From Polaribacter sp. SA4-12 (GTDB taxonomy: Bacteria > Bacteroidota > Bacteroidia > Flavobacteriales > Flavobacteriaceae), in the NCBI RefSeq assembly GCF_002163675.1, contig NZ_CP019334.1:2585501-2649500 (forward strand): a stretch of 64,000 nucleotides of DNA. Direction: 5' to 3'. The notes beneath the pieces are model-generated. The model was not told the origin of the DNA and made no database searches. It worked only from the letters and a program-made list of their open reading frames with translations. Positions 1 through 64,000 of this stretch are shown piece after piece. A program made the position numbers and the translations under genes. Position 1 is the first letter of the stretch; the number at the start of each line of letters is the position of its first letter.

Positions 1-440
1 GATTCTTTTTAGACCCAAACTTTCCTGAAACAGAGCAATAAATATCTAAAAAACCATCATTATTTACATCTGCCATTGTAACGCCAGTATGCCATTCTTT
101 ACTACCTGAAACACCAGAGGAACTTGTAATATCTTCAAATTTTAAATTTCCTTTATTTAAGTACAATTTGTTAGAAACTTGATTTCCTACAAAATATAAA
201 TCTGGCAAACCATCATTATTTATATCTCCAACAGAAACACCACCACCCAAATAAATATAGGAATACGTAAAGTAATTTATAGAATCGTTTTCTGTAAGAA
301 TATTTTTAAAGTCAATATTTGTTGAGCTATGTTTTATTTGATTAAAAATTTGTGATGGCACAGTTTCAACGTCCTTAGAACAGGAACTTAATATTACTAA
401 AAAAATGTAAAAGCATATGAATCTAATACTCTTTTTCATA
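1..440 (-). CDS. VCBS/FG-GAP repeat lipoprotein, 3' end outside window
   Basis: Only the N-terminal 146 codons are present; the gene runs off the left edge. It starts with a lipoprotein signal (MKKSIRF, hydrophobic stretch, then LSSC at about residues 17-20). Two copies of the calcium-binding loop type GDINNDGLPDLYF and ADVNNDGFLDIYC follow, which are hallmarks of FG-GAP/VCBS repeats as found in ASPIC/UnbV-type proteins. In Bacteroidota such lipoproteins often follow SusC/SusD pairs and are thought to be surface glycan-handling or adhesion proteins. It lies 151 bp downstream of susD, with a terminator-like hairpin between them, so it may be transcribed by read-through or separately. Function is inferred from family and position only. 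Confidence 0.8.
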
Positions 441-524
441 AGAAATGGTTTTAATTTTAAAATATAATCAACTTTCTAATATTAGAGAAATTAATAAAGA
501 AATACACTATTTATAAAAACAAAA

Positions 525-554
525 AAACAGCGCTTCGTTAGAATACGCTGTTTT
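525..554 (-). terminator. Rho-independent terminator after susD
   Basis: The inverted repeat AAAACAGCG / CGCTGTTTT has a 12-base loop. On the minus strand it is followed by a run of T. It lies 38 bp past the susD stop codon and would end or attenuate the GH3-susC-susD message before the VCBS lipoprotein gene. Confidence 0.8.
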
Positions 555-591
555 AATCATCAACTCAAATCAAATTATAATTGTATTCTTA

Positions 592-2079
592 TTAAAATCC
601 AGGGTTTTGATCTGCACTTGTAACATTTACATTAGATGCAATTTCTCTATCTGGTATTGGCCATAACTCATTTTTTCCTGCTTGAAAATTTGTTCCTGCC
701 AAAGCTGTTGAAGAAATTCCCCAACGTAATATATCATCAAAACGAACTTGCTCTCCACATAATTCAACTTTACGCTCTTGTACAATAGCATCGAAAACTT
801 GTTGTTTGCTTAACGAAGTTGCTAAATTTGGTATACTAGCTCTTGTTCTAACTTTATTTATAAAACCAACAGCATCTGATTGTGTTCTAACTTCATTTGC
901 ACATTCTGCCATCATTAATAAAACATCAGAATATCTAATTACTTTTGCATTTATACCAGATTCTTGGTTTTCATTTGGTTGCTTATAGTAATTTTGATAT
1001 TTTTTCCAAGCAACAGGTCTTATATTTCCTCCATTTTCTTTAAAATCTCCAGAAACAAATACACTGTTACCATTATTATAAGTATCTCCTTCAAAATAGA
1101 AATTACCATTTAATCTTTTATCTCCAGCTTCATAAGACGCAACTAAGTCATCTGTTGGGTATACATTAAACCAATCTACAACACCATAATCTTGTCCTCT
1201 ATAAGTTGCATGATTTTTACCAGAACCACTAACAAGGCTAGACCATTTATCTCCTGTTCCTAAAGTTAAATCGTATTGAATTTCCCAAACAGATTCAATC
1301 CCATGTTCAGTTTCTTCTTTAAAGTTATCAAAATAATCAACCTCTAAATCATAACCTTTCATTTTTTCAAATGACGTTAATGCTTCTCCGTATCTTTTTT
1401 CATATAAGAAAACTTTTCCTAAAAATGCTTGAGCAGCACCTTTGTTTGCTCTACCATTATCTTCAGTTCCTTTAGATAAAAGATTAACTGAAGCATATTC
1501 TAAATCTTCAATTATTAAATTAATTACATCTGCTTTAGTGCTTCTAGCTTTTCCTTCTGGTTCTGTAAAATCTCCATTTCTTAATGGTACACCACCAAAA
1601 CGATTCACTAATAACCAATAATATTGTGCTCTCATAAATTTTGCTTCTGCAATAAATTTTTTCTTACGTGAAGCACTTAATTCAGAATCTGGTATTGCGT
1701 TAATTCTATCTGCATTACCTATAACAAAATTTGCTTTGTTAACTCCTCTATAACAAGCATCCCAATATTCTGCAATTTGACCATTGGTAGAATCGAAAGA
1801 AAAGTCTGCAAATGTTACTTTATCTGCTTCTTGTTGTCCGTTACCGAATTGTTCATGCGCCATGTTATCCATCATATACCAAACTAGCCTTCCATATAAA
1901 GCAATTGTTTGTAAGTTAGCATATGATGCATTTACAGAAGCTTGTACTTGTGCTTCATTAGCAAAATAAGTTTCTGGCGATAATTGATTAGGATTAGTTA
2001 ATTCTAAATCTCCTGTACTGCAGGATTTTATAGTAAAAACACCTGTAAGTAATAGTAATATTATTTTATATTTTTTCAT
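592..2079 (-). CDS. susD: RagB/SusD family glycan-binding outer membrane lipoprotein
   Basis: This is a 495-residue SusD-like protein with a lipoprotein signal ending at Cys20 (FTIKSC). The N-terminal section has the typical SusD pattern NPNQLSPETYF, then TPR-like helices with a fragment like FMRAQYYWLLVNRFGG, and the C-terminal block VQERKVELCGEQVRFDDILRW that is highly conserved in the family. SusD proteins sit on the cell surface, bind oligosaccharides and act as a lid on their SusC partner. Its stop-to-start spacing from susC is only 12 bp. With GH3 beta-xylosidase upstream and a xylose catabolic operon nearby, the ligand is probably xylo-oligosaccharide; this specificity is inference. 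Confidence 0.95.
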   Translation of the reverse strand: MKKYKIILLLLTGVFTIKSCSTGDLELTNPNQLSPETYFANEAQVQASVNASYANLQTIALYGRLVWYMMDNMAHEQFGNGQQEADKVTFADFSFDSTNGQIAEYWDACYRGVNKANFVIGNADRINAIPDSELSASRKKKFIAEAKFMRAQYYWLLVNRFGGVPLRNGDFTEPEGKARSTKADVINLIIEDLEYASVNLLSKGTEDNGRANKGAAQAFLGKVFLYEKRYGEALTSFEKMKGYDLEVDYFDNFKEETEHGIESVWEIQYDLTLGTGDKWSSLVSGSGKNHATYRGQDYGVVDWFNVYPTDDLVASYEAGDKRLNGNFYFEGDTYNNGNSVFVSGDFKENGGNIRPVAWKKYQNYYKQPNENQESGINAKVIRYSDVLLMMAECANEVRTQSDAVGFINKVRTRASIPNLATSLSKQQVFDAIVQERKVELCGEQVRFDDILRWGISSTALAGTNFQAGKNELWPIPDREIASNVNVTSADQNPGF

Positions 2080-2091
2080 GATTTTTCTTTT

Positions 2092-5091
2092 TTAAAATGA
2101 TACCTGAATTCCGAATAAGAAAGATTTTGGTTGAGGGTAATTTCCTCTATCAATACCAAATTCTTGGTTTCCTTGACCTATCTCTGGATCTAAACCAGAA
2201 TAATCGGTAATAGTTAATAAATTTTGACCACTAGCATATAATCTTATCTTAGAAAAAGCATCATTCAATACTTCGCTTGGTAATGTATATCCAATACTAA
2301 TATTTTTTAACCTTGCATATGATCCATCTTCAATATATCTATCAGAAATTGAATGATTTTGAGGTGCTCCTGGGAATCGTGGTTGTGTTGTAGAAGGGTT
2401 ACTTTCTGTCCAACTATCTAATAAAACCGGGCTTCCATTAAACAATCTATTTGCGCCACCTTCTAAATCATATTTGTTAGTATTGTAAATATCTACACCT
2501 TGAATTCCAGTTACAAAAAGGTTTGCATCCCAATTCTTGTAATTTGCACTTAAGTTAACACCATAAGTAAAATCTGGATATGGATTTGCTAACGTAGTTC
2601 TATCTTGAGAGTTAATGTCTCCATCTCCATTTAAATCTTTATACCTAACATCTCCTGGTTTAACAGTTGTTTGACCTGTGTTACTTGAAAATACCGCATC
2701 TACTTCTGCTTGGTTTTGATAAATACCATCACTTACCAATCCGTAGAATTGAAATAATGATTGCCCTTGTACAGTTCTAGAGATATTTCCTTTACCATCT
2801 TTCATTGTACCTCCTTCAAAAGCTTCTAAACTACCTAAATTTAAAACTTCATTGCTACTAGTACCTAAATTTACATTAGCAGACCATGTAAAATCTCCTT
2901 CAGTATCATTAAAACCAAGAACAGCTTCAAAACCTTTTGTTTCTACAGAACCTACATTTGCAGTTATTGATCCAGCATGAATTCCGTTAGATAGAGGAGC
3001 AGGTAAACTTAATAATAAGTCCTCACTTTTATTTTGATAGTATTCTAAACTTGCAGTAAACTTATTGCTAAATAATCCGAAATCTAAACCAATATTCATC
3101 ATGGTAGTTTCCTCCCATTTTAAATCTGGATTAGAACCTCCATTTGCTGTAACACCAGCTCCGTTTCCAGATCCTATTGGATATTCAAAACCATCAGTTA
3201 ATGAAGCACTATACAAATAATCTCCAATTTGATCATTACCTACAACACCATAACTAGCTCTTAATTTTAGGTTATTGACATTCGAATCATCTAAGAAGTT
3301 CTCCTCAGATAAATTCCATCCTAAAGAAGCAGAAGGGAATGTTCCCCAACGGTTATTAGCACCAAATCTAGACGAAGCATCTCTTCTAATTGCTGCAGAA
3401 AATAAGTATTTACCATCAAAATCGTAATTTACTCTTGCTAAATAACCTAATCTATTTGTTTCTGACGAACTACTACCTATAGATGGAGTTGTAGCTCCGA
3501 ATTGAACTAACTCATCTGTAATCTCATTTCTTGCACTTCCACCAAATTGAGTAAATGTGTTTTCAGTTTTTTCTGCTAATGCTAAAAACTCAACATTGTG
3601 TCTTTCTGCAAACGTTTTTGAATAACTTAAACTATTTGTGAAAACTAACCCTTTACCTTCTTGTGCATTTCTACCATAACTAGCATAATTTTGAGCGTTT
3701 GTGCTACTACCCAAAACATTATCAGTATTAAAACTTGGTGTAAAGCTACTACCATCAAATCTAAAATAGTCTAAACCAACTTGTGATCTAAATTTTAATT
3801 CGTCTAAAATTTCAAATTCTCCATAAACACTACCAACGATACCTAAAGTTTTATTAATAGATGTTGTATGAGTTTGAATTCTAACTGGGTTTTCTGCATC
3901 TTGTCCGTCTCCAGCTGAAGAAGGTCCTTGAAAACCACCTAAATTATTAGGATTGTAAACAGGTAAATATGGAGCTGCTTTTATAGCGTGTACTATTAAA
4001 GATCTACCACCACCACTTAATTCTGGGCTTTGTTTACCAAAAGAGATAGACATACTCTCTCCAAATTTTAATTTTCCTTTTGTATATGAACTATTAGCCC
4101 TAAAAGAATAACGCTCAAAACCAGTATTAATAATAGTACCTTCTTGATTTAAGTATTCTGCTGAGAAAAATTGAGTACTATTATCTGTTCCTTTAGAGTA
4201 ATCTAATTTATAATCTTGTAACATTCCTACTTCAAAAATTTCATCTTGGTAGTTTGTATTATTTTGATATACCTCTAATGGTCTATTTGGAAATACACCA
4301 ATATTTGCAGCATGTTGTAAATACTGAACAGTATTCATAACATCATATCTATTTGTTACCATTTGAGCTCCTGTATAAGTACTAAATGATAACTGACCTC
4401 TTCCTTTTTTTCCACTTTTAGTGGTAACTAAAACAACTCCATTAGAACCTCTAGCTCCATAAAGTGATGTTGTAGATGCGTCTTTTAAAATAGAAACATT
4501 TTCAATATCACTAGGACTAATCCCAGAAAGGTTTCCTACAATTACACCATCGATAACAAATAAAGGACTGTTATTTCCAAAAGTACCCAAACCTCTAATT
4601 AAAACTAAAGGACTAGAACCAGGAACACCTCCATTAACAATAGTTACACCAGCTGCTCTACCCTGTAAGGCTTGCTCTGCGTTTGTAATTGGCAATGCTG
4701 CAATTTCATTTGCATCTACAGTAGAAATTGCACCTGTAACTGTTTTTCTACTTTGTTTACCATAGGCAACAATTACAATTTCATCTAATGATTCTTGAGA
4801 TACTTCTAAAACAACATCTATATTTGTTCTTTCTCCAACAAGAATGGTTTTACCAATCATTCCAATATATGCAAATACTAACTCGTCAGTGGACTTAACT
4901 TTGTTGATCTTAAAAAGACCATCAAAGTCTGTTTGCACACCTTTTTGCGTTCCTTTTACTATTACACTAACACCAGGTAATAATTCTCCTGTAGAATCTT
5001 TCACTGACCCACTAACGGTCTTGGATTGTGAAAACATACTCTGAGAACATATCATAACTAATGCTATGATAGCGATTTTCATTTTTATCAT
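2092..5091 (-). CDS. susC: SusC/RagA TonB-dependent outer membrane transporter
   Basis: The 999-residue protein has an N-terminal signal peptide, a carboxypeptidase-regulatory-like domain at about residues 27-110, then the plug domain. The plug carries the SusC signature LFVIDGVIV and DASTTSLYGARGSNGVVLVTT at about residues 180-225. The rest is a beta-barrel ending in the terminal phenylalanine typical of outer membrane proteins (GIQVSF). The family imports glycan oligomers using TonB energy. It forms an operon with the GH3 gene (43 bp upstream) and susD (12 bp downstream). Translation may start at the first Met or at the Met four codons in. Substrate is inferred to be xylo-oligosaccharide from context. 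Confidence 0.95.
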   Translation of the reverse strand: MIKMKIAIIALVMICSQSMFSQSKTVSGSVKDSTGELLPGVSVIVKGTQKGVQTDFDGLFKINKVKSTDELVFAYIGMIGKTILVGERTNIDVVLEVSQESLDEIVIVAYGKQSRKTVTGAISTVDANEIAALPITNAEQALQGRAAGVTIVNGGVPGSSPLVLIRGLGTFGNNSPLFVIDGVIVGNLSGISPSDIENVSILKDASTTSLYGARGSNGVVLVTTKSGKKGRGQLSFSTYTGAQMVTNRYDVMNTVQYLQHAANIGVFPNRPLEVYQNNTNYQDEIFEVGMLQDYKLDYSKGTDNSTQFFSAEYLNQEGTIINTGFERYSFRANSSYTKGKLKFGESMSISFGKQSPELSGGGRSLIVHAIKAAPYLPVYNPNNLGGFQGPSSAGDGQDAENPVRIQTHTTSINKTLGIVGSVYGEFEILDELKFRSQVGLDYFRFDGSSFTPSFNTDNVLGSSTNAQNYASYGRNAQEGKGLVFTNSLSYSKTFAERHNVEFLALAEKTENTFTQFGGSARNEITDELVQFGATTPSIGSSSSETNRLGYLARVNYDFDGKYLFSAAIRRDASSRFGANNRWGTFPSASLGWNLSEENFLDDSNVNNLKLRASYGVVGNDQIGDYLYSASLTDGFEYPIGSGNGAGVTANGGSNPDLKWEETTMMNIGLDFGLFSNKFTASLEYYQNKSEDLLLSLPAPLSNGIHAGSITANVGSVETKGFEAVLGFNDTEGDFTWSANVNLGTSSNEVLNLGSLEAFEGGTMKDGKGNISRTVQGQSLFQFYGLVSDGIYQNQAEVDAVFSSNTGQTTVKPGDVRYKDLNGDGDINSQDRTTLANPYPDFTYGVNLSANYKNWDANLFVTGIQGVDIYNTNKYDLEGGANRLFNGSPVLLDSWTESNPSTTQPRFPGAPQNHSISDRYIEDGSYARLKNISIGYTLPSEVLNDAFSKIRLYASGQNLLTITDYSGLDPEIGQGNQEFGIDRGNYPQPKSFLFGIQVSF

Positions 5092-5134
5092 TTTGAGTAA
5101 TTTAAATTAATTGAATTTGTTTTTATTTATTTAT

Positions 5135-7765
5135 TTATTGAATTTGAACTTTTGTAATTAAAACGTTATCTTCTGGTGTAACCGACTTATTTGGTTGTTT
5201 ACCACCAATACTTATATTTATTATACCAGATTCTATGATTCTTTTTCCTTCTTCAGAAATTCTTGCATATTTTTTTGCCGGAATTTTAAATGTTACTTTT
5301 TTTGATTCATTTGCTTTTATAAAGACTTTTTCAAAATTGACTAAACTTCTTATTGGGTTATTTTTAATTTTATCATTCTCATGAGTAACATAACATTGAA
5401 TAACTTCTTTTCCTGAATATTTACTGTTATTTTTTACATCAACAGAAATTAGAATATCATCATTCTTTGCAATTTTATCTGATATTTCTAAATTTGAATA
5501 TTCAAATTTAGAATAACTTAAACCATAACCGAAAGGAAATAATTGCTCACCTTTAAAGTATTTATAAGTTCTGTTTTCCATGTTGTAATTTTTAAAATCT
5601 GGAAGATCTTTTACAGACTTATAAAAAGTTACGGGTAATTTTCCTGACGGATTATAATCACCAAAAAGAATATCTGCAATTGCTTTACCTCCAAACTCAC
5701 CAGGATACCAAGCTTCTAAAATTGCAGGAATATTTTTTGCTGTCCAATTAATAGCTAAAGCACTTCCATTCATTAAAACAACGACTGTTGGTTTGCCCAA
5801 TTTCTGAATCTTTTTAACTAATTCTAATTGTGTTTTTGGTAATGTAATTTTAGATCTATCACCTTTATCAAAACCTTCTATAACTATAGGCATCTCTTCA
5901 CCTTCTACTTCTGGAGATAATCCTAAACATAGAATTACAACTTCAGATTTTTTTGCAGCTTCAATTGCTGGTGTTAATAAGTCTTCATTTAATTTTTCCC
6001 AAACTAAATGTGCTTGAGGGTCTGATAATGTATTACTATATTCAATTTTAATTTTATATGATTTTTCAGCTTTTAATTTAACTTCAAAATATTCTAATTT
6101 AGGATCATAATCTGCACTATATTCAAACTTTAAAGAATCATTAATGTATAATTTTGCATAGCTACTCGCTTTTAATCCAATTCTATAATCTCCAGATTCT
6201 TTTGGTACTATTTCTCCAGACCATCTCACTGAAAAATCATCCGATTTCAACTCTTTTATAGGTCTATTTGGTGTCCAAATAAAATTGACAGTTTCATCAC
6301 TTCTTATAAATACTGGTTCTCCTTCAAAATTACTATTGGTATAGTATTCTGCTTTAAGACCTTTACCTTTTTCGTTTTTTAAAACCTCTTTAGGAATTGC
6401 TTTTAATGTTGGCCATTCTTTTGCTATATAAGAACCTAAAGCATAATTAATAGTTGTGTTTGGTAATTTTTCTTGCAATCCTTTTAACGGTGTAATAAAA
6501 TTATGAGGTGTTCCGTGATAATTACCTAACAATGCTTGTTTCGAATCTGCATTCGGGCCAATTACTGCTATCGATTTAATATTCTTACTTAAAGGCAAAA
6601 TATTATTGTCGTTTTTTAACAACACCATAGATTCTTTGGCAATTTGTTCAGACAATTTAAAATGTTTTTCACTAGCAACAACATCGTATGATATTTTAGA
6701 CCATTCAACATCCTTCTGATCATCAAACATTCCTAACTTAAAACGAGCTGTAAATAATCTTATTAAAGCAACATCCAATTGTTTTTCATCTATTAATTCT
6801 TTTAAAACAGCCTCGTTTAAATTAGGATCATATACACTACCACAATTTAAATCTGTTCCACTTATTACAGCTAAAGCTCCAGCTTCTTCGGGTGTTTCTA
6901 CAACTGCGTGTTTATCTTCTTCCCAAAAATCATTTACTGCCCAACAATCTGAAACCACATAGCCTTTAAAACCCCAATCTTCTCGTAATATCTTTTGAAG
7001 TAACATTTCACTTCCACAACAAGGTTTACCATCATATCTATTATAAGCACACATTACAGAATGCACTTTTGCTTCTTTAACAGCGGCTTCAAAAGCAGGT
7101 AAATAGGTTTCGTATAAATCTTTTGTTGTTGTTACATAATTATCTTGATGTCTCGATTTTTCTGGACCACTATGAACTGCAAAATGTTTTGCAGTAGCAA
7201 CAACTTTTAAATACTTTTCATTATCACCTTGTAAACCTTTTATATAGTTTACACCAATTCTACTAGTTAATAATGGATCTTCTCCGTATGTTTCTTGACC
7301 TCTTCCCCAACGTGGGTCTCTAAAGATATTAATGTTTGGAGTCCAGAAAGTAAGACCTTGTCCCATTCTTCTTTGTCCTTTACTAATAAATTGATGATAT
7401 TTTGCTCTAGCTTCATCAGAAACTACAGTTCCCATATCAAAAATTAAGTCTGGGTTCCAAGTTGCGCCCATCCCTATTGCTTGAGGAAAAACAGTTGCTT
7501 CTCCAGCTCTTGCAACTCCATGCAAACATTCGTTCCACCAATTATATTCTGGAACATTTAATCTTTCAATAGCAGGAGCATCATATCTCATTTGAGATAT
7601 TTTTTCTTTCAATGTCATTCTACTAACTAAATCAGAAACTCTCTCTTCAGTTGTTAAAGATTGATTTTCGAATTTAAGATCATAACCTTTTTTGTTACAT
7701 GACAAAACAAAAAACAACGAAATGAAACATACATATAATATGACTTCTGATTTTATTACTCTCAT
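5135..7765 (-). CDS. GH3 beta-xylosidase/beta-glucosidase with PA14 insert, lipoprotein
   Basis: Glycoside hydrolase family 3. The N-terminal TIM-barrel domain includes WWNECLHGVARAG and the catalytic nucleophile Asp in VVSDCWAVND near residue 273. A PA14 domain is inserted at about residues 470-600 (begins KAEYYTNSNFEG), followed by the rest of the second domain (PGEFGGKAIADILFGDYNPSG) and a C-terminal fibronectin III-like domain. I start it at the ATG at 7765, giving 876 residues and a clean lipoprotein signal (FVLSC, Cys23). The frame is open upstream to a TTG at 7786, but that adds residues before the signal. It leads the operon with susC and susD. WNECLHGVA is typical of beta-xylosidase-like members. 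Activity on xylo-oligosaccharides is likely but not proven. Confidence 0.93.
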   Translation of the reverse strand: MRVIKSEVILYVCFISLFFVLSCNKKGYDLKFENQSLTTEERVSDLVSRMTLKEKISQMRYDAPAIERLNVPEYNWWNECLHGVARAGEATVFPQAIGMGATWNPDLIFDMGTVVSDEARAKYHQFISKGQRRMGQGLTFWTPNINIFRDPRWGRGQETYGEDPLLTSRIGVNYIKGLQGDNEKYLKVVATAKHFAVHSGPEKSRHQDNYVTTTKDLYETYLPAFEAAVKEAKVHSVMCAYNRYDGKPCCGSEMLLQKILREDWGFKGYVVSDCWAVNDFWEEDKHAVVETPEEAGALAVISGTDLNCGSVYDPNLNEAVLKELIDEKQLDVALIRLFTARFKLGMFDDQKDVEWSKISYDVVASEKHFKLSEQIAKESMVLLKNDNNILPLSKNIKSIAVIGPNADSKQALLGNYHGTPHNFITPLKGLQEKLPNTTINYALGSYIAKEWPTLKAIPKEVLKNEKGKGLKAEYYTNSNFEGEPVFIRSDETVNFIWTPNRPIKELKSDDFSVRWSGEIVPKESGDYRIGLKASSYAKLYINDSLKFEYSADYDPKLEYFEVKLKAEKSYKIKIEYSNTLSDPQAHLVWEKLNEDLLTPAIEAAKKSEVVILCLGLSPEVEGEEMPIVIEGFDKGDRSKITLPKTQLELVKKIQKLGKPTVVVLMNGSALAINWTAKNIPAILEAWYPGEFGGKAIADILFGDYNPSGKLPVTFYKSVKDLPDFKNYNMENRTYKYFKGEQLFPFGYGLSYSKFEYSNLEISDKIAKNDDILISVDVKNNSKYSGKEVIQCYVTHENDKIKNNPIRSLVNFEKVFIKANESKKVTFKIPAKKYARISEEGKRIIESGIINISIGGKQPNKSVTPEDNVLITKVQIQ

Positions 7766-7782
7766 ATTTATTTTGACTTTAC

Positions 7783-7881
7783 TCAAATTGATAGATTAAA
7801 GATTAAAACTAATAACAGTATTAAAATACCTACGATTACTATTTCTGAAATTATATTTCTTATTGGATATTTTTTCTGCAT
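7783..7881 (-). CDS. Putative 32-residue single-pass membrane peptide
   Basis: A short open frame of 32 codons begins with ATG at 7881 and stops 18 bp before the preferred GH3 start. The product has a basic N-terminus (MQKKYPIRN) followed by about 20 hydrophobic residues rich in Ile, Leu and Val, so it looks like a single membrane span with the N-terminus inside. It sits between the predicted promoter (-7 box at 7902..7909) and GH3, so it would be the first frame on the message. It could be a small membrane protein, a translated leader, or chance. I recognise no family. Confidence 0.35.
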   Translation of the reverse strand: MQKKYPIRNIISEIVIVGILILLLVLIFNLSI

Positions 7882-7901
7882 AATTAACTCTTAGTACTTC
7901 T

Positions 7902-7956
7902 CAAATATAGAAAGTTGATGCACCTTTGAGTAAAAAAAAGAACGCATGAGGTGTTA
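7902..7956 (-). promoter_or_regulatory. Predicted promoter and activator site of the GH3-susCD operon
   Basis: The plus-strand block GCATGAGGTGTTA (7944..7956) is followed, 34 bp downstream in the direction of transcription, by TATATTTG (7902..7909), a perfect Bacteroidota -7 element (TAnnTTTG). No -33 TTG is evident, as expected for an activated promoter. The same block and the same 34 bp spacing occur at 15203..15257 and 22704..22758. Confidence 0.7.
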
Positions 7957-8051
7957 ATTTTGGCTCTTTTTAGGGTAAAATAGCACAAACACACTATCTG
8001 AATTAGCTTTTAGTAGCTAATTTTACATTTAAGGAGGAAAAATGAAAAGAG

Positions 8052-11000
8052 TTATTGTTTTTCTTTGATTACAACATCGGTTGGTAGTTTTCCAAAATGT
8101 GCTTTAAAACATTTTGTAAAATAGGATGCAGAAGAGAAACCAACTTTAAAACCAACTTCACTTATAAATGCGGAACCTGTTTCTAATATTTGATATGCTC
8201 TTTCTAATCTAATTCTCCTTAACAGTTCGTTTGGAGTTTGCCCTGTTAAAGATTTTATTTTTCTGTATGATTGACTTTTACTTAAGTTTAATTCATTAGC
8301 TAATTCTTCTACACTTAAACTAGAATTACTAATATTTTCACCTATGTATGCTAAAACTTTATTAATAAATTCTTTGTCTATAGAAGTAGCATTTGTATTC
8401 TCTTTTGCTCCACTAACCTCACTAAAGTATTTATCAAAAATTAATTTTCTACTTGTAATTAGTTGAGAAAGTCTTAATGTAAGTAAACGCATATCGAATG
8501 GTTTGGTCATATAAGCATCAGACCCGTGTTCAATTCCTTCAATACGATCATCAATTCTTGCTTTTGCGGTAAGCATTAATAAAGGAATATGACTCGTTTT
8601 AATATCTGTTTTAATACGCCTACAAAACTCAAAACCATCCATTTCTGGCATAATAACATCTGTTAAAATAACATCTGGAAAAGATTTTTCTGCAATCTTT
8701 AAACCTTCTACACCATTAATAGCTGATAAAACCTTGTATGTTTTACTTAATTCTGTTTTTAAATAATTTCTTAACTCTGTATTATCTTCAACAACTAAAA
8801 TAGTATATTTTTTAGATGCTATTTTTTCGTTCTCATATTCCTCCTCTTTTCCAGAAATTTTATTTTCAGGGATAAAGTTTATCTCTTTTTTAGAAAAATC
8901 TTCTTCTAATTTGAAACTCTTAATTTCATCTTTAGAAAAATGTTCTTTTCCTTTTGGTAAAATTATTCTAAATGTAGTTCCTTCGTTTATTTTACTTGTT
9001 ACTTCAATTTCACCTTTATGTAACTTAACAAAACTACTAACTACTTCTAGCCCAATACCTGTTCCTCCATAGTACGTTTTGTTAAGACTTTCCACTTGAT
9101 AAAATCTTTCAAATATTTTATTAACCTGTTCTTTCTCTAGCCCTTTACCTGTATCTGATATTACAATTTCGACTACTTTTACTGGTTTAGTTGATGAAAT
9201 AAGAGGTAATATATAGTCTTCATCATTGTCAATTAAATTTACATTAATCACACCATTATCTGGAGTTACTTTCATTGCATTTGACAAAATATTGAAAATA
9301 ATTTTTTCAAGCATACTCTGATCTGCCCAAGTTTTAATAGATGACATTTCTGTATCTAAAGTCAAAAATATATTTCTATTTAAAGCTTCTTCTTTAAAGA
9401 AAAGAACAATATTCTTGGTGAAATCTACCAAATTTAATTCTGAAGCTCTAACTCTTACTTTATCAAACTCTAACTTTCTTAAATCCATTAGCTCATTTAT
9501 AAGCCTAAACAATCTATCAGAATTTCTATAAATAGTGCTGTGTTTAGATTTAACTCTTTCTGGTAAATTTAAATCCTTATCCCTCATTATATCTTTTAAA
9601 GGATTTAAAATCAACGTTAATGGCGTTCTAAACTCATGAGAAATATTCGTAAAAAATTGTAATTTATTTTTATTTAAAATCTCTTCTTGAATTCTTTGAG
9701 TTCTTTCGTTTTTTATAAGTTCTTTTTCTTTTATTCTATTTCTTGTTATTTTATTTAAAAGTAAAACTCCTAATCCAAAAAGTAAAATATAAGAAGCCAA
9801 TGCCCAATTTGATTTCCACCAAGGTGGTAAAATTTTAATTCTTAATTCTAGTGGAGTTTCATTCCAAAGTCCATCGTTATTTGCTGCTTTTAACTTAAAA
9901 ACGTAATTTCCATAATCTAAATTTGTATAGGTAGCGCTTCTTTGATTCCCTACATAATTCCAAGATTCCTCTAAGCCTTCTAAGTAATAAGCATATTGAT
10001 TTTTTTCAGGTCTAGTATAATTAATTCCTGTATATTTTATAGTAAATACAGATTGTTTATGATTAAATTCTATACTTGATGTTTCAGTAATTGTCTTTGT
10101 AAGCGGTGAGTTTTCTTCACTAGGAACTACATCTTTATTAAAGATTTTTAAGCCTGTTAAATAAAGTGAAGGTACACTAGAATTTGTACTTAAGTCTTTT
10201 GGATTAAAAAAGTCTACACCTTTATAATTTCCAAAATAAAGCTTTCCTTCTTCATCTCTTAATGCTGCATTAAAATTAAAATCATCAGACAACAAACCAT
10301 CATTCGTTGTGTAATTAACAACTTCATTAGTTTTTGTATCTAACTTTGAAATTCCTGAATTTCCACTTACCCAAATATCACCTTTTTTATCTTCAATTAT
10401 ACTTGCAATATTTTCTTCATTTAATCCAGAAAACTTGTTAAACCATTTAAATTCGTCTGTCTTTTTATCAAACCTACATAACCCAGCACCTCTTGTACCA
10501 ATCCAAATATAATTATCTGTACTTTCATATAAGGATAATATGTGCGTTGAACTTCTTTGGTTATTATTGGACTTAGCCATTGGCTTAACAAAAGAACTTA
10601 TATTAAATTTTCCTTCTTTATTATTTATTTTAAAAAGCCCTGTAGTTGTTCCTAACCAAATAGAACCTTCAATATCTACCAATATTTTTCTAACATCGCT
10701 TGTATTTATACCATACTTTACAAATTCTTTCGAGTTTTGGTTTGTTAAGATATTCGTTTTCGGGTTAAAAGTATAAACACCTGTGTAAAAAGTTCCAATC
10801 CAAATAATTCCTTCTTTATCTTCAGTAATACTTAAAATTGCATTTGATAATAATTTTCCATTAGAATTTTTGATGTTAATATTGGTAATTTTTTTAGATC
10901 CATCTTTTAAGATGTAAATTCCATTATCCCAACTTCCAGCCCAAATATTCTTTTTACTATCAATAAAAATAGTTTGAATATGATTACTTGTAAGACCTGA

Positions 11001-12209
11001 ATATGTTTTATCATTAGATGCATTGATGTGGTCTACTTTAGATGTTTTAATGTCAAAAACATCAATACCTCCACCATCCATCGTAATCCATAATTTATCA
11101 TTAGCACCTTTTACGATACCAGTAACTGATCCTGTTTGTAAAGAATTTGGATTATTTTCTAAGCTTTCTATATTATCAAATTTATCAAATAAATGATCAC
11201 TGACAACAACACCATTATTATAATAACCCATCCATATTCTTTGATTATTATCAACAAATAATGACCAAATTGAATTAGAACGAATACTATTTTTGTCTGC
11301 TTTGTTATATAAATATGTTTTAATTAAAGCTCCTGAAGAACTTAAATGAAAAAGTCCATCGTTTTCAGAACCGATTAATAAAGTATTATCTGCTAACTGA
11401 ACAATAGACAAAATTCGTTTATTAGTAATTGTAAAATTTGAGAAGCTAACGATGTTTTTATCTTTAACTTTAAATTTATAAATTCCATTTCCATAAGACC
11501 CTACTAACAAATTATCTTCAGTATCAACTAACATATACTGAATAGGAATTTCAAAAATAGTAGCAGAAATATCTGCTAAACATTTAGGTTTTATTATTTG
11601 AGAGTTTGCAATATCTACCTCTTTAAGTCCTAAACTAGTTCCTAAAAAAACAGTACCACTTTTGTTAACTTTTATACTATTTACAGAAGGTATACTTCCA
11701 TCTTTTGTTAATAACCTTTTAACTTTTCTTGTTTCTAGATTCAAACTAAAAAGCCCATAATTTCTAGTACCTATGTATAAATTTCCATTATGCTCTAAAA
11801 TACTTAAAACTGAAATATTAACATCTTTTAATTGGCCAACAGATATTTTTTTAAACTGATCTAAATGCCTATCATAAAGGTTTAAACCATCTTCTGTACC
11901 AATCCAAAGGTTATTGTCTTTATCTAAGTATGAAGAAAACACAAGATTACTACTTATAGATGTTGCATCTTCTTGCATAAACTTGTAAGAAGTGTAGTCT
12001 AAACCATCAAACTTATACAAACCAGATCCATTTGTTCCTATCCAAATAAACCCATTATTATCTTGAATAATGGTATAAATACCAACTTTAGAAATACCCT
12101 CTTTTATCGTTTCAAAATTAAAATTTCGCATTTTATTTTGTGCCTCAATATGTACACAGAAAAATGTGCATAAAGACAAAATAAAAGTAATACACCATTT
12201 AAGTTGCAT
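8052..12209 (-). CDS. Hybrid two-component system sensor/regulator (HTCS), one-protein type
   Basis: The 1385-residue HTCS regulator has these domains in order: signal peptide; two seven-blade sensor propellers with many reg_prop repeats (WIGTNGSGLYKFD type) to about residue 690; a Y_Y_Y domain; a membrane span near 800-820; a HisKA domain with His858 in SHEFRTPLTLI; a HATPase domain; a receiver with Asp1184 (LTDVIMPEMDG); and an AraC-type HTH at about 1276-1380. HTCS proteins sense oligosaccharides in the periplasm and activate polysaccharide utilisation loci. It lies 11 bp downstream of the DUF5060 glycosidase gene, so the two are probably cotranscribed. It is the obvious candidate to bind the conserved block in front of the three xylan/xylose operons, including its own. 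Confidence 0.95.
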   Translation of the reverse strand: MQLKWCITFILSLCTFFCVHIEAQNKMRNFNFETIKEGISKVGIYTIIQDNNGFIWIGTNGSGLYKFDGLDYTSYKFMQEDATSISSNLVFSSYLDKDNNLWIGTEDGLNLYDRHLDQFKKISVGQLKDVNISVLSILEHNGNLYIGTRNYGLFSLNLETRKVKRLLTKDGSIPSVNSIKVNKSGTVFLGTSLGLKEVDIANSQIIKPKCLADISATIFEIPIQYMLVDTEDNLLVGSYGNGIYKFKVKDKNIVSFSNFTITNKRILSIVQLADNTLLIGSENDGLFHLSSSGALIKTYLYNKADKNSIRSNSIWSLFVDNNQRIWMGYYNNGVVVSDHLFDKFDNIESLENNPNSLQTGSVTGIVKGANDKLWITMDGGGIDVFDIKTSKVDHINASNDKTYSGLTSNHIQTIFIDSKKNIWAGSWDNGIYILKDGSKKITNINIKNSNGKLLSNAILSITEDKEGIIWIGTFYTGVYTFNPKTNILTNQNSKEFVKYGINTSDVRKILVDIEGSIWLGTTTGLFKINNKEGKFNISSFVKPMAKSNNNQRSSTHILSLYESTDNYIWIGTRGAGLCRFDKKTDEFKWFNKFSGLNEENIASIIEDKKGDIWVSGNSGISKLDTKTNEVVNYTTNDGLLSDDFNFNAALRDEEGKLYFGNYKGVDFFNPKDLSTNSSVPSLYLTGLKIFNKDVVPSEENSPLTKTITETSSIEFNHKQSVFTIKYTGINYTRPEKNQYAYYLEGLEESWNYVGNQRSATYTNLDYGNYVFKLKAANNDGLWNETPLELRIKILPPWWKSNWALASYILLFGLGVLLLNKITRNRIKEKELIKNERTQRIQEEILNKNKLQFFTNISHEFRTPLTLILNPLKDIMRDKDLNLPERVKSKHSTIYRNSDRLFRLINELMDLRKLEFDKVRVRASELNLVDFTKNIVLFFKEEALNRNIFLTLDTEMSSIKTWADQSMLEKIIFNILSNAMKVTPDNGVINVNLIDNDEDYILPLISSTKPVKVVEIVISDTGKGLEKEQVNKIFERFYQVESLNKTYYGGTGIGLEVVSSFVKLHKGEIEVTSKINEGTTFRIILPKGKEHFSKDEIKSFKLEEDFSKKEINFIPENKISGKEEEYENEKIASKKYTILVVEDNTELRNYLKTELSKTYKVLSAINGVEGLKIAEKSFPDVILTDVIMPEMDGFEFCRRIKTDIKTSHIPLLMLTAKARIDDRIEGIEHGSDAYMTKPFDMRLLTLRLSQLITSRKLIFDKYFSEVSGAKENTNATSIDKEFINKVLAYIGENISNSSLSVEELANELNLSKSQSYRKIKSLTGQTPNELLRRIRLERAYQILETGSAFISEVGFKVGFSSASYFTKCFKAHFGKLPTDVVIKEKQ

Positions 12210-12220
12210 AATTTGGAATT

Positions 12221-15079
12221 TTAATTAGGACTAAAATTACTATTTTTTGTTAGAATAAAACGATCCATTTTAAAACCATCTTCTCTCATAGAAAAAGACA
12301 GCACGTATTCTCCTGATTTATCAAAGTTTAAATGAATTGTTTTTTCTGTACCACAATGGTTATCTGGCATTCTTTGTGCAGAAGACCAAGTCCATTTATT
12401 TTTACCATCACACCATTGTATTCTTGCACCACTTTCTTGCCAATTTTCATTAAAACCAACATGTACGCCATTATCTTCTGTACCTGTAGAAAGTGCATTT
12501 ACCCAAATATAATATTTTCCAGGGTTATTTATTTTTATTTTATATGATATAACACCTCCTGTACCAGTAATTGGAAAGAAGTTTTCGCCCAAAATAAGTT
12601 CATCATCATGAGTAACTCTAGTGTCCGGTAAAGCCTCAACATAACTATTTTTATTGGCAGAATTGCTATAATTTCCTTTAGATAAAGCTATACTTATTTT
12701 ATCATTTAAAGATCTTACAACCCAATTTCTTTTTGTGCTATTGTTATTTTTATAATGATAGTTTTCTGCCTCAATTTCTAACATTCCGTCTTTTTCTTCA
12801 AAAGGTTTTGTGTCTGCTAAAGTTTTTAGCAACGAATAATTTTTAGGAGTAAAAGTGATAGAACTCCATCTTCCTCTGGACCATGCCGTTTCATTTCCTT
12901 CAGGAATTAAACCATTTGTAACCGCTTTAGAAGTTACTTCTACGATATCATTTTTACTTAAATAAATGTTATCTATTTGATGACGAACATTTTTAAAAGA
13001 CTCAGAAACTCTAGGGTTTTTAATCGTATCTAAAGCAGTACCATTAATTTTAATTACATAAGATGATTCTCCATCATTTTCTGCGGTAGTTACAAAAGTC
13101 AAATTATAAACTCCTGTAGTTCCTTTAAATTTAGCTATTGCAGTTGCAAATTTGTTTCTATTGTTTTTTTCTGATGCATTAATTGCTAATACATTGTTAG
13201 GGTAATCTTTGTAATAAGACAAGCCCTCTTTTTTTAATAAATCGAAATCTTGAATTGCATTTAAACTGATGATTTTTTGCTCATTTCCTTTCGGACTTTC
13301 TTTTTCCTTTTTGGTTGATTTAATAAGAGCAACCCAATCTTTATCTTTATTTGGCGGAAAACCAATTGATTTTTCACTTCCACCAGTAATTTTTTTAATA
13401 GATCCATTTACCAGTTTCCCTCCAGTTCTTGGGTTATACCATTTAACAGTGTATTTATTTTTTGAACCAAATAAATTGATTTTAGTCTCTTTTACTTTTG
13501 GTAAATAAATAGCATAGGTTTTATCAGTTTCTGCAAAAACATAATCATGTGGATTATCTGTTAAATCATCTGCAGACTGCATTTTATCAAAAGATAAGTA
13601 ATTATTAAAAAAGTCTAATGCATATTTTGTTTGATTCCAAACGTTTTCTCTAGATCTCCAATCTTCACAATTTAAATCATTATGAGCAAATTTATATCCA
13701 AAATACCATTCTACTCCTGCTCCACCAGCCATTAAATTCCCCCATAAAACTTTCTGTCTTATATGATCGTGATTGGGGTCATCTGCATCTGGTTTTGCTC
13801 CAGCATCTGCAGGTCCTATTTCATCTTGAGAAACAACCCAATTCTTCCCTGTTAATTGAGATTCAGCAATCCATTTTTTTGTAATATTATGAATTAAATT
13901 GGGACTAGCTGTTTGCATAGAAGGACCATCTAAAAACTCATAACCTAACAAAGGTTCTAAATACAAATCTTGTTCTTTAGGTATAGAATGTGTGTGCAAA
14001 GCAACAAAATTATGGTACGGATCATGTGTTTTAATATACTTAGCCATCGCTTTTCTATCTTTATCACTTTGCCCTTTTGGAGACCAATGAACCGGTCCAT
14101 TTTCTTCTCCTAAATTCCAAGTAATTGCTAAGTGATGTGCAAATCTTGCAATTAATTCTCTGTAGTATAATTTACGTTGCGTTTTTAATTCGCCAATATC
14201 TAACAGTAATTCATTTTCAGTTTCTTGAGTAACAATATGCAACATCAAACCTAAATTATCCATATGATCAAAGACAATTTCCCATTGATCTAATTTACTT
14301 GTATCAAAACGAGTTCGGTCATTTTTAGTTATCCAAGGCCAAACATCTTTTCCATCTCCTTGTACATTCATTGTTAAGAAATAGACAGAATTCATTCCTT
14401 TAGAAGCTAAATAATTTAGTGCTCCAATAATGTTTTTCCCCTTTCCGTTTTTCCAAGTTGGGTTTCCTTCTTTCCAATCTTTAAAATGCGGTTGATATTT
14501 ATGAGTTGCTGGTGTTTCATCAAACTCATAATATCCCAAAAAGTTTTCTGGACTGTCAGTTCCTCCTTTTAAAAATGGTTTGTTAGATTCTGAATAATAT
14601 AAGTAACGTTTATCTTTATAAACTAATCTTCCATCAGTTCTATTTTTACTTTCATTGATTAAAAAACTGCCACTTTCGTTATCAAAACCAACAGATTCTC
14701 CTGCTTTATCATCATCATTTATAGCAATTTCATTTCCTTTTTTAAAAGAAACTTTATATGTCCATTTACCGATCTTATTTGGCATAAAACGTACTTGCCA
14801 AACTTTTCCTTTTTTTACGCTTGTTTCTGCAGCATTTCCATCAGCAGCAAAAAAACCAGGAATCGTTATTTCTTCATCCCCATTTTTAAAAGTTACATTT
14901 AGTCTATAATTTAAGAACGGATTATCTTCATCATTTTCACTAAATTCTTTGTGATTAAAACTAATTGTTATTTTGTTCCATTTTTCTAAACTCCCCTCAA
15001 TTTTACCTTGAGAAAATAGAGTTAAATTAAAAATAAGTAACAATGAATAGAGAATAATACTTCTTTTATTAATTGACAT
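12221..15079 (-). CDS. DUF5060 domain putative glycoside hydrolase, exported
   Basis: The 952-residue exported protein has a hydrophobic N-terminal signal, then a DUF5060 Ig-like domain at about residues 28-115. Next is a TIM-barrel-like catalytic region with two acidic motifs, TWNLGEENGP and VVSQDEIGPADAG, which look like the acid/base and nucleophile glutamates of a clan GH-A enzyme. A small beta domain of the 'putative collagen-binding' type follows (VKWYNPRTGG), and the C-terminal region from about residue 775 resembles a carbohydrate-binding jelly roll. DUF5060 proteins are uncharacterised or weakly characterised glycosidases. It is the first gene of an operon with the HTCS regulator. 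The operon has the shared xyl promoter block, so a hemicellulose side-chain activity is plausible. Confidence 0.8.
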   Translation of the reverse strand: MSINKRSIILYSLLLIFNLTLFSQGKIEGSLEKWNKITISFNHKEFSENDEDNPFLNYRLNVTFKNGDEEITIPGFFAADGNAAETSVKKGKVWQVRFMPNKIGKWTYKVSFKKGNEIAINDDDKAGESVGFDNESGSFLINESKNRTDGRLVYKDKRYLYYSESNKPFLKGGTDSPENFLGYYEFDETPATHKYQPHFKDWKEGNPTWKNGKGKNIIGALNYLASKGMNSVYFLTMNVQGDGKDVWPWITKNDRTRFDTSKLDQWEIVFDHMDNLGLMLHIVTQETENELLLDIGELKTQRKLYYRELIARFAHHLAITWNLGEENGPVHWSPKGQSDKDRKAMAKYIKTHDPYHNFVALHTHSIPKEQDLYLEPLLGYEFLDGPSMQTASPNLIHNITKKWIAESQLTGKNWVVSQDEIGPADAGAKPDADDPNHDHIRQKVLWGNLMAGGAGVEWYFGYKFAHNDLNCEDWRSRENVWNQTKYALDFFNNYLSFDKMQSADDLTDNPHDYVFAETDKTYAIYLPKVKETKINLFGSKNKYTVKWYNPRTGGKLVNGSIKKITGGSEKSIGFPPNKDKDWVALIKSTKKEKESPKGNEQKIISLNAIQDFDLLKKEGLSYYKDYPNNVLAINASEKNNRNKFATAIAKFKGTTGVYNLTFVTTAENDGESSYVIKINGTALDTIKNPRVSESFKNVRHQIDNIYLSKNDIVEVTSKAVTNGLIPEGNETAWSRGRWSSITFTPKNYSLLKTLADTKPFEEKDGMLEIEAENYHYKNNNSTKRNWVVRSLNDKISIALSKGNYSNSANKNSYVEALPDTRVTHDDELILGENFFPITGTGGVISYKIKINNPGKYYIWVNALSTGTEDNGVHVGFNENWQESGARIQWCDGKNKWTWSSAQRMPDNHCGTEKTIHLNFDKSGEYVLSFSMREDGFKMDRFILTKNSNFSPN

Positions 15080-15202
15080 AAACTAAAAATTAAATTGTAT
15101 ATGATTAGATCATTGGTAAAATGATGAAGATAAATATTTATTCTCTTTAATTGCTTTTTCTGTGTCTATAAAATGAATAATTCCTCAACCTTCTATAAAA
15201 AA

Positions 15203-15257
15203 TAAAATTACACTTAAACTAAATTTAGTAATAACAAAAAACGTGCATGATGTGTTA
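15203..15257 (-). promoter_or_regulatory. Predicted promoter and activator site of the DUF5060-HTCS operon
   Basis: The plus-strand block GCATGATGTGTTA (15245..15257) lies 34 bp from TAATTTTA (minus strand, 15203..15210), a near-match to the -7 element. The surrounding 70 bp (15201..15270) is 62/70 identical to 22702..22771 in front of xylB. The leader to the ATG at 15079 is about 115 nt. Confidence 0.7.
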
Positions 15258-15332
15258 TAGATTAAGCAAATATTTAAATTAATATTAATTTATCATTTAT
15301 CAGATTTTCTGCTTAATTATTATTCCATAAAA

Positions 15333-15364
15333 AAAGGGTAAACTCTAAATAGAATTTACCCTTT
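15333..15364 (-). terminator. Terminator of the xylose operon
   Basis: Near-perfect inverted repeat AAAGGGTAAA / TTTACCCTTT, followed on the minus strand by seven T. It lies 26 bp beyond the transaldolase stop codon and separates that operon from the DUF5060-HTCS promoter. Confidence 0.85.
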
Positions 15365-15390
15365 ACTTTTTCATAACAATACTCTCAATA

Positions 15391-16044
15391 CTAATTTCCT
15401 TTCTTGTAATCTTCTAAAAATTTTGCTAAACCACTATCTGTTAATGGGTGATTTAATAAACCTGTAATTGATGATAAAGGCCCTGTCATTACATCAGATC
15501 CTAATTTAGCACAATTAATAACGTGCATTGTATTTCTTACAGATGCTGCTAAAATTTTAGATTTAAATCCATAATTATCATAAATTAATCTCATTTCTGA
15601 AATTAGATTTAAACCATCCGTAGAAATATCGTCTAATCTTCCTAAAAACGGAGAAACATACGTTGCTCCTGCTTTTGCAGCCAATAATGCTTGACCAGCT
15701 GAAAATATTAACGTTACATTCGTTTTAATTCCTTTATCAGAAAAATATTTACACGCTTTTACGCCATCTGCAATCATAGGTAATTTCACTACAATTTGTG
15801 GGTGCAAAGCAGCTAACTCTTCTCCTTGTTTGATCATTCCATCATAATCTGTAGCAATTACTTCTGCAGAAACATCTCCTTCTACAATATCACAAATCTT
15901 TTTGTAATGATTTAAGATATTTTCAGCACCTGTAATTCCTTCTTTTGCCATTAAAGATGGATTTGTTGTTACGCCATCTAAAACCCCTAAAGCTTCTGCT
16001 TCTGCAATATCATTCAGATTTGCTGTGTCTATAAAAAATTTCAT
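15391..16044 (-). CDS. fsa: Transaldolase / fructose-6-phosphate aldolase-like (TalC family)
   Basis: The 217-residue protein is the short transaldolase type. It begins [13 protein letters not shown] and contains [14 protein letters not shown], the Schiff-base lysine segment [12 protein letters not shown] (Lys near 86), [19 protein letters not shown] and [11 protein letters not shown]. Short members include true transaldolases and fructose-6-phosphate aldolases, which sequence alone separates poorly. It is the last gene of the xylB-xylA-transporter-tkt operon, 10 bp after transketolase. There it would complete the non-oxidative pentose phosphate steps that turn xylulose 5-phosphate into glycolytic intermediates. 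This context favours transaldolase activity over the aldolase reaction. Confidence 0.93.
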
Positions 16045-16054
16045 ACTTCTAGTT

Positions 16055-18094
16055 TTATACTGTTTTTAAATATTCTAATACTTGTTGGCTTACTTTTTCT
16101 CCTGTAAAACCAAATTTATCATCTAAGATTGTTGCTGGTGCTGAATAACCAAAATGGTCTAATCCAAATACTTTACCATTGTCACCAACTAAACCTTCTA
16201 AGTTTACGGGTAAACCTGCTGTCAATCCAAATAAAGGCTTGCTTTTAGGAATAATACTATTTTGATATTCTTTAGATTGTAATCTAAATACTCCTTCAGA
16301 AATTACAGAAGCAATACTTACTTTTAATCCGTTTTCTGCTTCTAAAATTGCTGCGGCTTCAACTAAAGTTGCTACTTCAGATCCATTTGCAACTAATACT
16401 ACATCAGGATTTTCTACTTCTTTTACTAAATAACCTCCTTTTTCAGCAGCTAAAGCTTCTTGATATCTTGATGATGCTCCTTTTGTGGGTAAATCTTTAA
16501 TTCCTTGTCTAGAAAGAATTAATCCTGTTGGTGTATTTTTATTTTCTAAAGCCATTTTCCAAGCCACACTTGTTTCTGCTGAATCTGCAGGTCGTAATGC
16601 CAAGAAACTTGGATTTCCACTATGGTTTTTTAATTTCTCTAACAAACGAATTTGCGCTTCTTGTTCTACAGGTTGATGTGTTGGCCCATCTTCTCCAACT
16701 CTAAAAGCATCATGTGTCCAAACATATTTTACACCTAATTCTTGAATTCCACTTAAACGAATCGCTGGTTTCATATAATCTGAAAACACGAAAAACGTAG
16801 CAACTACAGGAATAATTCCACCATGTAAAGCAATACCATTTGCAATACAAGACATTGTTAATTCTGCAACTCCTGCTTGTAAAAATGATCCGCTAAAATC
16901 TCCTTTTTTAAGTGCGTGTGTTTTCTTTAAGAATCCATCTGTTTTATCAGAATTTGATAAATCCGCAGAAGAAACAATCATGTTTTCTACATTCTCAGCT
17001 AAATATGCCAATACTCCGGATGAAGCTGCTCTTGACGCTAAGCCAGATTTATGTTCAATTCCTTCAAAATCTAACTCTGGTAATTCACCTGATAAAAAGA
17101 AATCTAATTTTTTAGCTTTATCCGGATAAGCATCTCTCCAAATAGAAATATTAACTTTTTTGTCTCTTGCTTCTACTATTTTTCTTTGTAATAAATTCTG
17201 ATAAAATTCACTTACATCTTCATAAATATCAAAAGGACTTTCTGGATTTGCTCCTAAATTTAATAAGGTTTTTGTATAATCTGCTCCTGATGCTCCAATT
17301 GGTTGTCCGTGTAATTCACATTCACCTTCAAAAGTTTTTCCTTCGGATGTTACACATCCTTTCCCCATAATGGTTTTACCAATAATTAAGGTTGGTTTTT
17401 CAGTTTCGTTATTCGCATCTTTTAATGCTTTTCTTATTTCATCATGATTATGTCCATCAATAGTGACCACTTTCCAACCCCAAGCTTTGTACTTCATTTC
17501 TGTATCTTCAGAAGTAACTTCATCAGTTGGCGTAGATAATTGGATGTCATTCGAATCGTAAAACATAATAAAATTGTTCAATCCTAAATGACCTGCAATT
17601 CTTCCTGCTCCTTGAGAAATTTCTTCTTGAACTCCTCCATCTGAAATAAAACCATAGATCTTATGATCCATCCAACCTCCAAAACGAGATTTTAAGAATT
17701 TTGCAGCAATTGCTGCACCAACTCCCATGGTATGACCTTGACCTAAGGGTCCAGATGTATTTTCTATTCCTCTTGCAACATCTACTTCTGGATGTCCAGG
17801 TGTGATAGAACCCCATTGTCTGAAATTAGCAACATCTTCTTTTTCGTAATTTCCTAAAAGATAATATTGCGCATACATTAAAGTTGATAAATGACCAGCA
17901 TCCATAAAAAAACGATCTCTGAATGCCCAAGTCATATCAGATGGATCGAAGTTAAAGAATTCTGAATATAAGATGTGCATAAAATCTGCACCTCCCATTG
18001 GTCCTCCAGGATGCCCTGAGTTTGCTTTTTCTACCATTGCAACTGCTAACGCTCTTATATTGTCAGCCGATTGTTGGTCAATTTTTGTATTCAT
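16055..18094 (-). CDS. tkt: Transketolase
   Basis: A full-length 679-residue transketolase. The N-terminal thiamine diphosphate domain has [30 protein letters not shown] and the metal/cofactor motif region [20 protein letters not shown]. The central pyrimidine-binding domain has [19 protein letters not shown] at about residues 450-470, followed by the C-terminal domain. It transfers two-carbon units between xylulose 5-phosphate and aldose phosphates. It sits between the sugar transporter (64 bp) and the transaldolase (10 bp) in the xylose operon. A dedicated catabolic copy is likely, but whether another tkt exists in the genome cannot be seen here. Confidence 0.97.
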
Positions 18095-18158
18095 TTTTTT
18101 TAATTTTATAAATTAACCCAATTGATTATGTTGTTTTTCAATTGGAATTTTTTTTTAA

Positions 18159-19583
18159 TTATTTCTTTTTCCAAAGACCTTCCATTTCTTCTAAAGTTTT
18201 ACCCTTCGTTTCTGGAACATATTTCATTATAAATAACATTGCTAAGACACTCATAACACCATATAACCAATAAGCAAAACCATGATTAAATAGTCTTGTT
18301 AAATAGGAATTATCGTTCATCATTGGAAATGTTAAAGATACTAAATAATTAGAAATCCATTGTGCTGCAACTGCAATTGCTAAGGCTCTTCCTCTAATTT
18401 TATTTGGAAAAATTTCTGCTAATAAAACCCAAGCAACTGGCCCCCAACTCATCGCAAAACTTGCAACATACAACATCATACAAAACAATGCTAAATAGCC
18501 TGTAGCACCAGAGAAAAAGACGAAACCTAAAGAGATCATAGCGACTGCCATACCTGCAGCTCCAATAATCATTAATGGTTTTCTACCATATTTATCTACA
18601 GTATTTACAGCAATAATAGTAAATAAAAAGTTTACAATACCTACAAGAATCGTCATTAATAAAGCACTATCTGTACCTGATGAAATTGTTTTAAAAATTT
18701 CTGGTGCATAATATAAAACGACATTGATACCTACAAACTGTTGAAAAACTGAAATTAAAACTCCTATGATAATTACAAACCAACCAAAAGATAAAATATG
18801 TCCTGAAGATTTTTCATTCATAGAAACTTCTATTTCAGACAAAATTTTATTCCCTTCTACTTCACCATTCACTTTAATTAAAACCTCTAAAGCTTCTGCT
18901 GGTTTATTTTTTAGCATTAAAGAACGAGGTGTGTCTGGTACAAAGAACAATAATCCTAAAAATAATCCTGCAGGAATTACTTCTGATGCAAACATCCATC
19001 TCCAACCAACAGTATTCAACCATTCGTCAGAACCACCACTTCTAGATATAAAGTAGTTTACAAAATAAACCACCATAAAACCACCAACAATAGCTAGTTG
19101 GTTAAATGAAATTAATTTACCTCTACTATTAGCTGGTGCAATTTCTGCAATATAAAGAGGTGATAGCATTGATGCTAAACCTACTCCAATTCCTCCAATA
19201 ATTCTATACACAATAAATATTGTTGAATACGTATGGTCTAACTCACCTAAAGTACCAATAAACATTTCTGGCATTGCAGAACCTAAGGCTGAAATTAAAA
19301 ATAAAATTGCAGCAAGCACTAATCCTTTTTTTCTTCCTAGTTTTTTACTTACTAATCCTCCAAAAACACCACCAATAATACAACCTATTAATGCACTAGA
19401 AACTAAAAAACCTTTATATGCACTCGCAGCTGTTTCTGATAAACCTTTTGGCATTACAAAAAAACTATCTAAAGAACCTACAGTTCCTGAAATTACACCT
19501 GTATCATATCCAAATAGTAAGCCTCCTAAAGTGGCGACTAATGTTAATTTAATAAGATATCCTGAATTTGTTGATTTCCCCAT
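18159..19583 (-). CDS. xylE: MFS sugar porter, probable D-xylose:H+ symporter
   Basis: The 474-residue protein has twelve predicted membrane spans and the sugar porter signatures: GYDTGVISG in span 1, KKLGRKKGLVL, VYRIIGGIGVGLASMLSPLYIAEIAP (read in pieces), FVPDTPRSLM after span 6, QQFVGINVVLYYAPEIF in span 7 and VPETKGKTLEEME at the C-terminus. These match XylE/GLUT-type transporters. Its place between xylA and tkt makes D-xylose the likely substrate. A terminator-like hairpin precedes it (19634..19672), so its expression may be lower than that of xylB and xylA. Glucose or arabinose transport cannot be excluded. Confidence 0.9.
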   Translation of the reverse strand: MGKSTNSGYLIKLTLVATLGGLLFGYDTGVISGTVGSLDSFFVMPKGLSETAASAYKGFLVSSALIGCIIGGVFGGLVSKKLGRKKGLVLAAILFLISALGSAMPEMFIGTLGELDHTYSTIFIVYRIIGGIGVGLASMLSPLYIAEIAPANSRGKLISFNQLAIVGGFMVVYFVNYFISRSGGSDEWLNTVGWRWMFASEVIPAGLFLGLLFFVPDTPRSLMLKNKPAEALEVLIKVNGEVEGNKILSEIEVSMNEKSSGHILSFGWFVIIIGVLISVFQQFVGINVVLYYAPEIFKTISSGTDSALLMTILVGIVNFLFTIIAVNTVDKYGRKPLMIIGAAGMAVAMISLGFVFFSGATGYLALFCMMLYVASFAMSWGPVAWVLLAEIFPNKIRGRALAIAVAAQWISNYLVSLTFPMMNDNSYLTRLFNHGFAYWLYGVMSVLAMLFIMKYVPETKGKTLEEMEGLWKKK

Positions 19584-19633
19584 AGTTTTGTCTAAGTTAG
19601 TTTTTTAAGTTTTTGTTAAAACTGAGTTTTATT

Positions 19634-19672
19634 AAAAAGACCTTTCAAATTTAAAATATGAAAGGTCTTTTT
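19634..19672 (-). terminator. Intra-operon terminator/attenuator between xylA and the transporter
   Basis: Stem AAAAAGACCTTTCA / TGAAAGGTCTTTTT with an 11-base loop and U-rich flanks on both strands, 5 bp after the xylA stop codon. The same stem sequence recurs at 31983..32021 after the Crp gene. Because the transporter continues on the same strand with no clear promoter, partial read-through is likely. Confidence 0.75.
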
Positions 19673-19676
19673 GGTT

Positions 19677-20993
19677 TTAGATATGCTGATTGATTATGTT
19701 TTCAAATAATTCTTGTTTACCACTCTGAAGTGTTAATTCTCCATTTTCTTGAGCGATTTTATACAAGTCTGAAAGTTCTAATTTCCCTCCTTCAAAATCT
19801 TTTCCTTTTCCTGCGTCAAAAGAACTATATCTTTGTTCTCTTAATGAATTGTAAGCAGAAGAAGTCATAATTTTATCTGCAGTCAATAATGCTCTTGCAA
19901 ACGTATCTGCTCCACCAATATGCGCGTGAAAAACATCTTCCATATCAGTTGAATTTCTTCTAATTTTTGCATCAAAATTAACGCCACCTCCTTGTAAACC
20001 TCCAGCTTCTAAAAAGACTAACATTGCTTCTGTAGTTTCTTGAATGTTGTTTGGAAATTGGTCTGTATCCCAACCATTTTGGTAATCTCCTCTGTTTGCA
20101 TCAATACTTCCTAACATTCCTGCTTTGGCAGCAACAGCCATTTCGTGTTGCATTGTATGTTGCGCTAAAGTTGCGTGGTTTACTTCAATATTCATTTTGA
20201 AATCTTTGTCTAAACCGTATTCTTTTAAGAATCCGATTGCAGTAGCTGAATCAAAATCGTATTGATGTTTCATCGGCTCCATTGGTTTTGGCTCTATAAA
20301 GAAAGTTCCTTTAAAACCTTGTGCTCTTGCATAATCTCTTGCCATGGTTAAGAACTGCCCCATATGATCTAATTCACGTCCCATATCTGTATTTAATAAA
20401 GACATGTAACCTTCTCTTCCTCCCCAAAAAACATAATTCTCTCCTCCTAACTTAATAGTTGCGTCAATAGCCAATTTAACTTGACCACCAGCTCTTGCAA
20501 CTACATCAAAATCTGGATTTGTAGAAGCTCCATTCATATAACGTGGATTTGAAAAACAGTTTGCTGTTCCCCATAATAATTTTACGCCAGTTTCTGCTTG
20601 TTTCCCTTTGATGTAATCTGTAATGGTATCTAATCTTCTTTCAGATTCTGCGAATGTTGCTCCTTCTTGAACTAAATCATAATCGTGAAAACAGAAATAG
20701 TCAAATCCCATTTTGTTAATGAATTCGAATGCTGCATCTGCTTTGTCTTTTGCTGCTTGAATTGGATCTGATGCTTTATCCCATGCAAAACTTTGTGTTC
20801 CTGGTCCAAAAGGATCTCCTCCTTGTCCACAGAATGTATGCCAATAAGCTATTGCAAATCTAAAATGCTCACGCATTGTTTTTCCTGCAACTACTTGGTC
20901 TGGATTATAATATTTATAAGCCATTGGGTTGTCTGACTCTTTTCCTTCGAATTGTATTTTGTTGATTCCTTTAAAATATTCTTTATTTGCCAT
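19677..20993 (-). CDS. xylA: Xylose isomerase
   Basis: The 438-residue class II xylose isomerase interconverts D-xylose and D-xylulose in the cytoplasm. Visible signatures are the catalytic FCFHDYDLV near residue 100, the metal-binding [15 protein letters not shown] (class Glu and Lys), [18 protein letters not shown], and [19 protein letters not shown], which carries metal-ligand aspartates. The length matches the family. It follows xylB by 156 bp; that gap contains a palindromic repeat element (21051..21144). It is the second gene of the pentose operon. Confidence 0.98.
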
Positions 20994-21050
20994 TTTGATA
21001 AATGTTTAATTATATATGTTTAATCGTTTATTTCTTGTAAGTACTGCTTT

Positions 21051-21144
21051 TGCGTTAGGGATTGAAGCATCTGTTTGAGCTCTTTTTTACTTTTTTAAGT
21101 AAAAAAAGCGAGTGCGTAAAGCCCGACCTTTTTAGGGAACGCCC
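21051..21144 (+). repeat. Palindromic intergenic repeat, family 1 copy A
   Basis: About 94 bp between xylB and xylA. It begins TGCGTTAGGGATTGAA, contains a T-run/A-run hairpin, then GTAAAGCCCGACC, and ends with GGGAACGCCC. The ends are partial inverted repeats. Copies B (29015..29101, inverted) and C (60083..60171) share both ends and the GAAAGCCCGACC-type core, while the hairpin bases differ. Confidence 0.8.
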
Positions 21145-21149
21145 AAAAA

Positions 21150-22634
21150 TTATTTATTTAAGATGAGCTCTAATTCGTTTTTCCAGTTATTATAGGCCTC
21201 TAAATATGGCTTCTTGTCTTTAAAAGGCATAAATGTCATTACGTGATCATTGTCCATAATTACTTTTCCAAAAGTTTCGAAATCGCCTTTGTGCAGATTT
21301 GCTGCTCTTGCTGCTCCAATGGCACCTGTTGTATTGTAAATTTCAATTTCTTGCTCTATTAAAGTCGCGACTGTGTTTGCAAAGATTTCTGAACGGAATA
21401 AATTGTCATTTCCTGCTCTTATAACGCTTGGTTTAATTCCGTCGGATTTTAAGATTTCCATTCCGTACACAAATGAGAAAGCGATACCTTCTAAAGCTGC
21501 TCTACACATGTGTCCTTTATGGTGATTATTAAGGTTCATGTTTACAATTCGTGTTCCTATTTCCTTGTTATTTAGCATACGCTCTGCTCCGTTACCAAAA
21601 GGAATTAAGCAAACTCCATCTGAACCTACAGGAATTTCTGATGCTAAATTATTCATCTCTTCGTAAGAACTGACTGCTAAATTATTTAGTAACCAACGAT
21701 ATTGGATTCCTGCTCCATTGATACATAACAATTTACCTATTCTTGCCGCTGCTCCTTTTTGATAATTTACATGTGCAAAATTGTTAACTCGCGAACTTTC
21801 TTTGGCTGATAAACTGTCTGTAACAGCGTATACAACTCCTGATGTTCCGCCTGTTGCAGCAACTTCTCCTGGATTGAATACGTTTAATGATAGTGCATTA
21901 TTTGGTTGATCTCCTGCTCTGTAAAAAATTGGCGTTCCTGCAGCAAGCCCACATTCTTCTTCACCTTTTTCATCGACTAAAGACTGAACACTGAAAGTGT
22001 CTACAATATCTGGAACTAAATCTTTGTTAATTCCATAATATTCTAATAAAAAGTCTGCAACTGAATCGTTTTTGAAATCCCAAAAGATGCCTTCTGATAA
22101 TCCTGAAATAGTTGTGTTTATTTTATTTGAAAATTTATAAGCAATATAATCTCCAGGTAACATGAATTTATGAATCTGACTGTAGATATCTGGTTCATTT
22201 TCTTGTACCCATTTTAATTTTGATGCTGTAAAATTAGCTGGAGAGTTTAATAAATGTGAAGCACATTTTTCTTCACCAATTTCATTAAATGCTTTATTCC
22301 CTGTTTCTACCGCTCTACTATCGCACCAAATGATACTTTTACGAAGTGGTTCTCCTTTTTTGTCAACTAAAACCAAACCATGCATTTGATACGAAATACC
22401 AATACCTTTTATTTGAGTTCTACTTATATTATACTCTTTTTTTAATTTAGTAATTGCGTTGCAAATATGCAGCCACCAATCGTTTGGTTTTTGTTCTGCC
22501 CATCCGTTTTTTTGAGCGAACATGCCCATTTCTTCTTCGGGCTCTTGTACAACTCCTAAACTCTTACCTGTTTCTACTTCTACCAAAGCTGCTTTTATAG
22601 AAGAACTTCCAATATCTAATCCTAAATAGTACAA
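21150..22634 (-). CDS. xylB: Xylulokinase (FGGY family)
   Basis: The 494-residue FGGY sugar kinase phosphorylates D-xylulose with ATP. The N-terminal phosphate motif is LGLDIGSSSIKAALVE. QMHGLVLVD, SIIWCDSRAVE, AATGGTSGVVYAV and the C-terminal VIRAGNDNLFRSEIFA fit xylulokinases. The start codon is TTG at 22634: the upstream frame is closed by TAA at 22638..22640 and the conserved N-terminus begins immediately, so no ATG is available. It is the first gene of the xylB-xylA-xylE-tkt-fsa operon, preceded by a leader hairpin and the shared xyl promoter block. Confidence 0.97.
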   Translation of the reverse strand: MYYLGLDIGSSSIKAALVEVETGKSLGVVQEPEEEMGMFAQKNGWAEQKPNDWWLHICNAITKLKKEYNISRTQIKGIGISYQMHGLVLVDKKGEPLRKSIIWCDSRAVETGNKAFNEIGEEKCASHLLNSPANFTASKLKWVQENEPDIYSQIHKFMLPGDYIAYKFSNKINTTISGLSEGIFWDFKNDSVADFLLEYYGINKDLVPDIVDTFSVQSLVDEKGEEECGLAAGTPIFYRAGDQPNNALSLNVFNPGEVAATGGTSGVVYAVTDSLSAKESSRVNNFAHVNYQKGAAARIGKLLCINGAGIQYRWLLNNLAVSSYEEMNNLASEIPVGSDGVCLIPFGNGAERMLNNKEIGTRIVNMNLNNHHKGHMCRAALEGIAFSFVYGMEILKSDGIKPSVIRAGNDNLFRSEIFANTVATLIEQEIEIYNTTGAIGAARAANLHKGDFETFGKVIMDNDHVMTFMPFKDKKPYLEAYNNWKNELELILNK

Positions 22635-22661
22635 ACCTTATTGTTTTAAATTAAAGAAAAC

Positions 22662-22690
22662 GGCCTATTCCTCTTAATAATTCTTAGGCC
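22662..22690 (-). promoter_or_regulatory. Leader hairpin in the xylB 5' untranslated region
   Basis: GGCCTA (22662..22667) pairs with TAGGCC (22685..22690) across a 17-base loop. On the minus-strand transcript it lies a few bases after the predicted start (about 22697) and is followed by UUUUCUUU. It could be a 5' stabilising stem or a weak attenuator. On the plus strand it also has a short T-run. Confidence 0.5.
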
Positions 22691-22703
22691 TTTTATCGAA
22701 TAA

Positions 22704-22758
22704 TAAAATTACTTTTAAAGTAAATTAGGTAATAACAAAAAACGTGCATGATGTATTA
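22704..22758 (-). promoter_or_regulatory. Predicted promoter and activator site of the xylose operon
   Basis: The plus-strand block GCATGATGTATTA (22746..22758) lies 34 bp from TAATTTTA (minus strand, 22704..22711) as -7 element. The 70 bp around it is 62/70 identical to the block in front of the DUF5060-HTCS operon. The rest of the 22635..23053 gap, from 22772 to 23053, shows AT-rich sequence in which I recognise no gene. Confidence 0.7.
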
Positions 22759-23053
22759 TAGAATATGCAAATTACCCTATTAATAAAGGGTGATTTCAGA
22801 TTACTTCTTATTAAAGACAATAAAGAGTATTAAATAATTAGAAAATTTAAAACTTTTTATTGTGTGAATTCTAGTAAATTCCTTCTTGTTATATTTTAAT
22901 AATTTGGACAACAAAAAACTTCACATTTCTATAAAGTTTAAAATGAGTTTCAATATTTAGATTGAGTAATCTTTATCTTAAGTTTATTTTGATTTTCTAA
23001 AAAGCCTTTTTTTTAAGTAGACAAGACTTTAGTTATAAGTTAAATAATTCTAA

Positions 23054-25165
23054 CTATTTATTTATCAACTTTAAAGTTTTAGAAATAGTTTCTACAGGAA
23101 GTTTACACGTATTATTTATACAAACGTATATGAAAGTTTCATCGGCTATAAAACGATTTTCTAATAAAGGTAAATTAGAATTCTTACCACTATAAGAAAT
23201 TAAGATATTAGGAAGATACGTTTTGTTTAATTCCGTTATTTTTTGTTTTGCATCTTTACCCACAATAACAACTTCGTAATATGGGTTTGTGAAATTTAAC
23301 ATTACATCTAACCAATTAGAAAAATAAGCAGCATTATTTACTATTTTGGGTTTTATGTTATTTAGCATTGATGTTGCTATTTCTAGATAATTTTTATTGT
23401 TAGCATAATGTGAAAGTGCAAATAAGTTTTTTGCCATAATAGAATTACTAGACGAAATTACATTGTCTTGATATTCTACCGTTTTTGCAACTAATGGAGC
23501 ATCTTTCTTAGAGGTAAAATAAAACATTTTAGAATCTTTATTATAAAAATTATCAATAGCATACTTCGTTAATTCTTCTGCTTTTTGTAACCAAACCTCA
23601 TCTGATGTTACCTTATACATTTTGATAAAAGCCTCACTTGTAGCTGCATAATCTTCTAGATAGCCATTAATAGTACTATTTCCTTTTTTATAATTATGAT
23701 ATAATTTTCCGTCTTTAGATACTTGATTTTTCAACATAAAATAAGCCGTTTTTAACGCTGTATCTAAAAAGGGTTTTTCATTAAAAACAGCATATGCATC
23801 TAAATACCCTTTTATCATTAAAGCATTCCAAGAAGTTAAACTTTTGTCATCTAACCTTGGTTTTTTACGTTCTTTTTGTTTTTGTGTTAATGTTTTTTTC
23901 CAACTGATTTTAAGCTCCTTTAATTTAGAAATTGTGATATTATTTTCTTTTGAAAAAGTAATATCATCAACAGATTTTATAAGTACAAACTTGCCTTCTT
24001 CCCACAAACCAAAATCATTTATATTATAATATTTAGAAAATAGCTCGAAATCTTTTTTCAATACTGTTTCTAACGTTGCTTTTTCCCAAGAGTAATAAGC
24101 TCCTTCTTCTAAAATATTTTCTTCGTTATAACTATCTGCATCTAAAGAAGAATAAAACATGCCTTCTGGTGAAGTGAGTTCGTTTTTAACAAACTCTAAA
24201 GTTTCAAAAACGACTTCTTTATAAGTTTCGTTTTTAGTAATTTGATATGCATTTGAATACAAACTTACCAACTGAGCATTATCATACAACATCTTTTCAA
24301 AATGAGGAATATGCCATTTTTTATCTGTAGAATACCTAGAAAAACCACCATTTAATTGATCATAAACACCTCCAAATGCCATCTTATTTAGGGTGTTTTC
24401 TACATACTTCATTAATTTTTTATCCTCATTCTGATATGCATAGCGCATTAAAAACTGAGAAGTATTAGGCATCATAAATTTCATTGTTTGATCTGCTCCA
24501 CCAAAATCATTATCAAAAGAAGCACTCCATTTTTCTACTTCTTCTTTTATGAAAGGTTTCGTAAAAACAGCTTCATCAGTATTTAAACTAATTAAATCTA
24601 AACCTTTAATTCCTTCTTCTAATTTATCTGCAAAAGCATAAAGATCTTCTGGCTTATTTTTAAAACGTTCAGAAATTTGTTCTAAAATTTTTAACCATTG
24701 TTCTTTAGGGAAATATGTTCCACCAAAAACGGGTCTTCCATCGGGCAAAGCAATAACATTTAAAGGCCAACCGCCACTTCCTGTCATTAATTGTACAGCC
24801 TTCATGTACACTTTATCTACATCTGGTCTTTCTTCTCGATCAACTTTAATATTGATAAATTTATGATTCATAGTATGAGCAACAATAGAGTCTTCAAAAC
24901 TTTCTTGCTCCATAACATGACACCAATGACAAGCTGCATAACCTACACTAATAACAATTAACTTATTTTCCTTTTTTGCTTCTGATAATGATTCCTCATT
25001 CCACGCTTTCCAGTTTACAGGATTGTGGGCATGTTGTAATAAATACGGACTTGTTTCCTTTATTAAATCATTCGTAAATTGATGTTTTGTACTTTCAGAT
25101 TTATTAGAACAGCCAATAAAAACTGCTATAATAAATAGAACAAGGATGGTATTATATTTTAGCAT
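23054..25165 (-). CDS. DUF255/YyaL-like thioredoxin-fold lipoprotein
   Basis: The 703-residue protein has a lipoprotein signal (VFIGCSNKS). A DUF255 thioredoxin-like domain comes first ([17 protein letters not shown], then [19 protein letters not shown] with the CxxC at about residues 80-83, then [18 protein letters not shown]). It is followed by a long alpha/alpha-toroid region like an N-acylglucosamine epimerase or six-hairpin glycosidase fold ([20 protein letters not shown]). Relatives are YyaL and human SPATA20. The biochemical role is unknown. It stands alone between the xylose locus and the cytochrome gene, with no link to either visible in the sequence. Confidence 0.88.
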
Positions 25166-25344
25166 TTATAGGCTTTAAAATGGTAATTTATTATTTTCAA
25201 TTAAAATGGTTAAACACGATTAATAGTAACCTTGTTTATTGATTTTGTTTCAAAATCATAGATATAACTTCTACTCAAGTATCCTAAACATTTTATAAGC
25301 CAAAGATATCTAAAAAAACATCATTATAAATTACGCTTAAAAAA

Positions 25345-25749
25345 TTACTTTTTTCTTAACCTAGCAATATCTTCTGGTTTCACAATTTCCCCTTTATTTC
25401 CCCAGCTGTTTCTAATGTAATTCATAACATCTGCAACTTGTTTGTTAGATAGTTTTCCTAAACCAACCATAGTACCATAATAGTTAATACCATTTACTTT
25501 TACTCGCCCAGAAACTCCTTTTAAAACAGCTAAAATACCCTTATCTGTATCTTTCATTAAATAATCTGCATTAGCAAGTGGAGGTATAGCCCCTCTCATT
25601 CCTTTACCATCTCCCTCATGACATTCTGCACATTCTAAAGAATAAATTAACCTGCCACTTTGTTTGCTTTTCTTAAGATTATTCTGTCCAAAAGCAACAA
25701 ATGAAACCAGGAAGCAAAAAAGAAATAAATAGTTTTTATAATTAATCAT
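25345..25749 (-). CDS. Small class I cytochrome c
   Basis: The 134-residue protein has a cleavable signal peptide (LFLFCFLVSFVAFGQ) and one haem-binding motif, CAECHEGDGKGMRG, near residue 37. A methionine in NYYGTMVGLGKLSNKQVADVMNYIRN is the likely sixth ligand. This is the cytochrome_CBB3/class I fold, a periplasmic electron carrier. It is the last gene of the block that begins with the nitrate transporter, but the 153 bp gap and its own -7 box suggest separate transcription. Similar small cytochromes accompany copper nitrite reductases in other bacteria, and none is seen here. Redox partner unknown. Confidence 0.85.
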   Translation of the reverse strand: MINYKNYLFLFCFLVSFVAFGQNNLKKSKQSGRLIYSLECAECHEGDGKGMRGAIPPLANADYLMKDTDKGILAVLKGVSGRVKVNGINYYGTMVGLGKLSNKQVADVMNYIRNSWGNKGEIVKPEDIARLRKK

Positions 25750-25789
25750 TTTCTATTTTAAAATGTATTGTTAAAGGTTTGCAATGATA

Positions 25790-25797
25790 CAAAATTA
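25790..25797 (-). promoter_or_regulatory. -7 element of the cytochrome c gene
   Basis: TAATTTTG on the minus strand matches TAnnTTTG and lies 41 bp upstream of the ATG at 25749. No -33 box is obvious. Confidence 0.4.
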
Positions 25798-25857
25798 TGA
25801 TTGGTCTAAATTTAGCCTCAAACAAAAAGTCTAAAACAGTAAAGTTATCGCATAAAA

Positions 25858-25878
25858 AAAGCCCTCGTAAGAGAGCTT
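25858..25878 (-). terminator. Terminator after the porin gene
   Basis: On the minus strand AAAGCTCTC-TTAC-GAGGGCTTT forms a GC-rich stem with one G-U pair, followed by a T-run. It lies about 25 bp beyond the porin stop codon. Confidence 0.8.
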
Positions 25879-25902
25879 TCTATCAGTTATATTTTACTAT
25901 TC

Positions 25903-27180
25903 TTATTTTGTTCCGCTTAAAAACTTAGGCTTAATTACTAACATTGCCCAAGCCCAATTTTGATTATTTGCTGCTGCAACTTCAGTAACTCCTTTTAATT
26001 CATACATACCATCATTTGCAAACATTTGAGAATATCCAAGTACTAAAGAATATCCTTTAAATTTCTTTTTGTATACTAAATCTATTTCTGTTCCTAAAGA
26101 TTTTTCTCCACTCGCTAAAGCTTGCTCTCCTTTAAAATTAAGTGCTTTAACCATTAAGCTAGAAGATTCATTTAAGGTAAAGTTTGCGCTCACGTGAAAA
26201 TCTACTAAACCAATAGAATTTGCATGATTACCTACATAAAAGTAGTCCATGAATCCATTAAACTTGTGGTTTGTTCCATATAAAGGGAAAAAAGCTCCTG
26301 TTTCGCCTGCTCCACCATCATTACCACTAATAGCTTCTACTCCTAAACCTAAAGTAATCTTATCTGTTGCTTTATAAGTTGCATCTAATCCTAATAAATA
26401 CGCTCCTTTTACATCTACTCCTCCTTGACGTTTTCCTGTTTGTAAATATGCATTAGCAGCCAATCCAAAACTTCCATTTTTATAGTTTAAATGTGTTCCT
26501 AAAGTTTGTAAATTACTTACTCCATCTGCAGCATTATTTGTGTCAAATTCTTGAAATCCATTATTTAACAATAATAAACTACCATTAAATTTATCCCAAG
26601 ATTTTTTCATATATAACATTTGCATGGTTTTATATGAGAAAAAACCTGTAGTATTATATCCTGTTCCAGTAGAAACAAAACCTGTTGGGTGAGAATAATC
26701 TTGGTTAAATGCCAAAGCAAAATCTACAATAAGATTGTCTTTTTTATATTTAATTAAAGCAGCATCATGATTACGCCCTTGTTGTGCCCAATCTAATCCT
26801 CCTAAAATTCTTTGATCATCGTAAGATAAAACCTGACGTCCAATTTTTGTAGAAGTATTTTCCCCTAATTTAATTTCTGCCCAAGCTTGAAAAACTGCAA
26901 ATGAGTTATTCTGATCGTAAGGTAAAATTTGTCTATTTTCTCCCCAAACCATAATATCTTGTAAACTTACATACACCCAGTAATTGTCTGTCATGTAGCT
27001 TGTATTTAATCTTACTCTTGTTGAGATTCCAAAACCTGAATCTGAAGCATCTGGAATTAAACTTCCAAATCCATTTCTATATTCTGTACGTGGTCTAAAC
27101 TCTCCATCTAAAGTAAGTTGTGCGTTTACAAACTGGAAACTAACCAACAATAGTGCTAAAATTATGTATTGTTTTTTCAT
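25903..27180 (-). CDS. Alginate-export-type beta-barrel porin near the nitrate transporter
   Basis: The 425-residue protein has a signal peptide (ILALLLVSFQFVNAQ) and repeated amphipathic beta-strands. It begins LTLDGEFRPRTEYRNGF, which is typical of alginate export/DUF1302-like outer membrane porins, and later has IGRQVLSYDDQRILGGLDWAQQGRNHDA. It lies downstream of the nrt ATPase genes on the same strand, 131 bp away, with its own possible promoter. The family name does not imply alginate. In this place it could be the outer membrane channel for nitrate or nitrite, by analogy with porins found in other nitrate loci; that is inference. Confidence 0.8.
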   Translation of the reverse strand: MKKQYIILALLLVSFQFVNAQLTLDGEFRPRTEYRNGFGSLIPDASDSGFGISTRVRLNTSYMTDNYWVYVSLQDIMVWGENRQILPYDQNNSFAVFQAWAEIKLGENTSTKIGRQVLSYDDQRILGGLDWAQQGRNHDAALIKYKKDNLIVDFALAFNQDYSHPTGFVSTGTGYNTTGFFSYKTMQMLYMKKSWDKFNGSLLLLNNGFQEFDTNNAADGVSNLQTLGTHLNYKNGSFGLAANAYLQTGKRQGGVDVKGAYLLGLDATYKATDKITLGLGVEAISGNDGGAGETGAFFPLYGTNHKFNGFMDYFYVGNHANSIGLVDFHVSANFTLNESSSLMVKALNFKGEQALASGEKSLGTEIDLVYKKKFKGYSLVLGYSQMFANDGMYELKGVTEVAAANNQNWAWAMLVIKPKFLSGTK

Positions 27181-27224
27181 TTTTATTCTAATTTAATTTT
27201 TAATTTAATTTTTCTTTGGGTGCG

Positions 27225-27268
27225 CAATATAAAAAGACAAAAACATCTTATTTATGATAAATCTCATG
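27225..27268 (-). promoter_or_regulatory. Possible Crp/Fnr-type site and promoter of the porin gene
   Basis: TGA-N6-TCA lies inside the palindrome ATGATAAATCTCAT (27255..27268). A TATATTG sequence (minus strand, starting at 27231) sits about 30 bp downstream. This nearly repeats the 29.5 bp arrangement found at the two sulfur operon promoters. The -7 match is one T short, so this is tentative. Confidence 0.35.
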
Positions 27269-27311
27269 TTTGTGGCACTCTAAATATACTATTTATACTA
27301 TTATTTTTATT

Positions 27312-28142
27312 CTAATGTTCTAGAAAATCGATTAGATGTTTTCTATATGTATAATAATCGTCGTGTTCTAAAACTGATTTTCGTGTCCTTGGTCTTTCAA
27401 AATTGATATCTAAAACATCTCCAATTTTTGCTTTAGGACCACTTGTCATCATTACTACTCTGTCTGCTAAAAAAATAGCTTCATCAACATCGTGCGTAAT
27501 CATCACTGCTGTAATTTTTTCTTTATTCCAGATTTCAATTAAGATATCTTGCAATTCTCCCCTCGTTAAAGAATCTAACATTCCAAAAGGTTCATCTAAT
27601 AAAAGTACTTTCGGTTTTATAGCAAATGCTCTTGCAATACCAACTCTTTGTTGCATTCCTTGAGATAATTCACTTGCTTTTTTATGAAAAGCATCTTCTA
27701 AACCAACTTTTTGTAAATAATACTTTGCAACATCATTTCTTTGTGCTTTTGTTGCTTGAGGAAAAACCTGATTAACACCCAACAAAACATTCTGTAAAGA
27801 AGTCATCCAAGGCATTAAACTTGGCGATTGAAAGATTACACCTCTATCTGGTCCTGGTCCTTTTATATGTTTACCAAGTACAGAAATGTTTCCTCCAGAA
27901 ATTGGGTTTAATCCTGCAATCATAGAAAGCATTGTTGTTTTACCACAACCAGAATGCCCAATAATGGTAACAAATTCTTCTTTTTTTATCTGAAGATTCA
28001 AATCCTCTAAAACCACATAATCACCATTTGGAGTAGGATATACTTTTTTAAGATTCTTTAAATCTAACATTACATCCTTTGACGGAAAAGGTTTGTTTTC
28101 TGTAATAATTTTAGTTTCTTTTTGTTTGATTATAGTGCTCAT
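27312..28142 (-). CDS. nrtD: Nitrate/nitrite-type ABC transporter ATP-binding protein
   Basis: A 276-residue ABC ATPase of the nitrate/sulfonate/bicarbonate class. It has Walker [13 protein letters not shown], the Q-loop [18 protein letters not shown], signature [16 protein letters not shown], Walker [20 protein letters not shown] and the switch His in [19 protein letters not shown]. It follows the other ATPase with a one-base stop/start overlap (TAATG), implying translational coupling. It is the fourth gene of an nrtA-permease-ATPase-ATPase operon, the usual content of cyanobacterial-type nitrate importers. Confidence 0.92.
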
Positions 28143-28999
28143 TAGTTTCCAAATTTAAACTGGTTAACAAAATCTTTCGGAACCAAATCCGGAAGTATTA
28201 TTTCCTCTTTCGCTTCAGATTTACGCTCATTTCCTATATCCATTAAATACTCAATAATAGCATTTCTAGTTTTCTTAAAGTTAGGATTATCATTCATTGC
28301 TGTTTTATCTCTCGGACGTTCCAAATCAATTTTAAACTCAGGTCCCAAAGTTGCATTTGGTCCAGGTCTTAAAGGAATAATTCTATCTGCCATATAAATT
28401 CCTTCATCAACATCATTGGTTATTAACAAAGCCGTTCTTTTGTCTTTTCCCCAGATATTTAAGATTTCATCTTGTAAATTTCCACGAGTTAGAGCATCTA
28501 AAGCTCCTAAAGGTTCATCCATAATTATCATTTCGGGTTTCATTGCCAAAGCTCTTGCAACGGCTACTCTTTGACGCATTCCTCCAGATAATTCGTTAGG
28601 TCTTTTATTTATTGCTGGCGTTAAACTCACCATTTCTACATAATCTGCAACAATTTCATTTAACTCCTTTTTATTTTTCTTCGGAAAAGCTTCTTTAACA
28701 GCCATAAAAACATTCTGACCAACAGTTAACCAAGGCAATAATGAATAATTTTGAAAGATTACTCCACGCTCATGACTTGTATCAATCACAGGTGCTCCTT
28801 TAAACAAAACCTCGCCACTTGTTGGCTGTATCAATCCGTTAATTAAATTTACTAATGTTGTTTTTCCACTTCCTGTAAAACCTACAATAGCAACAAACTC
28901 TCCTTCTTCTATTTTCAAGTTGATGTTAGACAAAACCTCTGTTTCTCCATCTGCTTGATCGTAGCTTTTGTAAATATTATTTAGTTCTAAATATGCCAT
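28142..28999 (-). CDS. nrtC: Nitrate/nitrite-type ABC transporter ATP-binding protein
   Basis: The 285-residue ABC ATPase is paralogous to its downstream neighbour. Walker A is [12 protein letters not shown], the signature [16 protein letters not shown] and Walker [20 protein letters not shown]. The H-loop reads [14 protein letters not shown], with Asn where His is usual. This replacement of the switch histidine could mean one impaired ATP site in a heterodimer with the neighbour, which keeps THD. Unlike cyanobacterial NrtC it has no fused substrate-binding domain. A family 1 repeat lies between it and the permease gene upstream. Confidence 0.92.
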
Positions 29000-29014
29000 T
29001 TTTTTATTTTATTT

Positions 29015-29101
29015 GGGCGTTACCTAAAAAGGTCGGGCTTTACACTATATCTTTTTTATTTCAAAAAAATAAAAAAGGATGTCGTTTCAATCCCTAACGC
29101 A
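29015..29101 (-). repeat. Palindromic intergenic repeat, family 1 copy B
   Basis: The minus strand reads TGCGTTAGGGATTGAAAC, a T-run/A-run hairpin, GTAAAGCCCGACC and GGTAACGCCC. It lies inside the nrt operon between permease and first ATPase genes. It shares both ends with copies A and C. Confidence 0.8.
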
Positions 29102-29115
29102 GGTATGACTTTTAA

Positions 29116-30222
29116 TTAAATTGCATCAGTTTTATCAAAAGACACCCAATTCTGAATCGTTAACATCAATCTATCTAACAAGAAACCAATGATACCAATT
29201 ACAAACATGGCAACAATAATTTTTGCATTTGAATCGTTTGCTCCATTTTGGAATTCCTCCCACACAAACAACCCTAAACCAGGACTCTGTGCCAAAAGTT
29301 CAATCGCAATTAAAACCATCCAAGCAACTGATAATGTGATTTTTAATCCTGTGAAAATTAATGGTAAAGATGATGGTAAAACCACTTTAAAAATCTTCTG
29401 AAAAGTTCCTAATTTTAAAACTTTTGCAACATTAATATAATCTTTATCAACTGTAGAAACTCCCATTGCTGTGTTCACCAAAGTTGCCCACATAGAACAA
29501 AAACCAACACTAATAAATGAAATGGTAAATGAACTATCTTCATTAGAATCTATCAATAATGTTTTTACAATCATAAAAACTAATAAATACCAAACTACAG
29601 GAGATACTGGCTTAAAAATTTGAATAAACCAATTAAATGCACTTTTTAAAGTAGAACTCAATCCTATAAAAATACCTAAAGGAACTGCAATTAATAATGC
29701 CAATAAGAAACCAGCAAATACAGTTTGTAAACTTGTAAATATTTGATCCACAAAAGAAGGTCTACCAGTATAGGTAATTGCATCTTTACCATCGGCAATT
29801 CTTTGAGCGTTTAAAGCAGCTGTTTTTTCTATAAAAGCAGCTTTATCTGCACTAATAATATTATGATCTCTTAATAAAGAATTAAAAGATTCCCAAACTT
29901 GAGCTGGAGATGGTAATGTATTTGGCTGACAACTAGATTCACCAGAAGCAATACACGATTTTAAAGCATCTGCAGCAACTTGACCTTGGTCTTGTAAAGC
30001 TTTTTCTATTTTAAATTCTGCCTCTATATTGTATAAAGACTTTGCTCCTAAATGCCATAAACCAATAAATAATAAAATGGAAGCAAGCGGCACTATTGTC
30101 TTGCGTAAAAAGTTTTTAAATTCTTCTTTTTCTAGTTTTCCTGTAAATAAATCTTTTAAAGTGGTAAGAAAACCTAATCCAATAAAATTAGAAACCTTCC
30201 CTAGTGTTAAACTTGCTCTCAT
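29116..30222 (-). CDS. nrtB: Nitrate/nitrite-type ABC transporter permease
   Basis: The 368-residue inner membrane permease of the NrtB/SsuC class has a first span in the region LASILLFIGLWHLGA, a long periplasmic loop at about residues 65-150, then five or more spans. These include the binding-protein-dependent transport EAA-type loop MGVSTVDKDYINVAKVLKLG. The open frame extends to 30273, but those extra 17 codons are contributed by a family 2 repeat (30238..30284). I therefore place the start at ATG 30222 (MRASLTLGKV). It is the second gene of the nrt operon, after the binding protein. Confidence 0.9.
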   Translation of the reverse strand: MRASLTLGKVSNFIGLGFLTTLKDLFTGKLEKEEFKNFLRKTIVPLASILLFIGLWHLGAKSLYNIEAEFKIEKALQDQGQVAADALKSCIASGESSCQPNTLPSPAQVWESFNSLLRDHNIISADKAAFIEKTAALNAQRIADGKDAITYTGRPSFVDQIFTSLQTVFAGFLLALLIAVPLGIFIGLSSTLKSAFNWFIQIFKPVSPVVWYLLVFMIVKTLLIDSNEDSSFTISFISVGFCSMWATLVNTAMGVSTVDKDYINVAKVLKLGTFQKIFKVVLPSSLPLIFTGLKITLSVAWMVLIAIELLAQSPGLGLFVWEEFQNGANDSNAKIIVAMFVIGIIGFLLDRLMLTIQNWVSFDKTDAI

Positions 30223-30237
30223 CTGTTTATTTTTAAA

Positions 30238-30284
30238 GTTCTCGATACAAAATTTATAAAAATTAAATTTCAATCGAACTGACA
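30238..30284 (-). repeat. Palindromic intergenic repeat, family 2 copy 1
   Basis: The minus strand reads TGTCAGTTCGATTGAAATTT, an AT-rich loop, then AAATTTTGTATCGAGAAC. The arms form an imperfect hairpin. A second copy is at 56582..56628. Both lie between the first and second gene of a nitrate operon. Confidence 0.8.
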
Positions 30285-30367
30285 GTACCTTATTTTTTAG
30301 GACTAATATTCACGTTATCAAATTGATACAATTTAGATTTTTTATCGAAATTGTATCAAGATGTTTT

Positions 30368-31750
30368 TTATTTATCTTTATTTCCTATTGAAAAACTATT
30401 GATGTATCCTAAAGGATCTTTTGCATCGTAAATTGTTCCGTCAATAAAATCTGCTGTTGCTGGCTTATAACCATTTGTTGTAGGAATATCTGTTGCAGGT
30501 ATGTTTCCTTCTTCAACTAAAAGAGCTGCTGCTTTTTTCCAGATATCTGGTCTGTAAATATCTTTAATTGTACTTGCATACCAATCTGCAGTTTTTGCAT
30601 CAGGTATTTGTCCCCATCTTCTCATTTGAGTTAAAAACCAAATTCCATCAGAATAAAAAGGATAGGTTGCATTGTATTTATAGAATACATTAAAGTCTGG
30701 CATAGCACGTTTATCTCCTTTTTCAAATTCAAAAGTACCTGTCATAGAGTTTGCTAATACTGCTTCTGGCGCACCAACATATTGTGACATTGATAAGATT
30801 TTCACCGCTTCATTTCTGTTTGTTGGTTCATCTAACCATTTACCTGCTCTAATTAAAGCTTTGGTAACTGCAATTGCTGTATTTGGGTTTTCGTCAATAA
30901 ATTTCTGAGTCATTACAAACACTTTCTCTGGGTTATTTTTCCAGATATCGTAGTTTGTTACTACTGGCACTCCAATTCCTTTAAAAACTGCTTGTTGATT
31001 CCAAGGTTCACCAACACAATATCCATGAATAGTACCTGCTTCTAACGTTGCTGGCATTTGTGGTGGAGGCGTTACAGATAATAAAACCTCAGCATCAATT
31101 TGCCCTTGTACATTTTCTTTGGTGTACATTCCAGGATTGATTCCTGCTGCTGCTAACCAATATCTAATTTCATAATTATGAGTCGATACAGGAAAAACCA
31201 TTCCCATTTTAAATGCTTTACCAGAATTTCTATATTCTGTAATTACTGGCTTTAAAGCTTCTGCTTTAATTGGATGCACAGGTTTACCATCTTTATCTTT
31301 TGGTACGTGCGGTTTCATTTTAGACCAAACATCGTTAGAAACTGTAATTGCATTTCCATTTAAATCCATAGAAAAAGTAGTCACTAATTTTGCTTGACGA
31401 CCAAAACCTGCTCCTGCAGCAATTGGCTGACCCGCTAACATGTGAGAGCCATCTAATTGACCATCAATAACACGGTCTAAAATATTTTTCCAGTTAGATT
31501 GTGCTTCTACAGAAACAAATAATCCTTCGTCTTCGAAAAAACCTTTTTCTTTAGCAATTGCCAAAGGAGCCATATCTGTTAGTTTGATAAAACCAAACGT
31601 TAATTGAGGTTTCTCAATAGCTAACGTTTTTGTTTTTGATGTTTTTGCTTCAACAGCTGTTGTTGTCTTTTTAACTTCTTTACCTCCACAAGCAAATAGT
31701 AACATTGCTACGGGTAAAATGTAAGTTGATTTTTTAAATAGAGATTTCAT
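30368..31750 (-). CDS. nrtA: Nitrate ABC transporter substrate-binding lipoprotein (NrtA/CmpA family)
   Basis: The 460-residue protein has a lipoprotein signal ([11 protein letters not shown]). The NrtA-like binding fold is visible in [48 protein letters not shown] and [14 protein letters not shown], all typical of nitrate/bicarbonate binding proteins, and in [15 protein letters not shown] near the C-terminus. Context (two ATPases, a permease, nitrate and nitrite reductases further on) favours nitrate rather than bicarbonate. It is the first gene of the operon, with a palindromic operator just upstream and a hairpin repeat right after it, which may raise its yield relative to the permease. 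Confidence 0.93.
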
Positions 31751-31766
31751 TTTTAGTAAGTTTTTA

Positions 31767-31787
31767 TTAACCTAAGTATTAATACTT
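31767..31787 (-). promoter_or_regulatory. Nitrate-regulon palindrome and -7 region of nrtA
   Basis: The perfect 14-bp palindrome AAGTATTAATACTT (31774..31787) abuts TAGGTTAA (31767..31774), a weak -7 candidate, 17 bp upstream of the start codon. The same arrangement occurs before narK, nirB and the local Crp/Fnr gene. The remainder of the 31751..32072 gap holds the Crp terminator and one family 3 repeat. Confidence 0.65.
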
Positions 31788-31982
31788 ATTTTTTGACAAA
31801 TATATACCTAGACATACTTTTAACTTATGGGATTAACCATAAACAAACCTCTTTTTAAAACATATTAAAAACTACTAAAAAACATACTTTTACAGTAAGC
31901 TATTATTTACCAACACATTGATAAAACAAAAACCTATAAGTATATTTTCTACGTACTTATTATTTGAATCATTTTTCTACGT

Positions 31983-32021
31983 AAAAAGACCTTTCAAATT
32001 TATTATTTGAAAGGTCTTTTT
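31983..32021 (-). terminator. Terminator after the Crp/Fnr gene
   Basis: The perfect 17-bp stem AAAAAGACCTTTCAAAT / ATTTGAAAGGTCTTTTT has a short loop and U-rich flanks. It is nearly identical to the hairpin at 19634..19672. It lies 51 bp past the regulator's stop codon. Confidence 0.85.
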
Positions 32022-32041
32022 GTAAACTTCGTTTGAATTTC

Positions 32042-32061
32042 CGTTTTCACGGGAATGACAA
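32042..32061 (+). repeat. Family 3 short repeat copy
   Basis: CGTTTTCACGGGAATGACAA, close to CGTTTTCACGAGAATGGCAA at 59326..59345. Both contain a short CCCG/CGGG-type inverted repeat. I see only these two copies in the window. Confidence 0.5.
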
Positions 32062-32072
32062 GAATATGTAAT

Positions 32073-32825
32073 TTAAGAATCTAAATAAAAGTTGTGCTCA
32101 CTAATCTCATTCTTTAAAGTCTGAATATTTGTGATACCAATTTTTTTTCCTTTAGCGATAATTAATCCTTCTTTTTTAAGTGTAGAAAAAATTCTGATGA
32201 CTTGCTCTTCAGTTGTTCCTGCATAATCTGCATATTCTTTTCTACTTAAAGGCAAGTTGATGAAACCTCGTAAATCTCCAAATTTTCTGTTGATATATAA
32301 TAAGGTATCAATAACTCGTTCACGAACTGTCATTTGAGAAATCGACTTTACTTTAGATTCACTTTTATTTAATTCGTTTGCATAAAAAAGCATCATATCA
32401 TAAGAAAACTTAGGGTTTTCTAATAACGCTTCTTGTAAATCATCTTTAGAAAAATAACACAAAACAACATCTTGCAAAGCAATTGCACCGATAGAATAAT
32501 ATTCTTCTGTACCAAAACCTCTGTGCCCAATAATTTCTCCTTCTTTAGCAAAACGTACAATTTGCTCACGCCCATTAATACCAGTTCTAAAAACTTTTAC
32601 AGTTCCTTTTAAAATAAAAAACAAACCATTTACAGGAGCTCCTTCAATAATAAATTGTTGTCCTTTTTTGCTTTTTAAGGTATTCTTATTTTCTACAAAA
32701 GCAGTGTTCGATAAGTTTCCTAAGTTTTTTTTAATCAAACAATTAGTATTACTGCAAGAAGCACAAGAAAAATCTTTAATGACTTTTCTAGAATTTTTTA
32801 ATAATATGTTTGTAGAATTAACCAA
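32073..32825 (-). CDS. Crp/Fnr-family regulator with N-terminal cysteine cluster, nitrate locus
   Basis: The 250-residue regulator has an N-terminal CxxCxxxxC cluster (FSCASCSNTNCLIKK, about residues 20-30), a cyclic-nucleotide-binding-like beta-barrel (EGAPVNGLFFILKGTVKVFR, then FAKEGEIIGHRGFG), a dimerisation helix and a Crp-type winged HTH with REYADYAGTTEEQVIRIFSTLKKEG. The cysteines suggest a metal or Fe-S sensor like Fnr, though spacing differs from E. coli Fnr. No ATG is available: the frame begins at TTG 32825 and is closed upstream. It is divergent in function from the two sulfur-locus paralogs. Its own promoter carries the same palindrome type as nrtA, narK and nirB, so it may autoregulate and control them. 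Confidence 0.85.
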   Translation of the reverse strand: MVNSTNILLKNSRKVIKDFSCASCSNTNCLIKKNLGNLSNTAFVENKNTLKSKKGQQFIIEGAPVNGLFFILKGTVKVFRTGINGREQIVRFAKEGEIIGHRGFGTEEYYSIGAIALQDVVLCYFSKDDLQEALLENPKFSYDMMLFYANELNKSESKVKSISQMTVRERVIDTLLYINRKFGDLRGFINLPLSRKEYADYAGTTEEQVIRIFSTLKKEGLIIAKGKKIGITNIQTLKNEISEHNFYLDS

Positions 32826-32846
32826 TTTAAATAAAAAATGTTTTTA

Positions 32847-32867
32847 CAAAACTACGTAATAATACTT
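32847..32867 (-). promoter_or_regulatory. Nitrate-regulon palindrome and -7 box of the Crp/Fnr gene
   Basis: ACGTAATAATACTT (32854..32867; 12/14 to the nrtA palindrome) abuts TAGTTTTG on the minus strand (32847..32854), a perfect TAnnTTTG box, 22 bp upstream of the TTG start. Confidence 0.6.
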
Positions 32868-32987
32868 ACTTTAAGAAACATATACTTATTTTTAGTGTTA
32901 TCTTAAAAAAAGCTATCTAAGATTATAGATTTAGAAAAACACCAATTTAAAATTTACGAAATAACTCTTTAATCTTCTTTTTAAGCA

Positions 32988-34892
32988 TTAAAAAGTTGGC
33001 AAAACACAAGAAGTACTCCTATTTTTTAGCATTGGTTTTAATCCAAATTCTAAAGTTTGCTTCATCACTTTAGAGTTATCTTTATGACATTGCAAACATG
33101 AACCTACCAACAACAATTTCTGTTGTTCATCAACAGTAAAAGGTCTAAAATCTGACCTTGTAGAGTTTATTGTTTTTTTATCAACCTCTTTCAAAAAAGG
33201 AATCCACGCATCTTCGGGTAAGTTATCATTAGGATTTAAAGCATATTCTGGTGTAAAAACCCAAGTACCTTTGTTGCTTTTTATTTCATAAGCCAACAAA
33301 CCCTTTCCATATCCTAAAGTTGCAGGATCTGAATGACAAGATTTACAATCACGAACTTCTTTTGTAGTTGTGTGTGGCGAATTAGGTGCATATAATCTAT
33401 GAAACAAGAGCTTTTCTTCAGTTGTTTTATCAGAATAACTACCTAAATCTATGGTCATAATCATACCAGGAATTGCTGGCTCAATAATTCGTCCTTCTTC
33501 ATTTTCACGAACTCCCATTGCTGGTATTGAAGATGAAAATTCTGCAACATATTCTTTCCATTGACCTTTTGTAAACTTTTTATCTAACAAATCGAAAGCA
33601 CTTGGTTCATCTTTATCAAATTCATTATGGCAACCGATACAACGTGGCGTCCAAGAAGAATGACATGTTGCACAACTAACATTTTTATGTGCATTATCTC
33701 TAGAACAAACTTCTCCTTGAGGTTTTAAGGCGTGTACTTTTTTGTCTTTTTTTCCTATTAAAAAAGCATTACCCAAACTGTCTATAAAAGTATTTATTAA
33801 AGGATGACCGTCTTTTTTTACGGCAATAATTGGTTTATCCTTGTGTTTATAGTCTCTATGAAAATAAACAAGCATACTTTCTGTATCTAAAGAATCATAA
33901 GGAATTGTATTGGGTTTTTCTTTAAAATGACAATCTATACATTGAATTTTTACTGCTTGTTCTTCATGTGCATACTTTTTTCCATCACCCATAACTTCGT
34001 GTGACGAATGGCAATCTATACACAACATTCCTTTTGTATGATGCACATCTTCTTCAATATATTTATAAACACGCTTGTCTTCTAAAACTTGATAATCAGA
34101 TTTATTTTTTACATCATCTTCTTCTAACAAGGTTTCTTGCAAGCCTATATAATTTGTAGAAATTCTACTAGAACGACTATGACAACCAAAACAATGCATG
34201 TCATTTACAAAAATATCTGTTGATGGGTGAAATTCTGGAACTTCCTTTTTATCGGATGCCAAATAATTTTCAAGATCATTTTTTGCTTCGTTAGAATAAT
34301 TTAAGTGACACGCATTACATCCTCCACCTCTACTCATTTGAGTTATTGGACCAAAAGATTTTTTTTCTGCGCCTAAATGACAATTCGCACACAAATCTCT
34401 TAAATGTTTGTCTGATGCCGATTTTTTTAAATCCTTTATATGATAATGAGCATTTAAACTATCTGCTTCTCCAAAAACAAATTTATCAACAGCAATAAGA
34501 CCACTGTTTGTTGTCATTAAAGAATTTTCTACTTTATGTAATTCACTAGCATGACATTTACCGCAAGTTTGTTTTGCATCTGATAAGTTTCCAGGAATTA
34601 AAACCATGTCTTTATGGGCTTCTTCTTTAACAGACGAAGTTGTATTTCCTAAGTGACAACTTGCGCAACCAATATATTCTGGATTGTGATATTGAGAGTA
34701 TCCTTTTGTATTTTGATGACATAGAAAACAAGATTCAGAAGTTACCACTTCTGCTCCTTCATAAACATTTTCTTTCACAATTTTATAATCTTCCTCTGCT
34801 TCAAATAGTTTTTTGTTTTTAACCAAAAACAGTGCAGAAAACAACAAAAAAGAAATTATAAAAAGTGCTTTAGTCTTCTTCATTTTATCCAT
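32988..34892 (-). CDS. Dodecaheme c-type cytochrome
   Basis: The 634-residue exported protein has an N-terminal hydrophobic segment (signal or anchor, about residues 8-24) and twelve CxxCH haem motifs, in order CFLCH, CASCH, CGKCH, CANCH, CNACH, CFGCH, CIDCH, CIDCH, CATCH, CIGCH, CKSCH and CLQCH. The arrangement is scattered over the whole length with long spacers, including a large haem-poor section between the tenth and eleventh motifs. It is divergent from the PsrA-like gene with a shared control region. It is probably a periplasmic electron conduit between the molybdoenzyme and another partner. A catalytic role as a multihaem sulfur or nitrogen oxide reductase is possible. An ATG at 34883 could be the true start. 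Confidence 0.9.
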   Translation of the reverse strand: MDKMKKTKALFIISFLLFSALFLVKNKKLFEAEEDYKIVKENVYEGAEVVTSESCFLCHQNTKGYSQYHNPEYIGCASCHLGNTTSSVKEEAHKDMVLIPGNLSDAKQTCGKCHASELHKVENSLMTTNSGLIAVDKFVFGEADSLNAHYHIKDLKKSASDKHLRDLCANCHLGAEKKSFGPITQMSRGGGCNACHLNYSNEAKNDLENYLASDKKEVPEFHPSTDIFVNDMHCFGCHSRSSRISTNYIGLQETLLEEDDVKNKSDYQVLEDKRVYKYIEEDVHHTKGMLCIDCHSSHEVMGDGKKYAHEEQAVKIQCIDCHFKEKPNTIPYDSLDTESMLVYFHRDYKHKDKPIIAVKKDGHPLINTFIDSLGNAFLIGKKDKKVHALKPQGEVCSRDNAHKNVSCATCHSSWTPRCIGCHNEFDKDEPSAFDLLDKKFTKGQWKEYVAEFSSSIPAMGVRENEEGRIIEPAIPGMIMTIDLGSYSDKTTEEKLLFHRLYAPNSPHTTTKEVRDCKSCHSDPATLGYGKGLLAYEIKSNKGTWVFTPEYALNPNDNLPEDAWIPFLKEVDKKTINSTRSDFRPFTVDEQQKLLLVGSCLQCHKDNSKVMKQTLEFGLKPMLKNRSTSCVLPTF

Positions 34893-34896
34893 TATT

Positions 34897-34904
34897 CAAA
34901 TCTA
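34897..34904 (-). promoter_or_regulatory. Possible -7 element of the dodecaheme cytochrome gene
   Basis: TAGATTTG on the minus strand is a perfect TAnnTTTG, only 5 bp before the first ATG (34892). If used, translation would be leaderless or start at the ATG at 34883. The Crp/Fnr-like palindrome at 34964..34979 is about 67 bp upstream of it. Confidence 0.4.
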
Positions 34905-34963
34905 CAATAATTTAAAATGACTTCAACTCTAATTATCTATTACAACTTTAAAAACGCCCCTTA

Positions 34964-35040
34964 TGTAACAAATGTTACACACAAAAGACTGTATTACTGA
35001 CATTTATCATAATATCAACTTCTTTATACAGTTATATTTA
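34964..35040 (+). promoter_or_regulatory. Control region of the psr-like operon: palindrome, Crp/Fnr-type site, -7 box
   Basis: The perfect palindrome TGTAACA-AA-TGTTACA (34964..34979) is followed by TGA-CATTTA-TCA (34998..35009), a Crp/Fnr-type half-site pair with N6 spacing. Then comes TATATTTA (35033..35040) as -7 box, with the ATG at 35062. The centre of the TGA-N6-TCA site is 29.5 bp before the -7 box, placing it near -41, the classical class II activator position. The promoter of 42390 repeats this geometry exactly. Confidence 0.7.
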
Positions 35041-35061
35041 CGTTTTGTAAAACCGTTATAT

Positions 35062-37305
35062 ATGACAACATCAAGAAGAAAGTTTATTCAAATTTCCACA
35101 TTAGGTTTAGGAGGTGTTTTTGCATCAACTTCAGCATTTAATCTTTTTGGTAATAATTCATCTTTAACTGAAAAGACGACTCAAAAAATTTCACAAAACC
35201 TTAAAAAAACAGCTACTTATTGCGAAGTATGTTTTTGGAAATGTGCAGCTTGGGCTCATTCTGATGAACAAGGAAATATTCAAAAAATTATTGGAAATGA
35301 AACGGATCCACATTGTTATGGTAGACTTTGCCCTAGAGGAACAGGTGGTGTAGGAATGTACTCTGATGAAGATCGTTTAAAAACACCTTTAATTAGAACG
35401 ACTATTGATGGTGAAGAAACTTTTAGAGAAGCAAGTTGGGATGAAGCTTTAAATTTAATTGCTTCAAAATTTAAAAATATTAAAGAAAAATACGGTGCAG
35501 AAGCCTTTGCTTTATTAAAGCATGGTTCTCCTGGTAAACATTTAGAACATTTATTTAAAGCTTATGGTTCAGATACTATTGCAGAACCTGCCTATGCACA
35601 ATGTAGAGGTGCTCGTGAAGCTGGCTTTAACGCAACATTTGGTTCTTGGGTAGGATCCCCAGAACCTACAGATATTAGAAACACTCGATGTTTAGTATTA
35701 ATAGGTTCGCACATTGGTGAAAACATGCACAACTCTCAAGTGCAAGAAATGTCTGAAGCTATTGATAATAAAGCTACAATAATTACTGTTGACCCAAGAT
35801 TATCTACTGCAGCAAGTAAATCTAAATACTGGTTAGCTATTAAACCAGCTACAGATATTGCCTTAATGTTAGCTTGGATGCATGTAATTATTAAAGAAGA
35901 TTTATATGATAAAGAGTATGTTAAAAAACATACAATAGGGTTTGATCAACTAAAAAAACATGTCCAAAATTTCACTCCAGAATGGGCTTATGGAATTACA
36001 ACAATTAAACCAGATGAAATTATAAAAACAGCAAGAGAAATGGGACATGCTGCACCTGCTGTTATTATTCATCCTGGACGTCATGTAAGTTGGTATGGAG
36101 ATGATACACAACGTGCAAGAGCAATGGCTATTTTAAATGGTCTTTTAGGTTCTTGGGGAAGACATGGTGGATTCTACTTTAAAGAAAAAATTAGTGTTCC
36201 TAAATATCCTCACCCAAAATATCCACATCCAAAATGGGATTGGAGAGATATTGGTGAAAAATTTCCACTTGCTCAAATGGGAATCACTACAGAAGTTATT
36301 AAATGTGCAATTCCGAGTAAAGATAATAAGTATCCTGTAAAAGCAATGATGGTTGCAGGTACTAACATTACAAAATCAATTCCTGATAAAAAATTATTAG
36401 AAGAAGCAATAGATGAACTTGAGTTTATGGTTGTTTTAGATACAATGCCAATGGATGTTACTGGTTATGCGGATGTTGTGCTACCAGAATGCACCTATTT
36501 AGAGCGTTATGATGGTATTCGTTCTGCTACAAACAGAACGCCTTCAATAGCTGTTAGAGTTCCTGCAGTGAAACCAAAATACGATTCTAAACCAGGTTGG
36601 TGGGTTGCCAAACAAATTGGTGAACGTATTGGTTTAGGTGATTTCTTTAAATATGATGATTATAAAGAAGTTATTGAATGGCAATTGCAAAAAATGGGAA
36701 CTTCATTAGAAGAAATGGAAAAGATTGGAGTAAAACATTATCCTCGTAAATCTGGACCAATGTATTTAGTGGAAGGTGGAGATTATGAATTTCCTACTGA
36801 AAGTGGAAAAATTGAATTGTATTCTAAAGAATTAGAAAGTCTTGGTTTTGATGCCATGCCACTTTATACAAAACACCCAGAACCACCTCAAGGTTTTTAT
36901 AGATTAAATTACGGAAGATCTCCTATGCATACGTTTAGTAGAACTGCAAATAATCCTAATTTAAATGCTTTAAAAAGCGAAAATAATCTTTGGGTAAACC
37001 CTAAAGTCGCAAGAATAATTGGTTTAAAAACTGGACAATCTGTTTGGTTAAGAAATCAAGATAAAATTACTTCAACATTTTCTATTAAAGTAAGAGTTAC
37101 AGAACGTATTAGATGGGATTCTGTGTATATGGTTCATGGTTTTGGTCATGATAATAAAAAATTAACGAGAGCTTTTGGTAAAGGTATTAATGATACACAA
37201 ATGGTTACCAAAACAATGATAGACCCTATAATGGGTGGAACTGGAATGCGTGGAAATTTTGTTGAAATTATAACAGAAGACCCACATAAAACTGAAGAAG
37301 TATGA
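35062..37305 (+). CDS. psrA: Molybdopterin oxidoreductase, PsrA/PhsA-like catalytic subunit, Tat-exported
   Basis: A 747-residue enzyme of the DMSO-reductase superfamily. I start it at ATG 35062, giving a twin-arginine signal (TTSRRKFIQISTLGLGG). An upstream in-frame ATG at 34972 would lie inside the operator. An Fe-S site follows (CEVCFWKC, Cys54 onward, then CYGRLCPRG). The molybdenum ligand is probably Cys181 in AYAQCRGAREAGFN. Later blocks are GSHIGENMHNSQ, HPGRHVSWYGDD, YADVVLPECTYLERYDG and the C-terminal pterin domain. With a four-cluster ferredoxin and an NrfD-type anchor it forms a periplasm-facing PsrABC complex. The YeeE/YedE and rhodanese genes favour thiosulfate, polysulfide or tetrathionate as substrate; the direction is unknown. 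It overlaps the next gene by 4 bp. Confidence 0.9.
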   Translation: MTTSRRKFIQISTLGLGGVFASTSAFNLFGNNSSLTEKTTQKISQNLKKTATYCEVCFWKCAAWAHSDEQGNIQKIIGNETDPHCYGRLCPRGTGGVGMYSDEDRLKTPLIRTTIDGEETFREASWDEALNLIASKFKNIKEKYGAEAFALLKHGSPGKHLEHLFKAYGSDTIAEPAYAQCRGAREAGFNATFGSWVGSPEPTDIRNTRCLVLIGSHIGENMHNSQVQEMSEAIDNKATIITVDPRLSTAASKSKYWLAIKPATDIALMLAWMHVIIKEDLYDKEYVKKHTIGFDQLKKHVQNFTPEWAYGITTIKPDEIIKTAREMGHAAPAVIIHPGRHVSWYGDDTQRARAMAILNGLLGSWGRHGGFYFKEKISVPKYPHPKYPHPKWDWRDIGEKFPLAQMGITTEVIKCAIPSKDNKYPVKAMMVAGTNITKSIPDKKLLEEAIDELEFMVVLDTMPMDVTGYADVVLPECTYLERYDGIRSATNRTPSIAVRVPAVKPKYDSKPGWWVAKQIGERIGLGDFFKYDDYKEVIEWQLQKMGTSLEEMEKIGVKHYPRKSGPMYLVEGGDYEFPTESGKIELYSKELESLGFDAMPLYTKHPEPPQGFYRLNYGRSPMHTFSRTANNPNLNALKSENNLWVNPKVARIIGLKTGQSVWLRNQDKITSTFSIKVRVTERIRWDSVYMVHGFGHDNKKLTRAFGKGINDTQMVTKTMIDPIMGGTGMRGNFVEIITEDPHKTEEV

Positions 37306-37835
37306 GATATGCAATGGTAATAGACACATTAAAATGTGTTGGTTGTAGTGACTGTGTAGTTGCCTGTCAAACCGAAAACAATGTACCTATTGGATATTGT
37401 AGAGATTGGATTACAGAAACTGTAGATGGTACTTATCCTAACATTATGTTAGAATTAAAATCTGAAAGATGTAATCACTGTGCAAATGCGCCATGTGTTA
37501 GATGTTGCCCAACAGGAGCAAGTCATATTGTAGAAGGTGGTATTGTTTTAGTAACTGCAGAAGAATGTATTGGTTGTGGTGCTTGTATAGAATCATGTCC
37601 TTACGATGCTCGTTATCAACATCCAGACGGATATGTAGATAAATGTACTTTTTGTCATCACAGATTACAAAAAGGTCAGCTTCCTGCATGTGTTTCTGTT
37701 TGCCCTACAAAGTGTATGTATTTTGGCGATTTAGACAATCCAAACAGTGAAGTGTCACTATTATTAAAAAATAGAAAACACAAAACATTAGCTCCAGAAG
37801 CTGGTACAGATCCACATGTATTTTACTTAACATAA
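37302..37835 (+). CDS. psrB: Four-cluster ferredoxin subunit (PsrB-like)
   Basis: The 177-residue protein has four cysteine clusters of the DmsB/PsrB type: CVGCSDCVVAC, CNHCANAPCVRCCPTG, CIGCGACIESCPYDA and CTFCHHRLQKG...CVSVCPTKC. It would carry four [4Fe-4S] centres and pass electrons between the catalytic subunit and the membrane anchor. There is no signal peptide, as expected for a subunit co-exported with its Tat-bearing partner. It starts at ATG within an ATGA overlap with psrA and is 7 bp from psrC. Confidence 0.95.
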   Translation: MRYAMVIDTLKCVGCSDCVVACQTENNVPIGYCRDWITETVDGTYPNIMLELKSERCNHCANAPCVRCCPTGASHIVEGGIVLVTAEECIGCGACIESCPYDARYQHPDGYVDKCTFCHHRLQKGQLPACVSVCPTKCMYFGDLDNPNSEVSLLLKNRKHKTLAPEAGTDPHVFYLT

Positions 37836-37842
37836 AATAAAT

Positions 37843-38805
37843 ATGATACAAGAAGAACTATTCACAAGCGGAAGAAATATTCCAAATATCGATCCCGCAT
37901 TAGAAATTTGGCATTGGCCAATAGCAGTTTATTTATTTTTAGGAGGTCTTGCAGCTGGAATATTATTTTTTGGTGCCTTAATCTATATTGTAGGTAAAGA
38001 AGATCAATATCCAACAGCTGTAAAAACAGCATCTATTATTCCTCCTATTGCTTTGTCTTTAGGCTTGCTAGCTTTAGTTTACGATTTAACACATCCGCTA
38101 TATACTTGGCAACTATATACCACATTTAGAATTGAATCTCCAATGTCTTGGGGAGCTTGGGTTTTGTTAATTACAACACCACTATCTTTTATTTGGACTT
38201 TCAGTTATTATAGAGAAGTATATCCTAAACTAGAAGCTAAATTAAAAGTATTTAAACGTTTTAAATTTTTAAGTTCTTTTGAAAAATTTACAATAAAAAA
38301 CAGAAAGAACATCGCTTATGCTTTAATTCCTTTAGCTTTAGTTTTAGGTGTTTACACTGGTATTTTATTATCTGCTTTTAATGCAAGACCACTTTGGAAC
38401 AATGCCATTTTAGGTCCATTATTTTTAGTTTCTGGACTTTCTACAGGAGCAGCTGCAATAATTTTATTATCAAAAACAAAAGCAGAAAAACATCTTTTTG
38501 GAAAAATAGATTTAGGTTTAATTATTATTGAATTGGCATTAATTACGCATATGATTATGGGATATTATGCAGGTTCACAAGTTCAACTAGAAGCAATGGA
38601 ATTATTAATCAACGGAGACTTTACACTAATGTTCTTTGGCTTTGTTGTTTTACTTGGACTAATTGTGCCAGCAATTCTTGAATTTATAGAACTTATAGGA
38701 TTTAAAGTGCCTGTAATTGTACCTGCCTTATTAGTCATTTTAGGAGGTCTAATTTTTAGGTTTGTAATGGTTGAAGCCGGACAATTAACAAGATTTCTAT
38801 ATTAA
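37843..38805 (+). CDS. psrC: NrfD/PsrC-type membrane anchor subunit
   Basis: The 320-residue integral membrane protein has eight or nine predicted spans. It begins near EIWHWPIAVYLFLGGLAAG, the typical NrfD/PsrC opening, and has LIYDLTHPLYTW-like sequence (LVYDLTHPLYTWQLYT) and PMSWGAWVLLITTPL. This family exchanges quinone/quinol electrons with the ferredoxin subunit. It completes a PsrABC-like three-gene unit and is followed 11 bp later by the YeeE/YedE genes. Confidence 0.93.
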   Translation: MIQEELFTSGRNIPNIDPALEIWHWPIAVYLFLGGLAAGILFFGALIYIVGKEDQYPTAVKTASIIPPIALSLGLLALVYDLTHPLYTWQLYTTFRIESPMSWGAWVLLITTPLSFIWTFSYYREVYPKLEAKLKVFKRFKFLSSFEKFTIKNRKNIAYALIPLALVLGVYTGILLSAFNARPLWNNAILGPLFLVSGLSTGAAAIILLSKTKAEKHLFGKIDLGLIIIELALITHMIMGYYAGSQVQLEAMELLINGDFTLMFFGFVVLLGLIVPAILEFIELIGFKVPVIVPALLVILGGLIFRFVMVEAGQLTRFLY

Positions 38806-38816
38806 AACTACATTTT

Positions 38817-39347
38817 ATGAATGATAAAAAACAAAAAAATAGTCACATTTATTGGAATCCATATTTTGGAGGATTTCTACTTGGTATCATCATCATTTTT
38901 ACATTTCTTTTAACAAAAAGAGGTTTAGGTGCAAGTGGAGCTGTAAAAAGTAGTGTAGTTACAATTGTTGATAAAATAGCGCCAACACACGCTGAAAACA
39001 ACGCATATTATAGCAAGTTTTTAAAAGAAGATGACACGCCAATGAATACTTGGTTGGTTTTTGAAGCATTAGGTGTTCTTTTAGGTGCATTTCTTTCTGG
39101 AGGTTTATCAGGAAGAATTAGCTGGAGAGTACAACATTCTCCAAAAATATCTAGTAAACGAAGATTGCTATTTGCACTTGGAGGAGGTATTTTATTTGGG
39201 TTAGGAGCCCAAATTGCTAGAGGTTGTACAAGTGGAGCCGCTTTAAGCGGAATGGCTGTATTATCTTCTGGAGGTTTTATAACGATGTTATCAATTTTTG
39301 GTACAGGTTACATTGTCGCTTATTTCTTTAGAAAAAATTGGATATAA
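38817..39347 (+). CDS. YeeE/YedE family transporter, first half
   Basis: A 176-residue membrane protein with about four spans. The motifs GGLSGRISWRVQ and GAQIARGCTSGAALSGM match the N-terminal half of the YeeE/YedE (TsuA) family, in which conserved cysteines such as the one in GCTSG relay thiosulfate across the inner membrane. Here the family is split into two adjacent genes. The partner is 16 bp downstream. Position after psrABC suggests uptake or export of a sulfur compound connected with the oxidoreductase. Confidence 0.88.
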   Translation: MNDKKQKNSHIYWNPYFGGFLLGIIIIFTFLLTKRGLGASGAVKSSVVTIVDKIAPTHAENNAYYSKFLKEDDTPMNTWLVFEALGVLLGAFLSGGLSGRISWRVQHSPKISSKRRLLFALGGGILFGLGAQIARGCTSGAALSGMAVLSSGGFITMLSIFGTGYIVAYFFRKNWI

Positions 39348-39363
39348 TTTAAAAATATAAAAT

Positions 39364-39957
39364 ATGGAACTTTTAATTTTTAACGCAATTTCTATTCCTG
39401 CTCAGTGGGATAGTGTTATTGCTATTTGTATTGGTATTGCTTTTGGATTTGTTTTAGAATCTTCTGGATTTTCTTCTTCAAGAAAAATGGCAGGTGTTTT
39501 CTATGGCTACGATTTTGCAGTATTAAAAGTATTTTTTACAGCAGCTGCAGTAGCAGTTATAGGAATTTACTATTTAGACTACTTAGGGTATTTAGATGTT
39601 AGTGAATTATATATACATCCAACATATGTTTGGGGTGCAATAATTGGAGGAGCTGTTATGGGTATTGGTTTTGTTGCTGGTGGTTTTTGTCCGGGAACTA
39701 GTTTATGTGGCGTTGCAATTGGAAAAATTGATGCTATTGTTTACTTATTAGGTTTAGCAATTGGAGTATTTATTTTTTCTGAAATGTATACTTTCTTCGA
39801 ACCAATTTATGCAGGATATTATTTAGGAAATGTTACTTTAATTGATTCCTTTGATTGGAATCCTTATTGGGTTATTTTTATATTTTCTGTCATAGCAATT
39901 GTAGCATTTGTGGTTGCAGATTTTGTAAGAAAAAAAGTAAAAAAAGTGTTCTATTAA
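39364..39957 (+). CDS. YeeE/YedE family transporter, second half (DUF6691-like)
   Basis: A 197-residue membrane protein with about five to six spans. It contains FGFVLESSGFSSSRKMAG, then GFVAGGFCPGTSLCGVA, with two cysteines in the conserved position. It pairs with the preceding gene to form one complete YeeE/YedE-like pore. Compared with short DUF6691 proteins it has an extended region of aromatic loop (EMYTFFEPIYAGYY) and a C-terminal basic tail. Probably an inner membrane thiosulfate or sulfane-sulfur channel. Confidence 0.85.
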   Translation: MELLIFNAISIPAQWDSVIAICIGIAFGFVLESSGFSSSRKMAGVFYGYDFAVLKVFFTAAAVAVIGIYYLDYLGYLDVSELYIHPTYVWGAIIGGAVMGIGFVAGGFCPGTSLCGVAIGKIDAIVYLLGLAIGVFIFSEMYTFFEPIYAGYYLGNVTLIDSFDWNPYWVIFIFSVIAIVAFVVADFVRKKVKKVFY

Positions 39958-39970
39958 TTAAAACAATTAG

Positions 39971-40627
39971 ATGATGATTAAAAAAAGAACTGCAAAAATT
40001 TTATCTTATAGATATGTAATGATGGCTACCGTTTTTATCATACTTGCTGGTGGTTTAGTGTTATTACCTAAATATGAAAAAAGCGAAGGAATTCCTGCTG
40101 ATAAATTATTGAGCAACATTGTTAGCCTCGAAAGATATGTTTCTACTGATCAAATTTCAGAAAAAAATATTAGTCAAGATCCTTCATTTATATTGATTGA
40201 TGTTCGTGATGAAAAAAGTTATAATAACTACACACTTCCGAACGCTATTCATATTCCTCTAAAGAATTTATTGGATACAAAATTTGAATCTTACCTAAAT
40301 CAAGATCAATTTGATGTCGTATTTTTTTCTAATGACAATTTTTACGCTGATCAAGCTTGGGTATTATGTAATAGACTAAAATACAACAACCTACACGTTT
40401 TAAAAGGTGGTGTAAATGAATGGTTTTCTACTGTTATAAACCCGAAAAAACCTAATGAAAATGGCACTGCAAAAGAATTTGAATTATATACAACAAGAAA
40501 AGCTGCAAGTATGTTTTATGGAGTTGTTTATGCTGATCAAATAAAAACAAACAACGTTGTTAAAAAAGCGCCAAGAAAAATTGTAACCGTAAAAAAGAAA
40601 AAGAAAGTTGCTGAAGGTGGTTGCTAA
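39971..40627 (+). CDS. Membrane-anchored rhodanese-fold protein without catalytic Cys, ending in EGGC
   Basis: The 218-residue protein has an N-terminal anchor (VMMATVFIILAGGLVLL, about residues 17-33), then a rhodanese fold recognisable from FILIDVRDEKSYNNYTLPNA and LHVLKGGVNEWF. The active-site loop reads FFSNDNFYADQ, so the catalytic cysteine is missing. A flexible basic tail follows (KKAPRKIVTVKKKKK) and the protein ends in Glu-Gly-Gly-Cys. The next gene encodes a paralog with the same tail. With an inside-facing basic N-terminus the domain and tail should face the periplasm. The terminal Cys could carry sulfur like the SoxY GGCGG arm; that is inference. Confidence 0.85.
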   Translation: MMIKKRTAKILSYRYVMMATVFIILAGGLVLLPKYEKSEGIPADKLLSNIVSLERYVSTDQISEKNISQDPSFILIDVRDEKSYNNYTLPNAIHIPLKNLLDTKFESYLNQDQFDVVFFSNDNFYADQAWVLCNRLKYNNLHVLKGGVNEWFSTVINPKKPNENGTAKEFELYTTRKAASMFYGVVYADQIKTNNVVKKAPRKIVTVKKKKKVAEGGC

Positions 40628-40680
40628 TTTTTAAATTGATTTATAGCCTAATAGTATTGCAAAAATAATAGATCTAACAG

Positions 40681-41316
40681 ATGAAAGAACTAGAAAAAAC
40701 AAAACGAATATCAATAGCTACAACGCTTTTTATATTAGCCGTTTTAATTGGACTTCTTACTTATAAAAGACCAATTAACACCTACGCTTTTAATACAAAA
40801 AGCACACTCGAAAATCTATCTAACACAAATTACTTAACAGATTTACAAGGTATTAATAATACTGATGTATTAATTGATATTAGAAGTGCATTCGAATTTG
40901 AAAAAGGTCATTTAGAAAATGCTATAAATATTCACACTCCAGATTTTTTAAATGAGGATAACATATCCATTTTTAAAGAACTAAAAGAAAACAATAAAAC
41001 AGCAATTCTATACGGTAAAAACCCTGAAGAAGTGAATCTTCCTTTTTTACTTTTGCATCAATTAGGTTATGATAACATGAAGCTCTTAACAGTTGAGTTA
41101 GACTATTATCAAAATAAATTAATTACTAAAAACTGTAGTGTTGAAACCTCTAAAGCAGATGTTGCTTCTTTCATTCAAGAATCGGTTAAAAAGCAGGCAG
41201 ATGCTATGAAAAAAGCAAATATCAAAATAACTGCAAAACCAAAAGTTGTGACTGCTCCTAAAAAAGTAATTACAATTAAAAAGAAAAAGAAAATGCCAAC
41301 AGAAGGTGGTTGTTAA
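40681..41316 (+). CDS. Second membrane-anchored rhodanese-fold protein without catalytic Cys, ending in EGGC
   Basis: The 211-residue paralog of the preceding gene has an anchor at about residues 11-26 (IATTLFILAVLIGLL) and a rhodanese fold with VLIDIRSAFEFEKGHLENA. The active-site loop is LYGKNPEEVN, with no cysteine. The tail APKKVITIKKKKKMPTEGGC closely matches that of the neighbour (VTVKKKKKVAEGGC). One internal Cys occurs in KNCSVETS. Conservation of the tail, despite low identity of the folded domains, points to selection on the terminal Gly-Gly-Cys. Probably periplasmic and working as a pair with its neighbour. Confidence 0.85.
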   Translation: MKELEKTKRISIATTLFILAVLIGLLTYKRPINTYAFNTKSTLENLSNTNYLTDLQGINNTDVLIDIRSAFEFEKGHLENAINIHTPDFLNEDNISIFKELKENNKTAILYGKNPEEVNLPFLLLHQLGYDNMKLLTVELDYYQNKLITKNCSVETSKADVASFIQESVKKQADAMKKANIKITAKPKVVTAPKKVITIKKKKKMPTEGGC

Positions 41317-41377
41317 TTTCTAATCTCTAACATTTTAATGATTTAAGTTATTTCAATTTTGCTTACTACAAATCAAA

Positions 41378-42034
41378 ATGAAAAAGAAAAAAATAGCTTT
41401 TTTAAAAGAACAATTACACTTGCATTTCGATGATGTTTTTGAAAAATCTCTAATTAATGAAATAGCAAAAAATGGAATCTATGCCACTTATGAGAATAAA
41501 GATATTCTAATAGATATTGGTACAGAAACAACTCATATTCCATTAATTATAAATGGCCTTGTTAAAATCTCAAGAGACGACAGTCATGAGCATGAAATAC
41601 TGCTTTACTACTTAGAAGAAGGTGATACTTGTGCTATTTCTTTTATAAATTGTATTCATAGAAGTAAAAGCATGTTTAGAGCTACAGCAGAAGAAAAAAT
41701 AGAGTGCATTATGTTACCTGTTAATATAATTGAAGAGTGGATGGTTAAATATAAAACTTGGCGTGTTTTTATTATTGATAGTTATCATAACAGACTTGAA
41801 GAAATGCTGAGTGTTATAAAAGAATTGGCCTTTTTTAAACTTGAAAGTCGTTTGTACAAATATCTTGCTAATCAAGTTAAGTTTAAACATAGTAATGATT
41901 TATTAATTACCCATCAAGAAATAGCGACAGATTTTAACACCTCTAGAGTTGTCATCTCTCGTATCTTAAAAACACTCCAAGAAGATGGAAAAATTAAACT
42001 TGATAGACGTAAAATACATGTCGAAATTTTGTAA
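41378..42034 (+). CDS. Crp/Fnr-family regulator of the sulfur locus, copy 1
   Basis: A 218-residue Crp/Fnr regulator with a cNMP-type barrel (IDIGTETTHIPLIINGLVKI, LYYLEEGDTCAISFINC) and a C-terminal HTH with ITHQEIATDFNTSRVVISRIL. There is no N-terminal CxxC cluster. The DTCAISFINCI segment with two cysteines is shared with the paralog at 45599. It is the last gene of the psr operon. The recognition helix ends in SR, as in Fnr, and differs from the nitrate-locus regulator. It is a candidate to bind the TGA-N6-TCA or TGTAACA-nn-TGTTACA sites at both sulfur promoters. Confidence 0.9.
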   Translation: MKKKKIAFLKEQLHLHFDDVFEKSLINEIAKNGIYATYENKDILIDIGTETTHIPLIINGLVKISRDDSHEHEILLYYLEEGDTCAISFINCIHRSKSMFRATAEEKIECIMLPVNIIEEWMVKYKTWRVFIIDSYHNRLEEMLSVIKELAFFKLESRLYKYLANQVKFKHSNDLLITHQEIATDFNTSRVVISRILKTLQEDGKIKLDRRKIHVEIL

Positions 42035-42233
42035 AATATAAAGGTGTAAATTCTAAAATACGCCGTTTTTAAAAACTTCTTTATAACCTAATTACAATAC
42101 AATTCTTATTGTTTTATTTTTATCAAAAAAACCTCTTAAAAAAGTTTATTTTTTGAATATTAAAAAAATACACAAACACCTACAACAACCTGATTAACAG
42201 TTTTTTAATCACACAAAAACACAAATTTACTTT

Positions 42234-42343
42234 TGTAACATTTGTTACATAACTATGTAACAAATGACACTGTATATACTAGTTATATATAAAACAATTA
42301 TGACAAAAATCATAAAAAACACACCTCTTAAATTATAATTTTA
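42234..42343 (+). promoter_or_regulatory. Control region of the rhodanese-porin operon
   Basis: The perfect palindrome TGTAACA-TT-TGTTACA (42234..42249) is followed by a degenerate second copy TGTAACA-AA-TGACACT (42256..42271), two helical turns away. Then comes ATGA-CAAAAA-TCAT (42300..42313) and TAATTTTA (42336..42343) as -7 box. The TGA-N6-TCA centre is again 29.5 bp before the -7 box. Nothing else is recognised in the 355-bp gap 42035..42389; no clear terminator for the upstream operon is visible. Confidence 0.7.
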
Positions 42344-42389
42344 GTAGTAATTAAACAAGTAATATTATTCGAATTTAAATTATAATATC

Positions 42390-43367
42390 ATGAAAAAATC
42401 TTCATTTTTTTTAATTACAATTTTTATTTCTGCGACTGTTCTATTAAGCAGTTTCACAAATTCAACAAACGATACTTTTAACCCTCCAAATGAATTTAAA
42501 ACACTATTAAATTATCTCGAAAACAATAATAATTATATTGAAAATGAATTGCCATTAATTATGGCAGATGAAGTAAAAAAGAATTATAAAAATTCTAAAT
42601 ATCATATTATAGATATTAGAACTGATAGTTGGTTTGATTATGGTCATATTAAAAATGCGGCCAATGTAAAAGCAGAAAATCTACTTACCTATTTCGAAAA
42701 CACTATTAAACCATCAGATTTTGATAAAATAGTGATGGTCTGTTACTCTGGTCAATCAGCATCCTATTATGCAAGTTTATTAAGATTAGCTGGTTATGAT
42801 AATGTTTATAGCATGAAATGGGGAATGAGTTCTTGGAGAGAAGATTTCGCAAACAATTCTTGGAAGAAAAACGTTAAAAATGATTTTGCTTCAAAAATAG
42901 AAACAATAGAAAAAACAAAACCAGCGTTAGGATCTCATCCTAATTTAAACACAGGAAAAACAGAAGCAAAAGACATTTTAAGAGTACGGTTAGAAAAATT
43001 ATTTGCAATTCCTTACAAAGAGTTCATCATTAAATCTTTAGATGTTTTCGAAAACCCAAACGACTATTATATAGTAAATTATTGGGATCAAGAAAAATGC
43101 GAAGGCCACATTCCAGGAGCCCTTCACTACACTCCTAATGCATCATTATCAAAAGATTTATTAACACTTCCTATAGATGAAAAAATAGTAATCTATGAAG
43201 CTACAGGCCAAAAAGCAGCATATATAGTAGCTTACTTAAATGTTTTAGGATACAACACCGGTAATTTAGCTTACGGAGAAAACAGCTTTATGAATAAAGT
43301 ACTAAAAGAAAAAGGAAGAGATGCTTTTACCAAAAAAGAAATTAACATGTTCCCCGTAATAGAATAA
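42390..43367 (+). CDS. Exported tandem rhodanese, one active and one cysteine-less domain
   Basis: The 325-residue protein has a signal peptide (FFLITIFISATVLLSSF) and two rhodanese domains. Domain 1 (HIIDIRTDSWFDYGHIKNA) has active-site Cys118 in MVCYSGQSASYYAS. Domain 2 (YYIVNYWDQEKCEGHIPGA) reads IYEATGQKAAYI, with Glu270 where cysteine is expected; a non-catalytic Cys lies in DQEKCEGHI. Typical of periplasmic thiosulfate or polysulfide sulfurtransferases with a regulatory or binding second half. It starts the second sulfur operon and is 32 bp from a related lipoprotein. Confidence 0.9.
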   Translation: MKKSSFFLITIFISATVLLSSFTNSTNDTFNPPNEFKTLLNYLENNNNYIENELPLIMADEVKKNYKNSKYHIIDIRTDSWFDYGHIKNAANVKAENLLTYFENTIKPSDFDKIVMVCYSGQSASYYASLLRLAGYDNVYSMKWGMSSWREDFANNSWKKNVKNDFASKIETIEKTKPALGSHPNLNTGKTEAKDILRVRLEKLFAIPYKEFIIKSLDVFENPNDYYIVNYWDQEKCEGHIPGALHYTPNASLSKDLLTLPIDEKIVIYEATGQKAAYIVAYLNVLGYNTGNLAYGENSFMNKVLKEKGRDAFTKKEINMFPVIE

Positions 43368-43399
43368 AACCAAATTATATAACATTAAATATACAAGTC

Positions 43400-44413
43400 A
43401 TGAAAAAATTATCTTTATTATTTCTAGGATTACTATTGGTACCTACATTATTATTTACTTCTTGCGATAGAGGTGATGAGTTAGTAGATAATATTGTTGG
43501 TGTTACAACTCCAAAATTTACTCTAATGAAAGAGTATATGGTTAATAACAATCTAGATGTCGACAAAATTCTTACAAACGTTGATGGACAAAAATTTGTA
43601 GTAGGAGCTCCAGCTTCTGCAACAGATGTTGATGCTTTTCTTAGTGGATATTACATTATGGATATTAGAAGTAGTGCCGACTTTTTAACAGCTCATGTAA
43701 AAGGAGCTATCAATGTTCCTTTTACTGATATTTTAACAGATGCCCCTAAAGCAGGAATAAAACCTATTCTTATAATATGCTATACTGGTCAAACTGCTTG
43801 TTATGGAACTGCTTTATTACGTATGTATGGATATCCTAAAACTCAAGCTTTAAAGTGGGGAATGTCTGGTTGGAACCCTGCAACTGCAGGTTCATGGAAC
43901 AATGCTATTAATGGAAACCCCGCAGCAACAAGTACTAATTGGAGTTACAACTCAGCTCCTTCAAATGTAACTTATAACGACCCAAAAATAACTACTTTAT
44001 TAACTGATGGTAATGCAATTCTTAAAGAAAGAGTTGAAGCTATTGTAGCTTTAGGTTTTCAAGGTGTAAATGGTACAGATGTATTGAGTAACCCTGGTAA
44101 TTATTTTATCAATAACTTTTTTAGTGAAGGAGATTATTCAGGGTTTGGCCATATCAATGGTGCTAATAGAATACTTCCCTTTAAACTTGCAGACGATACT
44201 TATTTAAGTCTTAACCCTGATGCTAGTTCTTTAGTTACTTATTGTTATACAGGGCAAACATCTGCTGTTTTAACTGCAACATTAAGAGTGTTAGGATACA
44301 ATGGAGCTAGTTTAAAATTTGGAATGAATGGTTTATACAACTCAAATCCTGTATGGGCATCTAACCAATGGAGTGCTTCTGTTTCTAAGAACTACCCTAC
44401 TTTCTCTAATTAA
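43400..44413 (+). CDS. Tandem rhodanese lipoprotein with two catalytic cysteines
   Basis: The 337-residue protein has a lipoprotein signal (VPTLLFTSCDRG). Domain 1 has YYIMDIRSSADFLTAHVKGA and Cys127 in IICYTGQTACYGTALL. Domain 2 has GFGHINGANRI and Cys282 in TYCYTGQTSAVLTATL. Both loops share CYTGQT, so both could carry persulfide. A linker rich in Asn, Ser and Pro separates the domains. It is a paralog of the preceding protein but membrane-anchored by lipid. It may pass sulfane sulfur in the periplasm. The porin gene follows 24 bp later. Confidence 0.9.
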   Translation: MKKLSLLFLGLLLVPTLLFTSCDRGDELVDNIVGVTTPKFTLMKEYMVNNNLDVDKILTNVDGQKFVVGAPASATDVDAFLSGYYIMDIRSSADFLTAHVKGAINVPFTDILTDAPKAGIKPILIICYTGQTACYGTALLRMYGYPKTQALKWGMSGWNPATAGSWNNAINGNPAATSTNWSYNSAPSNVTYNDPKITTLLTDGNAILKERVEAIVALGFQGVNGTDVLSNPGNYFINNFFSEGDYSGFGHINGANRILPFKLADDTYLSLNPDASSLVTYCYTGQTSAVLTATLRVLGYNGASLKFGMNGLYNSNPVWASNQWSASVSKNYPTFSN

Positions 44414-44437
44414 TTATTAACGTTAAATAAATTAATA

Positions 44438-45490
44438 ATGAAAAACTATATATATATATTATTTACCCTGGTAATGTTTCTCCAAGGAAATCAAGTTTTT
44501 GCACAAGGTTGTGAAGGTGATGATCCAGTTGGTAATGATTCCATAAATACTCCAAACGTTAAAATATTTGGATACATACAATCTCAATTTGATTATAATT
44601 TTACAGATGGAGATCAAGTAAACACTTTTAAATTTAAAAGAGCCAGAATTGGTGCTTTAGGTAAAATAAGTGATGACTTTTCTTACTATTTTATGTTAGA
44701 AACGAGTCCGTTTATTGGTAGTTCTGGAGATGCTTATCTTATGGATGCATTTATTACCTACTCTAAATACAATTGGGCTAAAATGTCTGTAGGTTCTTTT
44801 AAACAACCATTTAGTTTAGAAGTTGCAACTGCTTGTCATTCATTAACAACTATTGACAGAGCTATTGTGGCAGACCAATTGGTTGCTCCACAAAGAGACT
44901 TTGGGTTTATGGTTTTAGGTGGCAATAAATACACTAAATTTAATTATTGGATTGCTTTAATGAATGGAACAGGTTTAGGTCAAGCGGATGGTAATACTAA
45001 AAAAGATATTGTTGCCAGAGCTACTTATAAACTTACTAATTATTTAACAATTGGTAGTAGTTTTAGACACGGTTATCCAATACCAAATAACAATGATGAT
45101 AGCAGAACTACTTATGGTGGGGAATTTGTTGTGAAATTAGAGAAACTAAAAGTACAAGGTGAGTATATTTATGATGAAGGCGCTTACTTTTTAGGAACAA
45201 GTGGTGGTTGTGGGGCAACTCCTGTTGCACTTGGCGAAAATAGAGATGGGGCTTACATTATGGCAGCTTATAATATAGATGATAAATTACAACCCGTTCT
45301 TAAATACGAGTTTTTTGATCCAGATTTAGATAGTAAAGATGATGGTACTTATCAAGAAAGAATGACACTTGGTATTAACTATTTCTTTAACCAAAAAGTA
45401 AGACTTCAACTAAACTACCAAGCAAACATTCAGACTGTAGTTAATGTTAAAGACGATGCTTTATTAGCTCAAATACAAATAAGATTCTAA
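44438..45490 (+). CDS. OprP/phosphate-selective-type porin of the sulfur locus
   Basis: The 350-residue outer membrane protein has a signal peptide ending FAQG. FKFKRARIGALGKISDDFSYYF and SKYNWAKMSVGSFKQPFSLE are typical of the phosphate-selective porin O/P family. It ends in IQIRF with a terminal aromatic residue, as in outer membrane barrels. The family often transports anions. In this operon it could admit sulfur oxyanions such as thiosulfate or tetrathionate; that is inference from position. A terminator follows at 45530..45559. Confidence 0.88.
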   Translation: MKNYIYILFTLVMFLQGNQVFAQGCEGDDPVGNDSINTPNVKIFGYIQSQFDYNFTDGDQVNTFKFKRARIGALGKISDDFSYYFMLETSPFIGSSGDAYLMDAFITYSKYNWAKMSVGSFKQPFSLEVATACHSLTTIDRAIVADQLVAPQRDFGFMVLGGNKYTKFNYWIALMNGTGLGQADGNTKKDIVARATYKLTNYLTIGSSFRHGYPIPNNNDDSRTTYGGEFVVKLEKLKVQGEYIYDEGAYFLGTSGGCGATPVALGENRDGAYIMAAYNIDDKLQPVLKYEFFDPDLDSKDDGTYQERMTLGINYFFNQKVRLQLNYQANIQTVVNVKDDALLAQIQIRF

Positions 45491-45529
45491 TTGAATAATT
45501 GCACTAGAAATAAGTTATAATTAAACTTT

Positions 45530-45559
45530 AAACCCTCTGTAAAATATCAGAGGGTTTTC
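45530..45559 (+). terminator. Terminator after the porin gene
   Basis: Stem AAACCCTCTG / CAGAGGGTTT with an 8-base loop, followed by TCTTTT. It separates the rhodanese-porin operon from the Crp/Fnr gene that begins 40 bp later. Confidence 0.85.
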
Positions 45560-45598
45560 TTTTATATTTCATTATCTTTAGTTTTCAATTAAAACACC

Positions 45599-46258
45599 GT
45601 GAAAAACCAAGAAATCATATTAAGAGAGAAATTAAACGATTCTTATTCTAATATTTTTGAAAAAGAATTAATCGATGAAATAATTAATGTAGGCCATTTT
45701 GATAAAATTAAAAGTGGTGAACTTTTAATTGATATTGGAGGAGAGATGACGCATATTCCTTTAATTTTAAATGGTGCTGTAAAAATTGTTAGAAAAGAAA
45801 AAGAAGGTGAAGAATTTGTACTTTATTATTTAGAGCGTGGCAATACTTGTGCTATTTCGTTTGTGAATTGTATCAACAAGAAAAAAAGCATTTTTAAAGG
45901 TGTTGTAGAAAGAGATATGGAAGCAATATTTATTCCGGTAGATCATATAGATAAATGGTTAGTAGAACACAAGTCTTGGCGTCATTTTATCATAGATAGT
46001 TACCATTTTAGATTGATTGAAATGGTAGACTCAATTGATAGTTTAGCTTTCTTAAAAATGAACCAACGTGTACTTAAATACCTAACTGATAAAGTTAAAA
46101 TTAATAACAATATTGATATTGAAATTACACATCAAGAAATTGCTAATGACTTAAATTCTTCGAGAGTTGTTGTTACAAGACTTATAAAACAACTGCATGA
46201 TGAAGGTAAAATTTACTCCACCCGAAACTACATCAAAGTTTTGGAATTATATGAATAG
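45599..46258 (+). CDS. Crp/Fnr-family regulator of the sulfur locus, copy 2
   Basis: A 219-residue paralog of the regulator at 41378. Shared features are the N-terminal helix (EKELIDEIINVGHF against EKSLINEIAKNGIY), IDIGGEMTHIPLILNGAVKI, RGNTCAISFVNCINKKKS and HTH EITHQEIANDLNSSRVVVTRL. The start is GTG at 45599; no ATG is nearby, and alignment with the paralog supports it. Only 39 bp separate it from the terminator of the porin gene, so it relies on read-through or a compact promoter. The conserved cysteine pair in the TCAISF-NC segment might sense a redox or sulfur signal. Confidence 0.9.
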   Translation: MKNQEIILREKLNDSYSNIFEKELIDEIINVGHFDKIKSGELLIDIGGEMTHIPLILNGAVKIVRKEKEGEEFVLYYLERGNTCAISFVNCINKKKSIFKGVVERDMEAIFIPVDHIDKWLVEHKSWRHFIIDSYHFRLIEMVDSIDSLAFLKMNQRVLKYLTDKVKINNNIDIEITHQEIANDLNSSRVVVTRLIKQLHDEGKIYSTRNYIKVLELYE

Positions 46259-46300
46259 ATTTTATTAGGAGAATATTCAAACAACAAGCAACTTTTAATA

Positions 46301-47734
46301 TTACTTAACCAAAACCACCTTTTTAAAACTACTTTTTGGAGCTTCACACAAAGAACATTCATAATTCCCTGAAAGTTCATTAAAAAGCGTTTTAGGAGCA
46401 ACATTTTGAGTAACATCTCCAAAAGCTTCATCGTAAATTGTTAAACAATCAGAACATTGATACACTTCTAATTCAGTGGTTTCTTTTTGTACCTCAGCTT
46501 CTTTTTCAACTTCAATTTCACTTCCTAATTGATCAAAATACAACTGACTTAATTCCATCAATAAACCAGGTAATTCAACTTTATCCACGTCTTGAACGTG
46601 CATAATATACTTTCGTGTATTTGGATCAAAATTCTTAGCATACAATAGATTATACGTATCTCTTGTTTGGAAACCTTCAATCAATTCTGGTTGCTTATTT
46701 TTCTCAACAACAATAGATGTAAAATAATTAGAAACTTTATTGTAATCTGTAATTCCGAATGTTAAACCATAGGTACTAATATCATTTTGATCGAAGTTAG
46801 AAACCAAATATTTTTTAAGGTTTAAAGCATCTTTATTCGCTACAGAAATATGCCAATTTAACTCTAACATTGAGTGACGCACATTGATTCCTCTTTTACC
46901 TAAAAACTTCTCCCAAACTAGTTTAGATTCTTTTGGAATTCCTTTTACAATAAAAGATTTCCAAGGTGTAATTGATATTTTACCAATCTTATTTTCAGAA
47001 CACAATTCACACATTTCTTTTAAAAATGAAATGTCGTATTTATTGTTTCTCCAATATAAACCCAACCAATATTTATCAACCCCAATTTTATTCATTCCTT
47101 CAAAATAAGGAAATGGGTAAAAAGGAACTTCTAAAGGTTTATCTACAGTTCTATTATTTGTGTCTTCTGCATCACTGACCAACTCAAAAATAGTTTCTAT
47201 AGTTTCTGGTTCTTCTTGAAGAATATTCTCAATAGCAGTTTCAATTTTACCTAAATCCCAACTATAAATTAACGCAGGGTACATTTGTGTTTTTCCCCAA
47301 CCAGGAAGCCTTACATACAAATACCAATAATCTTCATGCTCTGAAGCGATGAAGTTTATATTTCCAGTAAATAAAGGAACTAAACGTTGTTTTGGATCTG
47401 TTAAATTGATTTTTAATTTTGATTTTGCTCTAAATTGCTCTAAAAGATACAAGTATCTATCACCTGTTAACCAAGAAGTACTCGGAAAAATATCTGCACA
47501 AACGTAAGAAGAAACAATGTTTTCTACACCTGTTTCATCAGACTCAACAATCTTCAATTTTTCAAATTGAGCGAGTTCTTCTTCGTTTACATTTTTAGGC
47601 AAAAGAATATCTTGTCTAGACCCAAAAGAAATGGTTTTTAAACCTAAACTTTCTGCAGATTCACAAATGTATTTTAGTTCTCCTGGTGATAAAACTCCAC
47701 CTTTTACGATCAACCTATTTAATTGCTTTTTCAT
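46301..47734 (-). CDS. Nitrite/sulfite-reductase-like protein fused to C-terminal rubredoxin
   Basis: The 477-residue protein has two halves that resemble the ferredoxin-like repeats of nitrite and sulfite reductases (GVLSPGELKYICESAESLG, FGSRQDILLP). I find no C-x5-C and C-x3-C cysteines for a siroheme/[4Fe-4S] centre. The C-terminal 55 residues are a rubredoxin domain with YQCSDCLTIYDEAFGD and YECSLCEAPKSSF. It overlaps the fused nitrate reductase by 4 bp (ATGA), which suggests a fixed stoichiometry. Most likely it is an electron-transfer subunit that feeds the nitrate reductase. The exact role is not known to me. Confidence 0.75.
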   Translation of the reverse strand: MKKQLNRLIVKGGVLSPGELKYICESAESLGLKTISFGSRQDILLPKNVNEEELAQFEKLKIVESDETGVENIVSSYVCADIFPSTSWLTGDRYLYLLEQFRAKSKLKINLTDPKQRLVPLFTGNINFIASEHEDYWYLYVRLPGWGKTQMYPALIYSWDLGKIETAIENILQEEPETIETIFELVSDAEDTNNRTVDKPLEVPFYPFPYFEGMNKIGVDKYWLGLYWRNNKYDISFLKEMCELCSENKIGKISITPWKSFIVKGIPKESKLVWEKFLGKRGINVRHSMLELNWHISVANKDALNLKKYLVSNFDQNDISTYGLTFGITDYNKVSNYFTSIVVEKNKQPELIEGFQTRDTYNLLYAKNFDPNTRKYIMHVQDVDKVELPGLLMELSQLYFDQLGSEIEVEKEAEVQKETTELEVYQCSDCLTIYDEAFGDVTQNVAPKTLFNELSGNYECSLCEAPKSSFKKVVLVK

Positions 47735-50700
47735 GCTCCTACTTTTGCGTTATTCAATATTTCTCTAACTTCAGTCTTACAACTTCCACATCCTAAACCT
47801 GCACCTGTTTTGTTACATAATTTCGTGAAATTAGTACAACCATTCGCAATTTCCTCTTCAAGATTCCCTTCACCAACCTGACTACAAGAACATACTAATT
47901 TTCCTAAAACGGGTTTATCGTTAGATGCTCCTCGTAATAAAGTATTTCGCTTGTCAGACATTTCGATTTTGCTTTCAATCATCGTTTTGAATTCTGCAAA
48001 CTCGTTTTTATCACCTACTAAAACGGCTCCAATTAACAAATCGTCTTTTACGATACATTTCTTATAATAACGTTTAGAAATATCTGTAAAAATAACTTCT
48101 TCATAACTCGGGTCATTTTCTGGAACCGAAATTTCTCCAATACTGCAAAGATTTAAATCGTTGAATTTTAAAATATTCATCAATACAGAACCTTTGTAAG
48201 CTTCACTAATATCACCCGCAATAAAATTAGCTAAAACACCAGCTTGTTCTTCTGCTGCAGATGTAATTCCGAATAATTTATTTTCGAATTCTGCAATTTC
48301 ACCAATCGCAAAAATAGCTGGATCAGAAGATTGTAAATGCTGATTTACCTTTACTCCTCGCCCACAAGAAATTCCGTTATTTTTAGCAATTTCTATATTT
48401 GGTCTTGTACCAATTGCATACACAATTGCATTGGCTGTAATGTATTTTCCACTTTTTAGGTTGATGGTTAATTCACTTGTATCTTCATCATCAAAAACAG
48501 TACTTACCTCATTATCAAAATAAATTTGAATTCCTCTTTCTTGTACATCTAAAGACAATAATTTACTCGAAATTTTATCTAATTGACGTTCCATTAATCT
48601 TGACGCTCTTTGCACAATGGTAATCTTTACCTTTTTGTGTTTCATAGCCGCCGCCAATTCTAAACCTAACAAACCTCCACCAACAATTACAACATGTTGT
48701 TCTTCTGGAGGCAAACCTGTTTCGTCTAAATAATTTTTGAATCGATCTGCATCATTTTTATTACGCATTGTAAATCGACCAGGTAAATCTATTTGTACGT
48801 CATTTGGTATAAAAGGTCTACTACCTGTTGCTAATATTAATTTATCAAAAGAGTGAACTCCGCCATTAGAATCAGTTACTGTTTTATTTTCTTTATCAAT
48901 AGTCTCAATAATCGTTTCTGGATGAATTTTGATATCTAATTTGCTTAATTCAGCATTTTTTATCTTCAATAATTGCTCCCAAGAAAGTTCTTCTGTAATA
49001 TATTCTGGCAATAAAACTCGGTTATAAAACAAGTTTGATTCTTTTGAGAAAACGTGAATTTCATCAACTTCATTATTGTCTCTATAATTCTGTAAAAATC
49101 GAAATGCAGCAGCTCCTGCACCAGCAATTACAATTTTCTCTTTTGCTTTTTTATATTTTGATACAGCTACAGAAGTAAATTTAAAATCTGGTTCTTTAGA
49201 AACAGGATCTACATGTGTATTTGTTAAATTGTTAGCTCTATTTAAATTGTTTTGCAATACTTTACCCCAATGCATTGGTAAGAAAACGACTCCTTTTTTA
49301 ATTTCATCGGTAATTTTTGCACGAACTCTAACAACTCCATTTCCACTTTTTATCTCTGTAATATCTCCATCTTTTACGCCATTTAAAAACGCATCAACAG
49401 GATTAATTTCTAATACAGGTCTTGGATAATGTGTTTTTAATCGAGAAACTTTTCCCGTTTTAGTCATTGTGTGCCACTGATCTCTAACACGACCAGTTGT
49501 TAAAATTAAAGGAAATTCATCACTAATTTTTACGGATGTATTTTCTATTGTTGACGGAGTATTAAAGATTGCCTTTTGAGATGGCGTATAGAATTTTTTA
49601 TCTTCAAAAAGACGCGGTGTTCCTTTATGACGATATTCATTTACTGGCCATTGAAAAGTTCCTTCGTTTTTTAAACGATCATAATTTAAGAAAGAAACAT
49701 CAATATTTGTTCCTTTGGTCATAGAAGCATATTCATCATAAATTTCTTCAGCTCCATTATAATCAAAACCTCTAAAGCCCATTCTTTGTGCAAAATCACA
49801 AAAAATTTCTACATCTGGTCTTGCTTCACCAGGAGCTTCAATTGCTTTTGGTAAATAAGAAATTCTTCTTTCAGAATTGGTCATTGTTCCTTCTTTCTCT
49901 AACCAGGCTGCTGCTGGCAATACCAAATCTGCATAATTTACAGTATCTGATTTATGAGAAATTTCTTGTACTACAACAAATTTAGAGTTTGCCATTGCTT
50001 TTTCTATTTGATGAGAATTTGGCATACTCACCAATGGATTTGTACAAGCAATCCAAACTGCTTTTAGTTTACCGCTTTCTAGATCGTCAAACATTTCTGT
50101 TGCTGTTAATCCTGGTTTTGCAGATATTTTATCTACTCCCCAAAATTGTGCAACCTCTCTTCTATGTTCTTCGTTATTTAAATCTTTATGAACAGCTAAT
50201 AAGTTTGCCATTCCACCAACTTCTCGTCCACCCATTGCATTTGGCTGTCCTGTTAATGAAAAAGGACCAGAACCTGGTTTACCAACTTGACCTGTAATTA
50301 ATGACAAATTCATTAGTGAAGTATTTTTGTCTGTACCTATTACACTTTGGTTTAGACCCATTGCCCACATACTGATAAATCCTTTAGAAAGACCAATCAT
50401 TTTTGCAGCTTGTTGAATATCCTTTTCAGGAACTCCACACAATTTTGACGCTTTTTTTAATGATGTTTCAAAAATTAATTTTTTATAGGCATCAAAACCT
50501 TCAGTATGTTTTTTTATAAAATTATCATCAATTAAACCACTTTTATACAAACATCTACCAATTGCATTCTGTAAAATAACATCTGTTCCTGGAGTTAATT
50601 GTAAGTGTAAATCTGCAAATTTTGCTGAATCTGTTTTACGAGGATCAATAACTATGATATTTACATCTGGGTTTTCTTCTTTATGCTTTTCTATGCGTCT

Positions 50701-51252
50701 AAATAAAATAGGATGACACCAAGCAGGATTTGCTCCTGTAATTAAAAAAGTGTCTGCTAATTCGATATCTTCATACGAAATTGGCACACTATCTTCTCCG
50801 AATGTTTTTTTGTAACCAACCACTGCAGAACTCATACATAAACGTGAGTTGGTATCTATATTATTGGTTCCTAAAAAACCTTTTGTTAGTTTATTAGCAA
50901 TGTAATATTCTTCTGTTAAACTTTGCCCTGAAACATAAAAAGCAACTGAATCTGGACCGTGTTTTTTAATAATGGATTTAAAAACGTTGGCTGCTCTATC
51001 TAAAGCAGTATCCCAACTTACGCGCTCACGAGGGTGAGAACGACTCCATCGCATTTCTGGATATAAAATTCTGTCTGAAGTATCATTAGCAACGTAATGC
51101 AAGTTCATCCCTTTAGAACATAACATTCCTTTATTTACAGGATGCTCTTTATCACCTTCAACAGAAACCTTGTTGTTGATGTCTTTTTTTACGATAATTC
51201 CACAACCAACTCCACAATAAGAGCACGTTGTTTTAATTTCATTTTTAACCAT
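47731..51252 (-). CDS. nasC: Assimilatory nitrate reductase fused to a NirB-like FAD reductase and BFD domain
   Basis: A 1173-residue fusion. Residues 1 to about 690 are a NasA/NapA-like molybdoenzyme with [4Fe-4S] motif TCSYCGVGCG (Cys10, 13, 17), probable molybdenum ligand Cys139 in DTNSRLCMSSAVVG, and GGREVGGMANLL. Residues of about 705-1090 form a pyridine nucleotide-disulfide oxidoreductase with FAD and NAD(P) motifs (IVIAGAGAAAFRFL, HVVIVGGGLLGLELAAAM). The C-terminal 60 residues are a BFD [2Fe-2S] domain (VCSCSQVGEG, GLGCGSC). In many bacteria the catalytic and reductase parts are separate proteins. It has no signal peptide and acts in the cytoplasm. It is translationally coupled to the rubredoxin protein. 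Confidence 0.92.
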   Translation of the reverse strand: MVKNEIKTTCSYCGVGCGIIVKKDINNKVSVEGDKEHPVNKGMLCSKGMNLHYVANDTSDRILYPEMRWSRSHPRERVSWDTALDRAANVFKSIIKKHGPDSVAFYVSGQSLTEEYYIANKLTKGFLGTNNIDTNSRLCMSSAVVGYKKTFGEDSVPISYEDIELADTFLITGANPAWCHPILFRRIEKHKEENPDVNIIVIDPRKTDSAKFADLHLQLTPGTDVILQNAIGRCLYKSGLIDDNFIKKHTEGFDAYKKLIFETSLKKASKLCGVPEKDIQQAAKMIGLSKGFISMWAMGLNQSVIGTDKNTSLMNLSLITGQVGKPGSGPFSLTGQPNAMGGREVGGMANLLAVHKDLNNEEHRREVAQFWGVDKISAKPGLTATEMFDDLESGKLKAVWIACTNPLVSMPNSHQIEKAMANSKFVVVQEISHKSDTVNYADLVLPAAAWLEKEGTMTNSERRISYLPKAIEAPGEARPDVEIFCDFAQRMGFRGFDYNGAEEIYDEYASMTKGTNIDVSFLNYDRLKNEGTFQWPVNEYRHKGTPRLFEDKKFYTPSQKAIFNTPSTIENTSVKISDEFPLILTTGRVRDQWHTMTKTGKVSRLKTHYPRPVLEINPVDAFLNGVKDGDITEIKSGNGVVRVRAKITDEIKKGVVFLPMHWGKVLQNNLNRANNLTNTHVDPVSKEPDFKFTSVAVSKYKKAKEKIVIAGAGAAAFRFLQNYRDNNEVDEIHVFSKESNLFYNRVLLPEYITEELSWEQLLKIKNAELSKLDIKIHPETIIETIDKENKTVTDSNGGVHSFDKLILATGSRPFIPNDVQIDLPGRFTMRNKNDADRFKNYLDETGLPPEEQHVVIVGGGLLGLELAAAMKHKKVKITIVQRASRLMERQLDKISSKLLSLDVQERGIQIYFDNEVSTVFDDEDTSELTINLKSGKYITANAIVYAIGTRPNIEIAKNNGISCGRGVKVNQHLQSSDPAIFAIGEIAEFENKLFGITSAAEEQAGVLANFIAGDISEAYKGSVLMNILKFNDLNLCSIGEISVPENDPSYEEVIFTDISKRYYKKCIVKDDLLIGAVLVGDKNEFAEFKTMIESKIEMSDKRNTLLRGASNDKPVLGKLVCSCSQVGEGNLEEEIANGCTNFTKLCNKTGAGLGCGSCKTEVREILNNAKVGA

Positions 51253-51424
51253 TTAGACCAAGATTTTATACTAAATACGACATTAAAATATTACAAACCA
51301 AACATTGGTTTTATTATTCTGAATACACTAAAAAAGCATCCTTAGAATTTTTATATCAACAAAAAAGAACATCGTTAATAGTCAATTTTGTTATTCAGAA
51401 TTTCTTCTGATGAAAGACTTTTTA

Positions 51425-52855
51425 CTACGCTTTTACTTTAATAGGAATTAACTCTGGCGTTACTCCATTTATTTTTTCTGGTGCTTCTTCATTTTCTTCT
51501 TCTACAGAAAACTTAATAGTTAAAGCAATAATACCTGTAACTACAACTACAAAACCAATTAGTAAATACCCGCTAGAAACTGCGCTAGACGAAGCAACTG
51601 ATTGTGCTGTTTTTATTACCTCATCTCCCAAACCTTCATTTGCTGCAATTGCTGCTTTTTCTGCCAATGCAGATTTAGATTTTAACAACATTGCTGCTAA
51701 AAATGCTCCAACATTTCCTCCTGCTCCTACAATTCCAGAAACAGAACCAATTGCTTTTTTATTGATAAATGGCACTACAGAGAACGTTGCTCCTTCTGCC
51801 ATTTGAACACTTAAACTAAATAAAATTAATAAAACAACTCCTAAAACCAAACTTGTTGCTCCAGAGAAAAAGATAAGTATTACTCCTTGTAATGTTAAGA
51901 TGAAAGACAAGAATAAAACACGACCTCTTAAGCCTTTTAATTTCCCAAATTTATCACCAAAGAAACCACCTAAAGTTCTTGCAAAAATATTCATCAAAGC
52001 AAATGACAATACAATATTACCTGCTGTTACTCTTTGTAATTGAAAGGTGTTCTGAAGATAATCATCCATAGTTCCATAAACCGTTAATTCGATTCCAAAA
52101 CTTGCTGCATACACAACAAAAAGAATCCAAACTCTATAATCTTTTAACACTTCTAAAAAACCAATTTGATCTTTTTTAGTAACAATCATTTCTCCAGAAG
52201 CTTTTAATTCACTAAAGTTTCCTTTTGGAGTATCTTGTGTAAAAAAGAAATAAACGATTCCCATTAAAAAACAAACAATACCAGCAATTACCATAGAATA
52301 TCTCCAAGCTTCTCCATCTGCAACACCAAAAGCAACAACTGCTGCTGCTATTAAAGGCATTCCTAATCTATTTGCTCCTCCACCTAAGTTTCCCCAACCT
52401 GCAGAAGTTGCATTTGCAGTTCCCACAATATTTGGTGCAAACATTAATGAAGTATGTACTTGTGTAATTACAAAGGAAGCACCGATAAAACCAATAAATA
52501 GTCTACACACTAAAAATTGGGTTGGCGTTTGTACCAATCCACATAAAATTACAGGAATTGCGCCTAACATTAATAACCAAGTATAACATAATCTTGGCCC
52601 GTATTTATCACATAATTTACCAATCAATAAACGTGCAAAAACGGTTCCTGAAACTGCTAAAATAATTGAGTTCCATTTTTGATCTGGAGTTAAACCTAAA
52701 TCTTTTACAACATCTGGCATAAAAGGAACAATACCAAACCATGCAAAAAAGCACAAAAAGAATGATACAGATGTAATCCAAAATGTACGTGTTGAAATAT
52801 TCTTAAAATCGAATAAACTTAATTTTGTTGATTTTTCTTGCGTTAAATTTATCAT
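51425..52855 (-). CDS. narK: Nitrate/nitrite MFS transporter (NarK/NrtP family)
   Basis: A 476-residue transporter with twelve predicted spans. It carries the two glycine-rich nitrate signature regions, SAGWGNLGGGANRLGMPL and VGAGGNVGAFLAAMLLKSK, typical of NarK/NrtP proteins. The frame is open from a GTG at 52876, but I choose ATG 52855 (MINLTQEKSTKLS) because the -7 box would overlap the longer start. It is a second nitrate uptake route beside the ABC importer. The nitrate-regulon palindrome lies just upstream. Confidence 0.93.
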   Translation of the reverse strand: MINLTQEKSTKLSLFDFKNISTRTFWITSVSFFLCFFAWFGIVPFMPDVVKDLGLTPDQKWNSIILAVSGTVFARLLIGKLCDKYGPRLCYTWLLMLGAIPVILCGLVQTPTQFLVCRLFIGFIGASFVITQVHTSLMFAPNIVGTANATSAGWGNLGGGANRLGMPLIAAAVVAFGVADGEAWRYSMVIAGIVCFLMGIVYFFFTQDTPKGNFSELKASGEMIVTKKDQIGFLEVLKDYRVWILFVVYAASFGIELTVYGTMDDYLQNTFQLQRVTAGNIVLSFALMNIFARTLGGFFGDKFGKLKGLRGRVLFLSFILTLQGVILIFFSGATSLVLGVVLLILFSLSVQMAEGATFSVVPFINKKAIGSVSGIVGAGGNVGAFLAAMLLKSKSALAEKAAIAANEGLGDEVIKTAQSVASSSAVSSGYLLIGFVVVVTGIIALTIKFSVEEENEEAPEKINGVTPELIPIKVKA

Positions 52856-52875
52856 AATACCTAATTTTATAAACA

Positions 52876-52896
52876 CAAAACTAAGTATAAATACTT
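52876..52896 (-). promoter_or_regulatory. Nitrate-regulon palindrome and -7 box of narK
   Basis: AAGTATAAATACTT (52883..52896) abuts TAGTTTTG on the minus strand (52876..52883), a perfect TAnnTTTG, 21 bp before the ATG. A further TACGTA box is centred 28 bp upstream (52915..52920). Confidence 0.7.
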
Positions 52897-53027
52897 AATT
52901 TTAGTGTTAAAAAATACGTATATTATAATTATTAGTAGATTAACAATTACGTAATAGTGATTTTAAGAATTTGATAAATTAGACGTTAAAAAACAAGTAG
53001 AATAGAAAACAGCAATATCAGAAATAC

Positions 53028-53687
53028 TTATATTAATTGATATTTTCTTGCTTTACTCGTCAATTCACTTAAATTCTTTGCCTCTAATTTCTTCATTAAG
53101 TTAAAACGATGCACTTCTGCAGTACGTTTACTAATTGATAATTCTTCAGCAATTTCTTTATTATTTTTTAGTTCAGAAACTAAAACTAATATTTGTTTTT
53201 CTCTCTTTGTTAATTTAAAAGGAAGTGTAGGAATTTCTTTTTTTGGTTCTGCTGCTTTGTTGGTATTTCCATTTACAAAGTTGTTCATTATAATAGAAGA
53301 AACATCACCGGTAAAATACTTACCTCCTTCAGCAACTTTGTGTACTGCTTTCAAAAACTCTTCTTTACTTGCTCCTTTCAACAAATAACCATCAGCACCT
53401 GCTTGTATCGATTTTACTACATATTCTTCAGAATCGTGCATAGAAAGCACTAAGGTTTTTACGTCGATTTTATTCTTAGTAATTTCTGCAACCACTTCAA
53501 TTCCATTCATTTCTGGCATTCTAATATCAACAATAAGAACGTGAGGTTTACTTTTGACAATTACTTCTAAAGCTTCTTTTCCATCAGAAGCTTCATCTAT
53601 AACAGTAATTCCTGTTTGATCTTCTAAAAGTGCTTTAATTCCGTCTCTTACCAAAACATGGTCGTCTGCTAAAACTACATTTATCAT
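53028..53687 (-). CDS. narL: NarL/FixJ-type response regulator
   Basis: A 219-residue response regulator with a receiver domain (ADDHVLVRDGIKALL, phosphorylation Asp54 in VLIVDIRMPEMNG, and Lys in YLLKGASKEEF) and a LuxR-type HTH (LTKREKQILVLVSELKNNKEIAEELSISKRT, read in parts). It is 56 bp downstream of the NarX-like kinase gene, making a two-component pair. It is a second candidate, besides the Crp/Fnr protein, for control of the nitrate promoters. Confidence 0.93.
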   Translation of the reverse strand: MINVVLADDHVLVRDGIKALLEDQTGITVIDEASDGKEALEVIVKSKPHVLIVDIRMPEMNGIEVVAEITKNKIDVKTLVLSMHDSEEYVVKSIQAGADGYLLKGASKEEFLKAVHKVAEGGKYFTGDVSSIIMNNFVNGNTNKAAEPKKEIPTLPFKLTKREKQILVLVSELKNNKEIAEELSISKRTAEVHRFNLMKKLEAKNLSELTSKARKYQLI

Positions 53688-53743
53688 ATTTGTAATATTT
53701 TATACGTACAAAAGTAGCGTTTTTAAGTAAAACTACGTATTTT

Positions 53744-55555
53744 TTAAATTGGGATATTTAAAGTAACTCTAGTTCCCTGTCCTAATTCAGAATTTAAGAA
53801 CAATCTACCTTCTACGTATTTAATTCTTTCTTTCATAAAAGTCATTCCCATTCCTCCATCACCATTTTTTACTTTCTTTACTTTTGATGGTTCAAAACCT
53901 TTACCATCATCATCTATCACAATACTTAGTATATTTTTACTGTGAGAAAGTGAGACCAAAATATGAGAAGATTCAGCGTATTTAATAGCATTATTTATAG
54001 CTTCTTGTACAATTCTATAAATATTAATTTCTACAAGCGAATCTAAACGTTCATTGAAATCTGTTTTATTATAAAACAAAATTTCTTTTCCTGTTAACTT
54101 CCCTAATTCTTTGGTTAATTTAGAAATTGCAGGCACAACTCCGTGATCAGATAATTCTGGTGGCGTTAAATTAAAAGTAGCAGTTCTAACACCTTTAATA
54201 ATATTGGTTGTGAGCTCTTTTAAATGTTCAATTTTTGAAGCCGTTTTTTCAACATCATTTATATTGATGCTTTCTAAATTATATTTTAAGCCAGTTAACA
54301 TTTGCCCAATACCATCGTGCACATCTTTGGCAATTCTGTTTTGTTCTTTTTCTTGATTTTCAATAATCTTACTTGAGATTATTTTTTGCTGACTCATTTT
54401 TTCCTCAAAACTCTCTTTTGTCAGTCTTTCAATCTCTATTTGCCCTTCTTTTCTTGCAGTAATTTCTGAAGCTATAATTAATAATTCAGATTTATCTTCA
54501 GTTGGTCTATAAGGAACAATCGACATTTCTAACCAAACGTCTTCACCTCCTTTTATGGTTGCTTTTACTTCTCCCTGCCAACCCGTTTTTTTATGTTTAC
54601 TAATTAAATCTTCAATTAATAATTGCTCGTTTTCATTACTCGATAAAATAGTCCAAAAGAAAATTTCTTTCTTGAATTTTGAAAACTTAAACAATCGTGA
54701 AAACTTATTTCCCATATGAATAAGATCTCCATTTGGAGAAATTCTGGCAAACAATAAAGTTTCATCAATTGCCTGACTTAAAGCACGTAATTCTCTAATC
54801 GATTTTTCTTTAGAAATACTTAATTCGTCTGCATTAAAAGCCATCTGTTTAGCTTCCTTTTCCGCTGATAATAATTTTGCTAATGTTGCTTTTACTGATT
54901 TTGCTGTTGGCCAAAAAATGAATAAAAATTCTCCAAAAAGAATTAATAGTGTTAAGATCATTAATGAAAATTCTAAAGTTCTTAACCAAGCAACTTTTTC
55001 ATCAGCTTCTACATCATATTGATTCACAATTGCATCCATCATCAATAAAAAAGAACCTTCATTACTGGTTACTTTTTTAATATCAGAAGCTAATTCATCA
55101 ATAGAAATTAAAGGTTTATTTTCTAATTTTAGAATGACAGATTTTGATGCTTTTTGAATAGTATCAAAAACAGGATTGATTGCTATAAATTTACTTTCTA
55201 TAGCAATACTATTTTGTTTAGGAAGCCCTAAACTATCATTTCCTTTTTGCAAAGATTTATGAGATAACTCCCATAAATACAATGTTTTTTTAATATTTTC
55301 TTTAAGAAGAACTCTATTTTTTTCATCAGAATAAACAGATAGAGAAACAATTTCTTTCGTCAATTTCTGACTCAACATACGCTGTCTACCAGCAACGTTT
55401 ATTACTGTAGAATCGCTTTGTTGTTTGTTTAAATGATTACGGACTAAAACCTGACTAATAATTACAGAAAGTGCAATTGCACTTAAAGCAATAATGTATA
55501 AACGGCTTAATTTATTAAACGTTCTTTGGTCTAATGAATTGCCTTTTTTTGTCAT
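53744..55555 (-). CDS. narX: NarX-like nitrate/nitrite sensor histidine kinase
   Basis: A 603-residue membrane kinase. Its two spans (about residues 16-36 and 196-216) flank a helical periplasmic sensor (NarX/PilJ type). The sensor contains INVAGRQRMLSQKLTKEI, which resembles the NarX P-box that binds nitrate. A PAS domain follows at about 255-375 (FARISPNGDLIHMGNKF), then a HisKA_3 domain with RIAKDVHDGIGQMLTGLKYN and a HATPase (VDDDGKGFEPSKVKK, GGMGMTFMKERI). Its partner response regulator is next. It lies 15 bp from DUF4202, at the end of the nirB operon. Confidence 0.9.
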   Translation of the reverse strand: MTKKGNSLDQRTFNKLSRLYIIALSAIALSVIISQVLVRNHLNKQQSDSTVINVAGRQRMLSQKLTKEIVSLSVYSDEKNRVLLKENIKKTLYLWELSHKSLQKGNDSLGLPKQNSIAIESKFIAINPVFDTIQKASKSVILKLENKPLISIDELASDIKKVTSNEGSFLLMMDAIVNQYDVEADEKVAWLRTLEFSLMILTLLILFGEFLFIFWPTAKSVKATLAKLLSAEKEAKQMAFNADELSISKEKSIRELRALSQAIDETLLFARISPNGDLIHMGNKFSRLFKFSKFKKEIFFWTILSSNENEQLLIEDLISKHKKTGWQGEVKATIKGGEDVWLEMSIVPYRPTEDKSELLIIASEITARKEGQIEIERLTKESFEEKMSQQKIISSKIIENQEKEQNRIAKDVHDGIGQMLTGLKYNLESININDVEKTASKIEHLKELTTNIIKGVRTATFNLTPPELSDHGVVPAISKLTKELGKLTGKEILFYNKTDFNERLDSLVEINIYRIVQEAINNAIKYAESSHILVSLSHSKNILSIVIDDDGKGFEPSKVKKVKNGDGGMGMTFMKERIKYVEGRLFLNSELGQGTRVTLNIPI

Positions 55556-55570
55556 TTTAAATTACAGTTA

Positions 55571-56155
55571 TTATGAAATAGCTTGTTTTACTAATGCTAA
55601 ACTTTTTTCAGAAAAAGGAATTTTTAAAGCAGCTGCATGTCCTTTATCAGACATTTTTACCCACGTTTTTTTAAGGATATCGATGATTTTTTCATCAGTA
55701 TGTTTTGCTGCAAATTCATCAAAATAATAATCTAGAAAAACCAAACAAATAGTATCTTCTAAAGTTTGAGATTCTTCATTTTTCTTGATAAATTTCTTTA
55801 AGATAATCTTTTGAACTCTATCTACAAACTGATCATCAAAACCAACTTGCACTAAGATTTCTCCAGTAAGATCTGCGTGCATTTTTTTCAATTCTTCACG
55901 CCATTTTAAATATCCTACTCTATCCATTGGATATTCTTTTCTCGCAATTTTCCAACGACAAATATGTTGTCCTCTTGCAGCAATCTGAAGTGCTTTAGAT
56001 GCATTTGGATCAAATTGAAGTAACTTTCTTGTCATCCTTTGAGAATACAATAACTCTTTAGGATACTCTATATCTGCGACTTGATACGTAGTTGTATCTT
56101 CAGCATTTTTTTTATCAATAATTGCAATGGCAGTTTCAAATCTTGTAGGCTTCAT
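55571..56155 (-). CDS. DUF4202 family protein
   Basis: A 194-residue protein of the DUF4202 family, which is often found beside nitrate and nitrite assimilation genes. Conserved sequences include ELLYSQRMTRKLLQFDP, ARGQHICRWKIARKEYPMDR, YLKWREELKKMHADL and LVFLDYYFDEFA. The histidines and acidic residues recall an HD-type metal hydrolase, but I cannot confirm that. It is placed between nirD (9 bp) and narX (15 bp), so it is part of the nitrite operon. No biochemical function is established that I know of. Confidence 0.85.
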   Translation of the reverse strand: MKPTRFETAIAIIDKKNAEDTTTYQVADIEYPKELLYSQRMTRKLLQFDPNASKALQIAARGQHICRWKIARKEYPMDRVGYLKWREELKKMHADLTGEILVQVGFDDQFVDRVQKIILKKFIKKNEESQTLEDTICLVFLDYYFDEFAAKHTDEKIIDILKKTWVKMSDKGHAAALKIPFSEKSLALVKQAIS

Positions 56156-56164
56156 TTTTTGTAT

Positions 56165-56542
56165 TTATTCAGAGAAGCCAATATACACATTTTCTCCTTC
56201 AATCTTAACAGGATAAATAGCAATAGGGTCTAAATCTGCATTTAAATTTTCTCCAGTTTCTAATGAAAATGTTTTTTTATGCAAAGGACACGCAATTTTA
56301 GGAATCCCTTTATGATCGCCTAACATACCTCTAGATAAAACCATTTCTTGTTTTTCTGGTGATAAATTCTGACAAGCATACCATTTATCTAATCTTGAAA
56401 AATTGAAAATAGCAATTTGTAAATCTTTATATTTTACACAAGCGCCACCATCTTTTGGAAATGCACTTACTGCAGCAGCTTTAAACCAAACTTTTACATC
56501 TGCTTCTTTTACTGTTTTGTATTTTAAGAGTAATGAATCCAT
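56165..56542 (-). CDS. nirD: Nitrite reductase small subunit
   Basis: A 125-residue Rieske-fold NirD. It begins MDSLLLKYKTVKEADVKVWF and contains GACVKYKDLQIAIF, WYACQNLSP and KIACPLHKKTFSLETGENL. Here the Cys/His pairs typical of Rieske clusters are not complete, as in other NirD proteins. The frame is open to 56629, but those 29 extra codons come from a family 2 repeat (56582..56628). The ATG at 56542 gives the usual size. It assists NirB in reducing nitrite to ammonium. Confidence 0.92.
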   Translation of the reverse strand: MDSLLLKYKTVKEADVKVWFKAAAVSAFPKDGGACVKYKDLQIAIFNFSRLDKWYACQNLSPEKQEMVLSRGMLGDHKGIPKIACPLHKKTFSLETGENLNADLDPIAIYPVKIEGENVYIGFSE

Positions 56543-56581
56543 AAATATATTTATTAAACCTGTTATATTTCTAATTGATAT

Positions 56582-56628
56582 GTTCTCGATACAAAATTTC
56601 TGAAAAAGAAATTTCACTCGAACTGACA
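56582..56628 (-). repeat. Palindromic intergenic repeat, family 2 copy 2
   Basis: The minus strand reads TGTCAGTTCGAGTGAAATTT, a loop containing CTTTTTCA, then AAATTTTGTATCGAGAAC. It lies between nirB and nirD. Its arms match copy 1 (30238..30284) while the loop differs. Confidence 0.8.
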
Positions 56629-56641
56629 ACGTTTTTTATTC

Positions 56642-59155
56642 TTAATTTTTCCAGTGTTCTGGCATTTTTTGATCACGCATAGGAACAAATACTAAGTTAT
56701 CATCTCTATCATCTGAATTTACAAAATGATTAAAACGTTTTTTAGTTTCTTCACTTTCAATCGCTTGTTTCCACTCACATTCGTAAGCATCCACTAGAAA
56801 TTGCATTTCTTTTTCTAAATCTACATTGATGTTTAAACTATCACCAATAACAACTTTTTTCAATTGCTCAATTCCGCCTTCTAATTTATCTAACCAAGCA
56901 GCACTTCTCATTAACGGAGCAGCAGTTTGAATGTAGTACATTAAGAAACGATCTAAATATTTAATGACAGTTTCATTGTCTATTTTTTCTGCTAATAATT
57001 GAGCGTGTCTTGGTGTTGCTCCACCATTTCCACCAACATATAAATTCCAACCACCTTCAACAGCAATTACACCAAAATCTTTTCCACGAGCTTCTGCACA
57101 TTCACGAATACAACCTGAAACTCCACCTTTTATTTTGTGAGGAGAACGCAAACCTTTGTATCTATTTTCTAGTTCAATTGCAAACGAAATACTTTCATCT
57201 AAACCATAACGACACCAAGTAGAACCTACACAACTTTTTACAGTTCTTAACGATTTTCCATAAGCGTGTCCACTTTCAAAACCAGCATCGATTAATTCTT
57301 TCCAAATTGAAGGTAAATCATTTAACTCTGCACCAAAGAAATCGATACGAGCTCCACCAGTAATTTTTGTGTATAAATTGTATTTAGAACCAATTTGACC
57401 TAACGTAATTAAACCTTCAGGAGTAATTTCTCCACCAGCAATTCTTGGTACTACAGAATACGTTCCGTTTCGCTGAATGTTGGCTAAAAATTTATCATTT
57501 GTATCTTGTGTAACATCATCCTTATTTGGCGTTACGTTATATAAACTTGCTAAAATTGAAGACACCGCAGGCTTACAAGTTTCACAACCATGTCCTGTTC
57601 CACAAGTATCTAAAATTTCATTAAAAGAAGTTAATTTTTTGGCTTTTATAATTCCGTATAATTCTTGACGACTATAATCGAAATGCTCACAAATTACATT
57701 TTTAACTGTTTTACCCAGCGATTTTAAAGCTTCGTTTACTAAATCTGTAACCATTGGTTTACAACCACCGCAACTTGTACTTGCTTTAGTTGCTGAAATA
57801 ACACCCGATAAATCTTCGCAAGAACCATCTTTAATAGCTCCACAAATCTGACCTTTACTAACGTTTTCACAAGAACAAATTTGAGCTTCGTCTGGCAAAT
57901 CTAATGCACTACCAAAAGCGCCTCCTTCTGTTGCTGGTAATATTAATTGTGCAGCATCTTCTGGAATTGCCATTCCGTTTAAAAATACTTGATGCAACAT
58001 ATTATAGTCTGATGCATCTCCAACTAAAATTCCACCTAAAAGACTTTTACCGTCTAAACTAACATTAATCCTCTTATATAAATGTTGTGTTTTGTTTTCA
58101 AAAATCACAGAATGTCCTTTTGATGCAGGCATAAATGGCTCTCCAAAACTTGCTACATCTACACCAATTAATTTTAATTTGGTAGACATATCTATTTCTG
58201 CTGGCATTAATTCTTCTATATTACCGATGATTTGGTTTACAGCAACTCCAGCCATGTCATAACCAGGAGCAACTAAACCATAAATCATTTGATTGTACAA
58301 TGCAACTTCTCCAATTGCAAAAATGTTTTCGTCAGAAGTTTGCATTTTATTATCAACTACAATTCCTCCACGAACGCCCATTTCTAATCCAGATGTTTTA
58401 CCAAGCTCGTCTCTTGGACGAATTCCTGCAGAAACAACTAACATTTCTACATCTAAAACATCATCTTCTCCAAACTCCATTCCTGTGATAGATGTATCTC
58501 CTAAAATCTGATTGGTTGCTTTACTTAAATGTATATTTAATCCTATTGATTCTAATTTTAATTGTAAAACCTTACTACTTCTTGCATCTAATTGTCTTGG
58601 CATTAATTTAGGAGCAAACTCTACAATGTGAGGTTCTAAACCCATATCCATAACAGCTTTACCAGCTTCTAAACCTAATAAACCTCCACCTAAAACTGCT
58701 GCTCTCGCATTTGGATTCTTCTCTTTCAGTTTTGCTGCATACCCCAACATTCCTTCCAAATCTTCAATGGTTCTATACACAAAAACTCCTTCTTTTTCTA
58801 CACCTTTAATTGGCGGAACAAAAGCCGATGAACCTGTCGCTAAAACTAAGTAGTCGTAATTAAAGACTCTATTTTTTGCCGTAATGATGTTTTTAGTATT
58901 TCTTTGGATATCAGAAACTCTTTCATCAACAATTAAATCGATACCATTTTCTTTGTACCATTCTGCAGGAGCCATTTCTAAAGCTTTCGCATCTTGGTTT
59001 TCGAAAAACTCACTTAAATGAACTCTATCATAAGCAGGTCTTGGCTCTTCACCAAAAACAATCACTTTAAAATTTTCATTTTCTGAAGCTGCTACAAATT
59101 TTTCACAAAATTTATAACCTACCATTCCATTACCAACTACAATAATTGTTTTCAT
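56642..59155 (-). CDS. nirB: NAD(P)H-dependent nitrite reductase large subunit
   Basis: An 837-residue NirB. FAD and NAD(P) domains come first (MKTIIVVGNGMVGYKFCEKF, AAVLGGGLLGLEAGKAVMDM). Two BFD-like [2Fe-2S] segments follow (ICSCENVSKGQICG with SCGGCKP; CGTGHGCETCKP), then the ferredoxin-like repeat and the siroheme/[4Fe-4S] domain with CVGSTWCRYGLDES and GCIRECAEARGKDFGVI. It reduces nitrite to ammonium in the cytoplasm. I choose ATG 59155 over the longer frame (59176) since the latter overlaps the predicted -7 box. It is the first gene of nirB-nirD-DUF4202-narX-narL. Confidence 0.96.
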   Translation of the reverse strand: MKTIIVVGNGMVGYKFCEKFVAASENENFKVIVFGEEPRPAYDRVHLSEFFENQDAKALEMAPAEWYKENGIDLIVDERVSDIQRNTKNIITAKNRVFNYDYLVLATGSSAFVPPIKGVEKEGVFVYRTIEDLEGMLGYAAKLKEKNPNARAAVLGGGLLGLEAGKAVMDMGLEPHIVEFAPKLMPRQLDARSSKVLQLKLESIGLNIHLSKATNQILGDTSITGMEFGEDDVLDVEMLVVSAGIRPRDELGKTSGLEMGVRGGIVVDNKMQTSDENIFAIGEVALYNQMIYGLVAPGYDMAGVAVNQIIGNIEELMPAEIDMSTKLKLIGVDVASFGEPFMPASKGHSVIFENKTQHLYKRINVSLDGKSLLGGILVGDASDYNMLHQVFLNGMAIPEDAAQLILPATEGGAFGSALDLPDEAQICSCENVSKGQICGAIKDGSCEDLSGVISATKASTSCGGCKPMVTDLVNEALKSLGKTVKNVICEHFDYSRQELYGIIKAKKLTSFNEILDTCGTGHGCETCKPAVSSILASLYNVTPNKDDVTQDTNDKFLANIQRNGTYSVVPRIAGGEITPEGLITLGQIGSKYNLYTKITGGARIDFFGAELNDLPSIWKELIDAGFESGHAYGKSLRTVKSCVGSTWCRYGLDESISFAIELENRYKGLRSPHKIKGGVSGCIRECAEARGKDFGVIAVEGGWNLYVGGNGGATPRHAQLLAEKIDNETVIKYLDRFLMYYIQTAAPLMRSAAWLDKLEGGIEQLKKVVIGDSLNINVDLEKEMQFLVDAYECEWKQAIESEETKKRFNHFVNSDDRDDNLVFVPMRDQKMPEHWKN

Positions 59156-59173
59156 AACTACGTATTTAAAACA

Positions 59174-59194
59174 CAAAACTAAGTATTTTTACTT
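59174..59194 (-). promoter_or_regulatory. Nitrate-regulon palindrome and -7 box of nirB
   Basis: AAGTATTTTTACTT (59181..59194) abuts TAGTTTTG on the minus strand (59174..59181), 19 bp before the ATG. A TACGTA box lies 38 bp upstream (59223..59228), ten bases further than at narK. Confidence 0.7.
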
Positions 59195-59325
59195 ATTTTT
59201 ATATAAATAAATAGTTGTTTTTTACGTAGAAATTAAATTTTTATCATTTTGAAAAAATAATACTCTCTAAATGAATTATCGATAAAATTGAATTCTAAGA
59301 AATAGGAATTCTGTATTTAGACTCC

Positions 59326-59345
59326 CGTTTTCACGAGAATGGCAA
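59326..59345 (+). repeat. Family 3 short repeat copy
   Basis: CGTTTTCACGAGAATGGCAA resembles 32042..32061. It lies in the gap between the divergent nirB and HupE-like genes. No further function is seen. Confidence 0.45.
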
Positions 59346-59417
59346 TTTCAACAGAAATCCCGAAAAAGAGCCAAGAGGATTTTTTTGCGATTTAATTTAT
59401 TAGTGAATCCTTTTTAA

Positions 59418-59425
59418 TATCTTTG
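59418..59425 (+). promoter_or_regulatory. -7 element of the HupE-like gene
   Basis: TATCTTTG matches TAnnTTTG and lies 21 bp upstream of the chosen ATG at 59447. It argues against the longer frame beginning at 59423. Confidence 0.5.
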
Positions 59426-59446
59426 GATTCCTCTAAAATTAAAAAA

Positions 59447-60040
59447 ATGAACGATTTCATCCTCTATTTTAAAATGGGTCTTAACCATGTGTTAGACTTT
59501 TCTGCTTACGATCACATCTTATTCTTAATTGTTTTAGCCGTTGTTTTTAGCTTTAATCAGTTTAAAAAAGTACTCTGGTTAGTTACTTTATTTACAATTG
59601 GTCATACTTTAACTCTCTTTTTATCTGCTTATGATTTATTATTCGAAATGAATAAAAAAAACACAGAGATCGTTGAGTTTTTAATACCTTTTACCATATT
59701 TGTAACTGGTGTTGTAAACGTCTTTACAGCTAAAAAATCATCCGCAGGAAAACAAAATACCAATTTAGTTTTTGCTGTATTTTTTGGCTTAATTCACGGA
59801 TTAGGTTTTTCTAGTTATATTTCAAGATTGGTTTCTGGAGATGATAATAAGTTATTAATTTTATCAGAATTTGCTTTAGGTATAGAAGCTGCTCAGATAA
59901 TTATTGTTTTAGGTATTTTGGTAATTGGTACGCTGCTTCAAAACTTTATTAATGTAACAAAAAGAGATTGGATTTTAGTTTGTTCATCTATAGTAGTTGG
60001 TTTTTCTATACAAATGATGTTAAATAGAGTTTTTTGGTAA
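59447..60040 (+). CDS. HupE/UreJ-like membrane protein
   Basis: A 197-residue membrane protein with five to six spans. Motifs FKMGLNHVLDFSAYDHILFLI, FTIGHTLTLFLSAYD and FGLIHGLGFSSYI, with conserved histidines, match the HupE/UreJ_2 family, which is linked to nickel or cobalt transport in other bacteria. The start is ATG 59447; eight more codons are open upstream but overlap the -7 box. It stands alone between the nitrite operon and the dCMP deaminase gene. Metal specificity cannot be read from the sequence. Confidence 0.85.
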   Translation: MNDFILYFKMGLNHVLDFSAYDHILFLIVLAVVFSFNQFKKVLWLVTLFTIGHTLTLFLSAYDLLFEMNKKNTEIVEFLIPFTIFVTGVVNVFTAKKSSAGKQNTNLVFAVFFGLIHGLGFSSYISRLVSGDDNKLLILSEFALGIEAAQIIIVLGILVIGTLLQNFINVTKRDWILVCSSIVVGFSIQMMLNRVFW

Positions 60041-60082
60041 AATAAAATTGTTTCGGTTTTTAACTTTTGTTTTCAAGTAAGC

Positions 60083-60171
60083 TGCGTTAGGGATTGAACG
60101 GCTTGTTTGAGCTCTTTTTTGTTTTTTCAAAAAAAGCGAGTAGTGAAAGCCCGACCTGAAAGGTAACGCCC
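60083..60171 (+). repeat. Palindromic intergenic repeat, family 1 copy C
   Basis: TGCGTTAGGGATTGAACGG, a T-run/A-run hairpin, GTGAAAGCCCGACC and GGTAACGCCC. It has the same design as copies A and B. It lies after the HupE-like gene and 94 bp before the dCMP deaminase. Confidence 0.8.
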
Positions 60172-60264
60172 AAAAACAACTTTTTCTCTAACTTATTGTA
60201 ATTCATATAAATTTTGTCTTATTATTAACGTCTTATTTCTACAAATATTTTTACTTTCGTTCTG

Positions 60265-60693
60265 ATGACTGATACGAAACAATTAAAATACGATAGTGCT
60301 TATTTAAAAATGGCTTTTGAATGGGGAAAACTCTCTCATTGTAAACGCAAACAAGTAGGTGCTTTAATTGTAAAAGGCAGAATGATAATTTCTGATGGTT
60401 TTAACGGAACTCCAACTGGGTTTGATAATTGTTGTGAAGACAATGACGGAATTACAAAATGGGAAGTTTTACACGCAGAAGCCAATGCAATTTTAAAAGT
60501 TGCATCTTCTACGCAATCTACAAACGGAGCAACGTTATATATTACATTATCGCCTTGTATACAATGCAGTAAATTAATTCATCAAGCAGGAATAAAACGT
60601 GTTGTTTTTGCAAACTCATACAGAGATACCTCTGGAATCGATTTTTTAGAAAAAGCTGGCGTAGAAATTATGCATTTACCTTATGAAAAATAA
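60265..60693 (+). CDS. dCMP deaminase
   Basis: A 142-residue zinc deaminase of the dCMP/cytidine type. It has the zinc motif HAEANAILKVASS (His and catalytic Glu near residue 71) and SPCIQCSKLIHQAGI with the two zinc cysteines. It also has KRKQVGALIVKGRMIISDGFNGTPTGFDN, typical of dCMP deaminases. It makes dUMP for thymidylate synthesis. It overlaps the S41 protease gene by 11 bp, so the two are cotranscribed. Confidence 0.92.
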   Translation: MTDTKQLKYDSAYLKMAFEWGKLSHCKRKQVGALIVKGRMIISDGFNGTPTGFDNCCEDNDGITKWEVLHAEANAILKVASSTQSTNGATLYITLSPCIQCSKLIHQAGIKRVVFANSYRDTSGIDFLEKAGVEIMHLPYEK

Positions 60694-62254
60694 TAACAAT
60701 CTTCCTATATATTTCTCTTTAGCCGTTGTTTTTGGAGTGATCATTGGCGTTTCTTTAAACGGAAGTCCTACTGATATGCTGTCTTTAAATAAAAATTCTT
60801 CACAAGAAATGAAGATAAAGAGGCTTATCAATTTTATTGAAAAAGATTATGTAGATACTGTAAATACAGAAAGTCTTTTAGATGGTGCAATTACGCAAAT
60901 GTTAGGAAAGTTAGATCCGCATTCTGTATATATACCGAAAGAAAACTTGCAAGCCGTTAAAGAAAGTATGCAAGGTAATTTTGTAGGAATTGGCGTTCAG
61001 TTTAGAATGATAAACGACTCAATAACTGTTATTCAACCCATAAAAGGTGGACCAAGTATAAAAGCTGGTATTAAGGCTGGAGATAGAATTTTAATGGCAG
61101 ATAAAGACACTTTATTTGGCAAAGACATGTTTAGCAACAAAGTTCCTGGGTATTTAAAAGGAGAACCAGATACTAAGGTTGCACTTCAAATTTATAGAAA
61201 AAGTAACGATTCTCTTTTTATTGTTGATGTTACTCGTGGAAAAGTAAATATTAAAAGTGTTGATTTAGCATATATGGTTAACGATAGTGTTGGTTATATA
61301 AAACTAGATCGTTTTGCAAGAAACACGTATAAAGAATTCAAATCTTCATTAAACACCTTAATTGATGATGGAATGACAGATTTGGTGTTAGATTTACGTG
61401 GAAATGGTGGTGGCTTTATAGACATTGCAAACAGTATTGTTGATGAATTTTTAGAAGATGATAAGCTAATCGTCTTTACAAAAAACAATAAAAACAAGAT
61501 TGAAGAATCTTTTGCAACCTCAAAAGGGAGTTTCGAAAAAGGTGGTTTGTATGTTTTAATTGATGAAAACTCTGCATCTGCTTCAGAGATTGTTGCTGGC
61601 GCTTTACAAGACAATGATAAAGGAACCATTATTGGTCGTCGTTCTTTTGGTAAAGGATTGGTGCAAATAGAAATGGATTTAGGAGATGGTTCTGCAGTAC
61701 GTTTAACAACTGCACGTTATTATACTCCAACAGGTCGATCAATTCAAAAACCATATGCTAAAAACGGTCATAAAAATTACTATAAAGATTATCAGAAAAG
61801 AATTACTAACGGAGAGTTGTTAAGTAAAGACAGTATAAAAGTAATAGATTCTTTAAGATTTACAACTCCAAAAGGAAAAGTTGTTTATGGTGGTGGAGGT
61901 ATTATTCCTGATGTTTTTGTAGCAATAGACACGACTTCTTATATGTCTAATTTCTACTTTAATTCAGTAAATAATTTTGCTTTTGAATATGTGGATAACA
62001 ATAGAAAATCTCTAGAAAAATGGACTATAGATAGCTTTGTTACAGGTTTTGATAAAGATGAAACTATTTTTGACAGCTATTTATCGGACATTAAGGACAC
62101 CGCAAAACCTTCTTTTAAAACCAAACAAGGTTTAAATAAATACTTAAGAGCATCCATAGCAAATACACTTTTTGGTGATGTTGGTTATTATCGAATTATT
62201 CATCAAGATGACAAAATGATACAAAAAGTATTAGAGTTAGAGCGCTCTAATTAA
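60683..62254 (+). CDS. S41 family C-terminal processing protease
   Basis: A 523-residue protease with an N-terminal membrane anchor or signal (IYFSLAVVFGVIIGVSL), an N-terminal helical region (LINFIEKDYVDTV), a PDZ domain at about residues 95-180 (IQPIKGGPSIKAGIKAGDRIL) and the S41 catalytic core. That core has DLRGNGGGFIDIA and the Ser in IDENSASASEIVAGALQDND, with Lys in GRRSFGKGLVQ. The C-terminal 150 residues vary in the family. It is a periplasmic serine protease (CtpA-like). Confidence 0.93.
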   Translation: MKNNNNLPIYFSLAVVFGVIIGVSLNGSPTDMLSLNKNSSQEMKIKRLINFIEKDYVDTVNTESLLDGAITQMLGKLDPHSVYIPKENLQAVKESMQGNFVGIGVQFRMINDSITVIQPIKGGPSIKAGIKAGDRILMADKDTLFGKDMFSNKVPGYLKGEPDTKVALQIYRKSNDSLFIVDVTRGKVNIKSVDLAYMVNDSVGYIKLDRFARNTYKEFKSSLNTLIDDGMTDLVLDLRGNGGGFIDIANSIVDEFLEDDKLIVFTKNNKNKIEESFATSKGSFEKGGLYVLIDENSASASEIVAGALQDNDKGTIIGRRSFGKGLVQIEMDLGDGSAVRLTTARYYTPTGRSIQKPYAKNGHKNYYKDYQKRITNGELLSKDSIKVIDSLRFTTPKGKVVYGGGGIIPDVFVAIDTTSYMSNFYFNSVNNFAFEYVDNNRKSLEKWTIDSFVTGFDKDETIFDSYLSDIKDTAKPSFKTKQGLNKYLRASIANTLFGDVGYYRIIHQDDKMIQKVLELERSN

Positions 62255-62404
62255 TCAATACTATTTTAGAAAGAAGAAAACTATTTAAACCCATAGATAG
62301 TGAATAAGTTATGTGAAAAAACTTCAAACTCGTTCCTCCTTTTATTTCGATAAGTGCCCGCAATCAATAAAACCAATTGTTATATTAGGTTTGATAATGA
62401 AAGT

Positions 62405-62439
62405 TTGTAATTTTTATTCGACTTATATTGTATATTTGC
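62405..62439 (+). promoter_or_regulatory. Promoter of the suf genes
   Basis: TTTG (62405..62408) followed at 23 bp by TATATTTG (62432..62439), a perfect -7 element, about 30 bp before the sufA ATG. It supports the start at 62470, because a longer frame from 62428 would precede the transcript. Confidence 0.55.
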
Positions 62440-62469
62440 AACCTATTTAGATTTAATCTATTTAAAATT

Positions 62470-62799
62470 ATGATAAAAGTTTCAGACATAGCAAAGAAAA
62501 AGGTCATCCAATTAATGACGGATGATGGTTTTGATGCTGCAAAAGATTATGTAAGAGTTGGTGTAAAAAGTGGTGGTTGTTCAGGCTTGTCATATGATTT
62601 AACTTTTGATAACAAGAAAGAAGAAAACGACAAAGTTTTTGAAGAAAATGGTATAAAAATCATTGTCGATAAAAAAAGCTTTTTATACTTAGTAGGAACC
62701 GTTTTAGAATACTCTGGTGGTTTAAACGGAAAAGGATTTGTATTTAATAATCCTAACGCAAACAGAACTTGTGGTTGTGGGGAATCGTTCTCACTTTAA
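62470..62799 (+). CDS. sufA: HesB/IscA/SufA-type iron-sulfur assembly protein
   Basis: A 109-residue A-type carrier with the three conserved cysteines ([12 protein letters not shown], then [10 protein letters not shown] at the C-terminus). It begins [16 protein letters not shown] at ATG 62470. The frame is open upstream to 62428, but that part overlaps the -7 box. The sufB gene starts 14 bp later, so this is the head of a SUF operon that supplies Fe-S clusters for the many Fe-S enzymes here. Confidence 0.95.
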
Positions 62800-62813
62800 A
62801 ATTTAAGAAAAAA

Positions 62814-64000
62814 ATGTCAAAATATACTGAAGACGATTTAGAAAAAGAATTAGAAACCCAAGAATATAAATACGGTTTTTATACAGATATAGAAAGTGAA
62901 ACTTTTGCAAAAGGGTTAAACGAAGATGTTGTTATCGCAATTTCTAAAAAGAAAAACGAGCCACAGTGGATGACTGATTGGCGTTTAGAAGCATTTAGAG
63001 TTTGGAAAGAGATGGAAGAACCAGAATGGGCAAATGTTCATTATGAAAAACCAAAGTTTCAAGACATCGCTTACTATTCTGCACCAAAAGAAAAGCCGAA
63101 ATTAAACTCTTTAGATGAAGTTGATCCAGAATTATTGGACACTTTTAAGCGTTTAGGAATTTCTTTAGATGAACAAAAAAAATTAGCTAATGTTGCTGTA
63201 GATATTGTTATGGATTCTGTTTCTGTAGCCACTACTTTTAAGAAAACATTAGGGGAAAAAGGTATTATTTTTATGCCTATTTCTGAAGCAATTCAAGAAC
63301 ATCCAGAATTAGTTAGAAAATATTTAGGAACTGTTGTACCAACAACAGACAACTTTTATGCAGCATTAAATTCGGCAGTTTTTTCTGATGGATCTTTCTG
63401 TTACATTCCAAAAGGAGTTAAATGTCCGATGGAATTATCTACATATTTTAGAATTAACGAAGGTGGAACAGGACAATTTGAAAGAACTTTAGTTGTTGCA
63501 GATGCAGGAAGTTATGTTTCTTATTTAGAAGGTTGTACTGCACCAAGTAGAGATGAAAATCAATTACACGCAGCTGTTGTAGAATTAATTGCAATGGATG
63601 ATGCTGAAATTAAATATTCTACGGTACAAAACTGGTATCCTGGTAATAAAGAAGGAAAAGGTGGAGTTTACAATTTTGTAACTAAAAGAGGAATTTGCGA
63701 AAAGAACGCAAAAATTTCTTGGACACAAGTAGAAACAGGTTCTGCTGTAACTTGGAAATATCCTTCTTGTATTTTAAAAGGAGATAACTCTGTTGGTGAA
63801 TTTTACTCAATTGCAGTAACTAATAACTATCAACAAGCAGATACAGGTACAAAAATGATTCACTTGGGTAACAATACCAAGTCTACCATTATTTCTAAAG
63901 GAATTTCTGCAGGTCATTCTCAAAACAGTTATAGAGGTTTAGTACAAGTAAGCGCAAGAGCAGAAAATGCACGTAACTTTTCACAATGTGATTCTTTATT
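62814..64000 (+). CDS. sufB: Fe-S cluster assembly protein SufB, 3' end outside window
   Basis: The N-terminal 395 codons are present and the gene runs off the right edge. It begins [20 protein letters not shown] and contains [59 protein letters not shown] and [18 protein letters not shown], all characteristic of SufB, the scaffold of the SufBCD complex. About 480 residues are usual, so roughly 85 codons are missing. Confidence 0.97.

Follow-up and report, generated by a model that had tools for sequence, protein, structure and literature searches.

Two membrane-anchored rhodaneses without a loop cysteine share a conserved cysteine-ended tail and travel with a split YeeE-type pore: candidate sulfur carriers

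What role is left to a rhodanese that lacks the cysteine of its active-site loop? The question is raised by two adjacent proteins of Polaribacter sp. SA4-12, RhdA and RhdB, encoded within a 64,000-nucleotide stretch (contig NZ_CP019334.1, positions 2,585,501 to 2,649,500), which as a whole is called the window here. Both end in a lysine-rich tail closing with EGGC, and both lie beside genes for a PsrABC-type enzyme and a YeeE-type pore. The features concerned are the following, in window coordinates.

32988..34892, minus strand: 12-haem cytochrome, ExtM-like (below the model cut-off), divergent; it adjoins the operon in many relatives
34972..37305, plus strand: PsrA-type molybdoenzyme with the twin-arginine-like start SRRKFI; closest solved structure 2vpw
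37302..37835, plus strand: PsrB-type iron-sulfur subunit (Pfam)
37843..38805, plus strand: PsrC-type NrfD membrane subunit (Pfam)
38817..39347, plus strand: YeeEa, YeeE/YedE protein resembling the C-terminal half; its Cys137 pairs with C293 of S. thermophila YeeE
39364..39957, plus strand: YeeEb, YeeE/YedE protein resembling the N-terminal half (Sulf_transp); its Cys109 lies in GGFCPGTS
39971..40627, plus strand: RhdA, Cys-less rhodanese of 218 aa with a membrane anchor; tail KKKKKVAEGGC
40322..40354, plus strand: RhdA loop FFSNDNFYADQ, rhodanese active-site position, without Cys
40592..40624, plus strand: RhdA Lys-rich tail, EGGC at 40613-40624
40681..41316, plus strand: RhdB, the second Cys-less rhodanese with a membrane anchor, of 211 aa; tail KKKKKMPTEGGC
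41008..41037, plus strand: RhdB loop LYGKNPEEVN, without Cys
41278..41313, plus strand: RhdB Lys-rich tail, EGGC at 41302-41313
41378..42034, plus strand: Crp/Fnr-type regulator (Pfam), between RhdB and dRhd1
42390..43367, plus strand: dRhd1, double rhodanese whose first domain has a catalytic-type Cys; no tail in the window
43400..44413, plus strand: dRhd2, second double rhodanese, no tail in the window
44438..45490, plus strand: porin O/P family protein, weakly ExtI-like (profile models)

The order on the plus strand is PsrA, PsrB, PsrC, YeeEa, YeeEb, then RhdA and RhdB, and the Pfam domains along the operon are Molybdopterin, 4Fe-4S, NrfD, Sulf_transp (twice) and Rhodanese (twice). The sulfur operon is enclosed by window regions 29116-31750 and 46301-51252, which hold nitrate-type ABC transporter-like and nitrite/nitrate reductase-like genes; in one relative (L031) nitrite/nitrate reductase-like genes directly follow RhdB (names given by eye in both cases). 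The 12-haem cytochrome scored 237.9 bits against ExtM (cut-off 800) and the porin 54.3 bits against ExtI (cut-off 150), both of them models from the Geobacter selenite/tellurite (ext) operon, so that both window matches stay below cut-off.

The first-pass annotation had described two adjacent, anchored rhodaneses without a loop cysteine and with Lys-rich EGGC tails, and this description is confirmed by hydrophobic segments, Pfam and loops alike. Each protein has one hydrophobic segment after a basic start (residues 15-33 in RhdA, 10-28 in RhdB), and the rhodanese fold of the tailed proteins is confirmed, with 50.9 bits for RhdA and 45.6 bits for RhdB against the Pfam Rhodanese model (PF00581, cut-off 22.2). 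The catalytic loop Cys that defines an active rhodanese or sulfurtransferase is absent from both. The window genome has 15 rhodanese matches in 11 proteins; a loop-like motif with one Cys or more is kept by each of the nine others, and GGC ends are confined to RhdA and RhdB. An extra Cys lies outside the loop at C133 in RhdA and C152 in RhdB, neither being kept in the wider set of 71 tailed proteins described below. Residues 191-218 of RhdA have a predicted pLDDT of about 49-59, and the tail is probably disordered. The single N-terminal helix, the lipobox-like starts of some homologs and the Tat-like motif on PsrA suggest that the PsrA enzyme, the rhodanese domains and the tails lie outside the cytoplasmic membrane, in line with the earlier proposal of a membrane-tethered protein with its domain outside. 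Such lipobox-like starts, read by eye, replace the helix in one RhdA (L013) and two RhdB proteins (L020, L028), which agrees with domains outside the membrane. The N-terminus of RhdB, MKELEKTKRISIA (40681-40719), is predicted to be cytoplasmic and is 91-100% invariant in 119 rows, nearly tail-like.

The tail is kept with great constancy. Among the best 120 of 645 matches, 119 RhdA relatives end in EGGC, as do 119 RhdB relatives among the best 120 of 753 matches, and the two exceptions are fragments (P0048, named partial, and P0174, of 134 aa). Within these 119-row families of best listed relatives E, G, G and C are each invariant, against an average of 71% in the linker (positions 21-60 counted from the end). 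Whether the last four residues are the best conserved had been put forward as a check; they are invariant, but not alone, as 40 columns in RhdA and 25 in RhdB, the last four included, are invariant among close relatives. This constancy supports strong selection on the terminal Cys, as had been suggested before.

A wider alignment comprised 71 tailed rhodaneses, 69 from the loci counted below and two more from L090 and L092. Their terminal cysteines line up in a single column (71/71), a count that speaks of a shared column and not of a frequency, every row having been picked for its Cys end. This is the sole 100% column among the listed columns above 60%; the Gly before it reaches 99%, and any other Cys column is found in at most 2/71. 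The loop Cys is retained as well in L203 and L205 only, and L207 has a Cys one residue off. The last 20 residues have a median net charge of +5 (range 0 to +9), the endings vary between EGGC, EGC, GGC, GGCG, GGCS, GGCA, GGLCS, RMGC and FQC, and the octaheme-type fusions described below have fewer Lys in the tail. We show in this way that the sole widely conserved Cys ends a basic, predicted-disordered tail on a rhodanese without a loop Cys. The tail could be the mark of any secreted protein; this is ruled out, or at least weakened, by the 749 other ORFs of at least 150 aa in the same loci (called mechanically, some surely not genes), none of which ends in GC(x) and four of which have a Cys within the last two residues.

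Double rhodaneses can carry the same tail. This is seen in L093, L094, L107 and L108, four loci from the window's own family or order, where three rhodaneses share one tail, and the tailed double rhodaneses of genomes G234 and G128 keep their catalytic-type cysteines, so that the tail is more than a stand-in for the loop Cys. In L010 (77-1132) RhdB is untailed, but the neighbouring double rhodanese, which has a catalytic-type Cys, ends in VQEGGC.

The two proteins were compared pairwise in 60 loci with both RhdA and RhdB, which gave 42 distinct complete pairs and 39 with both tails in frame. Homologs in the same context without the Cys, which the first-pass annotation had named as evidence against its proposal, do not occur for RhdA (tail Cys in 42/42 distinct pairs) and do occur for RhdB, whose tail is absent from L010 and L051 (2/42, frames read 250 bases on) and frameshifted in L009. 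The domains had been said to have diverged far more than the tails, which is right; the tails are moreover matched within each genome. Residues -10 to -4 of RhdA and RhdB agree at 90% within a genome versus 57% across genomes (5000 permutations, maximum 67%), and the three residues before EGGC are 78% identical within a genome versus 27% when permuted (34 EGGC pairs, 0/5000 as high). Domain identity is 25.6% within versus 26.1% between genomes (39 pairs), and whole-protein concerted evolution is ruled out by this lack of within-genome matching in the domains. Shared codons are identical in 68% of cases within a genome versus 55% across (sd 3%, maximum 65%), which probably reflects some DNA copying (gene conversion); L019 and L039 show an identical run of 36 bases. 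Silent differences are nevertheless seen between other matched tails, as in L016, so that selection probably acts too. Matching of the tails without matching of the domains is what one would expect of two arms that have to fit one partner, and would be explained if all arms fit the same docking site.

The genome-level searches covered the window's phylum, with only part of the candidates scored in many genomes. In the phylum sample of 395 genomes, YeeEa was matched at E <=1e-12 in 66; there are 67 strong places in 64 genomes (E <=2.1e-53) and five other, weak places (E >=3.9e-23). We retrieved 65 of the 67 strong places, the remaining two being the window and G032, both tailed. An intact rhodanese with a last or penultimate Cys adjoins 66 of the 67. 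Of these, 65 were found by script (63 plus the window and G032) and one, L155, by eye: its frame is intact, looks rhodanese-like by eye and ends in NEGC, and had fallen below the profile threshold. The 67th place (L161) has a broken frame, and its other frame reads KKKKREGC. The 71-locus set adds L091, L093, L094, L107, L108 and L109 from family and order searches; L166-L168, with weak YeeE matches only, were left out of the counts. In 69 of the 71 loci the nearest downstream rhodanese ORF has a last or second-last Cys. The spread is patchy, RhdA being found at E 1e-15 in 54/395 phylum-sample and 6/395 order-sample genomes and, at this threshold, in none of the other same-genus genomes among those listed for the two samples. 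A two-gene oddity of one genus is nevertheless ruled out by the EGGC end of RhdA in 23/23 named loci and by the 67 module places of the phylum sample.

YeeEa and YeeEb match the Sulf_transp domain with 88.5 and 62.5 bits (cut-off 27). When aligned to S. thermophila YeeE, C137 of YeeEa pairs with C293 and C109 of YeeEb with C91, which fits the C-terminal and N-terminal halves given by Pfam; C137 is a Cys in 72/72 rows and C109 in all 73 readable rows of 74. In the S. thermophila protein C293, C91 and C22 form a row through the membrane, to which the Cys of YeeD adds a fourth on the cytoplasmic side (PMC11073785). The position aligned with C22 is a Cys in 0/74 rows, in a region where the alignment is weak: the C22 fragment scored 30 versus 24.2 for shuffled sequence (sd 3.6), and the L099 fusion scored best elsewhere. 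A Ser or Gly in place of C22 in YeeEb is plausible, and is weakened by this poor fragment alignment. The pore seems to retain the outer and middle cysteines without the inner one, while a Cys arm would come from outside. No YeeD/TusA gene was evident nearby, and a rough motif scan gave 18 candidates, of which the 15 shown look spurious by eye. A PDB search with YeeEb gave no match up to E 10.

Gene fusion is ordinary evidence of joint action, and here the rhodanese forms one chain with YeeEb in 35 of the 71 tailed loci. Such YeeEb-rhodanese fusions end in Cys in 120/120 cases among the best 120 of 3181 matches to one of them (VGGC 63, LGGC 31, IGGC 21, LVGC 4, LSGC 1); the names given for some of those listed are Ignavibacteriales, Ignavibacteriaceae, Ignavibacteria or 'bacterium'. 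On a YeeEa tree of 69 rows the main fused class needs four changes, at least two of them forced by well-supported branches, and the L105 fusion, inside the PsrA class, looks like a further separate event. An AF2 model of one fusion has a confident rhodanese domain, a helix at 356-385 and a low-confidence tail; pLDDT is below 50 at residues 1-134, 146-159 and 386-398, and the pore half is mostly of low confidence. The loci themselves show that the tailed protein accompanies a split YeeE-type pore with two conserved pore cysteines and has repeatedly been joined to it in one chain. The pore is not strictly needed, as G181 and G223 retain PsrABC with tailed RhdA and RhdB and have no strong YeeEa, and an exceptionless constant partner it is not.

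Respiratory partners were sought within the fetched stretches (about 3-19 kb per locus). On this basis the 71 tailed loci have PsrA in 30, an octaheme cytochrome in 35, both in 0 and neither in 6. The window PsrA matches 2vpw, a Thermus 'thiosulfate reductase' also known as polysulfide reductase, with E 1.3e-183; a PsrA Cys aligns with the 2vpw Cys at the Mo-ligand position, as is required of a PsrA-type enzyme, and is presumably the Mo ligand. The octaheme proteins of L099 and L159 were scanned with the TIGR04315 model (octaheme tetrathionate reductase) and scored 567.7 and 551.6 bits (cut-off 375), the others being assigned by likeness to L099. The L099 protein matches PDB 1sp3 with E 5.1e-120, and the gene beside it encodes a cytochrome b561. 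This partition indicates that tail and pore stay while the enzyme changes; PsrABC as the constant partner is ruled out by the 35/71 loci with an octaheme cytochrome instead. An arm serving both enzyme and pore is the simplest reading, and the coupling to molybdoenzyme and YeeE-like pore proposed at the outset is supported by conserved gene order and natural fusions. Among the six loci with neither enzyme, L096 is a short contig, L182 is a doubtful case, and L156, L177, L191 and L193 form one clade with tails ending in RMGC and, by eye, a secreted-looking rhodanese-like gene directly upstream of YeeEa. Similar MerR-type proteins lie near the octaheme (L099 13605-14075) and the PsrABC (L103 3562-3999, by eye) versions of the module.

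Several known systems resemble parts of this module. Sud of Wolinella carries polysulfide sulfur on a single loop Cys. It is a periplasmic rhodanese-fold protein partnering PsrABC; the genes of RhdA and RhdB likewise adjoin those of PsrABC, and a place outside the membrane is predicted for the two proteins. The fusion alignment, used as a profile, weakly matched 1qxn, presumably Sud (E 0.0029). The described task of Sud is to present polysulfide to PsrABC (PMC2628731). Unlike Sud, RhdA and RhdB have no loop Cys and have a conserved terminal tail Cys, are membrane-anchored and are linked to YeeE. SoxY, the periplasmic carrier of SoxYZ, ends in GGCGG on a swinging arm, and some tails here end in GGCG. 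The swing of the SoxY arm has been described (PMC11237559). The SoxY fold is nevertheless unrelated, and in RhdA and RhdB a Lys stretch comes before the arm; the neighbours scanned included no evident SoxZ, and SoxY and DsrC domains are absent from RhdA and RhdB, for which Pfam gives only Rhodanese up to E 0.1. DsrC/TusE has a flexible C-terminal arm with a near-terminal Cys, the penultimate one in DsrC, that carries sulfur (PMC3397948), but is cytoplasmic, of unrelated fold and partnered with DsrAB/DsrEFH. In YeeE-YeeD (TsuA-TsuB) a stacked-Cys pore is coupled to a carrier Cys, and the two are fused in some organisms (PMC11073785), and PmpAB is a YeeE-type pore in split halves (PMC11582611); YeeD is however a cytoplasmic TusA-family protein, whereas the carrier fused here is a rhodanese predicted outside. 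As a defining feature of each of active rhodanese, Sud, SoxY and DsrC is lacking, our claim is that RhdA and RhdB would work like such carriers, not that they are one of them. Within the accessible text of the open-licence PMC papers searched, including PMC11129491, PMC13047784, PMC12142623, PMC7887784 and PMC13188914, neither the tail nor a YeeEb-rhodanese fusion was found described.

We put at roughly 0.55 the probability that RhdA and RhdB are periplasmic, membrane-tethered sulfur carriers whose terminal Cys would bear sulfane sulfur or thiosulfate. In such a scheme a periplasmic enzyme (PsrABC here, the octaheme tetrathionate reductase elsewhere, or an outer rhodanese) would form or consume sulfane sulfur or thiosulfate, and the terminal Cys would be loaded as a persulfide or thiosulfate adduct. 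The Lys stretch may hold or attract the anionic cargo or an acidic partner, the arm would swing to the periplasmic mouth of YeeEa/YeeEb, and the pore cysteines would relay sulfur across the membrane; where a genome has no YeeEab, PsrABC would be the sole partner of the arm, in a Sud-like manner. Import, from enzyme to pore, appears likelier than the opposite direction because the characterised YeeE/YedE/SoxT proteins import. The split transporter YedE1E2 imports zero-valent sulfur (PMC10812762), and it has been called conceivable that the SoxY Cys passes its sulfur along the channel of SoxT (PMC11582611). The same SoxT authors doubt a direct Cys-to-Cys transfer, the pore cysteines being about 7 A apart (PMC11582611). 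A bolder version, possible in our eyes though doubtful, would be a phylum-wide arm-to-pore translocation, in which a Cys-tipped arm on a dead rhodanese takes sulfur from an extracytoplasmic respiratory enzyme and threads into the split YeeE pore. The terminal Cys would then be an extra, mobile pore cysteine of the outer face, the mirror of the YeeD 'fourth cysteine', and the paralog arms would be alike because they have one docking site.

The tail may instead be a structural docking tag, whose basic stretch and terminal Cys hold the rhodanese on its partner, by electrostatics together with a disulfide to a cysteine of the pore or enzyme, and which carries no sulfur. The basic character of the tail (median net charge +5, as given above), the lost catalytic loop, the matching of tails within a genome and the fusion to YeeEb all suit this idea. 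Fusion makes a tether to YeeEb needless, yet 120/120 fusions (best 120 of 3181) keep the terminal Cys, and the fixed position is a Cys specifically and not any residue; we judge the docking tag unlikely. For a C-terminal sorting or modification signal, e.g. for lipidation, apart from redox chemistry, one can point to a motif that is short, terminal, common to several proteins of one operon and kept alike between genes of one genome. Its confinement to the module rhodaneses (0/749 other ORFs, 0/9 other window-genome rhodaneses), the membrane anchor that these proteins already have and the residue tolerated after the Cys in GGCG, GGCS, GGCA and GGLCS leave such a signal with a very small chance.

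Two further explanations concern what the pore does and what it transports. The arm could be a gate or sensor that blocks or frees the YeeE pore depending on the sulfur it bears, the pore signalling to regulators as has been proposed for SoxT1B. A signalling role of the YeeE-like SoxT1B has been reported (PMC11582611), Crp/Fnr genes flank the window operon, and MerR-type genes lie near some relatives (two scanned or read); a respiratory-type sulfur enzyme is however present in 65/71 loci (fetched stretches) and tails persist without a strong YeeEa, so that we find the gate improbable, a degree less so than the sorting signal. The least probable in our view is a cargo of selenium, tellurium or mixed chalcogen in place of sulfur. 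It would fit the likeness of the flanking cytochrome and porin to ExtM and ExtI (237.9 and 54.3 bits, below cut-offs) and the weak matches of YedE-type selenium transporter models to YeeEa and YeeEb (35.3 and 28.3 bits; cut-offs 350 and 200), but PsrA is closest to the Thermus thiosulfate/polysulfide reductase and the alternative partner is a cytochrome of the tetrathionate reductase family above its cut-off.

Overall, the original observation is confirmed and its interpretation, that of sulfur carriers, is partly supported and widened. Hand-over from a carrier to YeeE/SoxT-type transporters is left open in the accessible text of the SoxT paper (PMC11582611), and this question becomes testable in a single protein where nature has joined a YeeE half to a Cys-tipped carrier. 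The module is also a case of tails evolving in concert while the domains diverge. Finally, a split YeeE together with a Cys-ended rhodanese provides a genomic marker for the metabolism of sulfur intermediates in the phylum, Ignavibacteria included.
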